This document shows positions 1 through 64,000 of a stretch of 64,000 nt of DNA, in pieces; position 1 is the first letter of the stretch; the number at the start of each line of letters is the position of its first letter. A model generated the notes under the pieces. The model was given only the letters and a program-made list of their open reading frames with translations, was not told the DNA's origin and ran no database searches. Both the position numbers and the translations under genes were made by a program. This DNA comes from Paramacrobiotus metropolitanus (lineage: Eukaryota > Tardigrada > Eutardigrada > Parachela > Macrobiotidae): assembly GCF_019649055.1 (NCBI RefSeq), contig NW_026570274.1, positions 248,001-312,000 of the forward strand, written 5' to 3'.

Positions 1-960
1 AGATAACTCAAAGGCTGTTTGCTGAAACTTTCTTTAGTTAATTCAGTTTCAGGAATAGTTAAGTAAAAAAACTAATTCCGGATGGTCCAACGGAGAGGTG
101 TTTATATAGTATCACCAACAAATTTCCTATTTTTCTGTAGATGCTATGGAACTCCTATACTGTAAGGAAGCACCGCTTTGGGCTGCCAACAAGGATACAA
201 TAATTAAAGACACCAATACTACAATGGATTCTTGTGGTGGATGTCATTTTTTTTGCAACAACAAGCGTCATAATTACGTAAGCAAACTCATCGGCGATCT
301 TTTACTGTGTGGAAACCGAATTTTATGAGCAGAGACCGACTGCACGATTATCACATCCGGTCAATGGCGTAGGTTGCAATTCATGATCACGACAATAAGC
401 AAGAAATAATGTCTCCAGCTCCCTGTGGGCTTATGACTTCATGATATGTCATACTAATCACAGCCAACAGTAGTATAATAAATACCATCCGGATTCTTGA
501 ACAATTACTTCTGGAACTACGTAAAATAATTTTAATTTTTGGTTTGGTAAATGAATTTGCAAAAGTTTTGTTATTCGTGAAATCAGTAACGACTGGTCTG
601 GAGCTCTGGATAAACTTAGTTTAGATAATAATGACTTACTCCCCAGTCTATATAGCCACTCCACTCCAACACAATGTGCAGAAAGTGCTAAAAAACAATC
701 GCACAACTTTATGAAAAGGTCATAGTCATGGCATGATGTACTCGTAATACAAGTGGAGATACTTGAGCTAACAGATTGTTGTAAAATAATTATTTCCGAT
801 TCTTTATAAAATGAGTCTGCTACGTTCGTACTCGTATATCGTCTGAACAAAGCATTTTTCGCCGCAGTAGAGTCTCAGCTGCACCAAAACAGAAATTTCA
901 GCAAGCAGGTTGTGGACCGTGGGAACTGTACATGGATCAGCTTCATTCGACTTAACCTAA
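1..960. other. Upstream intergenic region
   Basis: No gene can be supported here. A 130-codon open frame on the minus strand (458-850) and a 60-codon one on the plus strand (146-328) lack recognisable domains, splice partners or a paralogue in the window, so I treat them as chance. The last 100 bases should hold the promoter and 5' UTR of the small peptide gene that follows. Confidence 0.4.
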
Positions 961-1200
961 ATGAATCCAGCTAGATTTTTCCTCAGCGCCGGAGCTGCCC
1001 TTTTGGTGCTAGCGGCCAATGCAGCGTCCAACGGTCAGTAGCCATTATTCACGTGCAACTGTAGTCGTTTAGTCCACACAATATCTCTTTTCCGCTTTCT
1101 AGAGAGGTATAACAATTTGCGTACCAGTGTTCATGAAGGCAATGCAGGGTCCTTAAATCCACACGAAGTGGATCGCCTGCATAGTCTATTTTTGCCTTGA
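961..1200 (+). CDS. Small secreted peptide, two exons
   Basis: I recognise no family. Exon 1 (961-1033) encodes a clear signal peptide: MNPARF followed by a hydrophobic Ala/Leu-rich core ending near ANAAS. A donor (GTCAGT) follows in phase 1. A 69-base intron ends with TTTCTAG, and exon 2 (1103-1200) stays open in the required frame to a TGA, giving about 57 residues. The mature part, roughly 33 residues, is polar and has no cysteines (ERYNNLRTS...DRLHSLFLP). A canonical AATAAA lies at 1440-1445, about 240 bases past the stop, which supports a transcribed unit. A longer frame (about 1158-1367) overlaps exon 2 in another phase and ends LPELLQRIVSM, so alternative splicing to a different C-terminus is possible. 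A secreted neuropeptide-like or effector-like role is only a guess. Confidence 0.55.
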
Positions 1201-1439
1201 CGAGCGAAGCGCGCAACGCCATGGATCCTTGTACCGCCGGGATTGTCCACAGGTCAGTGTAAATCACAGTGTTCCTGTGGACAGCCCACATGGAATTTTC
1301 GTGACTGCTGTTCCCGTGGTATCCTTACCAGTGCTGCCAGAACTGCTACAAAGGATAGTCTCCATGTAATCCGGTATCACAGATGGCACTTGCAAGTTTA
1401 CAGCTCTTAATCTTTTCTGCAAATGGATGTTTTAACCTG

Positions 1440-1445
1440 AATAAA
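1440..1445 (+). terminator. Polyadenylation signal AATAAA
   Basis: Canonical hexamer downstream of the small peptide CDS and in the same orientation. Confidence 0.5.
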
Positions 1446-2268
1446 GTTGAAATATTTTGATCAGTATACACTAATGCTGGTTACTATGTACCACAATGTC
1501 CTTTTTCTATTTGGAACGGATCCCGGAGTTTAGTAATTTATCTTACCAGGGACACATCACCGGTTATAAATTCCGCGGTTATAAATTCGACAAAATTTCA
1601 AATTTTGCAAGATGACAGAGGAACAGTGGGATAAGCTTAAAAAATATGTTCATCTGTTATGGTCATTGGGCGTGACAACAACAAAATTTTAAAGTAAATT
1701 CTGCACTGTGATGTAGCCTTGATCGCTTGAAAAGTCTCTTTTATACTAATTTATTGATTAAAGGCAAGAGATTTTTGCTCATCCGTGCGAGCGAAACACA
1801 TCGCTAACGTCGGCTAAACCTCTATTCTTCTCGACAATTCCACCTGAAAATGGTTCTTATGTACCTGAGCCTACCTGCAGTATACATTATATCTGCCGCT
1901 ATTAAAGAACCTAAACTACCGGTTTAATACTGACGTTGTGCTTCATTATTGATCTATACTCTATAGTGCCTGTGAAAAAATTAAACGACGCATGAAACCT
2001 GAGGATTACAAACAAAACTTTTCCGCGGAGGGGTGTCCCAAAGTGCTCAAGTAGTTTTGCACGGCTATTTCCGATCAGTACACCGCTTTGCGACAAAATA
2101 TTGACACATCATTTTTAAATAAACCACAATTATTTTAGATGAATATAAAAACTGGTAGATGAAAATGTTTCTAACTTTCCGCGCTAATGGAACTGGTCTC
2201 CTGAACTAGACCGGAACAAGTTATTTTTGCTTAGAAGATACGCTTTCCCGGCCGTTTTATTTCGCAGT
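1446..2268. other. Intergenic, 5' flank of receptor gene A
   Basis: AT-rich DNA with no supportable gene. A possible acceptor (TTGCTTAG) lies at 2227-2234, just before receptor gene A, so a 5' non-coding or short coding exon upstream cannot be excluded. Confidence 0.35.
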
Positions 2269-3812
2269 ATGCGTAATCTCAAGCTTAGAATAGTGCTGAC
2301 CGTGTTCAGCGCCACCCTAACGATATTTTTTGCTTATGACCTTAGCGATCTCCTGTCATATACGGCATCCGGCGGTATTCACGACTCCAGTCCGTTCGTA
2401 CAGCTGATCGCCTTCATCCAGTCGCAAACCATATTAGGACGACTTTCGTTGTCATCCATTCTTATCGTATGCAATTTTAATTTCCTCCGTTCTTTCCTTA
2501 TCGATCATTTTGCAAGTGAAAGTAGTGCTTCGTTTGCAAGATGCGTAGCCCACACATTTTGCAAATGGGTGCCTCTTGTGTTGTTTTGCTGTTGTCGCTT
2601 TGCATGTGAAATGGGAATTTACTACATGTTCGCCACACCCGCCAAACACACAATGACCAGTGTTCATTTAAAGGCGGTTATAATCCAAACAGTTTACGCT
2701 TTTATTCGTTTTATTGGGGCCGTATTGATCTACTGTCTGGATTTTATTTTTGTTCTCTGTGCACATCTTACATTCATCAAAGCATTACGACTTTCCAGAC
2801 GTGTTTCCAACCTTGTTCTGAATAACTACAAATTTCGCCGCGATATCGCACGCCCTCGCGGTACAATCGTCCCTGATACGGAAATGCAAATGTTCTGCCG
2901 TACATATTTGTTGTTCACGAGAGAACTGCATTCCAGTCGCTGTGCATTTACCGCCATCTTATCTCTTCATGTCATTGGTAGCATCCTGGAATTGTTGGCA
3001 GCTATATCGCAGTGGTTCACCATCTTCGCTTATACCAAAGAGGAAAGTGCCAGATTCGGTAATGGAAATATCCACTGGATCGTCAGAGGAGCGTGGACAA
3101 TCGTAATAGTCCTTTGGGAATTATACGTTCTTCTGAGTGCACCTATTGATATTTACTACCACGTGCAGACCATTTACGGTTACAGAGACTCTTTATTTAT
3201 AATGTAATACATAGTACTATGTCACTCTGCATAAATGAAATTTTATTTATTGCTACCCGGGTAGTCATGTCAATGTTATTGCAGCATGAAATTATTTTGA
3301 AGAAGATGGATCAGATCGCGTTTTTTCTTGTGATCAGCCGTCCCAGCACCAGTAACAAACACGTACAATTTCAATTCTAAAACACTTTCTTCCTTAATAT
3401 TTGGTTACAAGATGCATTTTTATACAGCTTGACGTTGGTAAACTGGAGGATGCAAACGATATTATCCCGATAGTCCATACGCTTACGACATCTAGCCGCT
3501 CCTTTGGATTCACTATTGGTGGGCTCATTTCCATCAATAAACGAGTTGTTTTACAGGTTAGCAAAGCTCTAGACAGAATTCTGACCATTATTTGCAACTA
3601 GGTTTAAATTTTCCATTTACCGGAACTACGTACGTTTTGTTGTTGTTTTTCTGCAGCTCATGGTGTGCATATCCGGCTATATGACCTTTATAATTGATCG
3701 CACGGATCATGAAAACAGGAATCTGGCTGCCGGCGTCATGCAATTAAATAGATTTATTTGTCACCCACGGGGTGACCACGCAAATGTCTCGAATATTGGC
3801 AATCCCGTATGA
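2269..3812 (+). CDS. Gustatory-receptor-like 7TM protein A, three exons
   Basis: A predicted chemoreceptor of the insect-type Gr (7tm_7) class, about 392 residues, expected in the plasma membrane of sensory cells. Exons: 2269-3162, 3428-3556 and 3657-3812, all phase 0 with GT-AG borders. Exon 1 encodes the N-terminus (MRNLKLRIVL) and about six hydrophobic segments. Exon 2 carries the start of the last helix (GFTIGGLISINKR) and exon 3 finishes it (CISGYMTFII). Exon ends were fixed by alignment with the two minus-strand paralogues at 4237-5801 and 6722-8218, which share the exon plan and the G-I-x-I-x-R...GYxxxxx helix-7 pattern. Exon 2 is ten codons shorter than in the paralogues. An upstream in-frame extension to 2235 exists; I chose the first ATG. 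The ligand is unknown. Confidence 0.75.
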
Positions 3813-4236
3813 TCACTGACGATAGTTCAGAATTCAGATTTACTGTATTTCCGCAAAGTTTTAATTTTCAGCAGATTATGCACAGGTTATGTACAGATTG
3901 CTATTAACATGTACAAGCTATGTAAAGATTATGGCGAACTTACACACAAAATATTTTATGTTTATGCGGCACGCAACGACAGGTGCGTGATAACGTGTTA
4001 TAAGTATACGTAAGCATAATACGTAATAAGAGGATATGTAATAAGAGTTCTAGATCTCATTCATGCGTAAGCAAATAGGAATTCTCATTCATAAAAAAAC
4101 GACTTTGAAATGACTTTTCAGCTTTTTCATCCGACCAAATGCTGCGCTTAAATGTCAAGGGAATGTTAAGGGAAGCCGAGCAGAAAAACAAATCCTCTTC
4201 CTTATATAATTAAAGCTAACGCCCATGCTGTGGCAT
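3813..4236. other. Intergenic, convergent 3' flanks
   Basis: The 3' ends of receptor genes A (+) and B (-) face each other here. No further gene, RNA or repeat was recognised. Confidence 0.4.
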
Positions 4237-5801
4237 TTAAAAGGTGGTCGACTTTGTGTAATTTGAATGCATCCCAGACGTGGCACAGCTACGGTTGTAA
4301 GGTGCAAAAAGGACTGTTCGAACAAATTCATCCTTTAGAAAATTTTTTGCCATGTTACGCTCTTCGTCGCCGATTTGCGCAGCCAAGAGAATGTATCCAA
4401 GTACACTGAAGACAATCTAACAATGACAAAAATTTCATTTAACGGATTATTTCTGTTTTCACCAATGAGTTTATCTGTTCTGGTACCAATAAAACTAAAG
4501 CAAAGTATTCGCTAAAGCTTTTAAGCTTATCTTTGTTCAGATTGGGCCAGGTTTGCTGTTTCCAGCAATAAACTACAAATACTTACTGTACAGGCATGTT
4601 CCCGCGTTATCACGATGCCAAATATTTCAACTCCCAACTGCTCTCCCTTGCAGCATTTTACATATGATACCAATGGCTGGAAGTCATCTTTAGATTCTGT
4701 CTGAATGGAGACAAATCTACGTAGAGTCCGGAGAAATTCAGTGTTCTACAAAAATGGTGGGTATTCCGATCTGTTTCGGTTATTTTGCAATGAGGAAATT
4801 TCATCTCCTACTGATTGCATTTAAGTCGTTTCTTTTTCTGAATGTAAGGTAGCTACGAATTGGGTTGGTTTTATTGAATTGTGTACCTTTTCGAGTAGAA
4901 ACAGTGCAGAAGCCAGTTGGGCGGCAATCATTGTGGCAGTTAAGAAGAAATCCACGATAGAGCTCGCGCTCATAGTATCGCCAGTGACAACATTAAGACA
5001 GACTATCTGGACCATAACGCTAAAGGAGAACAAATCGTCAAACAGTAGAAACGCTGCAATCCAGGAAAAACATTTGTTGAGATGCCGAATCATAGCCAAT
5101 AATTCCGAATGATCCTGGAGACATCGTAATTTCTCGACGCAGCGGGTGATGCGTGTGTGCTTAATTTCGTTGGTTAGGGAACACAGCACCATACCCAGCA
5201 TCAACGGCCAAAGAACCAGAAAGCACTGGGTATTTTTAAATCCGATATAGGAGCTTAAATGAAATAAAAGCTGGATCACAAGGAGAATATCTGCTTTCGC
5301 CTCACTGAGAGACTGATTGGGAAACCGATTTAGGAAAGCAGTAAGGAAAATTTCCCGAACGAACACCAGCTCCTTTATGCTGGTAATAAAGTAGAAGAAA
5401 GCATTAACTGCCAACAAACAACCGGTTAGTAAAATAACGGCCACATCCCGCGGTGTTAAGTACTTCTTAAAATGCCATACAAACGCTGTCATTAATCCAT
5501 ATAGATTGCGGTGACGCCAGAGTAAGGTCAGAGCGCAAAATGCTCGAATGATGGGTAACAGTTGGCCCGGGATCGCCATTAACAGTGCCGGTACGGTGGG
5601 TTGGGGCTTCCAGAACAGCCGCAATAGGCTTGCGTGTGAGGTAAACTGCAGTCCGATATAGACGCTCATAAGGAGCGTGAGACGCTTGCGGTACTTCTGT
5701 GGGGAAACGGTAAGGTAGCCGCATGCGTGAATGGTTATGAGCCAGAGAGCAACGAAGAACTGCAAGGCTTTAACGCCCATACGTGCAGCGAGGAATGCCA
5801 T
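4237..5801 (-). CDS. Gustatory-receptor-like 7TM protein B, three exons
   Basis: A predicted Gr-type chemoreceptor of 417 residues. Exons on the minus strand: 5801-4887 (305 codons), 4745-4587 (53 codons) and 4416-4237 (59 codons plus TAA), all joined in phase 0. The exon 2 donor is a consensus GTAAGT. Exon 1 begins MAFLAARMGVKALQ and holds most of the membrane helices. Helix 7 spans the last junction (GVEIFGIVITREHACT, then IVFSVLGYILLAAQ), resembling the conserved helix 7 with a terminal Gln seen in arthropod Grs. The polar tail after it (about 45 residues) is unusual for insect Grs, which usually end soon after helix 7. Exon 1 and exon 2 have exactly the same lengths as in gene C, pointing to tandem duplication. 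Confidence 0.82.
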
Positions 5802-6721
5802 AATCGTCCTACGCGATAATCTACAACTTTTAGCTTGTCAAAAATATTGGTACGTGATTTTCGCGAAGGGAGTAAATGCAGATCTGCACCGTGAAACTTA
5901 AAAACAGTTCTTAATTTTCGCTAACCACCAACTATGATAATAATTTATCCCGGTTATGAATCTGTGATAACTGTATCCGTGGGATGCACAATTTACTCTT
6001 GTGGATCAAGAAATGATCTGACTCGATGCACACGCATTCATGATTTAATCACCAGCAACGCAAGCTCAGCAAGATAGTATTTGCAATGCACATCCTGAGC
6101 AAGGTCACGATAATTTGCGGAAGCCATGCTAAGAAAATAAGAGTAAAATGGGATCTGTGCCTTGCCGCTCATTAAACAGTAAGTAATATTTTTGCAAGCC
6201 CGCGGCTATATTCCAGCTACCATACTGCCGCTATTTTCGGAATTTCAAGGTCACTATCGATTAAATGGTAGGCAGCATGGGATTAGGAATCGTCACAGCC
6301 AAGCGGCGGAGAGCAGAGCATGTTTGTAATGAAGACGGACTTTCAACATTAATTTCAGAGTCGAAATCGACGACATTATTTAACGGTCCGGAATGATTGA
6401 TTTGAGCTTTGATTGTGTTGGATGGTACTACTGTACTCGTATAAAATGTTAGATCATGTACAGGTTGCATATGTTTCCTTTCTATCCAAAACAAAGTAGA
6501 TTAACCAAACTACAGTACTGTCTTCGTCAGCACTAACGACAACCATGCGTGACTTTTATTTTGCAAAATGGTCGCCTTGCTAGCAGAATTGCACTTACTG
6601 TACAGTACATATAGACTATAGTGGTAACAAGTACAACAGTCAGTCCATTGTGTTACTCCGGCAAGCAACTCATGAAGTTTATTGAGGAAATTAAAAGTAT
6701 TTCTTTTTCGGAGGCGAATAT
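5802..6721. other. Intergenic between receptor genes B and C
   Basis: 920 bases without a supportable gene. It should contain the promoter of gene B and the 3' UTR of gene C. Open frames of 71-77 codons on the minus strand look like chance. Confidence 0.4.
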
Positions 6722-8218
6722 TCATGGCACTGAAAAATTAGTGAATCTTGCATGCATAAAATGGGTCATAGATGAAATGGTGCTGTGATTGCAAAGAGTA
6801 GTAAACGTCGCATGAAGAAGATCGCTGGTCGAACGGGTTTTTGACGTATCTCGCTCGTTGTCGATAACTTGCGCGGCTAAAAGAATGTAACCAAATATGC
6901 TGAGAGCAATCTGCAAAACAAGCAATTCATTTATAAAAAGAAATCTCCGTGGATAACAAACTGAATAGAGCTGTGAACCTTAAGGTATACAAAGCGCAAA
7001 AAGGTACAAGCGAGGTATTCCCTATAATTTTGTTTCATTTTGTATTATGGCAGCGGCACTGCTAATTTTGTCGGCAATATTCACCCCGTAAGCGATTTCC
7101 CGGGTTATCACTATCCCAGCAATCTCGACTCCCAAATGTGTGCCTTTATAACGTTTTGCATACACATGCATCGATTGCAAGTCATCCTTGGTTTCGCGGT
7201 GCTCGAGAGCTGAATTTCTTAATCCTTGAAGAAATTCGGCATTCTATGAATAATCACAGCATTGCACTACCGAACAATGAAATTAAATGAGTTTTTACCG
7301 TACCTTTTCGTATAAAAAGACAGCAGAACTGATTTGTGCGCTTATCATAGTGGCTGTTAAGCACACATCGACGATAGATTGTGCGCTCATTCTATCACTC
7401 GTGATAACGTTTATACAGATTATTTGCGCCATACCGATGAAGGCAAACGCATCTTCAAACAGAAGAATCGGTTGAATCCATGAAAAGCATTTATTCAACT
7501 GCCTTATCACGGTGACGATTTCGGCATGTTCCTGAAGGCAGCGCGCCTGCTCAATCGTGCTCACCGTGTCGATTTCGCGGATTTCTTTATTAAGAGATTC
7601 CAAAACCATACCGATCAGTAACGGCCACAAAACCACAAAGCACTGGATGTTTTTGAAACCGATGAAAGACGCTATACCAAAAATTGACTGAAGAATCAAG
7701 ATCACTGTAGCCCATCGAGAGTTCTGAGCAAGGTTAGCGAATAGCTGTAGAAAACGGTTAACAATCGTCTCTTGTGATGACGATATCTCCATAATCGTGA
7801 TTGTTGCATAGAAAAAGGCGTTCGAGGCCAACATACAACTGACCATGAGAAAAAAGGTTACTTTCACAGGTGACAAGTATTTCTTATAGTTGAAGACAAA
7901 TGCGCTCATTAATCCACAGACATTCCGTTGGCCCCACAGCAGTGTAACGGCGGAGCAGGCACGGGTGAAAGGCAACAGTTTATTGGGAATATTTAGCAGT
8001 ATTCCCGATACACTTGATGGAGGCACCCAGAACAGCCGCGCCGCCAAGAGATTTGCCGCGAACTGCAGGGTAACGTAGACGCCCATGAAAACTATGAGCT
8101 GGATGCGGCATTTTCTTGGCAGAGCGGTGAAATATCCGCACGCATGAATGGTCAGCAACCATAGTAAGCTGGAGTACCGCAGAGCTTTAATCCGGAAGTC
8201 GGAATTTTTGCTAGCCAT
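6722..8218 (-). CDS. Gustatory-receptor-like 7TM protein C, three exons
   Basis: A predicted Gr-type chemoreceptor of 420 residues, the closest relative of gene B. Exons on the minus strand: 8218-7304 (305 codons), 7243-7085 (53 codons) and 6910-6722 (62 codons plus stop). Donors are GTACGG and GTGAAT. The start is set at the second ATG (MASKNSDFRIKALRY) because it aligns residue for residue with the start of B and gives an identical exon length; an in-frame ATG lies 30 bases upstream at 8248. Shared blocks with B include WLxTIHACGY near the N-terminus and the helix-7 pair GVEIAGIVITRE and GYILLAAQ. The C-terminal tails of B and C have diverged freely, suggesting weak constraint there. Confidence 0.82.
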
Positions 8219-9205
8219 TTTAACAAGTGAAATCGGGTTATAAATCAATGATTGTTAAAGCATAACAACTTATAAAGTACCACCAGCCGGTATTTCAGTT
8301 CTTCCTGACGCGCGGCAAACGGTAGTTTTGGCGGAAATAACCGCGTAGACGGTCTGATAACTCTGATTAAAGTTTTAGATACAGTCGTCAGCAATTAAAT
8401 TACGGATTAACTAATGCAGCGCTTTTCGCGATAAACGCTGTTTTTGTAACTGTATTTAGGGGATAGTACGTGGCACGTGCAGGCGTTTCATTCCCGCATG
8501 ATACTTATTTTATGTGCAAATTAAGAAGCAGCAGGCCGGAGCAACGTTCGCTCCCTGTTGGGCTACCTGAAAGCCCGCCTTCTTGTTTTTACTTTTGCTG
8601 TGGATTAGATAAGCCAGACGGATGATCAAACAACGCTTTCTCTGCGGTAGTCATGAATATATATTGGTGCTTATGGTATCATACTTTCACTGACTATTTG
8701 AAACTGATCAAGAGTTTGACAAAGTTATTAACAAGAAAGTGAGGTTTAGGTTGACCCACCTGTTATTCGTTAAACATTATGGAATACAGTGAACGAGACT
8801 ACTGCAACTAAGTACTTGTCATTCAGATCGATTTTCGATTGCCGGTTTTTTCCGGACTATCGCGCTTGGTTTTTACTCACTTCCTACAGCTAGTAAGCTC
8901 AAAAAACATATCACAACCGCAGATAAAATAAGTTAACTGAAGAATTTACACTGCGGGCTTCGAAACAGCAAATTTTCAAAAGCAGGTCCACACTTCAATA
9001 CAGATACTAAGAAACGAACGAATGAGGCAATAAAGGTTTCACATATAATTTTGGTCTGTGCATAGAAAAAATGCTCAAATTACATACATGGCAGAGCGTT
9101 CATTGTTAAATCAGACGCCGTAGAAAAGATTCTGTGAAACGATACTCCATACTTCAGCCGACCGCCATCTGCAAGTACTTGCCCTAATCGACCTCCAGAA
9201 GCAAT
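8219..9205. other. Intergenic between receptor C and the F-box gene
   Basis: About 1 kb with no supportable gene. It contains the promoter side of receptor C and the 3' flank of the F-box gene. Confidence 0.4.
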
Positions 9206-11249
9206 TCACCACGATAAATTAACGCCGAGTGGAACTGGCGCCATAGCATGATTGCGCTGAATACTGCGCAATGTATAACAGGTAAATGTCTTCAGTTTCC
9301 GAACATCCAGGTTAATTAGACTTTCCATCGACCATCGCTCACCTCGGTAATGTACGCTAGCGCGTGGATCAGCGCTCTGTAGATTGTGTAGTACCTAAAA
9401 ATAATAACGTAGTGCGATTAAAGCCATCACTACAAAATATATAATATTAATTTGATGTGCTTACTAATCCTCAACTCCGATGAAAATCCGGCACTTACCG
9501 ATAAGACTTTAGAGTGTAACGAAGGTTCCAAATTCTCCTTATTAGCGGCACGGTAATGGGCATCCCGAATCCAAGTAGCCAATGAGGAAAGATCACATTC
9601 GTTAAGCGAAGGACAGCAATTATCCAATACTGTCCACCAATCCGGCACCGTCTTGCGCTGATCACGGCTAATTCGCCCGGCTCGAATCTTGACAATAATA
9701 TCCCCAAGGAAGCCACCGAATAGGACCATCGTAATATTCCGTAATACCAGCTGCTGACAAACCCTCATGTACGAATTTATCTCCTCGGTCAGTTCCACAA
9801 TAAAATCTGCCGCTGAATTTTCACCGCGCTTCTTAGCATACATCATCCGAAAAACATTTGTTAGAATTAACGTCTCGGCCGGATGATAGCCGCCTTCGCT
9901 AATAATGCGCTGGAGGAAGCCACCGTGACACGAAGGCATCTGGTCCTTCCAGACTTTCATGGATTTGCAGCCATCAATCACGACGACCTTGTTCCAGCAA
10001 TTGAATAAACAGGCAGCATGGAGATAATCGCCTTCTTGGATGTAAGCGTAGGCCGATGGATACGGGCCATTTCGCAATAAGACCAAATAAGCAGCGGCGG
10101 GTGATGTCAGGATATTTTTCCATGTAATACACACCCGGCGAAGTTTGCACTTCTCGATGCTGGTCACGAAGCAAAACATTTCCAGTAAAACTTCCGTAGA
10201 CAGACAATGGATAGTGCAGTCATTGTGAATGGAATCCTTTTGACTATCCTGTGGCAAAGAATAAGTTGTGTCGTCGGAGAGCAGCACAAAATCCATCCAT
10301 TTTAGCGTAGCTAATCCATTAGCAAACCGAACTCCAGAGGAGCCATCCGTCAGCGGTAATTTCCATTCCTGAGATGTCCGGATCAACTGCTCCACTAAAC
10401 CGTTGTTCCTGGTTTTCTTACATCGGGCAGTAAGCGCTCCTTTCTAAAATTAAACCAAATTAAGGATTTAGCAGAGGTTATAAATGCTAATAACAGGAAG
10501 ATCCTGATTTTCAGATGCACATCGAGTTCTTGAAACTTACATCGGTACGCGCGCTGTGACCAATCATAGCATGGTAGCGGTCGCCTTTTACTACCAACGC
10601 CGGCGTTAAGTGGCCTTCCGTGGAAGGTGTCCGAATCCGATGCGCAGGCACGATGCATTTCATCACGGTTCCGGCGATCGGAATGCGGACAAAGCCGAAG
10701 GATCGAAGTGCAAAATCGCCGAGTAGCATGGTGCCGGGGTACCATTTACACGCCTCGGCGGGATGGAACCGAAGTAACACCTCCACGGGAAACTCTTCCT
10801 TCTCATCTGGAAATTGTGGGAGAACGTTATCTATGAACTGGCGTTGCCTTAAAAACCTAGGTCAGGTGTTTTAAATACGAAAACAAGTGCTGTCATTTTT
10901 GAATAGTAAAGATCATTCTTAATAATTTTATTCTGTGTAATGTAACCAAGGAGACATTCAACATTAATTGCTTACCAATGGAACGAGTGATATCCCAGCT
11001 AATGGTCGTAATATCGTCAAACAGAGACCGATTTCTGTACCGATAAATCCTGCCAAATGGAACAAATTGAGGTGCGTGCTCCTTCCCACATCCAAAATCG
11101 ACAAGGAACCCTTCGTCTCCACTATCTGTAATCCGTCCACAGTGCAGCAGTCCGTCGTTGCCTTGAATATCAACCAGGTTCCATTCATATCCTTCAGCTG
11201 CGGACTGGGTAACGAAAGTCAAATACTGTAGCGATGTAATATTTTCCAT
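9206..11249 (-). CDS. F-box protein with two N-terminal barrel-like repeats
   Basis: Likely substrate receptor of an SCF-type ubiquitin ligase, about 565 residues. Exons on the minus strand: 11249-10976, 10830-10541, 10443-9499 and 9394-9206. Exon 1 (MENITSLQYLTF) holds a block WNLVDIQGNDGLLHCG...FLVDFGCG...FVPFGRIYRY. Exon 2 holds a second block VLLRFHPAEACKWYPGTML...VPAHRIRTP. Both have a W/V...G...VDF...VP..RI rhythm that resembles Tudor/Agenet-like barrels (inference). The F-box follows in exon 3 (IHCLSTEVLLEMFCFV...KLRRVCITWKNIL). The rest is helical and LRR-like and ends in exon 4 with a TGA. Donors are GTAAGC, GTAAGT and GTAAGT. The exon 2 start is the least certain: CCTAG at 10857 looks better but breaks the frame, while TTCATAG at 10831 restores it. 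I recall a similar F-box architecture in tardigrades; a database search would decide. Confidence 0.68.
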
Positions 11250-11840
11250 CTTAATTACTACAAAATTGCATAGAAGATGCTGCAACCGTTTGTACAAATA
11301 GCCCCAGAAAGATGAAAAAGAAGCAGGAATTAGTTTGGAAATTCGGTATTTTATGCCTTTTTCTACCAGCAAATTCATTATGGCGAAATAATCATCCGTT
11401 ATTATGGCGAGGAAAAACCTTAGCATAGCTGACGGCATTTCTTATCCGGGTCTGAACTTTCAAGCAAACGCTACCAGCGTTGTTAAATATAAAACCTCCC
11501 GGATGCAATTGAACGTCTTCGTTGAAAAGGCTGCACTTACGTCAAAATGCCCGTTGCCTTAATGGGGCGCTTTGCCAAGAAAGTCTCGTTGGTCTTGGAC
11601 TGAATGATAAAAATTAATATTTGTTGTGCGAATTTTCTCAGACGTTTGAAACTGATAGTAAGATTTTTTAAGACTTCGTAGGATGATGGAAGAGTATGTA
11701 CATTGTACAAAATCTTGGAAAAAGGGATTTTGGTACAGAAATTAAAAATCTCTGTGATTATTACAGTAAAGCTTAAACAATGCAGATGATCATTAGAGAG
11801 GCATTATATTAAAGTACTACTTATGTATTCAATTTTGTCT
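11250..11840. other. Intergenic, 5' flank of the F-box gene and 3' flank of a GPCR
   Basis: No gene, RNA or repeat recognised. The open frame continuing upstream of the F-box start to 11438 has no other support. Confidence 0.4.
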
Positions 11841-12785
11841 TTAGTCTGCATTCTTCCTTTTGCTGATAATGAATTTTGTGTTTCGATGACGGCTACCGCA
11901 GCGAGTTGTGACACTGCGCAAATCAGGTAGTGCTGCGACAATTAGAAGCGGATCGAGCAAATCTTGTAGGACATACAGCACAAGTGCAACATCCGTAACC
12001 ACGTTCGGTACAGTTGCAATATAGAACGTATCGACAACATCTAGAAAATTATACGGCGTCCAGCACAGTACTACACTGGCCGTTAGAACGGTCAAGATAA
12101 GAAATTTCCCCCGACCTAAAATCGTCCTCCCGACTGGCGTAACGGTGCGGAAGCGCTTTAACTCCCCCAGTATTATAGCGACGTACGCCGAGATCATTAG
12201 TAACACCGGCACATTATACACCACGATCAGCACGACCTTGACCCAAACATCCAGCGCTTTTCTGGCGAGTCCGCATGACGCTGCGGCATCCAGATAGACG
12301 ACGGTATTGACAATCACTCCCGGGAGACCAATAGCATGGACATATACAGCATTTCCGGTGATTATGTAAACGGCGGTCTTGAAGTTATGATACTGTCGAT
12401 AGGAAGCTGGTCCGTACAGTGCCCACACCCGTACCGCGTTGATGGCCACGTTGAGGTGAATGGCCACTCCGGATGTCACCCAGGCCGTGTAGATGTGCAG
12501 AGAACAGACAACAGTGTTCGTGCAAAAATCCGTCCAGTATAAACACACCGAATCAGTTAAAACAGGAAAGCAATAAACCGCATTGCAGATCGTTAGAGCG
12601 AGAAAATACACGCTGAAGGATGTAAGGAGATGACGGTGTAAAATAAAGATCAGTGCCACGATGGTGTTGAGGAGGAATGCCAAGAGAGTTATGGCAATGG
12701 TCACAGCGTCGATCCACAATACACCCGAGTAAGGCTGAGAAGTATCGGTTACCGATGAAGTATTGGTTGCATTAGTATCGTTCAT
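11841..12785 (-). CDS. Rhodopsin-like orphan GPCR, single exon
   Basis: Predicted class A GPCR of 314 residues. The N-terminus is rich in N-glycosylation sequons (MNDTNATNTSSVTDTS). Seven hydrophobic helices follow. The helix-3 motif is NAVRVWALYGPASYR, with N/V in place of the usual acidic D/E before R. Helix 6 contains LCWTPYNFLD and helix 7 ends LLDPLLIV in place of NPxxY. The start is set at this ATG because of the sequon-rich extracellular leader; an in-frame ATG 99 bases upstream (12884) would add an unlikely extension. The gene has no intron, although its neighbour at 15501-16817 has one after the helix-4 start (IIIG/AAAYVH). It belongs to the same local family as 15501-16817, 23086-24193 and 60119-61036. 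The ligand is unknown. Confidence 0.82.
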   Translation of the reverse strand: MNDTNATNTSSVTDTSQPYSGVLWIDAVTIAITLLAFLLNTIVALIFILHRHLLTSFSVYFLALTICNAVYCFPVLTDSVCLYWTDFCTNTVVCSLHIYTAWVTSGVAIHLNVAINAVRVWALYGPASYRQYHNFKTAVYIITGNAVYVHAIGLPGVIVNTVVYLDAAASCGLARKALDVWVKVVLIVVYNVPVLLMISAYVAIILGELKRFRTVTPVGRTILGRGKFLILTVLTASVVLCWTPYNFLDVVDTFYIATVPNVVTDVALVLYVLQDLLDPLLIVAALPDLRSVTTRCGSRHRNTKFIISKRKNAD

Positions 12786-13888
12786 CCCGATCCCTGACCG
12801 ATATATAACATTACTACGAGTACATATCATATGTAATATTATGTTTATGTAACGAAATGTGGGTTTTTGATGAAGGTAAAACATGTGTATAAACGGTAAG
12901 CTGCAGCCTACTTAACTTTCACAACATCCTTTGAAATTGTTCCCGGTTTAGTGCCGTATTTTCGTAGTGCAAAGCATGTCGAGATAGAGCCCCGTGGTAA
13001 AATAAACGCACCATGTTTATTCAGCGTGGATGTGTTAGCGCAGCTGTTAAGCAACTTTGAATGGCATTTAAATGGACTGATAAGCGTGCTGGAAAACAGC
13101 CGCTTTGTTTGAATGATTATCTGTACGTGGTAGGTAGGTACTAGGTAATACTAAATAGTAGATTGATAGCAATGCCTCCGGTGCCTGTCGGCGTCTGATA
13201 TCAATGCCTCCGTGGTCCCCATATTTCCAGAAAATTTCAGCGGCAAATGCATACTGGAAATGTAAAACTTTTGTGAGCAGGATTTTTGCAACATTAACTG
13301 TCTTAATACTTTTAAATTATCTGATTAAAACTTAAAGGAGAGCCGGAATATGAAATTTGCCGAAGTATAACTTATTCACATCGAAACTATGTAAATAAGG
13401 AAGGCAAAACTGAGGGTATTCATCCGATTCCTAGCGCTGTTCCGCTTGGATTAACATTCTGCTGTTTATGGATAAAATTAAAATCTTTAAGTAAACATGG
13501 GCGAAATACGCCTGAAACGTATTTACACTTTCTCCTTTTTGCTAAACGTCTGTTACAGTAAAATTAATGGCACCTTCGAAGTGCAGTAATGGAGTTAATA
13601 ATCAGCAATCATTTTCCTGCAACTCAAGCGCTCTTTATGCTAACGCGGTCATAAAGAAGTACTGCACTTCCACAAGGATTAATCAGTGATGAAATGCATT
13701 CAAAGACATGTGATCATTACACGATGTTCTTAATACAAATGCGGTATTAACTAAGAAAAGATGCTGCAAGGGAAAAATCGTAATCACGTGTTTGTGTGTA
13801 ACGCAAAAGAAATTTGAACACAATGAGCAACTTTTAGTGAAACATAAATTCCGTCAAGCAGAATGCGTGCGCTGGTTACGGTGCTCAG
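12786..13888. other. Intergenic region
   Basis: About 1.1 kb of AT-rich DNA without a supportable gene. It must contain the GPCR promoter and the 3' UTR of the ubiquitin-like gene. Confidence 0.4.
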
Positions 13889-14636
13889 TTACTCGAAGCC
13901 AGCGAAGGCCAGGCGCTGCTGATCCAGCGGAACGTCATCCTTATCCTGCAGTTTGACCATGTCCAGGTGGACAGTGCCAGACGTCCCACCGCGCAGACGG
14001 AGAACCATGTGCAGCGTAGACTCTTTCTGGATGTTGTAATCGCTGACCCGTCCATCCACCAGTGGTCGACCTATGAGCCACATAAACATGAATGAATATG
14101 AATTATGTGTATGACTGAATTAGAGACAAAAGGTCACTTGACAGTAGCAGTGCGTAATTTTTACTTAGCCCTAGTTAGTACTGAGCCCTCTAAAAACGTC
14201 TGCACAGTGCACATACTGGCTTCTTATCTACCTGTACGGTCTTCGCGCGCATACAAATGAGCAGTATTTCTAAAATTAGAAATGAGTGATCTTTCAACTT
14301 GAATTAAGAAACTCGAACTGACTGCAACAAAACAAAAGCAATAAAAAAAGAATTTACACGAAAAATGAAAAAAATTTTGGCATCTGATATTAATTTTTTA
14401 CACCCAAAAATAATTTGATATATTAGATTAGATATGTTGTTTATGTAAGATAATATTTAAGGCCAGTTAAGGGAAAACGGAAATTGCGTACGCGTACCTG
14501 CAAAAATCAGTCGCTGGTGATCGGCTGGAATTCCTTCTTTCTCCTCCAGTTGTGCCTTCACGTCCTGAATCGTATCGGAGGGCTCCACATTCACCGAAAC
14601 AGTTTTGCCAGTTATGGTCTTCACGAAAACCTGCAT
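13889..14636 (-). CDS. Variant ubiquitin with truncated second unit
   Basis: 106-residue ubiquitin-like protein. Exon 1 (14636-14498) starts [15 protein letters not shown] and exon 2 (14070-13889) continues through a complete LRLRGG at residues 70-75. They are joined in phase 1 across a 427-base intron with a GTACGC donor. Relative to standard ubiquitin, K6, K11, K27, K33 and K63 are kept, but K29 is Gln, K48 is Arg, and one residue is missing from the DGRTLSDYN segment (here DGRVSDYN). After the first Gly-Gly, 31 more residues follow; the part [21 protein letters not shown] is clearly the middle of a second ubiquitin unit, ending FE-stop. It therefore looks like a decayed or shortened polyubiquitin. 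If processed after Gly-Gly it could yield a ubiquitin unable to form K48 chains. It could also be a pseudogene, but the frame is intact. Confidence 0.82.
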
Positions 14637-15500
14637 TATGAATGCTTACTGAGGAATTAAAAGGTCACTGGTAGTGTAAAACGTTTTGACACAAACTCAT
14701 GAAACAAGAAACAACGGAGAAAAAAGTGTAAAAAGTTTTTGTGGATCGTGCGAAACAGCTATTTATAATGACCTGTCATGTTTGTTATGGGGCTTTGACT
14801 GCCTGTAAAAGCAAGAACTGCGAAAAGGCGGAATCAGCTTAATCGCAGCCAAATAAGCCAATGCAGAAACTGAATTAGAAGAAGCCACAAAGATGCCGTC
14901 CTTTCCCTTTCAACACTCTAAATGCAGGTTCTGTGACCCAAATTCGCTTGTCAGAACATACTCAGGCATGCTTTAGCCCGTACCAACTTGGTTCAGGAAA
15001 CAGAGCAAAGTGGCAACAAATCATAAGCGTAAAACCTAAAATATAGGGTCATCCGAAGCAGTGCAGCCGTACAGGTAAATGGTCGTTCAATGACGTAGGG
15101 GGCTGGAGCACATGGGTCAAGGTCCACGTTTTACAGATACTTGTTTTGCAGATGTTTTATACTCGCACTGTCGCACATGATTACTCCAGCAATGTCAGAA
15201 GTGTAAGAAGTATATCAATTAATATCTTTATTCCTGGTTTTGTAATGTGTAGCCCTCTAAGTTAAATGGAAATTATAAACTGCCATTCTGCTTGCTCATT
15301 TAGTCAGTTCTATCATAATCCAAATTTAATACTCGTATTATTTAATCACTGTATTCCTGAATAATATTTGATTCGAGAGGAAGTGTTAAACAATAAGCGG
15401 TTTGTATTGCACTCTGCAGTCATGCAATCATAGTGTAGAAAGTGTAAGAAAGAAACCCTTTTAATTTGATGGTTTACATTGGGTTTACATTGATGGAATT
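14637..15500. other. Intergenic region
   Basis: No supportable gene. It contains the promoter side of the ubiquitin-like gene and the 3' flank of the two-exon GPCR. Confidence 0.4.
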
Positions 15501-16817
15501 TCACTTTACGGTTGCCGGCATCGTACGAATATATCCAACACATCGGAACAAACTACAAACCGTCACCCGCAAATCGGACACCGTGGCCATAATCAGCAAA
15601 GGGTCAAGTAAACTCTGAAGTACATAACACACTAGCGTCATATCCGTTACGGATTCCGGTATTACCACGTTGGAGAATGTTTCCACTGCATCCAGAAAAT
15701 TATAGGGCGTCCAACAGAACACCACGGCAATGGTCAGCGTAGTCAGGACGGCAAATCCGCTGTTATACCGAGCGGATCGTTTTACTCCTGTTGGGCCGGT
15801 TGACCTTAACCGGTTCAGCTCTTTGGTGCAGATCGCGATATAACCAACAACCATTAGTATCACTGGCAAATCGTAGATGGCAAGCATGATAATCTTCACC
15901 CAGACATCCAGAGTGGCGCGATCGATGCGGCAGACATCCGCAGCCGGAAGATATGTAACCGCGTTAAAGATCACTCCCGGGAGACCGATGATGTGCACGT
16001 ATGCAGCCGCTCCTAAAAATAGAGTTAAAATCAATTTTTCGAGGTTTAAAAATCCACATGTAGATTTATTTCAAAACCGAAGAGGTCTTCGTGTGCTGGA
16101 AATAGGAAAAATAATTTTTAATAATATAATAATTTCTTAAGAGGTCGATTTTAAGCGAAGAAATAACAGGATTCGATAGAGATGCGAAGAAAGACAGTTG
16201 ACAAACAAAAATTATTAATTTGAGTGTGAACTCATTTATCATGATAATCATGAGTCATCTAAAGCGAACAGATTTCGGAAAAGTGGTGCAAATACAGAAA
16301 ATATTTTGTTTCGAATTTCGCTTAATTAATTTTACATCAACGCAAGAGCGGCTCAAAAATGTTCGAATTTTAACCTACCTATAATGATACAAACGGCAGC
16401 CCTGAGGTTGTGTTGCTGTCGGTAGGAGAGTGGAAAGTACACTGCCCACACCCGGTTAGCGTTGATCATAACGTGCATGTGGATGGCCACGCCGGAAATG
16501 ACCCAACCGGTGTACAGATGCATCGTGCAGAGAACTTTGTTCCGACAGAAATTGGTCAGTCGAAGGCAAACAAAATCCGCAAAGAACGGAAAGCAGAAGA
16601 CGGCGTTAGAGGACGACAGAGCGATAAAATACACGTTGAATGGTGTACGTAATCGTCGGTACATGGCAAACAAGCAGGCTACGATAATGTTGAAGAAAAA
16701 CGCCAAGAGTGCCACGGTGAACATCAGCGGATCCAGCCATATCTCGTCTGGGTAACGTTGGGAAATGGTCGTCGGGATAGTGGCGTTGAGCTCCAAGCTA
16801 ATGTTCATATTGGTCAA
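15501..16817 (-). CDS. Rhodopsin-like orphan GPCR, two exons
   Basis: Predicted class A GPCR of about 316 residues. Exon 1 (16817-16379) encodes the sequon-bearing N-terminus (MTNMNISLELNATIP), helices 1-3 and the helix-3 motif NANRVWAVYFPLSYR. Exon 2 (16012-15501) begins AAAYVHIIGLPGV and runs to the stop. The 366-base intron is phase 1 (G/GA codon), with donor GTAGGT and acceptor TTTTTAG. Helix 6 holds FCWTPYNFLD and helix 7 LLDPLLIM. It is closely similar to the intronless gene at 11841-12785, mainly at GLPGVI, LDVWVK and CWTPYNFLD. As there, NR replaces D/E-R-Y. The C-terminal tail is short, about 20 residues. Confidence 0.83.
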
Positions 16818-18995
16818 TACAAGAAATATAAGATGGGCATCGTACGGTATAAAAACATCAGTCGCGGAGAAACTGCATTTGGATGCAGTTTTTTTTTTAT
16901 AAAATGATTGTCAGAGTTGTGTCCCGTTGCGAGTTGGTGTGGATACACCGCTCTTGCAAAGTATTTGTGAAGTGAGGCAGAGTGTCTATAGGGAATAACG
17001 GTAGTTTTCTGAGTGTGAGGATTATTTACTTAAAACAGGTGCTATCTGGATATCCACGATGGGATTAGGCACACCGGCATTTAACACGTAGAGTAATCTT
17101 TGACAAGTAAAGTACCAGTACTTCTCTTATGAAATGCGGCGAAAAAACGTAGATGTTTCGTTATAACGCATGTTGTGCAAATAAACACTTCTCTGTTCGT
17201 ATCCAGTCATTAACAATTTTACGCACACCGGATGTGCTTCCGCCGCGTAAAATCCTGTAAGAGGGTAGATCTGCAGTTTCTACGTATGTTTGCATAATGT
17301 TTAATAACTGTGAGTACTCTCCGGTGAATAAACATATTTTTGCCTTTGACCTTATAGTTTTCAGTCAGTACAATTATTTAAATTTTTAATCTCCTCTAAA
17401 TTTTCTGTTTACCATCCGACGCACACCAGGTTTATTACAAAGTAGTTCGGAAATGCAATAATTCGATTATTTCTGTAATTAATGGAAACCTAAATTTCAT
17501 AATTAACTGCGCTTGTAGCGTTAGTACATGCATGCAAGCGGGCGTTATTTCTTTTAAAACTTGCGTACATAACATGTGTAAGCTAGGTATAATGCTGCAA
17601 CTGTAAATGTGTGCTTCACGCGAGAGTGAGTTTGTTTATAGCACCTAATAGATGCATCAATAACTGACTTTGTGTGCCAGGAACAAAGGCAAAAAAATGT
17701 GTAGAAATGACAACATGTATTTCTTGCACTGTCTCTTCTTAGCAGCAATGAAAAGGTATGTGTTTATAGATCAGTACATAAAACGGCAAATTCCATTAAC
17801 ATAACGGAAACTTTCATGATAACGGTTTAAATTAGTAGTTACAGTGTCTCCAGTATTCGCGAACATGAACAGTATCGTAAAACACATTCGTGACAATTCC
17901 CCCGTAGAGGAATTGAATACGTAGGCGGTGGTTATATCATTAATACACAATACAAATATGCAGTGAAAAATTTGAAAAAAAGTTAAATTTTACCGTCTCA
18001 CCGAATTTCTTTTGCACGACTGCAGTGTTTGCAAAGGAAACCTTCACGGATTGAAAAACTGCACCCATACCAGCGGACCATCGCTTCCAGTGTTCCCTTT
18101 CATTATGGCTACACCGGTGATTTGGGTGCAGTTTTCCGATCTATGTATTTAGGATTCCTTTGTAAAACACTGCAGTCGTGCAAAAGAAATTCGGTGTGGA
18201 TACTGGATACTGATAGTGAAAATACGCGTTTCACTGAGGCCAGTTAAATCGGAACCATGTGTTCATCTGCGTACGAGTTGTCTAGTTCTAACGTAGATTT
18301 TCTAGAATTTTGGAATGCCTGAACTATTCTGATGTGCAGCAATACGTTATTTTGACATGCATTGTTCATCTTGGACACAACATTCTTGTCCTGGGAAACG
18401 AGCAATTAAGTGTTCCAGTTCAATAATTTTTTTCTGAGCGCAGATAGTATGGAGAGTAAGGTGAGTCATCCACTGATACTGTCGTAGGACAATAGGAATG
18501 CAAGGCTGCTGCCCAACGATTGTATGATTGCTTTTTGAATACCGACCGTCTAGCTTTGCGATACATGTACAGCATCCCTTCACTATTCGAACGGGAATCC
18601 GACAGAGAATCGGCAACTGAACAGACAGGATTGAGGCTAACCTTTAGTGTCCTTTACTTTCCATCTTTTCCCCGTTAGAGGATAGACAGACGCAAAAGCT
18701 CAGAACAGACAGAATCATCCTGACCTTTCAGTAACCTTTCAGTTACACGTTGGATCCTATACTAATATAATATATAGACAGACTACGTCTGCCATATGTT
18801 ATATTAGGCTTGCCCGTTTCAACCGTGCAGCGCCTACGTAAAACTTGGAAATTGATAACACACAGCACATAGTCTGTATATTCTTAATTTTAACTGGTCG
18901 AACTATTTTCCACAGCAAAAGCTTTTCTGAACTAATTTAAAGCTTACTGTTGTTGTTGATACAAAAACATATGCTGTTTTTGTATGACTGACAAA
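16818..18995. other. Gene-poor stretch before the lectin pair
   Basis: 2.2 kb without a gene I can support. A minus-strand frame of 89 codons (18347-18616) is Cys-containing but has no signal peptide, domain or splice partner that I can see. Confidence 0.4.
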
Positions 18996-20042
18996 ATGAG
19001 TTACCGCATTATTGCTTTTCTTATGCTGGTATCAGCTGGGAATATTGGTCAACCGGCAACAGCTGATAACTGCCCAACCGGCTGGAATCAGAATCGCACA
19101 AGTTGCTACTATACCGGCGAAATATTCACGGGGTGAAGCAGAAGAAACCGTTCGCTGATATGCAGAAGTACTCGTACTCTAGAAAGTTTCAAAAAAACAT
19201 AAAAGAATCGCTGTTTTAGGCTGACATATTACGATGCCGCTGCATTCTGCCAGTCGTTTGGCCCCAAATCTCATCTTGTGGAAATTAACGATATGGACGA
19301 GTATGTGTTCGTAAAACATACTGGTAAGAGATACTGGTACATCGCCTGATATACTCGTATTCGCATAAGCTTCCCATTAGCGCTCTTCTGCAGCACTCAA
19401 AAAATTGGCTAATAATTATATACGTTGATATTAACACTATAAAATACATTGTATTTGCTGCAGCCAAAACTGTAAAATGGACGGATGGGCCATGGATTGG
19501 AATGTTACGGCTGTCCGATCGCAACCAGTACACGCTACCTAGCTTGCATAAAGAATCCAGGGATCCTACTTTAAATCTTGGTATGAGAAAGAAGGCACTG
19601 ATATACGTATGATTCAGAGATTGCACCTGCCCTTATAAATCATATTTAAAAAAATTTTATGGAGGCATGCCCGTTCATCAATTCTTGCCTGTCTGCTTTA
19701 TTACAGCTGTATTCATTTTTTTCCGTAGTAATCGAGAAGCTAACCTGGAACGACCACGAAGCGGCTTATCAGAATACACGATGTAAGGTTTGCAATGAAT
19801 TTTGCGGATAACGCACATGTAAAGAAATACTGGTCGTAAAAACTGAGATATATAATACGAAAGACATTTATATTTGTATAACCAAGATCACATGGCGCGT
19901 AATTGCAGTTGTAAGATTTCCGGCTCAGCGAGGACATGCCCGTCGCGGGAACTGCGGCGGGATGAACAGCTACGGGAATTATCTCGGCTTCTGGGATTGC
20001 ACTCCATCGGGTAGTCCGTGGTGTGAGATTGATCTGGCTTGA
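18996..20042 (+). CDS. Secreted C-type lectin-like protein 1, five exons
   Basis: About 181 residues, secreted, with a C-type lectin fold. Exons: 18996-19132, 19220-19323, 19464-19580, 19729-19782 and 19909-20042. Exon 1 carries the signal peptide (MSYRIIAFLMLV...) and the CPTGW...TSCYY opening of the fold. Exon 2 has LTYYDAAAFCQSFG...HLVEIND. Exon 3 has WTDGPWIGML. Exon 4 has KLTWNDHEAAYQN. Exon 5 has GNCGGMN...FWDCTPSGSPWCEIDL. Phases are 2, 1, 1 and 1. The EPN/QPD sugar-specificity motif is absent, so calcium-dependent sugar binding is doubtful. Compared with its neighbour, the loop before GNCGG is replaced by RFPAQRGHARR, removing conserved Trp and Gly residues. An AATAAA lies at 20323-20328. 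A role in innate immunity or in mucus is the usual suggestion for such proteins; it is not shown here. Confidence 0.8.
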
Positions 20043-21544
20043 AATACTATGCGGAGTGTGATTTTACATGTACGAGACAGAAAGTATTACAAACGAATAC
20101 TGAGACAAACCAACGTTTGCACACAAATAGGTTTATACAGATTTACTTTGGTGTTTCAAGTGTTTACTCGTTGCATTGTTGCCGTTCGTTTGAATGTTTT
20201 GCGTGTGTGTAATCATGAAGCTTTAATCTGCCAGAATTACCTGGTATGCATAGGTACAGTACATCAGTCCATATATCTATATGACGGCAGATGATTTTCA
20301 TTTGTCTTGTAAACTTGAAATGAATAAAGTTGGTGAAGAGCTCATTTATAACATTGCAACGAAATTACTGTTACTTGTTAGTGTCAAAAAAACATATTTT
20401 TTGTAATTTGCAATTCTGTATAGTATAGACATCTGTTTGCCTTCCCGTTCAAATTTATAATGCTTGGAGATTGCATAATTTTTTCCTTAACTGTGCAACT
20501 GCATTCATCCACTGTAAGTCAACAATACTACTGCACACACTGCCGTTTTAGGATTGCACAAAACAACAAAATTCTTAGTTCAATCTTTCCTGGCAAGTGC
20601 CCAAAACAGCTGCAGATGGTATCTGTAGTATAAAATTATGCAGGTTCGCAAGTGTGCAATTCTAAGCAATAGATATAGCGTAAAGTATTAGCTCCACAGA
20701 AACGCGAAATTAGGGTATCTGACAACTGGTGCGTAACCGTGACCAAGACATTTCTTTTTTGAAAGCACTTTCCTCTCATTTAGGTGTAAGCCTTAAAGAA
20801 ACAATTAACACTGGTTTTTTTTACAAGTGCGCTAGATCCACTCATTATTTTGAAGTTATGCAAATTTCGAGATTTCAAAAAGCTTGGGCGTGTACAGACT
20901 CACTACAAAGTACGTGGTTGACATTAATGTACCAGTGTACAGTACGTGAGGTTTTTCCCATTACACCAGGAAAAGGTAAACAGCATTCATTAATGAATAA
21001 CATGCGGTAATAATTTCAATACACCTTGCACCCTTCTAAGCTTTCTTTAAAATACTATGGAGAGTACCATGTACGAGTATTTCTCCTTTCTCTACCTAGG
21101 ACTTAATTGATTTCACGCAAGAGCGAAGCTATTTATTGCAAAACAAAAGAGAAAACATTAGTAACTGTTGATTTCCCGATGCACAGTAGAAGTAACGCTG
21201 CTATGAAATCATTTACTTGCACTTTTGCTTTCGGTATAACCATTAGAATATGGAGGACAAGCGGGAAACGGTACATTCCATGCAGTAAATGAAAGAACTG
21301 TCCATCAAAGCCTGTGTATGTATGCTCCTACTAAGTAAAGATTACTGTGCACTGTGTGCAGTGATAGAGTTTTGCTATAAAGAAGCATCAAATTGCTTTA
21401 AGTACTTTCAAACTCAAACTGAAAAGCCACCCATAAAATTATCCTTTTCTGCAGAGCGTGAACAGTGAACGCGGCTTAAGAAATTTGATCAGGTTGTTTA
21501 ACGTAATTGAAATTATCTTGGTTGTTCAGCATTCTGCATTAATA
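20043..21544. other. Intergenic between the two lectin genes
   Basis: 1.5 kb holding the 3' UTR of lectin 1 (AATAAA at 20323-20328) and the upstream region of lectin 2. A 93-codon plus-strand frame at 20729-21010 has no recognisable domain and is treated as chance. Confidence 0.4.
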
Positions 21545-22667
21545 ATGCTAACTTTGGAACCTGCACGTTTTAAATGCCTCTGTGTCGGTTTCGTGATGAT
21601 CTGGTTATTCGGAATAGGACCCAACCTAGCCGTCGCCGACTGTCCAAACGGCTGGAATCGGAATCGCACAAGTTGTTATTACACCGGGCAAACATTTACT
21701 GGGTACGCAGAGCTTATCAGTTTCATTATATATGTACCTACGACCGTAGATTATAAATATAGATATAAAAGAAAACTTGCACGAAAAAGTAATAATTGCA
21801 GATTGACTTATTACGATGCCGCATCATTCTGCCAGTCTTTCGGTCCAAAGTGTCATCTGGTGGAAATCAATGACATGGACGAATATTTGTACATCAAGGA
21901 CACTGGTAAAACGAGACAAATTTATTGTTGTCTAAGAACCCTGGAACCATTTGTTGTATTTGTCACCGTAGCGAAGTCTGTAACGTGGACCGATGGACCA
22001 TGGATTGGAATGGTGCGTCTTACTGATTCGCAGTACTTTATGTTGCCTTCTGTGCGCCGGGAATCTGACGATCAGGCGCTAAACTTAAGTACGAGTACGA
22101 ATGTAGTTCATCTGAAATATTATCTTTTCAACTGAATAATCATACCTGGTATTTTGTTGTCATGTTTTAGTAATGCAAAAATTATCTTGGAATACGCGTC
22201 AAGCTGCCTACCAGGATGTCGGCGGATGTAAGTAGTTAATTAGCTGAATAAATAATAAATAAATGGCACAGTGAAGTAGTAGCATCAAGTGGATGCAAAA
22301 TATCGCGATAATTCTTTAACATACTTTCCGGATTCATTTGTTTAGCAGTTGTTTTTGTTATTAAACATTTTTCCTTAAGCAATAACAAATAAAGATAATA
22401 AGAAATTTATGAGATTCGCAAGAAATACAGTAGTCTTGCACCAATAATATTAATGTCTATGGTCGTAGAGGTTTTTGTTATTCTATCCATAATTGCCACG
22501 TAACGCATCTGATGGTGTTGAACGTTACAGTTGTTGGCGGATGGCCAGTAGCCGATGGATACGCTTACGGCGGAAATTGTGGTGGAATGAACAGTAACGG
22601 TAACTATCTGGGATTCTGGTCATGTACGCCGTCTGGAAGTCCATGGTGTGAAATTGATCTTGTGTAG
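21545..22667 (+). CDS. Secreted C-type lectin-like protein 2, five exons
   Basis: About 190 residues and the tandem paralogue of lectin 1. Exons: 21545-21702, 21802-21905, 21972-22088, 22171-22227 and 22531-22667. Exons 2 and 3 have the same lengths as in lectin 1 (104 and 117 bases), and the phases match. The signal peptide is MLTLEPARFKCLCVGF...LAVA. Fold markers are CPNGW...SCYYTG, LTYYDAASFCQSFG, CHLVEIND, WTDGPWIGMVRL, LSWNTRQAAYQD, GGFVGGWPVADG, GNCGGMN and FWSC...WCEIDLV. It keeps the long loop with WPVADG but has no EPN/QPD motif. Introns 1 (99 bases) and 2 (66 bases) are both multiples of three with no in-frame stop, so unspliced or partly spliced mRNA would still read through exons 1-3. 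The chosen ATG is the first that gives a signal peptide. Confidence 0.8.
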
Positions 22668-23085
22668 AGTTGTATTGTGTCGACATAAAAAATGTGGATA
22701 AAACTTACAACGTTTTGTAAAAATTGTCAAGCTGTTGTGTACTACCTACTAAAATCATCACCATTATTAAAACCATCTCACCCTGAAACGACAGAACGGT
22801 ATTACATGTACAGCTGTAAATACCCGATGAAGGGCGATCACAAGTAGTTAGTTTATCATGTAAAGTTGCAAGCTAGCCGTTGAAACAATAACAGAGATAG
22901 AGGTTGCTCTTGCGTAATGCGGCAGCAAAAACAACAAAATTTAAAATTGCCTACCATGTCTTTTGCGCAGAACTGCCGCACTAGGAACGGAGTAGCCATT
23001 CAAAATTATCTTAGCAATAAACAAAGGTAGCGGTAATGTTATACGTAAAGTTTTGTAATTAAAAACGTTTACATATTGGGAAAAT
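22668..23085. other. Intergenic, convergent 3' flanks
   Basis: The lectin 2 (+) and frameshifted GPCR (-) genes end toward each other here. Nothing else recognised. Confidence 0.4.
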
Positions 23086-24193
23086 TCAGTTACCACTCCT
23101 TTGTGCGGTCGTCAGCAATGCTCGACCACTACTGTACAGATGAACGAATGTTGACCTTGCTCTTACTCGGCATGCACCAAAAAGACCCACAATTGTCGTC
23201 CTCAAATCTTTGACACCGACTACGACGGTTAGCGCATCGAAGAAGGCTTGTGCTTCCTGTAACCAGTTCCCGAATTGAATCCATTCTTCGGGGAATTTGT
23301 AATCACCAAACCTTTCGGCTAACAGCGATAGCGTTGACGGTGTCCAGCAAAACACAACGCCAACCGTCAGCAATGTTAGCACGATGAATGCACTGCGATT
23401 TTCTTTGTATCGAGAGCGTAGCTCATCGCTTGAGGTAAAAGCTTTATCAACCGCATGATTACTACCGTTATTAGCCGGATTCGTGGAGCGCGTTCGCCAG
23501 CGCTCATCCAGTTCAAACCGAACAACTTTTTCGCGTTTCCATTTCATAGTTTTCCACAAACGAAACGGGTAAGAGATAATAATGAAAATGACCGGCGCGT
23601 GAACGGTCACTGGTTCCAGAATTTGTATATACAGGAAATACGCCGGTTCATTATACTGACATCCATACAGTTCGCCGGGTAAACGATACCACCAGGCATC
23701 AATTATTAAAATCGGCAGACACACGGCATGTACGCCTATCCATAATATGGTAACACACGTAATAATGGCTAAGCGACTGGTATGGTACTGGAAGTAGGAA
23801 TGCGGAAAGGTCACCGCCCAGATGCGATTGCTGGTAATTATGAATTCCGACCAGATGACGCCGGTTGACGGATTGTTGGCTGCATAGCGGTAAATATCAC
23901 ATAAGACACTTCCAGGCCACCAATTTGGTTTCATCCATAAAAATAATAGTGTCGTAGTATGCTGATAAGAGTAAATAACCAAGATTGGCGATCAGGAGAT
24001 TGATTAGGTAGATGTTGAACTGCGTGCGCAGATTCCGGTTTGCGAGCAGCTGCGATAAAATTGCCGCATTAAAAATGATGGTAGTTGTGCTGGTGAAAAT
24101 CTTGAAACCAGCAACAAAATTCCACCGTACGTTGGTGAAATTGCTGTCGAACTGCGGTACGGTCGCGTTCGTTGTGTTATCTACGTCAGACAT
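23086..24193 (-). pseudogene. Rhodopsin-like GPCR with +1 frameshift
   Basis: Encodes a class A GPCR of the local family in two overlapping frames. The first frame begins MSDVDNTTNATVPQF with sequons and runs through helices 1-2 to SAYYDTI. The second resumes at WMKPNWWPGS and runs to the stop, with TSNRIWAVTFPHSY in helix 3, VVFCWTPSTL in helix 6 and a long third intracellular loop. The switch falls at about 23937-23950, in a run of five T on the coding strand. Removing one T would join the frames as seen in the related fragment at 31453-31813. Everything else is intact over 1.1 kb, so this is either a very young pseudogene, a strain allele or a homopolymer error in the assembly. Confidence 0.7.
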
Positions 24194-26071
24194 TATGACA
24201 TAGGTGTTTCCAGTAACAAACTTCAGGAAAGCTGCAAGATGCAAGACATCGATCTGTGTATTGATGATATTAGGTTCAAACTCTGATCGTTCAAACGGCA
24301 CCAGTGGCTTCGGTGGCGTGGCTTGCCTCTTTCGTCACTGATTTTTTACAGTAACTAAAGCGGGTCAATATTTTTTAAAACTTTCAAGTACTCTAAAAAG
24401 AGCAAGATCTCGTGAATCTGCCAAAACAAAAAAACTGGAAGAGAAACGAATCAGGAAAGAAATAACAGAAGGTGGCCCACTTAAGTGTATGTTGCCCATT
24501 TACTTATCATAGTGGCCCACTTAAGTGTTTTTACGGGTAGTGCTTAAAGCCACTACGGCTCAGTCGGCCAGCGTGGGAATCGGTATATTTTAATGAGGCT
24601 TGAATAGTTTCGAGGGAACGAGAAATGCCAGTAATTTTACTAATAGTTTATGCATTGCTTTCTACAAATACGTATACCAGTACCGTCTTAATGTGGTTGG
24701 TAATCATTGAACTCAGAACATACCGAGATTTATGTTTTCATATTTTGCTTAATGCGACCAATTTATCCCGTATTTATGATACAGAACAATTCTCGTCGAT
24801 TTGCAAAAATTGCACTCAAGGAAGCCTAATATGTATACGCTATTGATTTTACTACTCTAGTATCTTCGAAATACAGTACAACTGCTCCTGCGTAGGGTTT
24901 AATTCCGATAATTATCAAAGAAAACCGGGAAATTTTTGTAGTAAACAGTATAGTCGACTAATTGTAAGGTGAAAAGAAAACTGCTTGTACCACGCATTAA
25001 GTGAGCAACGACGGCAATGGTTGGAAAAGGTTCCAGGGTCATGGAATCAAATAAAAGTACGACAACCGGGAGCGAGAAACACCTGGCTGGATCGCAGGTC
25101 TAAATTTATTACATTGTTTGGTTTGGACTTAAAATATGGTGAGATATGCAAAGCTCAAAAACAGCTTGTATAAAAAACAAAATGAGGAGAGATACGCAAA
25201 AATAGAGTGCTTAGGATCAGAGGCACTGTTACAGTATTTCAACGGAAAATCCATTTCTACAGCTTGACGTGGGGGACATTCTATAGCTTGACGCCATTAA
25301 AACGGATAAAAGCAGTTTGGCAGAGGAAACCTGACACTGCCAAGATTTCACAGGAGGATGCTGTAATACGTTTCCGTTTCTTATGCCTGCGGGAACAAAT
25401 TACGAACAAAATGGAGACCGAAACCGGCAGAGTTACCGTCGCAGCTACTGCAAAGCTGTAAATCGCATGATTTAAGCCGCGCATAATTTACGCAGAGCTA
25501 CATTTGGCGCGAATAGAAATATCCAGCACAATGACTATATGACAGATACATATACGAGAACTGTGTGTATTACGAGTTATAATCACACATAATAATCACA
25601 CATAATGGCGAGATTATAATGCTATAGCACTTACATAAATCAAAAGTTACTGTAGTTGTTTTGAATAGCACGGCGTACAAGTTTGAAGTTGCAAAAAATA
25701 ACTGCGAAACGCAATTGTGGATCATTAAAATGCATCAACTTACGATGCTGTAAAATTTAGATACCATGTGGACATGTGTTTCTTGATGGTTGACATACTG
25801 GAAATGAACGCGTAAAGTGGCACGTGCTGCCACTTCAACATAACGCCGGTCTAGCACTGGGCACAGGATGTTGTAGACTTGTAGTTAACGACACAAGCTC
25901 GATTTCTGCTTTCTTTAGCAAAACTTGTCCACGAGCAGGATGTCCATGGGTTCTGGGTGCACAAATTTGCACCACTTCATACGCAGTCCAGGGTACCGCG
26001 TGAAAGTTTTACGGTACCTCGAATGCCGATGGATATCCGGTTGGAGGACGCTCAATGAACAGCAACTTTCC
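24194..26071. other. Gene-poor stretch before the Gln-rich repeat gene
   Basis: 1.9 kb without a supportable gene. A short direct repeat, TGGCCCACTTAAGTGT, occurs twice at about 24473-24489 and 24512-24528. Open frames of 60-84 codons around 25.0-25.5 kb have no recognisable features. Confidence 0.4.
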
Positions 26072-26079
26072 TATATAAA
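26072..26079 (+). promoter_or_regulatory. TATA box of the Gln-rich repeat gene
   Basis: TATATAAA lies about 120 bases upstream of the ATG of the repeat protein, with a CAGTCA initiator-like sequence about 30 bases further on. Position and sequence fit a strong core promoter. Confidence 0.6.
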
Positions 26080-26196
26080 TGCACCGCGGTCCAGTTAAAG
26101 CCACAGTCACTTATTCTCTACCTTAACCAAAAGTCCAAAACAAGCCCTTCTGGTGTAAAGTTTGATTAAATCGTGTGATTTATTTTAAAAACAACC

Positions 26197-27056
26197 ATGA
26201 AGGCAGCTTTGGTATTTCTTGCGTTAGCCGGTGAGTCAACTTCACAGTCTGTACTACAGAAATGCAAGCGCACGTTTTGCCGCACATATTTGCACAGTTT
26301 ATGCCACTGTTTATTAGAAACATTAATTTTTACGACATACTGATGCAGTCGTCATCTCTCATCAGCGATATCAAAGGGGGCTAATATCTGAACATCCAAG
26401 CGGGACTTCTGTGGCATATGCATGGGTGGTGTTGTTAACTCTGTTATGTTACAGGCCTTGTCGCCGTTATGCACGCCCGCCCAACTCAGCAACAGCAAGG
26501 ACCTCCTCAACAAGGAGGCCAACAACAAGGCCAACAAGGTGGTCCCCAACAAGGTGGTCAGCAACAAGGCGGTCAGCAACAACAAGGCAGTCAGCAAGGA
26601 CCTCCCCAACAAGGAAGCCAACAACAAGGCCAACAAGGTGGTCAGCAAGTTGGCCAGCAAGGACCTCCCCAACAAGGAAGCCAACAACAAGGCCAACAAG
26701 GTGGTCAGCAAGGACCTCCCCAACAAGGAAGCCAACAACAAGGCCAACAAGGTGGTCAGCAAGGTGGCCAGCAAGGACCTCCCCAACAAGGAAGCCAACA
26801 ACAAGGCCAACAAGGTGGTCAGCAAGGTGGTCAGCAAGGACCTCCTCAACAAGGAAGCCAACAACAAGGCCAACAAGGTGGTCAGCAAGGTGGTCAGCAA
26901 GGACCTCCCCAACAAGGAAGCCAACAACAAGGCCAACAAGGTGGTCAACAGCAACAAGGTGGTCAGCAAGGACCTCCTCAACAAGGTGGTCAGCAACAAG
27001 GTGGTCAGCAACAGCAAGGCCAACAAGGTGGTCAGCAAGGTCCTCCCCGAAAATAG
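26197..27056 (+). CDS. Secreted Gln/Gly/Pro repeat protein
   Basis: About 211 residues in two exons: 26197-26230 and 26455-27056, phase 1, donor GTGAGT, acceptor TTACAG. The signal peptide spans the intron (MKAALVFLALAG, then LVAVMHA). The mature protein is almost only Gln, Gly, Pro and Ser, built on a unit of about 21 residues, GPPQQGSQQQGQQGGQQGGQ, present about six times with length variants. No Cys, aromatic or acidic residues occur in the repeat. This composition suggests a disordered, extracellular structural, adhesive or hydrated matrix protein, comparable in general style to Gln-rich salivary or silk-like proteins; no homology is claimed. The start is supported by the TATA box, the signal peptide and continuity across the intron. 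Confidence 0.75.
26490..27050 (+). repeat. Tandem coding repeat, about 63-bp unit
   Basis: Units share CAACAAGGAAGCCAACAACA and GGTCAGCAAGGACCTCC blocks, with 9-bp (GGTGGTCAG) expansions and contractions between copies. Because the unit is built from CAA/CAG/GGT triplets it lacks stop codons in other frames as well. Near identity of the central units implies recent unequal exchange. Confidence 0.85.
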
Positions 27057-28228
27057 TTTTGCGAAATTGTTTTGTCGCGTAATAATGACTTCGACGAGCG
27101 ATATGTCATTGGATTAATGTAAGGCAGTTATGTTTGCCTCCTTCAGTTAATGCTGTGACTTGTCTGCCATTGGCTTTCATAAACCTGAATTGTGATACTC
27201 AACAAGTGCAACAACATACAAACTATCTCGAACCAGTCCGTTTCCGGCAATGCATATTAGGAAGAATCACTACAGAAACTTATTCTACAGATGCAGTCGT
27301 TGTAATGCGAACAGGTTGCGTTTAATGGGGCGCTAAAAAAATTATAATTTGTTGGGGTCATCCAACACTTGTTCCGGTGCTCACAAACCGGTTTTAAACT
27401 GTAGTTAGCGTTAAGCTGCTTCGTGTAAGCGACTAAGCGAAAACTAAAGGCCTCTGCGAAGTAGTGAGACGGAAGATCAGTCATGCTGTACAGTCTGCAC
27501 TACAGGTTGTCGCGCTTTATATTTTCCCCTACCGTTCCCCGCCATCATTTTAAACTTTGAAGAAAATGCTAGAGAACTTCTCCGCAACTAGATGTGGCGG
27601 ACATAAACGATTGTCATACCAGTGTAAACAAATTTTTCGCATGTATGTATGTATGCGCGTTTGGTTCAATGCGACCGGGTCAAATCCCTTTAAAACATCG
27701 AAATGGTTACGGGCGAGAGTATATCGCGCGAGTAGTACTTTGACTACGCGCGAGAGTTTCTCGCGCTAAGTCAATTAGGGTAAGCACGCGCGCGACTTAC
27801 CGAAATTAAAAAGTTATCAATTTTGAACTGACTATTATTATACCTGAATTAATAACCAAGGTCAAAATTAATGTTATACTAGTGGCCGAATAATTTCTTG
27901 CATATATGCCAGTACTGTGTGCAAGCCGGCATAATTTCGTATTACAAGCCGGCACAATTGAGCTCCCTACCGGTACTCGTGACGGTTATAACTCTTCTTT
28001 TGTAATATTTACTCCTCTAAAATGGACTCGCCTTTGCTTAAAACTGGAGATCGTTTTATGTCATATGAAGCAGCTGTAAAAGCTGTCCAAGATTAAGCAC
28101 AACTGATCAATCAAGTTTTTGCAAATCCTGGAGGAAACGCAAGGACATCGAAAACACATCCGTACCATGCAACTTTCCGATACAGTTCCGCCCGCCTTTA
28201 ATCTAATGATGCTTCAAAAATCTCCGTT
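27057..28228. other. Intergenic with short GC-rich palindromic patches
   Basis: No supportable gene. Around 27713-27775 lies a small inverted arrangement of CGCGCGAG...CTCGCGC. At 28023 a short frame begins MDSPLLKTGDRFMSYEA and stops after 24 codons; it may be the 5' edge of the mobile-element fossil that follows. Confidence 0.35.
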
Positions 28229-28881
28229 GGCTTGAGATTGGGAGTTGCCATATGCGAACCTCACGAATGTATGAAGTGCCAAAAACACGTTGATAAATAC
28301 GGACATCATGGCCTATCCTGTGCGTTCTCCGCAGGTAGACATGCATGCATCCGCGTCTTGGCGGACTGAACGACATCGTTTGCCGGTCCTGTGTTTCAGC
28401 AGGGATCTCTGCGAAGTTGGAGCCTCGCCGCACGTCACATACGTCCGAACAACGTCCTGATGGCTGCACAACCTTCGCTTGGCAGAGAGGCTGAGAGAGG
28501 GATGTGTCTAGCTTGGGACGTCACGTGTGTCACGGTGTGTGGGCACTGTTGCGCGTTCCCACATCAAGTACGGTGGTAAACGCAGGCGCAGCTGCGTTGG
28601 AAGCGGAAGAGAAGAAGTCGCGGCTCTACTCGTACTTGAGTGGCAGATACATCTTTGCTCTTTTAGCTTTTGAAACAATGGGCCCCTGGGGACCGTCAGC
28701 TATCGGCATTATTAAAAAACTCGGCAGACGACTGAAACAACACACAGGCGAAATGCGTTCCCATGAATTTTTACGTCAACGATTGTCACTTGAAATTCAG
28801 CGAGGCAACGCGGCATCGGTTTTGGGAACAATGGAAGGAGCAGAAAAGTTTAATGAAATTTTGATGTTGTCGAAATTTTGA
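28229..28881 (+). mobile_element. Retrotransposon reverse-transcriptase C-terminal fossil
   Basis: Three reading frames together give the C-terminal part of an RT-type retrotransposon polyprotein. Frame one (28229 onward) reads CQKHVDKYGHHGLSC and SAGRHA, then meets a stop. Frame two (about 28381-28490) reads SAGISAKLEP and RPDGCTTFAW. A third piece reads CLAWDVTC near 28505-28530. The last frame, to 28881, reads FETMGPWGPSA, LGRRLKQHTGE and RLSLEIQRGNAASVLGTM. These blocks in this order are typical of RT-containing elements in many invertebrates. At least three frameshifts and a premature stop show it is dead. The upstream RT catalytic core is missing from the window. Confidence 0.7.
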
Positions 28882-28913
28882 TGTTTTCCGTTATTTTCAG
28901 GATAAATATTTTA

Positions 28914-28955
28914 ACTAAATAGTTTACTGTCTAATTATGACGTAAACTATTTAGT
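28914..28955. repeat. Short perfect inverted repeat
   Basis: ACTAAATAGTTTA is followed 16 bases later by its exact reverse complement. It lies just past the retrotransposon fossil and may be a hairpin or a remnant of the element's 3' end. Confidence 0.6.
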
Positions 28956-29275
28956 GTTTGACAAATGCATTCATTTGTTGACAGGAAGCGCCGGTGCTCC
29001 GTTGCGTTCGTCGCCTTTGATCTCGTCCTCCTCCGGATAGTGGCTGGGATCGCGCATACTGATGGCCGGAAGAGTTCGGTGTTGACGGTCGGCCGGGTGA
29101 CATCGTTCTCTTGATCGAGACCTGCTTGTTCCTGGTCCTCCTTCCCGATACTGCGGAATTTCGCCTGACCTTCGAGCAGCTCACGCGGTCAAATTCCGAC
29201 GTCCGCGTCCAGTTGGAAGCATGAAATTGACTCATTCGAATGATGCAAAAATATCGACGAAATCCCTACCCATTT

Positions 29276-29490
29276 TTTGACGAAATATCTGCGGAATATT
29301 TTGCCATTATTCTGAAAAAATATCCGTGGACTATTTTGTAATAATCTGACGAAGTATCTGCTGAGTATTTGGCCATTTTGCGAAACAAAATCCGCGGATT
29401 ATTTTGCAATTTTTTTAAGAATTATCTCCGGATTATTTTGTCAATTTTGCAAGAAATACCTGCGGAATATTTTGCCATTTTTTTATGATT
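29276..29490. repeat. Diverged minisatellite, about 55-60 bp unit
   Basis: Four diverged copies of a unit of the form GAAATATCTGCGGAATATTT followed by TGCCATTTT can be read: near 29280, 29341, 29390 and 29445. The copies differ by substitutions and small indels, so the array is old. Confidence 0.6.
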
Positions 29491-30266
29491 TGTGTTTGAC
29501 ATGAGAAAAGTCGAATGCGGAAATGGACATCATTTTCCCCAGCAATCTTTCGGTCGGCAGCGATGTCCGGTGATTTATGTTAACGACAGCGCGCGGCCTG
29601 CGAATTTGGGACGATAATCGTGCTTTTCTTGGAGTTTTCTTTTGTCGCTGTATTCCACCGCTTTTGAGCGTTCTGGACAGTTTTTCGGCTGATTTTATGT
29701 TAACCTTATTGTGTGATTTCTATGTTGCGTCTTCATTAAATGTTTTACTTGGTTTGATGAATAGTTATATGAATACTAACTAAGTAACAAGGGTCCTCGA
29801 CACTTTGCCGTTCTACTCTATGTTCTCCCGTTCCACACATCCAATCTGCACGCTCTAAAGTGCTACAGAATCCTCTCAGTGTCGAGAGTGTTCCTGCATC
29901 ATAAATTTTCTGGAAAGCTCAATCCCCACAGTCCAGTGGTCACTCAAAAGCTTGTTACCATGGTGGCCATTAGCTTAACATGGGCTTTCTGTAAATCCTC
30001 AGATTGTTACTTACTATGGGCACAGAAGCACACTCTGTTAACATCTTCCAAAAATTCAAAAGTTTGCTCGTACCTCCTTAATGTAATAAACATCGTGCCA
30101 ATCAACTCAAACAGCAATTAGTTATTTCGCAGGAAACAGCAATTATTTAAATATTTATTATTATGCAGTTAACCTTTTTACATGTTCAAAATCATCAGAC
30201 ATTATTCATCCGCGCTGGGCTTGTATTCTATTTAAGCGCGGCTGTTTAGCTTTTATCTGGACTTAC
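29491..30266. other. Intergenic region
   Basis: No gene, RNA or clear repeat recognised. Confidence 0.35.
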
Positions 30267-31147
30267 GCTGATATACTCGCATGTACGGCACCGGCGAAGC
30301 CGGTTGCCGTACATGTGAGACGCAATGCAGATGCGTTGCCGTACGCAATGCAGATTTGGATAGCTGTGACTGAATGGTGTTTCTTAATTTTTGTATCTTT
30401 CAGTTAGCGGTTAATGTTGGTCATTTTATAGTTGTTAATGACTGAAAGTGGAATACGTTAATACAAAAACATAAACTGAAATCGTGCTTAAAATACTTCG
30501 TTTTGCGACTCGATGCCTGTTTTGCCTGTGCGATGCGATTCATACATAGGAATTCTTTACCTAAAAATGATTTATTAAGGTAGTAATTTTGACCGCTAAA
30601 GGCAGGTTTAGATAATTTGGTTTTTACCGAAAGTTTTGACTTCATCTGTCGTTTACCAGATAGATATTATAAACTGCCAAAATTAAATTAATTTGATTAA
30701 GCAAAAAATTTCCTGGAAAGTAATGTAATGTTAGCAGTTAGAAGATAATGTTACCAACAGTAGGCGATCTTTTGATTTAGCTCACGTTAATGAATGGAAA
30801 TTATTGACGATTATTTTGTGCATTGTGGCCACTATATGTACTACGATAACTTTCGAAATTACTTTGTAAGCTGGTGAATGCACTCATTCCAATTGGTGCA
30901 GTACTAGGTTAGAGCCGTTACTAATTAGTTGTTCTAAAAACAACGTCTACAATGATTAACGTACCAAAACTGGATAAAGAGGTTGGCTTCCAGGCGCTAT
31001 TTTGCTCCACCCTTTCTCAACGCTCCACCCTTCCTCAATGACCTTTCAATTCAGCAACTCAACGTACAACAACTTCCTCAATGACCTTTCAATTCAGCAA
31101 CTCAACGCAACCGGCTTCGCCGGTGCCGCACATGCGAGTATATCAGC
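30267..31147. mobile_element. Non-autonomous element with long terminal inverted repeats
   Basis: The left end reads GCTGATATACTCGCATGTAC then GGCACCGGCGAAGCCGG. The right end (about 31104-31147) is its reverse complement, with one mismatch in the first 37 bases. The 880-base body has no coding capacity, as expected for a MITE-type DNA element. Near the right end a 40-base block (CTTCCTCAATGACC...) is directly repeated at 31032 and 31072. No clear target-site duplication was seen. The inner part of the left repeat also folds back on itself (CCGGCGAAGCCGG). Confidence 0.6.
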
Positions 31148-31452
31148 CGGGCTTGGCGGCCCCCGCTACTGGTACGACTGATAAACTCCTATGTACGGAA
31201 GGCTTTGCAGCGCGCTCTACTGAAGTACGAGTACTACTGCGCTATTACTACTTCTACCGCTCCTAATTTACACTACTTTGCTTACTACTGAACAGCAACT
31301 ACCTACTGTCTAGTGTCTACCGTGTTTCTACACTAACTACTGCCACAGCCACTAACCTACGTTGAACGGCCCAGCCGTTACGGAAGACGAAATCTTACTA
31401 TTTGACTCTTAGTGCGCACACATGCAGTGCCGTTGAAATAATAGTACAACGT
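31148..31452. other. Intergenic region
   Basis: A short stretch between the inverted-repeat element and the GPCR pseudogene. No gene recognised. Confidence 0.3.
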
Positions 31453-31813
31453 CTAATGAGAAATTCCGACCAGATAACGCACGTTGACGGATTGTTGACG
31501 GCGTAACAGTACAGATCGCATAATATATTTCCGTTCCACCAATTCGGTTTCATCCACAGAATAGTGTCGCAGTATGCCGTTAACAGCAGGTAACCGAGAT
31601 TGGCGATAAGAAGATTATCAGGTAGAGTTGAATTGCGTGCGCAGATTCCGTTTGGTCAGGAGCAACGATAAAAGTGCGGCGTGCAACACAGAATGTGATG
31701 GTTGTTGTGCTGGTGAAGACTTTCAAACCAGCTACAAAATTCCATCGTATATTGGTAAGATTGTCGTCAAATTCCGCTGATGTCACGTTCGTTGTGTTAC
31801 CAATGGCAGCCAT
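31453..31813 (-). pseudogene. GPCR pseudogene fragment
   Basis: Duplicated 5' third of the GPCR gene at 23086-24193. It begins with an ATG and sequons (MAAIGNTTN) and keeps NIRWNFVAGLKVFTSTTTI. It then loses the frame in helix 1 and regains homology as NLGYLLLTAYCDTILWMKP, ending after VIWSEFLI. At least two frameshifts and loss of helices 3-7 make it non-functional. It is useful because it shows the ancestral reading at the point where the 23.9-kb gene is frameshifted. Confidence 0.8.
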
Positions 31814-34354
31814 TATGGCCCTGATGAGTTAATTTAGTTAAATTATCAGAAAATGATCAGAAAATGAAAGTGCAAAAACAAAACCCCGGAGTAAAAGTAT
31901 TGTGTGTAAGTATATCAATTACAGTAGGCACCGCACAGGGATATACAGTTGTAGGTGGAGTAAGGCGGAAAATATTTTAACGAGGAGAATATTTTAAACA
32001 AATTTTCTCTTTAAACAGTGTTATTGCTGTTAAAAGTGTTAGCACGCTATTTCGCTCTTGGCATCATAATTTTTGCTGTCTAAGATATTTGTCAGATTTG
32101 GCTTGCGTAGTATTTTTCAAAGCTTTTGTAGCGAAATTCCGTTTAAATTTGATTGATTTCTTTCGATGGCCAATAATAAAAGCTAACAGTTTGTTTGTTC
32201 ATTAAAGCATTTAATTTTAATCTGTTTTAAACTGAACCAGCGTACGTAGCTTCCTGGGATCGTGTTTAAAGTGCTTCGCTGCACCCAGTTCTTGCTTCTT
32301 GCAACTACCTATTATTCAAGATCACTTATTTACATAACTGGTACTTACTAATTACTGCAAAGGTATTGGCACCTTTGGATTAGCGGAAGGCGCCGGAGTC
32401 CGTGGAAATTAAAACTGCTATTCGACTAACCGAGAAAACGCAAAATATGTTTAACAAACGCCACTAATTTTGTTTCTAATTAATGCTTTTAATATTCTAC
32501 GGAAATATCTCGCCTTCTGTTTCGGCGTCGGCCTAATGTGGCTAGTAATCATCGACCATACGATGTTTTACGTTATCATAACGAGGGAGATTCCCGAACA
32601 CGTCCGCGTCAGATCAGCATACACTTGGTAATAATAGAATCCTTAGAAATTCAGATATTTTCTTCAAAAATCAAAACACCCCCAGATAAAGAACTCGAAT
32701 TTAGGGATCTCCGAGAAGCCAACACAGGTATGATGGCTGACTTCCATCGAAACGTCAGCAGGCGCCATACGCAATGTCCAGTTGGAAAAATGTACTGAGA
32801 TGAACTTACTAGTATTAGTACGGCGTAGCGATGAGCGGTATTACAAGCTTACCGTACATCAGCTACGTTGATTTGAGTTTTTTTTTAAGTCTCTCGTCAG
32901 GTCACTTAACTTTTTATCCCAGACTAGAAACGTTACAATGGTCAGTTAGAAGCGCAGATGCCGGCTTTTTCACAAAGCAATTCGATCACTCTCTTACACC
33001 ACACTCATCCGATCCGACGGGATCGCATGACCCTTTCGCGTACTGTCAGTGATCAGATTACCTACTGCGTAGTCCAAGCTAAGTGCGATGGCTTATCTTT
33101 CGATGATGTAACGTTTCCTGTTGTTTTTTCATTACGCTCAGCCGAAGACTGAGCACATTTAAGTATGCAACGCTATCAAACAGCAACGAAAACGTATCCT
33201 CCAGCCCCGAGTTGTACATGTCATGCACGTATATTTTTTACCTCTAAATGTGAGCGCTTGTGCTACACTGTATGAACCTATTTTTTAAAAATTTTATCGA
33301 TAGCCATTATGCTATCTCCATATCCTTGTTAACAAGGCCAGATTGTACGGTATCAGATACGGCCAGATTATGCGGTGAAAGGATTTGTATCCTGCTTGTA
33401 AATCACTACTCTATACGGTAGACGATTTTCCTGCAACTGCTTTCTACCGGAAAATATTAGTCTGTACATGTTAAGCAAATAACCTCCGCCGTAAGGGTCG
33501 CAAGGGCTGCTATTGTTTGTGTGATCTCGTGGGAAAACCAATGTTCGACTTAACACGGTATGGTCTCCTGTTTATTGTGTCGGTTTATTTAATTATTTAT
33601 TGCACCTAACACACAAATTGTATCGTTTCGATACGATATAGGTATAAGTGAAATTATTTTACTTACCAAAACTCTCGGATACCGACTATTACCGAGTATC
33701 AAGTCTCTTGCAAAACCGGATTGTTAGTACACTCAGAATATGTTTTTTTTTATAGTTAGCTGTTTCTTTTATTATTATTAGTATGCACTTTTTGTTACAT
33801 AATATTCTGGCTAGCTTCGAATAAGCTCCCAAAAGACCGAGTTTTGTGATAAATTAAGTTTTGTGCTGAAATTTATTAATATATGGTTGTAACTTACTGA
33901 GCTAAAATGGCTTAGTCGCTAAGAACTGCACTAATTCTAGCTTTTTTCGGTGTGTGTACTATGCAGACACTCACTCCCCATACTGTATTAAAAACCTTTC
34001 GTGGTCGTTAAATCAAGGATCGAATCAAGACTTATATTATTTGACGGCTGTTTATGCGCAGAACTCATAAGCTTACTACTTTGTATTTGAAACCTATCAA
34101 AATATCACCTGCGCACCGGTTCCGGGTATATTCAAATCAGCATCGTCGATCCCAGTTGTGATTTACATAGGCTAATTTTGTACGAGTACATTTCGAGCAA
34201 GCGCACTTGCAAAAGAGACTGCAGACCGGGCGGTCATTTAGCGGCGCAGCAGACTGCAAAAAATTATATTACGGGCCAATTGCTGATGTAAATTAATTAC
34301 GCTCCTTGCCAACGTTTGACTTCTAATTTTAACCGCATCAGCACCGAACAGTGT
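31814..34354. other. Gene-poor stretch
   Basis: 2.5 kb in which I find no supportable gene, RNA or structured repeat. Open frames of up to 86 codons (for example 32538-32798) have no recognisable features. Confidence 0.35.
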
Positions 34355-34624
34355 ATGACAGAGATATCCGGGCTGTCAATATTGCCGTCGCGGTCTCATG
34401 TCAGAAAGCATATTTTTCATCGGCTTGGTCCAATTTTTGGCCTGCTTGCGGCCGTTGTTTGCGTTGTAATAAGCTACTCTAACCGTAGTTGTGCGCCGCT
34501 AACCCGAACCCACGCACAAGTCAATATACAATTTCATACACGGCTGGCGCCCAGCAACTTTCACGCTGGACTGTTCCATCTCCGCGAAAAATCTCAGAAA
34601 TCCATCTTAGTCAAACGGCTGTAA
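34355..34624 (+). CDS. Possible small single-pass membrane protein
   Basis: An 89-codon frame from the ATG (MTEISGLSILPSRSHVRKHI). One hydrophobic segment (IFGLLAAVVCVVISY) follows a basic stretch, the pattern of a type II anchor. The rest is polar and ends LVKRL. I recognise no family. It may be a first exon of something larger or a chance frame. It lies just upstream of the F-box/LRR gene on the same strand. Confidence 0.25.
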   Translation: MTEISGLSILPSRSHVRKHIFHRLGPIFGLLAAVVCVVISYSNRSCAPLTRTHAQVNIQFHTRLAPSNFHAGLFHLREKSQKSILVKRL

Positions 34625-34806
34625 TGGAATATTTTTACGCCTTCCGCAAAGCAACATCTTCTGAAAATCATGCTTCCCGTACAATTTATTACGATCGAAA
34701 CAAGCTGATGAATAAGTGGCATAAAAATCTTATTTAAATTTGTATCTGCCAGATTAGTATCTACAAATTTTTTATATTTAATTGGCGATAAAATTGTGGA
34801 TCGAAA

Positions 34807-37800
34807 ATGTTTAGCGCGGCGATGCAGCACATGCAGGAGACCCAGATGGACCGGCGACGCTCCAGTCTGGCCCCCGGGGAGATGGTGGATGGTGGGCCGG
34901 TGCCGGCTCCATCACCGGGCGATCGTCGTCGCAGCACGGTCATCTCCGTCAGTGTCAACAATGCCCGTAACACACATGCGCCCATGAAAACCAATCTGGT
35001 AAGAAGGCATTTGTAAATCACCAACAGCCGCCCTGATATTACGTAAACGCGTATCTGTAGTTAATGGTGCGGTCTGTTTGTGGCAGCGGTATAGCTGCAA
35101 TGATCCATCGACAATTTAATTAGTTGCAATGTGAGCGTCAGGTGAAATAGTTGCAACGTTATGCGTCATACGCGGTTCTATAGACGTCAGTACAGCCGCT
35201 GACAAATTATGAAACTATGTGTATCAGTACCAACGCAGCCATAACATCTCGAAGGTCACTCGTAAACAAGACGGTGATGTTGGGTTATGCTTATAATAAC
35301 AGAATGTCTCCGTTGCTTATCCACAAGTCAACTTAGATTTAGTATGCTAACTGATGCTTGAAAGATTTTTGTGGATTTTCGCATAGAAGTATTGTCTAAT
35401 TCTTATCCAGGACTTTTGCTACGTAGATGTCGGGTCCAGTTTCGCAGTGTCAGGTCCACTTTTGTGAGCTGGAATCTTTTGAATTCTAATCATTCCATTA
35501 CTTATGATTTGGCTGCATTATTAATTTGCAACAACAGTGTACTTTATGCTCTGGACGATTGTTTGCATTATGGCCTTAATGAATCACATTGATAAGAAGG
35601 TACAATTATTGCTTTAACTGTTCGTAGTTTGTTTCAATCATTCACGCCTGTGATCAGTATTTTACTACAGGCTCTTGTTTTGGCATCAAGCATGGTTGCC
35701 TTAACAGTGTGTCGTGAAGAAGTGCTGCTGGGAGTGTATTATTGTACTGATGTCATAATATACCCAGTACATATACATTGAACAATTTTAATAAAATTAA
35801 TTTTAATGCTATTGTAAAAATGCACCATAGCACTCTCATGGGCAAAAACAGGAATTCAGGTACACCATTAACTGCACCGGACAGGTATCACAGATATCAC
35901 AGTACGTATTGTGGTTTGTGTTGTCTGCTAACTGGTGAAATAATTGTACCGGAGTTACAATATAGAAAAAAATAATGTATGTGCATCTAAATACTGTGTA
36001 AATTTTTTTCTTTATAAATATCTATATAATTTGATATAAGTATTTGGATTAAACTCGTAAGCGCATCACATGAATCTGACCGCATGAACTCTATGATTGT
36101 TTAAGTCCATGCGGTCGTCTAGCCCGAATATCGTAATATGAACGAAATATGATTTTTTTTGTCACAAATCGCGCTAACAAATTTTATAAGACATCATGAA
36201 CTATTAAGTAATCTGTCGTAAATTGGTGAAGCGCATATATTACAGGATACGTCTAGGTTCTCCACTCTCTCTGAAACACCGGTTTCAAAATTTTTTCGCA
36301 TTTAGTAGCTAGTACTAGAGTAGTGATTAGGAACAATTTTATACATATTTAACAAAACATTGTACCGGTACATACCAATTTATCACTGTAAGACTGTCAC
36401 TTCATGGTATTGTACACGTTATTGTTACTGTGGTTTACTGGGAACAGCGGGTAGGCTAACTCTTCCGCTCTCATTTAATTAATTTCCGTAATTACCCATT
36501 GGTTCAGTGGTAGTGCGTTTAGGTATATGTATACTTATCAGCAATACGTATATATCAGCAATATATACGTAGCAGAAATTGCGAATATAGTATGCTTATA
36601 CAGTATTACATAAGTACTGTCAATATATTTATTGTGTTTCTGATTACTTCGATCACCTATGAGTAGGAAGCAGTCCTTATGATCCTCGCTAAGCGTATCC
36701 AGCGGAAGTGAGGATTTGTGACTGTTACTAGTCGCATCAAATAAACTACAGAAAAAAAATGCAAGTACAAAGGCTGCTACGGAGTTCGTTAATAGTGTCT
36801 AGAAACTCTCCAAGCCATGAGAAGATGTAGTTCTATTTTTACTTACCGTTTTAGCATACTCTTGGGATTGAAAAGCTGTACTAGACGATCGTTGCCTGTG
36901 CGCACGCCGACTCATCGTACGTACCACTTACAGCTCCTTAACAAACTCGGCTTAAAATACAGGATGATTATTTATAGCGATATATTTATGCTAGACGAGC
37001 ATCCGATTTGACAAATCACCGCAGTTGTTATGCACATACACCTACATAGTTCCATGAGCAGATCCTTGCATGCGCTCGTTTTACTGCGCTCGACATGGGC
37101 GTACCGAATTAAAAATGCCATAATACTCTTTATGACTTTATGATTTACCGTATCGACATAGTGCTTATCGAAATCTTTCGACGTTGCATTTAATTGCAAC
37201 AGTTAATAACATTCTTCCGGACTGATTATTTTCATCGTAATTTAACGGCTAAGTTATGGCGCCAGCGGCAACCAAAATAGATACGAATCGCCCGGTAAAC
37301 ACTCGTAACACTTTACAGTTTAAATTTCCTGGTTGCAATAATTTTTAAAGGTCCCTGCTTTTAAATGTAATAATAAATTCCTGCTGTATTTTAGAGCATA
37401 AACTCCATCCCGGAGAAAATCCTGCTGCACATCTTTAACTTCCTGGAACATAAGGAAATTTGCAGACTAGCCCAGGTATCGCGTAAATGGCGCCAGATTG
37501 CCTACGACAACCGTTTATGGCAGCAAGTCTCCTTCCGCCCCGAGTTCGCCGGTCTCATCGGCGCCCCTAGTGAAGTCATCGCCAGCCAGCTCATCTCCAC
37601 GCGTTTCGGCTCCCAGCTGCGCTACATCGAACTTCCCGTAGAACTGATCACCGCCCACGTCTTCAACGAACTCGCCAATAAATGCCCCAATCTCAGCCAT
37701 CTGGTCCTGGATTTCTCCAACGCCATGCAGCTCCACGATTTCAACGACCTCAACGCCTTCCCGGCAAAACTGCACACCCTGTGTATCTGTTTGTCGGATG

Positions 37801-40008
37801 TGATCTTTATGGAGGGTTTCATGCGGAAGATCTACAATTTCATCAATTCCGTCCAATCGCTACAACTGATCGGAACGTACGAGCGGGTATCGGAAGAGGA
37901 GGAAGAAGTCCATGAGACCGTCAATATTACGAAGCTGAAGAGTCATACACCCAATTTGAAGGTCATCAATTTTTATGGGGTGAAGTTCCTGGATGACAGC
38001 CATATTGAGGCCATCTCCAGTAACTGTGTGCATCTGGAGTGTTTGTGTATCAAGTTTTGCACAAAGTATACAGGGTCGTCTTTGAAGTTGCTGATGCAGC
38101 GATGTCGGAAGATGAGTTGCCTACTGCTGGAGCAGACTAGTCTGCAGAGCCGATATCTGCAGGATGTCGAATGGGAGAAGACCAAGTTGGGAGAGCTGGA
38201 CATCACATCGTGCCAGATTAGTACCGAGTGTCTGATTAGTGTGCTGAGCAGAATAAGAAATCTCAAGTGGTTTTGTGCCGGGTTTGTCGATGGATTCAAC
38301 GACCAGGTATCTAAGTAAACAGCGTACATAAACATTGTTCTGCCGCATGCCAGGTATGATCTACAAATATATGCAGTGCATGGAGATATAATGTTATCGG
38401 GAGATAGAAGCCAATTTCAACAGTTTTTAATTTTTGCTTTTTGGTGTTTACTTAAAAAGCTTTACGACCTCGCATTAGCTAAATTTAAAATGGAACCAGA
38501 AACTCGCAAAAAATGGGGTAATTTTGAATAGTAGTTTTAATTTTTTTAAGAAGAGGCGTTTGGTTGCCACGAATACTAAACATGCTGATGTCCATTTTTC
38601 TAGGTGCTGGAAAGCATGATGGCCAGCGGCAATGCTCTGGCACTGCAGTCCGTGGACTTCCAGAGCTGCGATAATCTCACCGAGGAAATGCTATTTAAAT
38701 TCCTGGAAGCGCATGGCTCGCAGCTCGTGGGCTTGAATCTCTCCGGTATACCGCCTTTGGTGGAGCATTTTTGGACGCAGAGTATTCCGTTTCTGAAAAA
38801 AATTAGGTTGGTATCCGAAACTTTTATTAATGAACAATTAATAAAATTATTATTACTGAACAATCGTCTAATTTTCCATTCCCCGTGAAACTAAGTTTAA
38901 GGGAAGTGGGCCGGTACATGGTACCAAATTCGTGTACATGCACGAAAACTTACACACTTTCGCGCACTCCCCGAAACACATTTTTGTTTCGGTTTATGCC
39001 ATTCTGTAGCCAGAAGATTTGTATGCACTGGTGTGAAAACCGTTTGTGCGCGCAACATCCGGTTCGGGAGTTATGACTGTTAGAAAATTCCAAAAAGTTT
39101 AAATGCATTCCGGTGTACCAAAAGTCTCATTATGGACGGATCTCCTTCAAATTTTGCACGTAAATGCACATAACCATGAAGATCGTTTTTACACCGATCC
39201 ACCGTTCAAGCATGTTTTTCAAATTTTAAAATGGATTTCAAAAATTTTAAAATTCATTTTAAAATTCGAAAAAAATCATGGAAGTCTGGATCGGTGTAAA
39301 AACGATCTTATTTGTTATGTTCATTTACGTGCAAAATTTGAAGGAGATCGGTCCATAATGAGACTTTTGGTACACCTGAATGCATTTAAACTTTTTGGAA
39401 TTTTCTAACAGCCATATCTCCCGAACCGGATGTTGCGCGCACAAACGGTTTTCACACCAGTGTAAACAAATCTTCTGGCTACAGAATGTCATAAACCGAA
39501 ACAAAAATGTGTTTGGGAGTGCGCGAAAGTGTAAGTTTTCGTGCATGTACACGAATTTGGTACCATGTACCGGCCCACTTCCCTTTAAGAAAATTACTTC
39601 ATATTTGATAAATTATTAGTGAATAATAACGTTATGTTTTTTTTTGTGCTCAGGATTTTGATAATGGGAACCGGAAAAATCTGCAACATTTCCCGCTTGG
39701 TCTCTAAAATCCATGTTGACCAGATCATCGACCACGTGGCAAATAACTGCCCGCGCATCGAACGTCTGGAAATACGTTGGGATCCGACAAATCTGCGCTT
39801 TAGCGACAAGAGCAGCAAATTTGTCGATACACTCCGTGTGAAAGCCGGTCGGCTACGTTCCCTGTGTTTGTCGGATGGAGAATATTTCGAACTGGTTAAA
39901 TCAAATTTTGAACGCGCACACCGGCGCATGGTCGTCCGTACCACAGTGTGCTGTAGCACGACCTTACTGCCACTTCTGCCCTATTACAAAGACCTAAGGT
40001 TTAACTGA
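34807..40008 (+). CDS. F-box/leucine-rich-repeat protein, four exons
   Basis: Predicted SCF ubiquitin-ligase substrate receptor, about 553 residues. Exons: 34807-34998, 37395-38306, 38604-38806 and 39654-40008; phases 0, 0, 2. Exon 1 encodes a disordered Pro/Arg-rich leader (MFSAAMQHMQETQMDRRRSS). Exon 2 opens with the F-box (SINSIPEKILLHIFNFL...RKWRQIAYDNRLW) followed by leucine-rich repeats, which continue through exons 3 and 4. The protein ends in a highly characteristic block (SNFERAHRRMVVRTT...YYKDLRFN). From memory this matches a conserved arthropod F-box/LRR family, possibly the one called FipoQ in Drosophila; I do not assert the symbol. Intron 1 is 2.4 kb, by far the longest here, and could hide a small exon. 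Intron 3 contains a foldback element. Confidence 0.85.
38896..39588. mobile_element. Foldback element inside intron 3 of the F-box/LRR gene
   Basis: A nearly perfect palindrome of about 690 bases. The left arm starts GGGAAGTGGGCCGGTACATG (38901) and the right arm ends with its reverse complement (about 39567-39585). The arms are about 340 bases each and meet near 39242 with almost no spacer. Inner segments also match, for example GATCGTTTTTACACCGATCC against GGATCGGTGTAAAAACGATC. No coding capacity. It has the form of a foldback or MITE-type DNA element and would form a very long hairpin in the pre-mRNA. Confidence 0.85.
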
Positions 40009-41490
40009 TTGACTACCTTTTTGTTTTTCCAGTTGACAGTGCTTTTTCTTGGTGAACAGTGTACAAACTGTGCGGATACTTGTAATGTCTATGTTCGTTA
40101 AATTCTGCCGTGTACTTACCTTAAGTTTCATATTGAAATCAGTATTTACTGATTTTCATAGTGAAAATTTTAAATAGAAATCTGAATGGTGAATTTGTTA
40201 ACGTAACATGAGATTTGATAAAAAGACTGTAATCAAGGGTAAAGTTTAAAAGATTAAAACGCCCACGCTACGCGTGAACATCCTTTAGTGTCAGCTTATT
40301 TAAAACAGAGACACAGAGACACCAAATATTCACAGATTTAATACACTCAGTATTGTGTTTTAAGTTTATCAGCCGTACCCCCATTTAGTACGCAAAATGT
40401 CAAATATACTCAAGGAAATTTCGTGACTGCTACACCCCGCTTACTATTATTTCATCTAAAACTGGTTTGTGTAATCCTTAACAGTACTATGGTGCCGTTT
40501 GACTTTCATCGTTACGTTCGTGACGACTTGCTCTTTTGATAAAGTGAGATTTTAATCGAAAGAGAAGTTATCAAATGGGTTAAATCTGCGGTGACTTTAC
40601 CCTGTTTACGCAACGGAGTGCTGTACTATACGGTAGGGTCTGAGTAGATACTTCCATGCATTTCGGTACAAAAAATTCGAGCTGCGACACCATCGTGTGA
40701 CGCATTATGTTATGAAAAAGGGCTGTTTTCCATAATACATGACGTGTAAGATATTAATTTTCCATGTTATACGAGATTACAATAATGTGGTGAAACTAGA
40801 TATCCGGTTCACCTTACTTATTGCTGACGTAGTATGCACAATCTCATGATATACAATATTCATTCTCTTCGGATGATATCCATAATACTTCGGCGTTAAC
40901 TAATAGGTTTATGTTTAGGCTGAAGTTGCAGGCGTGACCCGGATGGCATATCCAATAATTCCAATTCCCTTAATTCAAGCACAATCTCATACAGCGCTAA
41001 TGGTTATTAATTTTCAGTATACCTACCTTACTATTTTTGGCTCATGCTGCATCCGGTTTCAAGTTTCTGTGTTGTTGTGAGCAATATGTAATTCATTCTT
41101 CGAATAAATTATTTGGAAACAGTGAATGACGCATGCATAGGACATAATAATAAGTATGTTATATTTCGCGTCCTAAAGATTAATACGCACCACCTTATTT
41201 CATTTCAAATCACACAACATAAACAGCAAGATCCACGCAGCCTACACGCCAAGTAACGTCGATCATTGTTTCGCATTTTTATCATTAGTTTTGATTCACG
41301 TTAGAAATAAAATAAAAACAGCTAGCTTTGAAAAAAATTAAACAACATACACCTACTAAGAATTTTTACAAACAGCTCTGTTTTAAACTTACAAACAGTT
41401 CTGTTGATTTTGTTCGCAAGAAAAATAAACATTTTTCGCGCACCCAACAGCAGAGAAAACGTTGATTTGAAAGCAATAATGTTCCGTCGG
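40009..41490. other. Intergenic, convergent 3' flanks
   Basis: 1.5 kb between the F-box/LRR gene (+) and the two-exon GPCR (-). No gene recognised. Confidence 0.4.
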
Positions 41491-42735
41491 TCAGTAGTTT
41501 TTAAGCGGAGTCGTTGCAATGCCGCATGAATTCCCTTTCGCGCTATCAGGAATTTTCACCAGGCCACTGTCGTTATGCGACTGCTGCTTTTGATGGCTGA
41601 GCTGAACAGTGTAAAGCAGATCGATACAGCGCTTTCGAAGTGATTTCCGGTATTCCGGGTTTACGGCAAAAAAGAAAACCTGTAAAATAAATCGGGGGAA
41701 ATTAAATCCAATTAACTTTGTCAGAGTCTCGTGATTTTCGTAGAATTTTAAAGAAAATGGGTAGGTGATATGTGTAGCTAGAAATCAGTACATGATGTAC
41801 ATCATAAGGTTAATCATTAATTATCGTCTTCTTAAATTAACGGTACACAATCTATTTACCGGACTCGCAGCATAGCCAAGTACTTGAGCGCCTCTTGTAT
41901 ACAACAACAATTTGATCTCCTTATTCCACCAAGTCGCATAAAACATATTCAAAACTGCCGGCGGTAATATGCAGATGCAGTACCAGACATAAGACAAAAA
42001 CAACGCTTTAGCAAGCGACATCCGTTTCTTCATCACAAGACGTTGGTGTATCTCGTTAGCCGTATCGGTGCTTAGATTGCCGCGCCCTTTCATTAATCGC
42101 GAAATGAGAAACAAACTAATGTAGATCATCCCCAACAGTACAATCGGCAGGTAAGTCCCGGTGGCGCCCAGTATTGTAAAGGTCGCGCCCTTGTTCTGGG
42201 TGAGTCCGCACGCACCCGAATGCAGCATGCCAGAGCGTAATCCATTTACGAAGTTCAATGTCGGAATGCTGCACGCAAAGGCGATGACCCACACAATAAC
42301 TAACAGCAATGTGGAGAATCGCCGCGATGTGATTCTCGTATAGAAATGTGGCAGGGCCACCGCGATTAGCCGGTTAACCGCCAAGACGACGTTCGTCCAA
42401 TTTCCGGCATAGATGATGAGCAGTAAGAAAAATTCCACAAAAACACAGTCATAGGAGAAAGTTATGTGGGATTGCGTTAAGTAAATGGGCAGTACCGCCA
42501 CCGGACTGACAATTAGACAAAAGGTCAGGTCGATCGTCAGAGAGTGCGCGATGAGCAGACCGGAGCCGCTCTTCAGTTTGCCGAGTTTCGACATAGTATT
42601 GAGTAGTACAACAATGAGGATGGCGCCAATTACGCCGATACCGAACTGGAAAGTAATCCAGATATTTAGCTCCACTTTGGTCAGAGATTTTGTGCTGTTA
42701 GATGAGATATTAGATGAATTCCATGGAGCCGACAT
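41491..42735 (-). CDS. Rhodopsin-like GPCR, two exons
   Basis: Predicted class A GPCR of 354 residues, distinct from the NRVWA-type receptors here. Exon 1 (42735-41860) has a sequon-rich N-terminus (MSAPWNSSNISSNSTK), helix 2 with SLTIDLTFCLIVSPVAVLP (L..D kept), helix 3 ending VLAVNRLIAVALPHFY (NR for DR) and helix 6 LFLSYVWYCICILPPAVL. Exon 2 (41679-41491) completes helix 7 as SPVFFFAVNPEYR, with S-P-V-F-F in place of NPxxY, then helix 8 and a 40-residue tail. The 180-base intron is phase 0 (donor GTAAAT, acceptor TTTTACAG). Without splicing, exon 1 would run on into only 14 codons and lose helix 8. An in-frame ATG at 42807 would add 24 residues. Confidence 0.82.
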
Positions 42736-44894
42736 TTTCCAGTTGCATTCAGCATCCAAATAATTTTGCACCAGGTAAGATATGTCAGGTTTGTCCGTTC
42801 TGTCCAAGTTCAGGTTGAATTAGGCAGATTATGCCGCAAATAGCAGCGTCACCAAACAAATTCAAGTAAAGATGTTCAGGTGAAAATCAATGCAATAACT
42901 CACGGCCGAGTTTGGTATTTCTTAATCATTGGGATGTGGCTCCAAGAATCGTCCCACGTGTACAGTAAAGTGATACGAGCAAACATCTTTAAGGCTTCTT
43001 TAACAGGTTACTAAACAAAAACACTTCGGCGAAAGGAGATTAAGCGTTCTGGAGAGGCGGAAGTCGATCCCTGATTCCGAGCGTAGATTAAAAAAAATCC
43101 TAGTTTTGCGATATCTGCTATGGAAATCAAAGTCGCCCGATGAAGATGTCGTAAATAAGAAGAAAAGGAGAGATTTCAAATAAAATCACTTTGTTTCTGA
43201 GTACGTAACAGCGGCGTCGCCAAATTCCATCGCTGACGTAACATTTTTGTAACAGTTAATTTTATTTATCCGCACTATAATAACTGGCAATGTTTGAAGC
43301 AGAATCCATTATGGAAAGTTACCGATGCCGAAGGAGAATTAGCGGCAGACATCACCAAACAACCGGAAATGAATCTAAGCGCTCCTTATAACAAACCATT
43401 CGAGCGCGTAAAATACGGCACGTGGGCGTGCGTCAGAGCAGTCACGTCGCCGTTCGACGCATCTGTGCAGTATATTTACAGGTTGTACTACTACCGTAGT
43501 ATGTATAATATGTCACCGGCAAACATACCCCTCGTTCATAATATAATATTCTGACCCCGCGTTGCCCGCACTACCTTTGTCGATACCGTTTTACCTCTGT
43601 ACGTGTATTTAGGCCGGCTTCTTGTACCTAATTTAGTTGAGAGCACAGGTACGCAATGCGCTCCACGTCGGAAAACAGGGAGTACCGTGGGATGTTGCCG
43701 GTATTAGCCCAATTTCACTATACACTCCCCCTAGTCTATGCATTTATTTAAGAGCATCGAATGAAGTTTCTTGGTAGCGCTCACTCAAGAATTGTATTGT
43801 AACACTGTTTGCACCGTCAGAAACTGGAATTAAAATAATTGCTAAGATGGTTGATTGGCGAAGTTGGAGAGTTACGTTGCCACTTGTGGCCGCTGCCTGT
43901 GGTATTCCACTAAATTTAATACGTACTAAAAAATATCACGTAATATCTTCACATCCTTGGAAGAAATGCTACGAGTATAATATTATAATAGTACATCAGC
44001 GCGTAAACACGTTGCAGCAAAAATCGAAGCACAGTAGATGAATATGTTTATCTAACATTATTGCACTATCTGTATAAAACTGCTGTAGAAGATCTCACTT
44101 TTACTTATTTAACATTGCCCTAAATGTTTATGAAACACCAATACATAATTTAATTATGAGCGACTCAGCGAATACAAATAAATATAAAGATACAGACAGC
44201 ATTCAAAAAAGTTGCATCGTACAGCGCTAACTTAAAGCGGAAACAAACGGCCAAATTACAGAAAACATCTGGTCTAAATTAGCCGAGTGTGGCGCCGATC
44301 CCAAGATGAATGCCACGTTTGCACGTTGAATTTTGACGCTGATCCTGATACATTATTTCAATACACCGGTACTTCTGGTAAGTGGAAACGAAATAAATTT
44401 GATGCAAAAAAGTTGAAATCTCTAAAATTGTTTATTCCACAATGAAAAGCAAAACTTCTGGACATATATATGAAGGCGCGAATTATACAGTTATGTATAA
44501 ATTCAGCAACAACTTTGTACAGCGTGCACTTATTATACCTAATTTATTTAGGAAGCCAACCACTTTCGATAAAGTTACAATAGTATTACAAGCGCATTTA
44601 TCACTGGAAACAAAACAGTCTCAATATGAATAGGTGAAGTCGGGAGGTATCAAAACAAACGTTACGCAACCACAAAACATTTTCGGTTATTCTGATCTTT
44701 GTTGCTAATAGTTATTGTTGTTATTCAGCAGTTACGTACTAAAAAATCCAAAATGACAATTATTCGCAGTATGTTGGTGCACTGTCAGTTTTAAGGCATT
44801 TATAGCTAGCTATCGCACTTGCAAAACTAATGCTGTACAGTATAACGAACAGATGATACGTACGTGTACAGATACTACGCAGTATCTGTGAAGG
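42736..44894. other. Gene-poor stretch
   Basis: 2.2 kb without a supportable gene. A frame at 43847-44041 starts with a Val/Ala/Leu-rich N-terminus but has no other support. Confidence 0.35.
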
Positions 44895-45276
44895 TCAATG
44901 TCAAAACTCCGGCGGAAATTCTGGTGGTCAAACCGCCGGCGGAATTTTGGTAACTTTTTAGTTTCATTTACAGTGCATACTTAAAAACAACTTTGCAAGG
45001 AAAGGTGTTTTTACATAGATTCGGGCGTTTGTTTATTATTGTTGACTGTGTTTTTGCCGAACGACGAAGCATGTTTGAGAGCTAACAGTACTCTGTAGTA
45101 TGATTTTGTTTCGAGCCCAGTAGTACATTCATAGTGTTGTAATCTTGAAAGTACTTTTTGTATCTTGTATTTGTAAGTACTTGGAATCGCTTTAACAATA
45201 AGTCTGTTTTTTATCAATTTAGGTTTTCCGCAAAAAAAATGGACGTGCAGAAATTCCGCCGGCGTTTTGACCACAT
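44895..45276. repeat. Inverted-repeat patch
   Basis: The left side carries two direct copies of a TCAAAACxCCGGCGGAATT-type block (44900-44950). The right side (45246-45273) carries the same block inverted. The 300-base interior has no coding sequence. It may be a decayed MITE. Confidence 0.4.
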
Positions 45277-45998
45277 AAAATTTTCGCAGGCGCGGCCAGC
45301 TGTAGCTGCAGTGCGCTGTGAATTAAGGGATTTAGCCCGGTACATACCGGTAGTACCAACTTCGTGGATCTAAACCGTTACTCGCCGGCATAAAATTCTC
45401 CCAGCCGGGTCCACTCTGTGGCATGCGGAATTAAAAAACCCAAGCCTTACTCGTATTATTTTCTGGAATCTGAACGTCGGCAGCACGTCGTCGTTGGACC
45501 AAAATGCCGACGATTTTGTACTAACGATATTTCACCGTTTATCGTTAATTCGTGATGTTTCTCGCTATCGGAATATTTGCACAATATGAGTACGATATCT
45601 TCGCATTTCAGACACCAGAAACACGGAATTCTCCACGTTGTTCTACATAAAAAACGATTGTACAAACGTTTTGATCATGAAAAGTCATGAAAAGTCATTC
45701 AATACGTTTTAAACAAAAGTTTTCGCTGCATAGATATCGTATAAATACAAAATTTAAAAATTTATATGGATTAATAACGGAAAGGGCAGTTAACAAAGCA
45801 CACTACAGCCTAAAAGAATCCGATGCCATAATGAAGTTTTCGCAAGTTGCTACATGTGTTCTTATGTGGATAATAATTACATAATTTACCTCTCTCTGTA
45901 CAGCGATAATCTTTGAAAGAAAATACTTTACACTCACGAGTTACGACCGCAGTTTTAGTCTACTTGCAAAACTGCCTATGGAAGCAGAACAGATACAC
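45277..45998. other. Intergenic region before the tandem array
   Basis: No supportable gene. The last 40 bases already resemble sequence upstream of other copies of the array promoter (ACTGCCTATGGAAGCAG). Confidence 0.35.
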
Positions 45999-46178
45999 CG
46001 TGTCAGAACCTAAACCACACATCCTTATGAAGTGGACCAGGGCAACGTCCTGTTCCTCAGAAAAATTTCAATATCAGCGTACACACGTCGGCGAATTTGC
46101 TTAATAGGTTCAAAGAAACATGTCCACTTCCTCGTACACGTGATGGAAACTAAAATTTCGCCAAATCTTAATATAAAA
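45999..46178 (+). promoter_or_regulatory. Array promoter module, copy 1
   Basis: CGTGTCAGAACC, then AAGTGGAC, then CTCAGAAAAATTTC and ATATCAGCG, ending at a TATAAAA (46172-46178) 190 bases before the ATG. The same ordered blocks precede every member of the array. Confidence 0.75.
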
Positions 46179-46361
46179 TCGGCTACCATGACACTTTACC
46201 TAGCAACTTCCGTGAAATGTAGCGCGTCTTCTGTACAGCTACATAGTGTTCGCATCTTTGCTTTGTTATTTTAATTGGCAGAACTTCTGAACCGGTTTCG
46301 GGCCTTCAGACCACCCGGCAAAGTTCACCTACTGCCATTTTTTTTACTTTTTCCTCTCATC

Positions 46362-47012
46362 ATGCTGCCGCCCATCTCGTTTTTGATCTTGGGCGCGAGT
46401 ATTTCGCTTATCGTAAGTGTCAGTTCCGAAAACTTAGTGCACTTATGACAAACAGTGCTACCTCAACTTTTGTAATGATTAATAATTTTTTAGCGCACTG
46501 TAGAAATGCAGCCATACACAACCTTCGAAGAAACCCACCGGATCAATCCGGAATTCGGTATGCCGAAGCACAATGCCACAACTGTCGTTCCAGCAGCACT
46601 ACATAACAATGTATTCCGAGAGCCTGATTATCCGAATGGACAGCCACTTCCGATGCAGTATCGGAGTATGCCTGCACTCTTCGACCCGGCATCCACTGGA
46701 GAAACACATGTTAATCACTCCCGGAAACTTCCCGGGCTCGCACAACCGGCTACGTTTATCCATACTGGAGAGAATCTCAACATAACGGCAGAAAGAGTTC
46801 AGGCAGAAGAAGCGGCAGCAGCGAATACAACGCCATCACCTTGCGGTCCCGATGTCCACCCTGACGATTGTATTGACGACAACCTTGACGTTACTAATAG
46901 TACGGAATCGATACCCGAAACGACAACACCATTCGAACCTGTCAACGAGCCGGAATTCCTCAAGCTGCTGATCGGCCGCGATCTCGAAAACAGCACAGAT
47001 ACTCGGGGTTAA
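46362..47012 (+). CDS. Array member 1: Thr-rich secreted protein
   Basis: 189 residues, family not recognised. Exon 1 (46362-46412) is a 17-codon hydrophobic signal segment (MLPPISFLILGASISLI) ending at a GTAAGT donor. Exon 2 (46494-47012) starts in phase 0 after TTTTTTAG. It reads RTVEMQPYTTFEE, then YRSMPALFDPAS, then the family signature FIHTGENLNITAERVQAEE, and ends in a Thr/Pro/Glu-rich tail with four or more N-glycosylation sequons and two cysteines (PCGPDVHPDDCID). It should be secreted or, if the signal is not cleaved, anchored. It is acidic and probably disordered. The orientation, promoter and two-exon plan match the seven other copies downstream. Confidence 0.75.
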
Positions 47013-47753
47013 TTTTTCAAATGTTTCTTGTTTTATTTTGTTTGTAACGCATTCCCGCCGTTTGATCCTGCAGAGCAAATATTAAGTTGCTTGATAGTGT
47101 TGAGAAAAGTGCCGGGAACGCCGGGAACGTTACTTGAAACTGCGTAGGATCACTGTTTTCCTGTTTTTTATTGTCTGCCAACTTTTAAATTATCTGTTAC
47201 AAAATTGCAGCTAGTTAGTTATTTTTTTTCTATCATGGCGAAGTAGGTTCACTACAGGCAACAACAACAGATTGTGTTAAATTAATGTTTTTAATGTGTT
47301 ACGATTTTTCGCTGCTATGCAATTTGATAAAAAAAGTTGCGCTGCATTGCGGCGAGCCGGCTACGATATCAAATTCATTTTGTACAATGAGACAAAAATT
47401 TTGTAAATCTGATGGAATTACAGTTAAAGTATTGATCAAATTAAACGTAATAAAATCATAATACATCATGTAAATTCTTTCGTATCTAAGCACTAATTGT
47501 GTTGGTCCAGCCAGTCCCAGCAACAAAGTGGGCACAAGGTTCCCGCTTTGCTTGCTCAGCAAAAAGTACTTGACCGCATAAATAAGTAACAAAACAGATA
47601 TCAATCAAGAATACACACAAAAGAAACGTACACGGGCAGCGATGTTCATAAATTACAAACTGCTGGACTGTTGTCTAAAAGGTGCAGAGGTATTTCCACT
47701 TTGTTGCCGAACGTAGGGCGCCAAACTGCCTGTGAAAGCAGTATATCCACATC

Positions 47754-47971
47754 GTGTCAGAATCGAAGCCGCTCACTTTGTGAAAACAGCGAAGTGGATA
47801 CGGAAAACGTCCTTTTCCTCCAAGAAATTTCCATATCAGCACATTTACACAATTAAGACAATTTCATTTTCTGCACTTTTAACTGAATTCTGCATATCAG
47901 ATTCACAGAAACATTTCTGTTTCTTCGTACGCACTAAGAAAACTAAAGTGTTGTTGAATTTTACTATAAAA
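47754..47971 (+). promoter_or_regulatory. Array promoter module, copy 2
   Basis: GTGTCAGAATC, GAAGTGGATACGG, CTCCAAGAAATTTCCATATC and a TATAAAA at 47965-47971, 188 bases before the ATG of array member 2. Confidence 0.8.
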
Positions 47972-48152
47972 CCGGGTACAATGCTTCCTGTTGGTAACGG
48001 CCGGCATATCGGCATGTTGCACAAATTTTACTGCTTTCAGTTTACGCTTAAATGCCGTTACTTGCGTATCGATTACTGCTCTAAATTTGGACTTATGCGC
48101 AATCAGTTCAGGAAATTTTGTGAAGAGCTACAATCCGCCATTGCTCTAAACC

Positions 48153-48807
48153 ATGCTATCATTCAACGGGATGCTGATCCTCGGTGGGAGTGCTTTATTT
48201 ATCGTACGTGTGAATTCAAGAATTTTATTTGGTACAAACATAGCGACGTTAGAGTTTTTGTAACCTATAGTGCATCGTGGAAACGCGACCGTATAAAACA
48301 TACGAAGAAAAACACCGGATTATCCTGGAATTCGGCATGCCGCAGGCTAATCTAACAACCGCGACTGCAACACCAGTGATCAGAAATGTACTCCTGGCGC
48401 CCGATCGTCCCAGTAGTCCAGCACCCCCGATGCATTATCGGAGTATGCCTGCGTTCCTTGACCCGGCATCCATAGGAAAAGCATCTGATGGGCACTTGAG
48501 GAATCACCCTGGCCTCGTTCAACCGGCTACTTTTATCCATACTGGAGAGCACCTTAACATAACAGCGGAAAGGATTCAAGAAGAAGAAGAGGCCGCACGG
48601 CACACTACGGAATCGCCCTGCGGCCCTGACGTCGTTCCGGAAGATTGTATTGACGACGAAATTAGTACGACGGAAGCGCCACCCGAAACTACCACGCCGT
48701 ACGACCCTCTCAAAGACTCGGACTTCGTAAAAATTCTGGTGGGATTAACGGGACGCGAATTAGATGACGATGGACCAGAAGATGTTTGGATTAGTATTCC
48801 GGATTAG
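48153..48807 (+). CDS. Array member 2: Thr-rich secreted protein
   Basis: 195 residues and the closest relative of array member 1. Exon 1 (48153-48203) has 17 codons (MLSFNGMLILGGSALFI) and a GTACGT donor. Exon 2 (48271-48807) follows CCTATAG in phase 0 and reads CIVETRPYKTYEEKHRI, then YRSMPAFLDPAS, then FIHTGEHLNITAERIQEEE, a PCGPDVVPEDCID segment and an acidic Thr/Pro tail. The spacing of the two cysteines is the same as in member 1, so a small disulphide loop is likely. Exon 1 was located by its match in length and pattern to the other copies. Confidence 0.75.
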
Positions 48808-49647
48808 CACTTATATGATCGCATTCAATTGCATCATGGCATTTGGATGGGATCCCGCAGAACGCATTTCTATGATTTTCATTCTGATTGTCATATTGTG
48901 GAAATTTGCAAGATGCTGCATGAGACCTGGACCCTGCATTTTTTTCGCGTGGTTTTAATCCCTAAAAATTGTTGATAAACAGTTAGCTAAATTATTCGCT
49001 TAAATACTGTACGGAGTCAAGTTAGAGTAAATAATAGTGAATCAGTTTAGTTTAACGATTTTGTGTAAATACGCGATATTTGCGCGCCCAGTGCGTTCAA
49101 TGCCACGCCACCTGCGACAATTGTTTTGTATATAAATGGCACATTGTATTGCAATTCTGGGACGATTTAAAGTTTTTATGTGTAAACTGTAAACCCAGAA
49201 AATCGAACTGAAGTACAAGTACAGATGATTACGTACTAGTACTAAGCACCAGGCCATCGCCTTACTCAAGGGGCTTCACTGTATTGTGTACAGTGAAGTC
49301 TGTGTTGTATGAAATACAATACAGCCCCTAGAGAACCGCGTTGCATAGGCCAAATGAGCGCATCTAACAGTACTTATTGATTTAATTTGTGTGAGAAAAC
49401 GCAGAAACAAAACGCACTTGACTGCATACATAAGGTACAACCGGCATTACAGTATGTAATAATATCAAATATGTACTTACAACGTTACAATAAACAGGTA
49501 TAGTTTTTACAATCACGAAAGGTAAAGTACGTTGTTACTAATGCCTTTCCATATTATACAGCTGTCACATTATTAATGACATTTCCGATTGTTGCCATGC
49601 TTGGTAAGCGAAACTAAGTTAGGAAGCGGCATTCACCTATATATACC
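48808..49647. other. Intergenic within the array
   Basis: The 3' flank of array member 2. No other gene recognised. Confidence 0.35.
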
Positions 49648-49811
49648 GTGTCAGAATCAAAGCCACTCAATATGTGAAGTGGGCACGGATAACTTCCTGT
49701 TTCTCCAAGAAATTTCCATATCAGCATTCAGCACCTTTGTGCACATAAGGCAGTTCGGCCAAGCCGATTCAGAGAATCTTCCTTCTTGTAAAAATTTCTT
49801 CTTTGTATAAA
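49648..49811 (+). promoter_or_regulatory. Array promoter module, copy 3
   Basis: GTGTCAGAATC, GAAGTGGGCACGG and CTCCAAGAAATTTCCATATC are all kept, with TATAAA at 49806-49811. It precedes a decayed copy of the gene. Confidence 0.75.
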
Positions 49812-50176
49812 TGACAAAGCTCAATAAACTGGGAAATTCAATTACGATGAAAATGGTTAGCGCTTAGCGAGTTTTATTCCTCATGGCAATATACAGATAG
49901 ATGTACATGTACAGATAGCTCATACCATCATATCAAACCTGAATTACACGGTCACATTTTACAAAATATTTGTGCACTAAACATTTTCCTTGTAACCAGT
50001 CACTGAACTGAAATACGATATTTTGCAAGGGAACGAGTACGGTATTTTGACTTTTATATGAGTTTTGTATTCCTGGGAGGAATAGTTAATAAGAATATAT
50101 TCAAATCATCATGTTATAATATGACCGATGCCTGATGACATAGTGCAGTAATCGCAGAAATTTTTTTATTTTAGAG

Positions 50177-50450
50177 TGCGCATTCGAAACGCGATCTTTC
50201 AACTTGACGCCCATTCCCAGAAGAATGCGCAGAGTGCGCACACAGAACTGCTGAAAAATAACCAGCGGCCGCGGCGTTCACCCGTTTGAGCCCGAGATTT
50301 CAACGAGCGCGAAAACCAAGCCTGACCGTTAAAACTGTTCGTCTACCATTCGGAAACAACGCCCCCACTGGGACCGCTACGTTCATCCATACCGATCGCC
50401 CTGATCTGGCCACCAAAAGAAATCGCAACATTAAATTGAGCGGGACACCA
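50177..50450 (+). pseudogene. Array member 3, decayed
   Basis: An exon-2 remnant after TTTTAGAG starts CAFETRSF (compare CIVETRPY in member 2) and stops after 26 codons. About 180 bases on, in another frame, the signature survives as FIHTDRPDLATKR. No signal exon could be found between the promoter and this remnant. The promoter module upstream is better preserved than the coding part. Confidence 0.65.
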
Positions 50451-51122
50451 AATTTCATGAGCGGGACACCAAAATCTGTAGATCACTATATTATAGTATC
50501 GTCTTCGCTAAATTTTTATTTTGTGTATAAATATATAAATTTATACACGACTACATTTTTCAGCGATTTTACAGTGTGTTCTTGGTTGTTGTCATAATTG
50601 CTTTTCGTTATTTCACGCACCAGCACAGGTTGTTGTACGGATACAATGCCATCGCAATTCTTACTCGAAAATGTCGAGAAACACAGCTTAAAACATGCGA
50701 TTTACATATTGAATATTATATAATTTCATTTAACCTCCCGGCAATGCCCTCCGTTACCGAATACGGGAACCAATAAGTACCTGCACCATGCGGCACTTAT
50801 TTCCCGGCCCTCCCATTCCGTAACAACGCAATTTTTCAAGGGAACAACCTTTGGGAAACCTAAGAACCCTACAGAAGGGTTTACGCAAAATACTGACCCC
50901 GAAATATATAAAATACTTCTTAGACAACATTTCAAGACTATGTGTTGTTAGAATGTATTCAAATATTTAACGTAAATTTTTTGACTTTCCAGTAAGACTT
51001 CAAATGCGTAAATAATATGTGGTTTCCAAGTGTCTGTTCTTAGAAAAACATTTACACGGTCAGCGGCCAGGTGACAAAGCAGCATTTTAAGCGTTTTCGT
51101 CAGAAATTCAACAAACCGGCTT

Positions 51123-51200
51123 GTGTCAGAACGGAAACGCTTGTTCTTCTCACTAACTGTAGGCTGACTACGATGGTTTTCCTTGCACACTGCTCGTATT
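51123..51200 (+). promoter_or_regulatory. Array promoter module, variant type, copy 4
   Basis: GTGTCAGAACGGAAACGCTTG is followed by a segment shared only with the promoter at 63436 (TAGGCTGACTACGATG against TAAGCTGTCTACGACG). It lies 240 bases before the ATG of array member 4. The AAGAAATTTCC block and a clear TATA box are missing. Confidence 0.55.
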
Positions 51201-51363
51201 CTGCTAATTTCGCTTTAGTTGCGCTTCTAACAGGAAAGTTTTTTTAAAGTTTGCTCATTTTAATTGGCAAATATCACGTACTTTATCGGTGATCATTAAT
51301 TCGGTTCCATAATTTTGCTTTGCCACGGTTGGTTATCAGTCGGCGATGTCATTGAAGAGTGCG

Positions 51364-51775
51364 ATGTCGTGCAACGGAGCAATTACACTCGCCATGGTTC
51401 TTTTATCGCTATCTATAATGGTACGAATAACCTGGCTTTTAGTATAGATAAGGTTGTGATCGCATTGTGCAATATAAGATTGTTTTTGCTATTTCGTAGT
51501 CGGCCGTGGCAATGCGCCCATATAAGATAGTGGAAAAAAAATACAAAGTCATGTGGGATTTCGGTAACGTTGAAAAAGTTGAAGCACCGGCAGTAGCGCT
51601 CCCTGCCCAAGGCCGAAGTATTGGTCTGAGATTCGGATCAAACCCATGGGGTCTGATTGCGACCGATGATCCATTTGAGACCACAACCACTGAAGTAACG
51701 ACGACAACGTCGCCTGGAGAACCAGAAACGACAACTTGGCTACTTGCGGCTTTTTATGAATTTATGTTCGGATAA
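51364..51775 (+). CDS. Array member 4: short Thr-rich secreted protein
   Basis: 110 residues. Exon 1 (51364-51420) has 19 codons (MSCNGAITLAMVLLSLSIM). Exon 2 (51500-51775) follows TTTCGTAG in phase 0 and reads SAVAMRPYKIVEKKYKV, the N-terminal signature of the family. The FIHTGE block is absent. Instead a run of Thr/Glu (FETTTTEVTTTTSPGE) leads to a hydrophobic C-terminus (WLLAAFYEFMFG). It belongs with array member 8 to a second subfamily that has its own promoter variant. Confidence 0.7.
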
Positions 51776-52136
51776 TTGTCTCTACTCGCAAAACAAAAGT
51801 GCATCATTTTGTTACAAGCTGTTTAGTACATTCATTTTTTGAACAGTTACAGTTAATTGTTTTGTAAGCCTGTTGCGCGCTCATTTCCAATGAATATATA
51901 TCAAGTGGTTTCGAAGGTACAAATATTAGGTGCAAATCATTCTGTCCAAAGCAACGGTATATTAAATTTGAAATGCTTTAAATTTATGTACAAGATCGTG
52001 TAACGTGAAAGCTACGCACTTTGTTCATTTTGTTTATGTGTACATTGCCTGCGTTTTCATATCTTTGGACGATATTAAAAAAATTAAAGATCGATACTAA
52101 CCGTAAAACGACCTAGGAATACAGAACAGATATATG

Positions 52137-52285
52137 GTGTCAGAACCTGAACCGTTTTCCATTTAGAAGTGGACTTGGGACAACGTCCTCTTCTTCCGAG
52201 AAATTTCCACATCAGCGCTTTACGCACTTATGCACATTTGCTTATCAGATCTACAGAACTAGTTTCAACTTCCTCGTACACGCGA
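52137..52285 (+). promoter_or_regulatory. Array promoter module, copy 5
   Basis: GTGTCAGAACCTGAACC, GAAGTGGACTTGG and CCGAGAAATTTCCACATCAG are readable. No good TATA box is left. It precedes the LTR-split member 5. Confidence 0.65.
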
Positions 52286-52469
52286 TTTAATTAAAATGTT
52301 GTCAAATTCAACACGAAACCGTCAAGTTGTCAACCATGATATTTACTTGAGCAATTTGCGCATCTGCGGTATCGCATACATTGTTTTTTGGGTTTAATTT
52401 CTACTGTCGGCACTTTTGCACCGCCTTCATTAAAAATACCCGAAATAAGTTTAGCCACCTTCGAATAAC

Positions 52470-53180
52470 ATGCCATTGTTCAACATGATTTTAACCTTCC
52501 GCATGAATACTTCGTTTATCGTAAGCATAGATTCAAAAAAGTGATTGTACTGGCGATTAATAATGGGACGATAGTCTGTAGCTGTATGTGCGCTCGTATA
52601 AAATGACAATTAACAACGTTAATTGATGTTAATGTTAGCTGGAGGATGTGTGCTCTCGCGTTTCCCTTTTCGCCGTGTGTAGGCAGCTACCTGTGTTGGT
52701 GGCGCTGCGAGTTGCTGTGGCCGCTTAGATCAAAGCAGCCGCCGGCACTCACGCGCCTGCTTTTGCTCTCGGCACTGTTTCTGTGCCCGCGTTGGGTTCT
52801 GCATTTCTTGTTCGTGTGCGCGCGAGTGATTTGTTCTTTACCACCCGCCACACCCTGCTGTTGTGCTGCTGTTATTTCGCGTTGCTCAATAAAGGGGCCT
52901 TCGGTTGCGCAGGGCACTGGTCGCTCTCTTGCGCCGACCCCCGGTCGGCCGGCTTCTCGCTGACCCAGGGTCACCGCACACAGCCGATCACGAGAGTACC
53001 AGCCGCCCAGCAGCCGGGGTTCCAGCACCCCCCAGTGGATTCCGGAAGCGGTAACATTAATCATCATTTAATGTAATGTGGAAATGCGTCCGCAATGACT
53101 CCGCATACAACGTTCCAATAACCACACGGACTCATCCTGGAATGCGGCAGCACAGTGATCCACCTGCATTTACGGCACCA
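52470..53180 (+). pseudogene. Array member 5, decayed and split by a solo LTR
   Basis: Exon 1 (52470-52520) is still a 17-codon hydrophobic segment (MPLFNMILTFRMNTSFI) with a GTAAGC donor. The exon-2 remnant from about 53066 reads NVEMRPQ and then a stop, and nucleotide similarity to member 2 continues to about 53150 (CTCATCCTGGAAT against TTATCCTGGAATT). The acceptor AG is gone. A 424-base solo LTR lies in what was the intron. The result is non-functional. Confidence 0.65.
52633..53056. mobile_element. Solo LTR
   Basis: 424 bases that begin TGTTAGC and end GGTAACA (inverted TGTTA/TAACA termini), flanked on both sides by TTAA, a 4-bp target duplication. It is markedly GC-richer than its surroundings. 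An AATAAA occurs at 52888-52893 at a place fitting an R-region polyadenylation signal, which suggests plus orientation. No internal retroelement coding sequence is present, so recombination between two LTRs probably removed it. Confidence 0.7.
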
Positions 53181-54730
53181 CTCCTTGGGTATTGTATATA
53201 CTTTCGGATGCTTTTTAAACAATCTCGAATATGCCTGATCAGCACAGCACTGATCACCACATCTAGTTCTGCTGAGAATAATGAAAAAAAGAACTTAACC
53301 TGTTTCTTCCCATTGATATCAAAGTGATACCGTGGAGGGCTTTTGCTCCTGCACCTGAACGCATCATGGGAATTTTGATTTTTCAGTTTGATTAGCGAGT
53401 TAAGATGTGGAGGCCTATTTTACAAAACTTGACCACTAAGTATAAGTCTAACGTGCACTCGCCAGTGGTCACCAAAGTCGGCCATTTTTTTATCCACGGG
53501 TGACCGGAGGTCGCTAACACCTCCTGGCCATCCGCGTGATGCGAAAAAATCTAAATAAATGGGTTAGGTAGTTGACTCTATGTGTTACCTGATACAACCT
53601 AAATTTTTGTAATATGTGAAATGGATGATCACTGGCGATCTTTTAAAGAACATGGTATCATTTTGACAACAACGGGCAATGGGGTACATTACAGCCATTA
53701 TACAAAATTTCCTAATAAACTCAGTATAAGTCGCAACATTCTGCAAATTGGTATTCTAAGACAACGTTTTATGGGCTTTCAACTGGAAGTGTTTTGGTGG
53801 TCACCGAAGTGACCACCATCCAGTTGCGAAAATTGATGCCCCATGAAATAGATATTCTTTTCCTTTTTTTTTGCGGCCGAAAGTTATTGTTGCAGGACAA
53901 CTGCATGCAGACAAATGTGATAAGCAAACGATGGTCAGTGGTCACTAATACGGCACTGTGTGTTTATCAGCGTGCGCTATACCGTTGAATACGAGCGCAT
54001 AACATGCAAGTATACGCACGAATTTCCGGTTACTTAAGAAGGCTATTGCTATAGCGTCCAGGAAAGCGTCCAAAGCTTGACCACCGACTGCGGGCTAGTA
54101 GTAACTACCTTCTGTAGTGGTCAGCGAAGCTTGCTGACCGCTTTGACAGGTGCGCGGTCTGAGGTAATTAAGTTTATCTTGGGTCTTTGGCGTTATTCGT
54201 GGACCGAAAATCAAATACCGAAGCGATTTCGCCCTTGTGTGTTATAATTTTAGCTGTTTGACGTTTGAATGCTCTTCTAGTGACCGGCAGCGTTAAATGG
54301 GCAGTGTCCAGGATTCCGGTAAACGGTTTTTGATTATTTGTATGTACAGTTTCTGTATTTCAAAACGGTTTGGCGCAGTAACAGACGCATTATTGTGTTG
54401 CTGACCGGTGGTCATTTCGACGGCCAGTAGTATTACAGTATTTTATCGACAACTCCTAATTTTCGTGGTCTAATTCGAACGGGATCGGGTACCGGGATGT
54501 CCTGGGTTAACCCGAGGGAAGATCCGAAATAACGTCAGAGTACATGCTTTCCTTGCACGAGTACCTGATATACCATTGCATGATTTCTCACTAAGACACC
54601 CGGGATGAGCTATTGGTGTCAGGCGCAATAAAAGGTCGGAAGAAATAAATCATACAAGTGGTCGCATCTCGCTCATCTCGCAAAAACTCGCAAAACTTCC
54701 CAAAAATCAGTATGAGTATGCCCAACCCAA
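53181..54730. other. Intergenic, with scattered GTGGTCA-type short repeats
   Basis: No gene. The heptamer GTGGTCA/TGACCAC and relatives recur many times between 53420 and 54470 in both orientations (for example GTGGTCACCGAAGTGACCAC at 53795). This looks like an old, fragmented repeat element. Confidence 0.35.
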
Positions 54731-54880
54731 GTCGGTACCCAAACCACTTGTCATTATGAAGTGGACGGTAGACTCAGCAGTCAGCACCCTCTTCTTCCTA
54801 TAATTTCCATATCAGCATATTATACTCGTAGGCAAATTCACAGAAATATTTTTACTTCATCGCCCACATGATCACAACAA
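54731..54880 (+). promoter_or_regulatory. Array promoter module, copy 6 (diverged)
   Basis: GTACCCAAACCACTTGTCA, ATGAAGTGGAC and AATTTCCATATCAGC remain. It is 320 bases before the ATG of array member 6. The TATA box is not obvious. Confidence 0.6.
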
Positions 54881-55060
54881 TAGTGCTGCTCAGTTTTGTT
54901 ATAACACTGGCTACAATAATGCTTAGCAATTGCCGAACTGTCGATTGTCCAAATTTCCTGATTTTTGCTGCACATTGCTTGCGCACCGATTGCTGTCTTT
55001 AAGTCACCTAAACTTGCTCAAAATCAGCTTAAAAAATTTATCGAGGAGCATTACCCAGCC

Positions 55061-55505
55061 ATGTTGTCAACAAGTGCGATTTTGATACTCGGTGTTAGCG
55101 CTTTCTTAACTGTACGTGCCAAAAAATCCAGAACTGCCCAAGGCTGCATAACGTAACCCCTTTTTTGTTTTTACATTTATATAGTGTGCAACACCTGGGT
55201 ATACAACACCACGCCCCAAATATCGATTCCAGCCCTCTGATGGTCTCGATGGTCAGGTCCTTCGGAGGCAATCTAGGAGTATGCCTGCGCTTTTAATGCC
55301 GGCTTCGTTTATCCATACTGGAGAAAACCTCAACATAACGGCGGAAAGAAATCAGGCAGAAGCAACAGCCGCAGCACTGACCACCACGTCCATTCCTGAT
55401 GACGACAATAATGGAAATGAAACGGACACGGAGGAAGATTCCGCAACAACAGCAGAATACCAATTTTATCAATTCAAGAAGCCGTGGGGACCGTTCCTCG
55501 CTTAA
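55061..55505 (+). CDS. Array member 6: Thr-rich secreted protein
   Basis: 123 residues. Exon 1 (55061-55111) has 17 codons (MLSTSAILILGVSAFLT) and a GTACGT donor. Exon 2 (55185-55505) follows TTATATAG and starts CATPGYTTPRPKYRF, so the PYK-type N-terminus is diverged. RSMPALLMPAS and FIHTGENLNITAERNQAEA are intact. The tail is acidic (DDDNNGNETDTEED) and ends KPWGPFLA. The cysteine pair of members 1 and 2 is missing. Confidence 0.75.
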
Positions 55506-56549
55506 TGAAAGCGAGGAACGCCATCCAAGCACGCAGATTTTATGAGCAGCACCAAAATCTAACCATACATATAACCCGTATCCGCAAGTTGGTATCGTAT
55601 TCATTTACCTGTGAACTCAGCAGCCATCCCGTATTAGAAGGCAGATGTAAATGATGTTAAACATTTATTGGAAAGTTTGTTACGAATTTACCATTGACGA
55701 TGAATAGTAGACAGAGTTTGTATCTTCGATGCTATTAAATCTGCCGGTGCAACTGTTCTGTACTTAATTAATTCTACCGTAGAAAACATTTTTTTAATTG
55801 CATCTGATATCTCTTAGAAATTGCCGCATGTTCTTACGATTTGTAAAACTGCTCATGGTACTTTGTCTTTCTTGTCGTACTGCAACTCAAATAACAACAA
55901 TTCGCGTAATTAGCAATTATGTACACATATAATGAAGGCGTCCGCACAATGCAGTATCACGCCAAAAGAAAGCAGTTGGCTGATAATCATGTAGATACGA
56001 ATTTAGCGTTAACATAAGAATTTTTGTTGATTTTCTGCAAATTTCTCATGAATATCGATTGATAATGCTAGAAAGGCCATTCGAAAAAAAGCTTTGTATA
56101 CAAACGTTTAACGCCTGCTGTGCACTCACGCATCAGGGTCGTGCGATGGAGGCACGTTGCAACTTTAAAGCGTAATCGCACCGACTGAAGGGATGACTTC
56201 CTTAATTTCACTGCCGGTTCGGTAAGAACTACAGTCACAACCTATTCTATCTCATCGCACCGGGATGAACTCCCTAATGCAAGCAGGTAAACAGAGAAGA
56301 AACTCCGAAATAGCTACAGAAATTTCAGTTATTGAAATGCAGAATTCGGGCCTTTACTTCAAATTATTTCACGTGCGTCCTAGTGACAAATTTGAGTAAA
56401 GCGCACATGTTATGAATAACTGTATCTACGTAAGTAGTTGGCATAAAAGACGGCATTCTTCAGAAAATAAGACTTTGCTCAAACTACACCAGACAATCTC
56501 CTGAAAACCCATGCATTGTGTGCTTAATATTTTGCTTCAGTTACACACC
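55506..56549. other. Intergenic within the array
   Basis: The 3' flank of array member 6. No gene recognised. Confidence 0.35.
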
Positions 56550-56728
56550 GTGTCAGAACCTAAGCCACTTGTCAGATGAAGTGGACTGGAAAAATATTCG
56601 GTTCCTCCAAGAAATTTTTAAATCAGCATTTTATGCACATGCAAATTTGCTGAAAAGATTCAGCGAACGTTTTCTACTTCTTCGTACCCACTACAAAACC
56701 GGCATCTTAGCTGGATTGCACTATAAAA
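56550..56728 (+). promoter_or_regulatory. Array promoter module, copy 7
   Basis: GTGTCAGAACCTAAGCCACT, GAAGTGGACTGG, CTCCAAGAAATTTTTAAATC and TATAAAA at 56722-56728, 136 bases before the ATG. Confidence 0.75.
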
Positions 56729-56857
56729 GGGCTATAAGTGCGATTATAGAGTCATTTGTAGGATAAGCGGCACCTTGAATTTTATTTTCTGCAACCTGCA
56801 GAATATATAATCGCACCATAATTATTATCCGTGCTTTATCCAGCCTTTAGTTTAAAC

Positions 56858-57210
56858 ATGATGTCTTGTAGCGGTATTTTGATTGCACTCGTATGTGCGG
56901 GTAGTGCATTGGTGGTAAGCGTCATTATTCTTGGAAATTCGTTCGGAACTGTTATAAATGATAACGAAGCGTGCGTAATTTTCAATTTTTATAGTGTAAT
57001 GCCGAAAAGCAGTCAACTGCGTGGGAGGCTTGGTTCGGACCGGCACCGTACATCCATACTCGTGAGAACCTACCAAACCTGACCGCCGAAAGAATTAAGG
57101 CAGACGCAGCGGCCGCAGAGACGACCACGGCCAATCCTTACGAAAACATATACAGCGCATACGAGAACGATACGTCTGTAAAAGCCACATACAACGTATA
57201 TTTTGCTTAG
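56858..57210 (+). CDS. Array member 7: minimal secreted protein
   Basis: 90 residues, the shortest intact member. Exon 1 (56858-56914) reads MMSCSGILIALVCAGSALV with a GTAAGC donor. Exon 2 (56995-57210) follows TTTTTATAG and starts CNAEKQSTAWEAWFG. The signature appears as YIHTRENLPNLTAERIKADA, with a two-residue insertion. The tail is Ala/Thr-rich, then Tyr-rich (NPYENIYSAYEN). The RSMPAL block is absent. It shows that signal plus signature is enough to be kept as an open gene. Confidence 0.7.
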
Positions 57211-58592
57211 TTGAAATTTCCTTGGTAGCCGTTATTCGAATTAGTTACAAGTGATGCACAATTTGTTAAGTTTGAAGATTTAATGCTCTTCTTCTGTCTA
57301 AAAAATTGCGGCGTCGTGTGTACGATTTTCATGTTTTCCCACATACCGTATATATATACGAATATATTCGTAGTCAGCAGCAAAAATTTCATAAACGGTA
57401 AGATAAACTTTATTTACAAAACCGCTTAAGGAACAGTCAGAGTAAAAGCCGAACTGCATTATGAGCATTCGTAAGTACCTATATACAGCGAAGATTTCAC
57501 TAACTGCGCTCTGAAGTCTATTGCCCCATACTGCACCGACTTTCGTTCTGTTACTGTCCACGAGGTGTTTACGGCTATCTTCATTTCACAAATCACCGTA
57601 CGATTTCCGGTTATCACCATTTCACAGTACGAGTGTTCCTGAATATCTGCCGTGCACCAGCCATGTCAAAATGCCTGTAACGCACGAACAGTGTGGTATG
57701 GGACGCCGTGTGTATGAAAATTGGCGTCACCCGTGAATTTGTTTTTTTTTCGCTTGGGTTGTATGTACTGTTTTTTTAAGGCTACTAAGTAGTGGTACTG
57801 GTTATTGCACCTGCTATGGTACTGTTACTGTTAGTGGTAGCGAGAAATCGCCGAAAATGGTACTGTTAGTGGTTCCAGCTGTGGTTGTAGTAGTGTGATG
57901 CCATATCATGTAACTGGTACTAGTAGTGGTCGTAATTATGAAACTGACGCGGGTAGTATGGTTACCGGAAACCATTAGAATATCGCTGGACAGATGCCTA
58001 AAAAGCAGCGTAAGCAAAACTTCTAGAAACTAATTTCGTAATATGAATGCTGATACTCGTACTTTAGCAATGTGACAGCGCAATCGAATTGACAATAATA
58101 TAAAATGGTCTCACTTATGCAGCAGCAAAGTAGTGAAAGTACTATTACGTAATACGGTAATACAGATAATAAAACTTGCAAACTTCTTGAAAAATTTTGG
58201 TAGCGTTAAGGAAAGTAATCGCTGATATCAACACTGGGTGGCGGAGCAAGATGTCGGTTTCCTGTTTTACATGTATGATGTAGTTTACATAGTACAGATA
58301 CTGTATTTGTACCACTACCAATGTAGTAGCAACGTTAACTCATACTAACCATAAGTGCCCTTTTCGCCGTATTCGTGGGTAGGAAGTTACGGAACAGGCT
58401 TGTACATCCTACAAACACAGTCGCATTCGGTGAACCGCAATGATTACTCGACAACTATCGGGGAAACAGAGCAGTCCAATTAATTATGCACCTGCAAACG
58501 AAATAATTATTAATTTTTGTTTAATTTAAGCTTTTGGCAGCGTCTTCCGTTACGGAATGCCGGAACCAGTGTGTACCGGTATCATTCGGTTC
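57211..58592. other. Intergenic within the array
   Basis: No gene. The stretch 57785-57935 is locally enriched in TAGTGGTACTG-type short repeats. Confidence 0.35.
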
Positions 58593-58974
58593 TAGTGTTG
58601 GGTCGGCCCGGCCCGGCGCGGCCCGGCCCGAGCAAGAGGGCCGGGCCGTCGTTTACACGGCCCGGGCCGCGGGCCGATCCGGGCTGCGGCCCGACATGTC
58701 CCCGGGCCGTCTTGCAGCACAGTGATATTTTTTACCCGGATGTCATTATGCACGCGGCTACAGCGTGTATGTCAACGGAAAAATAGACGGATTTTCGCCT
58801 AGAAACGTCTATTGCTGTGAAAATTAAGAAAAACTCATTGAAAACTATTAAATTTCAGTAAATCGCAATGAAATTTTTTGTTTTTTCTACGTCTTTTTCA
58901 ATATTTAACGTCCACAACGGGCCACGGCCCGGGCCGTTCGGGCCGCGGCCCTGGGCCGGGCCGGCCCAACACTA
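58593..58974. mobile_element. GC-rich hAT-like MITE
   Basis: 382 bases with termini TAGTGTTGGGTCGGCCCGG and, inverted, CCGGGCCGGCCCAACACTA. They are flanked by an 8-bp target duplication with one mismatch (TTCGGTTC and TTCGGCTC). The terminal TAG and the 8-bp duplication are typical of hAT elements. Both ends are extremely rich in CCCGG/GGCCC, while the centre is AT-rich. No transposase is encoded. Confidence 0.75.
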
Positions 58975-60118
58975 TTCGGCTCCACTGTCCTCCCGTTTCT
59001 CGCCTCTTCGTCCTCCTCCTTCTTCGTCTATTTCTTGTTCTCTTTTTCCTGTTCCCTCCTTATTTCCCTCTACTCGTAGTAAAAGTGCCCAGTTGTTGAG
59101 AAATATCGTTGTCTTTGACTATTTAAACGCACATTTGTGCCAATATGACCCTTATTTTGCAGCAAATTTTACGGTCGATTGCTCACATAACATGGCATAA
59201 GTATGAGTATGCAGTTCTTAAAATATGGTTTCTAAAATTCTTCTTTTGTTTTGTTATATGGCTTTTAAAATTCTCAGAATTCCAAGTCTTCACAAGTGTT
59301 GAGGTTGTTCAAGACTCGTAGATCGGAGACTCGTAGATCAAGACTCGTAGATCGGAGCTCGCTTAAGCATATTTGCAGCTTTCTCTTTAGTTTAGTCTTC
59401 TTAGTTTTTTCAGGTTTGTTTGGTGCTCAAGCTGCAAGAGAGCGTTTTTTCTGGACAAGAGTAACCTAACCATTATGTCTACTGCCTTTTTTGTATTTTG
59501 TAGCCAAGCGTTTTGGATTTACCTGGAAAATATGAGAAAGTAGTTGGCTTGCTGATTTTCAGTACGAGTAGACTTTTCATAAATTGCGATAAAGGTATCA
59601 GTATGTACAAGTATAACAACACAAAGGACATCAAAGACTAGAACCACCATGTAAGTAGCGAAACTGGAAGCCATGCAACTTGACACAGATATGAGTTTTT
59701 ACGCTGGGTCCGGATGCAAGGGAAGCCGCAGCAAACGGTTGATTGACTCAGCAGCTGATATAAAAAAGCCTGAGCAGCTTGGATTCCGGAAGCTTCTGTT
59801 TCTGAGCTTGGTCTGGTTGAGCCACGAGATTTAATGGAGTTCTTGTAACTGTCTGCACCTGTCTTACGACTACAGAAACTTGTTTTCTATGTAAAAAGCA
59901 TTGAACTAACAGTGACTGTCTGCTACCGGTAAGTGCTTTCATCTTTTTAAGGCAAGCGATTGTGCTAGAAAAGCACAAATCAAACAACTTTTCCTGCAAC
60001 CGTTATCGCTCCTTCCGATTGCAGTTCCGATCAAAAGCTCCGAATTCTTTGAAACGAGCAGCACGTTCAATGATTTCAGCGATCGCTAGGCACGTGGTTT
60101 GAGCTTCAACCATCTACC
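58975..60118. other. Intergenic region
   Basis: No supportable gene. A short direct repeat, AGACTCGTAGATC, occurs three times at about 59312-59354. Confidence 0.35.
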
Positions 60119-61036
60119 ATGGTCAGCACTAACTTCTCCGGTAACTTCTCCGGTAACGCAAGTTTTGCTTCGTTATACTCCTCTGAAGAGCAGTATGGAT
60201 GGATAGATGCATTTGGTGTTGTCACCTACGGTCTGGGATTTCTCTTGAATTTTTTGGTGGTTGTCGTGTGTATCGCGCGCAAAAGATTTCGTACACCGTT
60301 TTTCTTTAATCTGTTGACCCTAAACTCGGTCATCGCCTTAGAAAACCTGGAGTGTTTCATCAGCGGTTATTGCTACTGGTGGACTAACATTTGCCAGGAT
60401 ATCATCCCGTGTGCAATGGATGCGTATGCATCCTGGATACTTAAGGGAGTTATCGTTAACCTCCACGCTTTACTGACCATAAACCGGTTATGGGCCATGT
60501 TTTTCCCGCTGTCATATCATCGGTACTTTACGCACCGGCGTTCTCTGTGGATGGTTTTAGTTGTGTTTCTGTATGTGCATTTATTTTGCCTGCCAGAAAT
60601 AGTTATCTACGCCAGCTACGGTTATACGGCTTGCAGATTGGTTCCAGATCTCGTTACTGGTTTTTTGCTATGGGCGCAGATTGTCATGGTTGTCGTTTTT
60701 GATCTGCCGTTGCTGTTTCTGGCCTTGGCTTTGCCGTTAACACTCTGCAGATATTTTTCCTACCGTCACAATCGGAATCGGCTTTTTAAGGGTGTTGTAA
60801 CCATTAGTATGCTGACAGCATGCGTGCTGATTTGCTGGGTTCCGCAGAACGCAGTGGCCACAGCGTTTTTCTTTCAAATTATTGACGAGGAACTTTTCAA
60901 TGGAGCGGGTACAATTATCGAAATCTTGTATGTTCTGCTGGACATTTTGGTCCCTGTGATTGTGCTGTGTACTACCCTCAATGTCCCGAATGCTGTTGGC
61001 TCCTTGATCCGCCTTAGCTCTCCCCGTTTGTCATAA
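60119..61036 (+). CDS. Rhodopsin-like orphan GPCR, single exon
   Basis: Predicted class A GPCR of 305 residues. The ATG is in a good context (ACCATGG). The N-terminus contains tandem NFSGNFSGNAS sequons. Seven hydrophobic helices are present. Helix 3 ends TINRLWAMFFPLSYHRY, the NR[VIL]WA form shared with the three NR-W receptors on the minus strand at 11.8-24.2 kb. Helix 6 has LICWVPQNAV and helix 7 LLDILVPVIVL, so NPxxY is lost. The C-terminal tail is very short (about 18 residues after helix 7). It sits in the middle of the secreted-protein array on the same strand. Confidence 0.85.
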   Translation: MVSTNFSGNFSGNASFASLYSSEEQYGWIDAFGVVTYGLGFLLNFLVVVVCIARKRFRTPFFFNLLTLNSVIALENLECFISGYCYWWTNICQDIIPCAMDAYASWILKGVIVNLHALLTINRLWAMFFPLSYHRYFTHRRSLWMVLVVFLYVHLFCLPEIVIYASYGYTACRLVPDLVTGFLLWAQIVMVVVFDLPLLFLALALPLTLCRYFSYRHNRNRLFKGVVTISMLTACVLICWVPQNAVATAFFFQIIDEELFNGAGTIIEILYVLLDILVPVIVLCTTLNVPNAVGSLIRLSSPRLS

Positions 61037-62010
61037 ACCGCAGACTGCGAGCCGAACATCGTTTGTTACGATTTTCGGTGTCACCCAGTTCCCAAGCATG
61101 ACTTCGTTTGTTTGTTAAGTTAGTTAGTCCATGCTAGTTAGTATGCAAAAACAAAATAATTGTGCATTTTATTGTACCGCTCAAGCGTTTCGATCACAGT
61201 GCATTTACTTTTTTCTTTTTTTTTGTTCCTTTAGAATGTTTAAAGTCTCATGATTTGCTCAGTTGTATTCAGCTCCATTCAAAACACTGTATATATGTAA
61301 GTAGAATGAACAAAATGCGCATTTACCAAGTTCAACGGGCGTATACATTTAAATTGTTCCAAAACGCTATTCTGTAGACTGCAGGGCAAATAACGATTTC
61401 GCGCCGCTTAACAGAACCGAAGTTTTGTCAGCTGGCATGAGTCATCCGAGCGTGCAGTTTATTTCCATTCACTGAAGCTTGTAACCGTAGGTCGTTTATG
61501 CATTTGAAATCGTATTAGTAAGTCAAAAAATAGTTTAATGCGTTACGGACAAATACTTTAATGCATTCTAACAAGGACGTTCAACTTGGATCAAGGTATT
61601 ATTGTAACAGCCATAAAAGTAATCTATTCGTTAGTGCTCCGTGCGTTTTGGGGACACTGTTTTGCGTCATCCCTCCTGGAGAGGATCTCTTGGTTTTCTG
61701 AAAGGGGTTTTCCCTTGTCAAAATGCATTTTGTGTGATATTAAGAGTAGAGGAATAGGACTGTATTTGCGTGTTATTAATCGATAAAATACGGTGTTTAG
61801 CGGCTAGCGGATACTAATTCTAAAGTATCTACTATCTAGTATCAGTATCACTCTACATAGTATCAGCGAAGAAGAATTTTAATTAGTTCCGATGGCATAA
61901 TCGTAGTGCACCGCTTGGATCTGCTTACAGATATTATCGTTCTGGTTTTATGACCTCATTATTTCAAATGCACCGAACGTACATTTTGCGCTCAATGTCA
62001 AAACTCATTC
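61037..62010. other. Intergenic within the array
   Basis: The 3' flank of the GPCR and upstream region of promoter copy 8. No gene recognised. Confidence 0.35.
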
Positions 62011-62184
62011 TGTCAGAACCCAAAACACTTGTCTTATTTAGAAAGGACAGGAATAACATCCGGTTGCTCCAGGAAATTTCCAAATCTACACTTTTCGCGC
62101 TTAAGCAAATTCTGCTTGAGCAAACCATCCAACTTCCTCATAGACACCACAAAACTGAGAGCAGCGTTGGATTCCACTATAAAA
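62011..62184 (+). promoter_or_regulatory. Array promoter module, copy 8
   Basis: TGTCAGAACCCAAAACACTT, CTCCAGGAAATTTCCAAATC and TATAAAA at 62178-62184 are clear. It precedes a copy with a broken reading frame. Confidence 0.75.
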
Positions 62185-62346
62185 GCGACTTCCGTGCCTT
62201 TATGAATATACCTGTTATATACAAAACGATCAGCCTCTGCTGGCGCGTCTACCATACATAAACTTAAATCTTATTGTCCACTTTCAGGATAGCTTCACAC
62301 TGCTAAAAGTTTTCTTACTTGCAACCTGCCTTTGAACGAGAAAACA

Positions 62347-62724
62347 ATGTCTTGCAGTGAAATTTTAATATTCTATGCGAGTTTGCATTCATTGTAAGCG
62401 CAATCTTTCATTTAAAATTATTCCAAGCATCGCACTATAACGGGCCTTTCTGTGGAAAATGTTTGGAATTTTTGATTTTTTATAGTGCACTGTAAAAATG
62501 GAATCTGGTGTACGTACAACAGAGTGGGATACCTGGAGGGGATCGGGGAGCCGTCATCAGTGTTCATCCATGCTGATCGACCCAATCTAACCGCCGAAAG
62601 AATTCAGGCAGAAGCAGAAGCCACAACCATCGATCTTATAGCGGATATTGTATTGCCGGCGTATGGGGCAACCCCTGACACTGAGCAATGGCGTCACAAT
62701 ACGGACGAAACCACTCCCGTATGA
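62347..62724 (+). pseudogene. Array member 8a, frame-disrupted
   Basis: Exon 1 (62347-62393) reads MSCSEILIFYASLHS but reaches its GTAAGC donor one base short of the phase used by the family. Exon 2 (62486-62724) follows TTATAG. In the family frame it starts CTVKME, while the signature FIHADRPNLTAERIQAEA lies in another frame that is open across the whole exon. Joining exon 1 to either frame gives an early stop unless a weak GTTTGC donor inside exon 1 is used. Most likely it is a recent pseudogene; rescue by the alternative donor cannot be excluded. Confidence 0.6.
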
Positions 62725-63435
62725 ACAACGCCGTTCGTACCTGCGGGCCCATTAAGATGACGACCACGGTATCATCAGAGAGCTTTGCCGCCAGGGGTTA
62801 CTCTCATTTTGTATTAGCAGAGTCAACAACCAACAAACAGCCTATATCAACAAACTGCACTGCGTGCGTGCATTAAACTTGTTTGCTTGCGTTTAAGAAA
62901 AACTCTACAAATGTAGCTGTGTTGGAGAATTATGCACAAACTGTTTGGAAACCGTCATGACATTAAAGACCAAATTTATAAATTTATTAGTACTAGTATT
63001 ATGCTACGTATTAATAATTTATATCATGTGGACAAAGTGCGCTTCGTGCTTTCCGTGGCTCACAACAGCAAACCGGCGTCAGAAACCGGTTTTGTATGTA
63101 CTATGTATATATAATTATTGCGTATAGCTGCCCGCCACGCAGGATAAATACTGCGCCACACATGTGGAAAACACAACGGAATTTATTCCATTCCAACATT
63201 TTTCTGGCCAGATAAGTTTTTTCCATCGTTAACATTTTTGTGGACGGGAAAGCTGATTTCGCAAAAGGTTGTGAATTCACATAATTTTCGCAATTTTTTT
63301 ACTTTGTAGTTATACTTCAGCTCACCAGCATTCTGCAGAACCGTTAGAAATTTCTGTGCACGGAAAATCGGTCAACTTCCTGCTGATAATGCATCGGTGT
63401 AAGCGCTTTTCCCAGGAATACTGTACAACCGGCTC
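62725..63435. other. Intergenic within the array
   Basis: No supportable gene between the broken copy and the last array member. Confidence 0.35.
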
Positions 63436-63517
63436 GTGTCAGAACGAAAACACTTGTACTTTTCACCGAACATAAGCTGTCTACGACGCTTTTTTTCGTC
63501 GGAAACTCGCTTATAAA
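63436..63517 (+). promoter_or_regulatory. Array promoter module, variant type, copy 9
   Basis: GTGTCAGAACGAAAACACTTG is followed by the segment shared with the 51123 module and a TATAAA at 63512-63517, 169 bases before the ATG. Confidence 0.6.
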
Positions 63518-63680
63518 GTGGTGCATGTCCTATTATCTTGCTTATTCAAAATTTCTGTGAAAGTCTAATTTGGATAAACGTGACTTGACGCAATCAGTGA
63601 TCAGCCGTATTAGCTTATTTATCCGTATTAGCTTATTTTTCACCATCAGTTATCGTGCGACGAAGTTATTAGTTGCTAAA

Positions 63681-64000
63681 ATGGCGTATCGCGGTGCGTT
63701 AACGTTAGCAATGCTTCTTCTGTCTACGGTAAGAATAATCGACACGTCATCCTTGTTTGAGTCGAGAATATCGTAGTTGCGTTCAATATGCAATAAAAGA
63801 TAGTTTCTGTAGTCGGTAGTTGAAATGCGCCCTTATAAAGTTGTGGAAAGGAAGTTCAAGATTACGCTGGACTTTGAGAACTCCGGCCAAACGGAAGTGC
63901 CAGCAGCAGCAGCACGGCTGATCCAAGTCCGACATCCATTACACGGCTCACACCGACCTGGACCGTGGTTTTTGGGTACAACTGCGACGGATTCCCCTTT
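63681..64000 (+). CDS. Array member 8b: secreted protein, cut by window end
   Basis: Exon 1 (63681-63728) has 16 codons (MAYRGALTLAMLLLST) and a GTAAGA donor. Exon 2 starts at 63813 after TTTCTGTAG and reads SVVEMRPYKVVERKFKI, then a Pro/Ala-rich segment with GPWFLGTTATDSP, still open at 64000. Exon 1 (TLAM..LLS) and the RPYK[IV]VE[KR]K[YF]K[VI] block place it with array member 4. Whether the FIHTGE signature follows cannot be seen. Confidence 0.7.

Follow-up and report, generated by a model that had tools for sequence, protein, structure and literature searches.

The window analysed here is a 64,000-nucleotide stretch of C54, a contig from the genome of Paramacrobiotus metropolitanus, a tardigrade. 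It contains nine units of one gene family, all on the same strand, at about 45,970-64,088 (Table 1). The units resemble each other far beyond chance: m1 and m2 match with E = 1e-56 as DNA and with 57% identity (E = 3e-58) as protein, and protein likeness extends from m1 to m5 (E = 2e-14) and from m3 to m8 (E = 7e-12). The multi-copy, same-strand array described in an initial annotation of this DNA is thus real. Six of the nine units are intact (m1, m2, m3, m5, m6 and m8). The other three are broken, namely m4, m7 (the copy at 62,347) and a promoter with a core relic between m2 and m3.

The intact genes consist of a hydrophobic first exon (16-25 codons), an intron of 67-84 bp and a single second exon (71-178 codons). 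All six introns are GT-AG and in phase 0. Joining the two exons of m1 gives RefSeq protein P0002 (189 aa) letter for letter, and joining those of m2 gives P0001 (195 aa), in line with the two-exon, phase-0 plan proposed initially. The short hydrophobic exon is likewise real; the 16-19 codons originally given for it widen to 16-25 with m3, whose exon 1 has 25 codons, or 19 if its second ATG is used. A scan of the next 79 kb beyond the array gave no additional convincing copy, and no match in an Rfam scan of the window reached the gathering score. A GPCR gene sits within the array, at 60,119-61,036.

Table 1. Features of the array, in positions of the window.
Feature	Position	Strand	Remarks
m1 promoter	46000..46178	+	GTGTCAGAAC element 46000, AAGTGG 46030, TTTC..TATCAGC 46066, TATA 46172
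m1 exon 1, hydrophobic signal, 17 codons	46362..46412	+	as in RefSeq P0002
m1 exon 2, 172 codons	46494..47012	+	as in RefSeq P0002
m2 promoter	47754..47971	+	TATA 47965
m2 exon 1, 17 codons	48153..48203	+	as in RefSeq P0001
m2 exon 2, 178 codons	48271..48807	+	as in RefSeq P0001
Broken unit between m2 and m3	49648..50410 (end approximate)	+	promoter 49648, TATA 49806, core relic FIHTD near 50382
m3 promoter element, diverged	51123..51143	+	TATA looked for, none found
m3 exon 1, 25 codons	51346..51420	+	
m3 exon 2, 91 codons	51500..51775	+	N-terminal block only; no NITAER core
m4 (broken) promoter	52137..52216	+	TATA looked for, none found
m4 exon 1, 17 codons	52470..52520	+	exon-2 remnant near 53080-53160, behind dispersed repeat
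m5 promoter	54729..54905	+	diverged element, AAGTGG 54759, TATAAC 54900
m5 exon 1, 17 codons	55061..55111	+	
m5 exon 2, 106 codons	55185..55505	+	
m6 promoter	56550..56728	+	TATA 56722
m6 exon 1, 19 codons	56858..56914	+	
m6 exon 2, 71 codons	56995..57210	+	
m7 (broken) promoter	62010..62184	+	TATA 62178
m7 exon-1 and exon-2 relics	62347..62724	+	phase-0 exon-2 frame stops before core; core in different frame
m8 promoter	63436..63518	+	diverged element, TATA 63512
m8 exon 1, 16 codons	63681..63728	+	
m8 exon 2, 91 codons in total	63813..64000	+	ends 88 bp past the window

A feature missed by the initial annotation is a conserved promoter of about 200 bp, common to the family. In most units it comprises CGTGTCAGAACC-AAACCACTT, usually TGAAGTGG, and CAAGAAATTTC..TATCAGC, and in most a TATA box lies 130-190 bp upstream of the ATG. 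Ten of 17 promoters contain both halves of a CCACTT/AAGTGG pair, which might be read as a candidate NK-2 homeodomain site. Genome-wide, all 11 matches to the first promoter element with at most one mismatch lie at family units; when two mismatches are allowed, 18 of 27 matches lie at family loci, versus 6 for the reversed pattern. Nine of 11 matches to the second element fall at family units or relics, and its reversed control gave none.

This promoter led to relatives on contigs C1, C116/C506 and C104, with about 25 units in the genome. Counting the array in the window, the family occupies at least four loci; it was initially called tandem, but is not only that. The alignment by hhalign of C54 members with the C1 core has E = 8e-6 (probability 84), and that with C116 has E = 3e-10 (probability 97). 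The same gene plan is found in 17 modelled copies from C54, C1 and C116, the phase of the C1 first exons being so partly by construction because these exons were sought as hydrophobic phase-0 pieces. The gene models of the two C116 copies match RefSeq; the 17 include the C1 copy L043, which carries a frameshift and a poor donor site. The C104 copy is much diverged and was located through its promoter. At C1:3,959,453 there is a promoter relic only. Promoter matches on C25 and C142 were discarded as chance when their sequence was read, as was a match on C227 (E = 0.49, two internal stops).

We found no known family to which these genes belong. At E <= 0.001, Pfam gave no match in 15 family members (best 0.0041), m3, the broken m7, m8, L043 and the C104 copy, and neither NCBIfam nor a PDB sequence search gave one. 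We attribute to chance the weak Pfam matches to Cytochrome_P460 (0.0041) and Shufflon_N (0.017), each in one of the 15 members, and the single PDB matches at 0.17 and 0.49. The outcome named in advance as refuting the initial proposal, a significant hit to a known domain family, was looked for in these databases and did not appear. Protein searches, word-seeded (100 words) and in two cases capped at 8,000 scored candidates, matched only P. metropolitanus; their reach is limited for a family that changes so fast. The initial proposals that the family matches no named one and, within this reach, that it is lineage-specific are both supported. Four members (m1, m2 and the two C116 copies) are present in RefSeq as LOC129592715, LOC129592691, LOC129598157 and LOC129598161, labelled only as uncharacterized proteins, and a literature search by these names found no mention. 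m3, m5, m6 and m8 are absent from the protein-search matches. One of these searches also did not return the C1 copies, despite lengths within range, and these may thus not be annotated as such. No description of the family appears among the listed titles and abstract openings of papers on the P. metropolitanus genome or on secreted, salivary, egg-shell or orphan protein families of tardigrades, a weak test of absence from print; those on conserved-signal families yielded analogies only. Judged by these sources, the family looks undescribed, with its RefSeq members not tied together in the literature examined.

The short conserved blocks that the initial annotation saw in a fast-changing exon are supported. 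The proteins share a core, N-[I/L/V]-T-A-[E/D]-[R/N]-I-[K/Q], followed by Ala/Glu and then by a Thr-rich linker; m3 and m8 are without it. The core sequon is present in 11 of the 17 modelled copies, and the pI is below 6 in 15. In exon 1, the best 9-residue hydropathy is 1.8-2.9 across the 17 copies; judged by eye, that of the C116 copies makes a weak signal. Secretion, as first proposed, is kept as probable on the sequence. Structure models have mostly low confidence, the exception being two hairpins in C1 proteins. Low confidence is what disorder would give, and the chain is probably disordered.

The gene plan invites comparison with insect chorion and cuticle clusters, which also have a short signal exon, an intron at the end of the signal sequence, a single main exon, TATA promoters and tandem, co-regulated copies. 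The family could accordingly encode extracellular matrix proteins that follicle or epidermal cells produce in quantity from such genes to build the ornamented egg envelope or the cuticle, and the promoters shared among copies agree with this. However, exon 2 is Thr/Ala/Glu/Pro-rich and mostly acidic, and without its first residue contains 0-8% Gly, 0-2% Cys and 0-9% Tyr in the 17 copies, a composition atypical for chorion or cuticle proteins. Chitin-binding and chorion families are also missing from the Pfam matches, and we regard this explanation as unlikely, though of appreciable weight.

SAHS proteins have a fatty-acid-binding-protein barrel. They are multigene, of a length similar to that of our family and, as ours probably is, tardigrade-specific and exported (cf. 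PMC11127935). Secreted anhydrobiosis protectants that are functionally analogous to SAHS, disordered, glycosylated and produced on drying, would suit the probable export and the Ala/Glu-rich helix modelled in the core. Strain TYO belongs to P. metropolitanus. This strain, from which the published genome was obtained, forms tuns when dehydrated (PMC8277472). However, there is no lipocalin or FABP match in Pfam or PDB, and the two models, both weak, contain no barrel of this type: that of L050 (pTM 0.20) shows nothing beyond one helix and two hairpins, and that of m2 (pTM 0.18) nothing beyond helices. Much of the chain is also poorly kept and three of the nine window units are broken, and we consider a protectant role very unlikely.

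The C1 branch raises a further explanation, in which cleavage of the products at basic sites would yield signalling peptides or pheromones for the numerous GPCRs to detect. Seven of the nine modelled C1 copies have an R-x-[R/K]-R site, followed in five of the seven by a two-Cys loop, and the GPCR gene noted above lies within the window array. But such a site is absent from all six intact window copies, R-x-R-R included. Of 852 GPCR candidates 129 were scored, and among these 129 listed matches none is on C104 or C116 or close to the C1 array, which leaves a GPCR partnership unsupported and this explanation quite unlikely. Conotoxin-type superfamilies of secreted peptides, with a conserved signal region, a variable remainder and tandem duplication, offer a comparison in mode of working only, and the family may share that plan. 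In contrast to these, most family members lack a Cys framework (m3, m5, m6 and m8 have zero Cys past the first residue of exon 2) and have a long Thr-rich chain. We know of no venom organ in this animal.

Rates of change may differ along the gene. In six C1 copies, dN/dS is 0.33 for exon 1 (interval 0.12-0.89) versus 0.84 for exon 2 (0.69-1.05); exon 1 looks constrained and exon 2 nearly neutral, with overlapping bootstrap intervals, and positive selection in exon 2 of these copies was not shown. Could the family then be decaying or useless, sustained by duplication alone, with its frames as leftovers? The span of C1 exon-2 dN/dS (0.57-1.13), the broken third of the window units and the frameshift in L043 are what this would predict. 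On the other hand, the promoter is conserved, exon 2 of the m1-m2 pair is constrained (dN/dS 0.38), and all six C1 frames are kept, the simulated chance of no stop being about 0.12-0.26 per copy at K = 0.10-0.15, which overstates the case because these copies were picked as intact. We therefore hold decay to be highly improbable.

Among the same six C1 copies, promoter identity (0.77-0.90) exceeds that of exon 2 (0.68-0.80) in all 15 pairs; for m1 and m2 it is 0.66, not above exon 2 (0.70). One bold reading, on balance unlikely, is that the inherited unit is an expression cassette. Its promoter, signal exon and splice sites would be preserved as copies of it spread through the genome, with exon 2 as a nearly free payload. 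Exon 2 would then gain, lose and swap modules, such as the N-terminal block, the N-glycosylated core, the hairpin repeats, and the furin-type site with its Cys loop. If true, the family would be a tardigrade counterpart to arsenals of toxins or immune effectors, one whose promoters reveal homology more plainly than its proteins do.

The explanation that we tentatively put forward, at somewhat less than even confidence, is that the family is lineage-specific and co-regulated, its small exported proteins being produced jointly by a single type of secretory cell; its tissue, secretion and role are what we infer. A single shared transcription factor would activate all copies. Exon 1 would be a cleaved signal peptide and exon 2 would encode a fast-changing, probably disordered glycoprotein behind the fixed promoter and signal exon, N-glycosylated at the core N-x-T and O-glycosylated on its Thr runs. 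In the C1 branch, cleavage at a furin-type R-x-R-R site may free a short peptide, often with a Cys loop. As to role, the proteins would most likely belong to a secretion from a gland or epithelium, be it of the feeding apparatus, the body surface or the reproductive tract, and their exact sequence may matter little or be pushed to change. The initial annotation is thus partly supported overall, and the effector, defence or matrix function that it suggested is presumptive.

The promoter and short signal exon together provide a signature for an orphan tardigrade family, one that finds members whose proteins align poorly, such as the C104 copy, and the spread and turnover of an orphan secreted family therefore become testable. 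The family also supplies candidate tissue-specific promoters for an animal with few tools and, should the tissue turn out to be a gland, would make a candidate for an arsenal that tardigrades secrete.

The array on C54, the contig that carries the window (NW_026570274.1, positions 248,001-312,000), comprises nine units, all on the same strand, at about 45,970-64,088 of the window numbering. Six of the nine (m1, m2, m3, m5, m6 and m8) have the complete plan of a short hydrophobic exon 1, an intron and a single exon 2, and all six introns are GT-AG and in phase 0. For m1 and m2 the joined exons (189 and 195 aa) are identical to RefSeq proteins, which are gene models, and a protein search returned both as "uncharacterized protein" of Paramacrobiotus metropolitanus. 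Translated searches of the 79 kb after the array found no additional convincing copy. GPCR-like genes stand around and inside the array.

Units of the family and other features (window numbering unless a contig is given)
Feature	Position	Exon 1 (codons)	Intron (bp)	Exon 2 (codons)	Remark
m1		17	81	172	intact
m2		17	67	178	intact
m3		25	79	91	intact
m5		17	73	106	intact
m6		19	80	71	intact
m8		16	84	91	intact
broken unit	promoter at 49,648				relic behind
m4	exon 1 at 52,470				broken; dispersed repeat between exon 1 and exon-2 remnant
repeat splitting m4	52640-53055				~415 bp; TGTTA..TAACA ends, TTAA at either side; at least 40 genome places including this one (40 scored of 134 candidates)
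m7	62,347				broken; no continuous phase-0 frame
C104 unit	C104:404,628	16		89	putative member; TATA box, then exons in phase 0
C104 unit	C104:402,613				exon 2; start codon looked for, not found
C104 unit	C104:393,845				promoter, no gene visible
L067	C1:3,959,453 (+)				promoter relic beside C1 array, opposite strand; no gene seen
GPCR-like	60119-61036				by Pfam; at least 128 further genome-wide matches
GPCR-like	41821-42819				by Pfam
GPCR-like	11841-12911, 15501-16910, 23086-24334				by eye
ORF	21437-22135				C-type lectin-like by eye; as read, without a Pfam match at E <= 1
ORF	26439-27056				Gln/Gly/Pro-rich, hydrophobic start, 63-bp tandem repeat; looks like a secreted repetitive protein

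In m1 and m2, exon 2 encodes an N-terminal block ([TI]VE..PY[TK]T.EE.HRI..EFGMP) followed by an RSMPA block, the core (PATFIHTGE.LNITAER) and an acidic TT-rich tail; m3 and m8 have the N-terminal block only, and m5 and m6 chiefly the core. Because these three pairs carry different block sets, exon 2 is modular from copy to copy.

The family is genome-wide, and its members have in common a promoter, the plan of splicing and a hydrophobic first exon. In the assembly (169.8 Mb, 533 contigs), m5 as query gave weak matches on two other contigs, C104 and C116, which, once read, shared its acceptor and core; those on C116 shared its upstream sequence as well. The promoter element GTGTCAGAACCNAAACCNCT had 27 genome matches at up to two mismatches, versus 6 for the reversed pattern; 18 of the 27 lie at family units (C1 9, C54 6, C116 2, C506 1), as do all 11 matches at up to one mismatch. 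The nine others contain no core in the 1.5 kb read at each, and eight lack TATAAA within 450 bp (the ninth has it at +312). The elements of m3, m5 and m8 are more diverged and were missed by this search. A second pattern, TCCAAGAAATTTCCATATCAGC, had 11 matches at up to three mismatches, versus 0 reversed, nine at family units or relics and two by chance; it revealed the putative C104 unit at 404,628, whose protein resembles the core by eye only. On C1, nine promoters are followed by copies with a 17-codon exon 1 near MLxYSVIxALYGSMVFM and an exon 2 that starts C[TA][VI][ED][PTA]A. One C1 copy as protein query listed 11 C1 places, with the copy L043 divided between two of them, one place having an internal stop and one being a short, stop-containing fragment. 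Three copies lie on C116, two of them RefSeq proteins (P0003, P0004), and one on C506; the third C116 copy and that of C506 are known from search rows alone. The total of about 25 units (C54 9, C1 9, C116 3, C506 1, C104 3) is a lower bound, since genome searches score the best candidates only.

The cores of C54 and C1 align with an hhalign E of 8e-6 (probability 84), and those of C54 and C116 with 3e-10 (probability 97). Given these links, the three arrays most simply represent one family, rather than unrelated genes that share a borrowed promoter. No Pfam, NCBIfam or PDB entry matched at E <= 0.001, and no mention of the family was found in the parts consulted of an article on sexual dimorphism (PMC11191345). 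Identity with the secretory-abundant heat-soluble (SAHS) proteins was not supported by the tests available.

An alignment of the 17 copies modelled from these arrays, among them L043, a frameshifted copy, and L049, which is truncated where the locus ends, gave the promoter order CGTGTCAGAACC-AAACCACTT, TGAAGTGG, ACGTCCG, CAAGAAATTTC..TATCAGCACATT, TTC.TCGTAC.CACT and TATAAAA-CGGCT. TATAAA lies 130-190 bp upstream of the ATG in 14/17 copies and was not found in m3, m5 (which has TATAAC) or L043. AAGTGG occurs in 14/17 promoters, CCACTT in 11/17 and both in 10/17, 7-9 bp apart in nine of those ten. An insert of ~600 bp separates the promoter halves of L049.

From branch to branch exon 2 varies greatly, and within the C1 branch its evolution is near neutral. 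Among six intact copies of the nine C1 units (15 non-independent pairs), pairwise identity is 0.77-0.90 in the promoter, 0.75-0.96 in exon 1, 0.65-0.81 in the intron, 0.68-0.80 in exon 2 and 0.45-0.83 in the 3′ flank, the promoter exceeding exon 2 in 15/15 of these non-independent pairs. Exon-2 dN/dS ranges from 0.57 to 1.13 across pairs; pooled values (bootstrap) are 0.33 (0.12-0.89) for exon 1, 0.84 (0.69-1.05) for exon 2 and 1.12 (0.77-1.56) for the stretch of Cys loop and linker. Contrary to this pattern, m1-m2 have promoter identity 0.66 versus 0.70 in exon 2, and exon-2 dN/dS is 0.38 for m1-m2, 0.16 for m3-m8 (dS near saturation) and 0.67 for L042-L047. The C1 pairs L038/L040 and L041/L044 have nearly identical exon-2 C-terminal ends and differ more upstream, a pattern expected from gene conversion or unequal exchange.

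The structure model of L050, a C1 copy (mean pLDDT 58.5, pTM 0.20), gives the core an unsure helix (14-24, with block means close to 54) and has two hairpins, at 73-91 and at 139-157 (means per ten-residue block 76, 84, 88 and 78, edge 65); in that of m2 (53.2, 0.18) the core is likewise helical (99-112, with block means of 59-70). Of the 17 copies, 11 contain the core N-x-T sequon and 15 have a pI below 6; a furin-type site occurs in 7/9 C1 copies and 0/6 intact window copies. We infer that members of the family may be under common regulation, secreted, glycosylated and expressed in a gland; any function of the family would likewise be putative.
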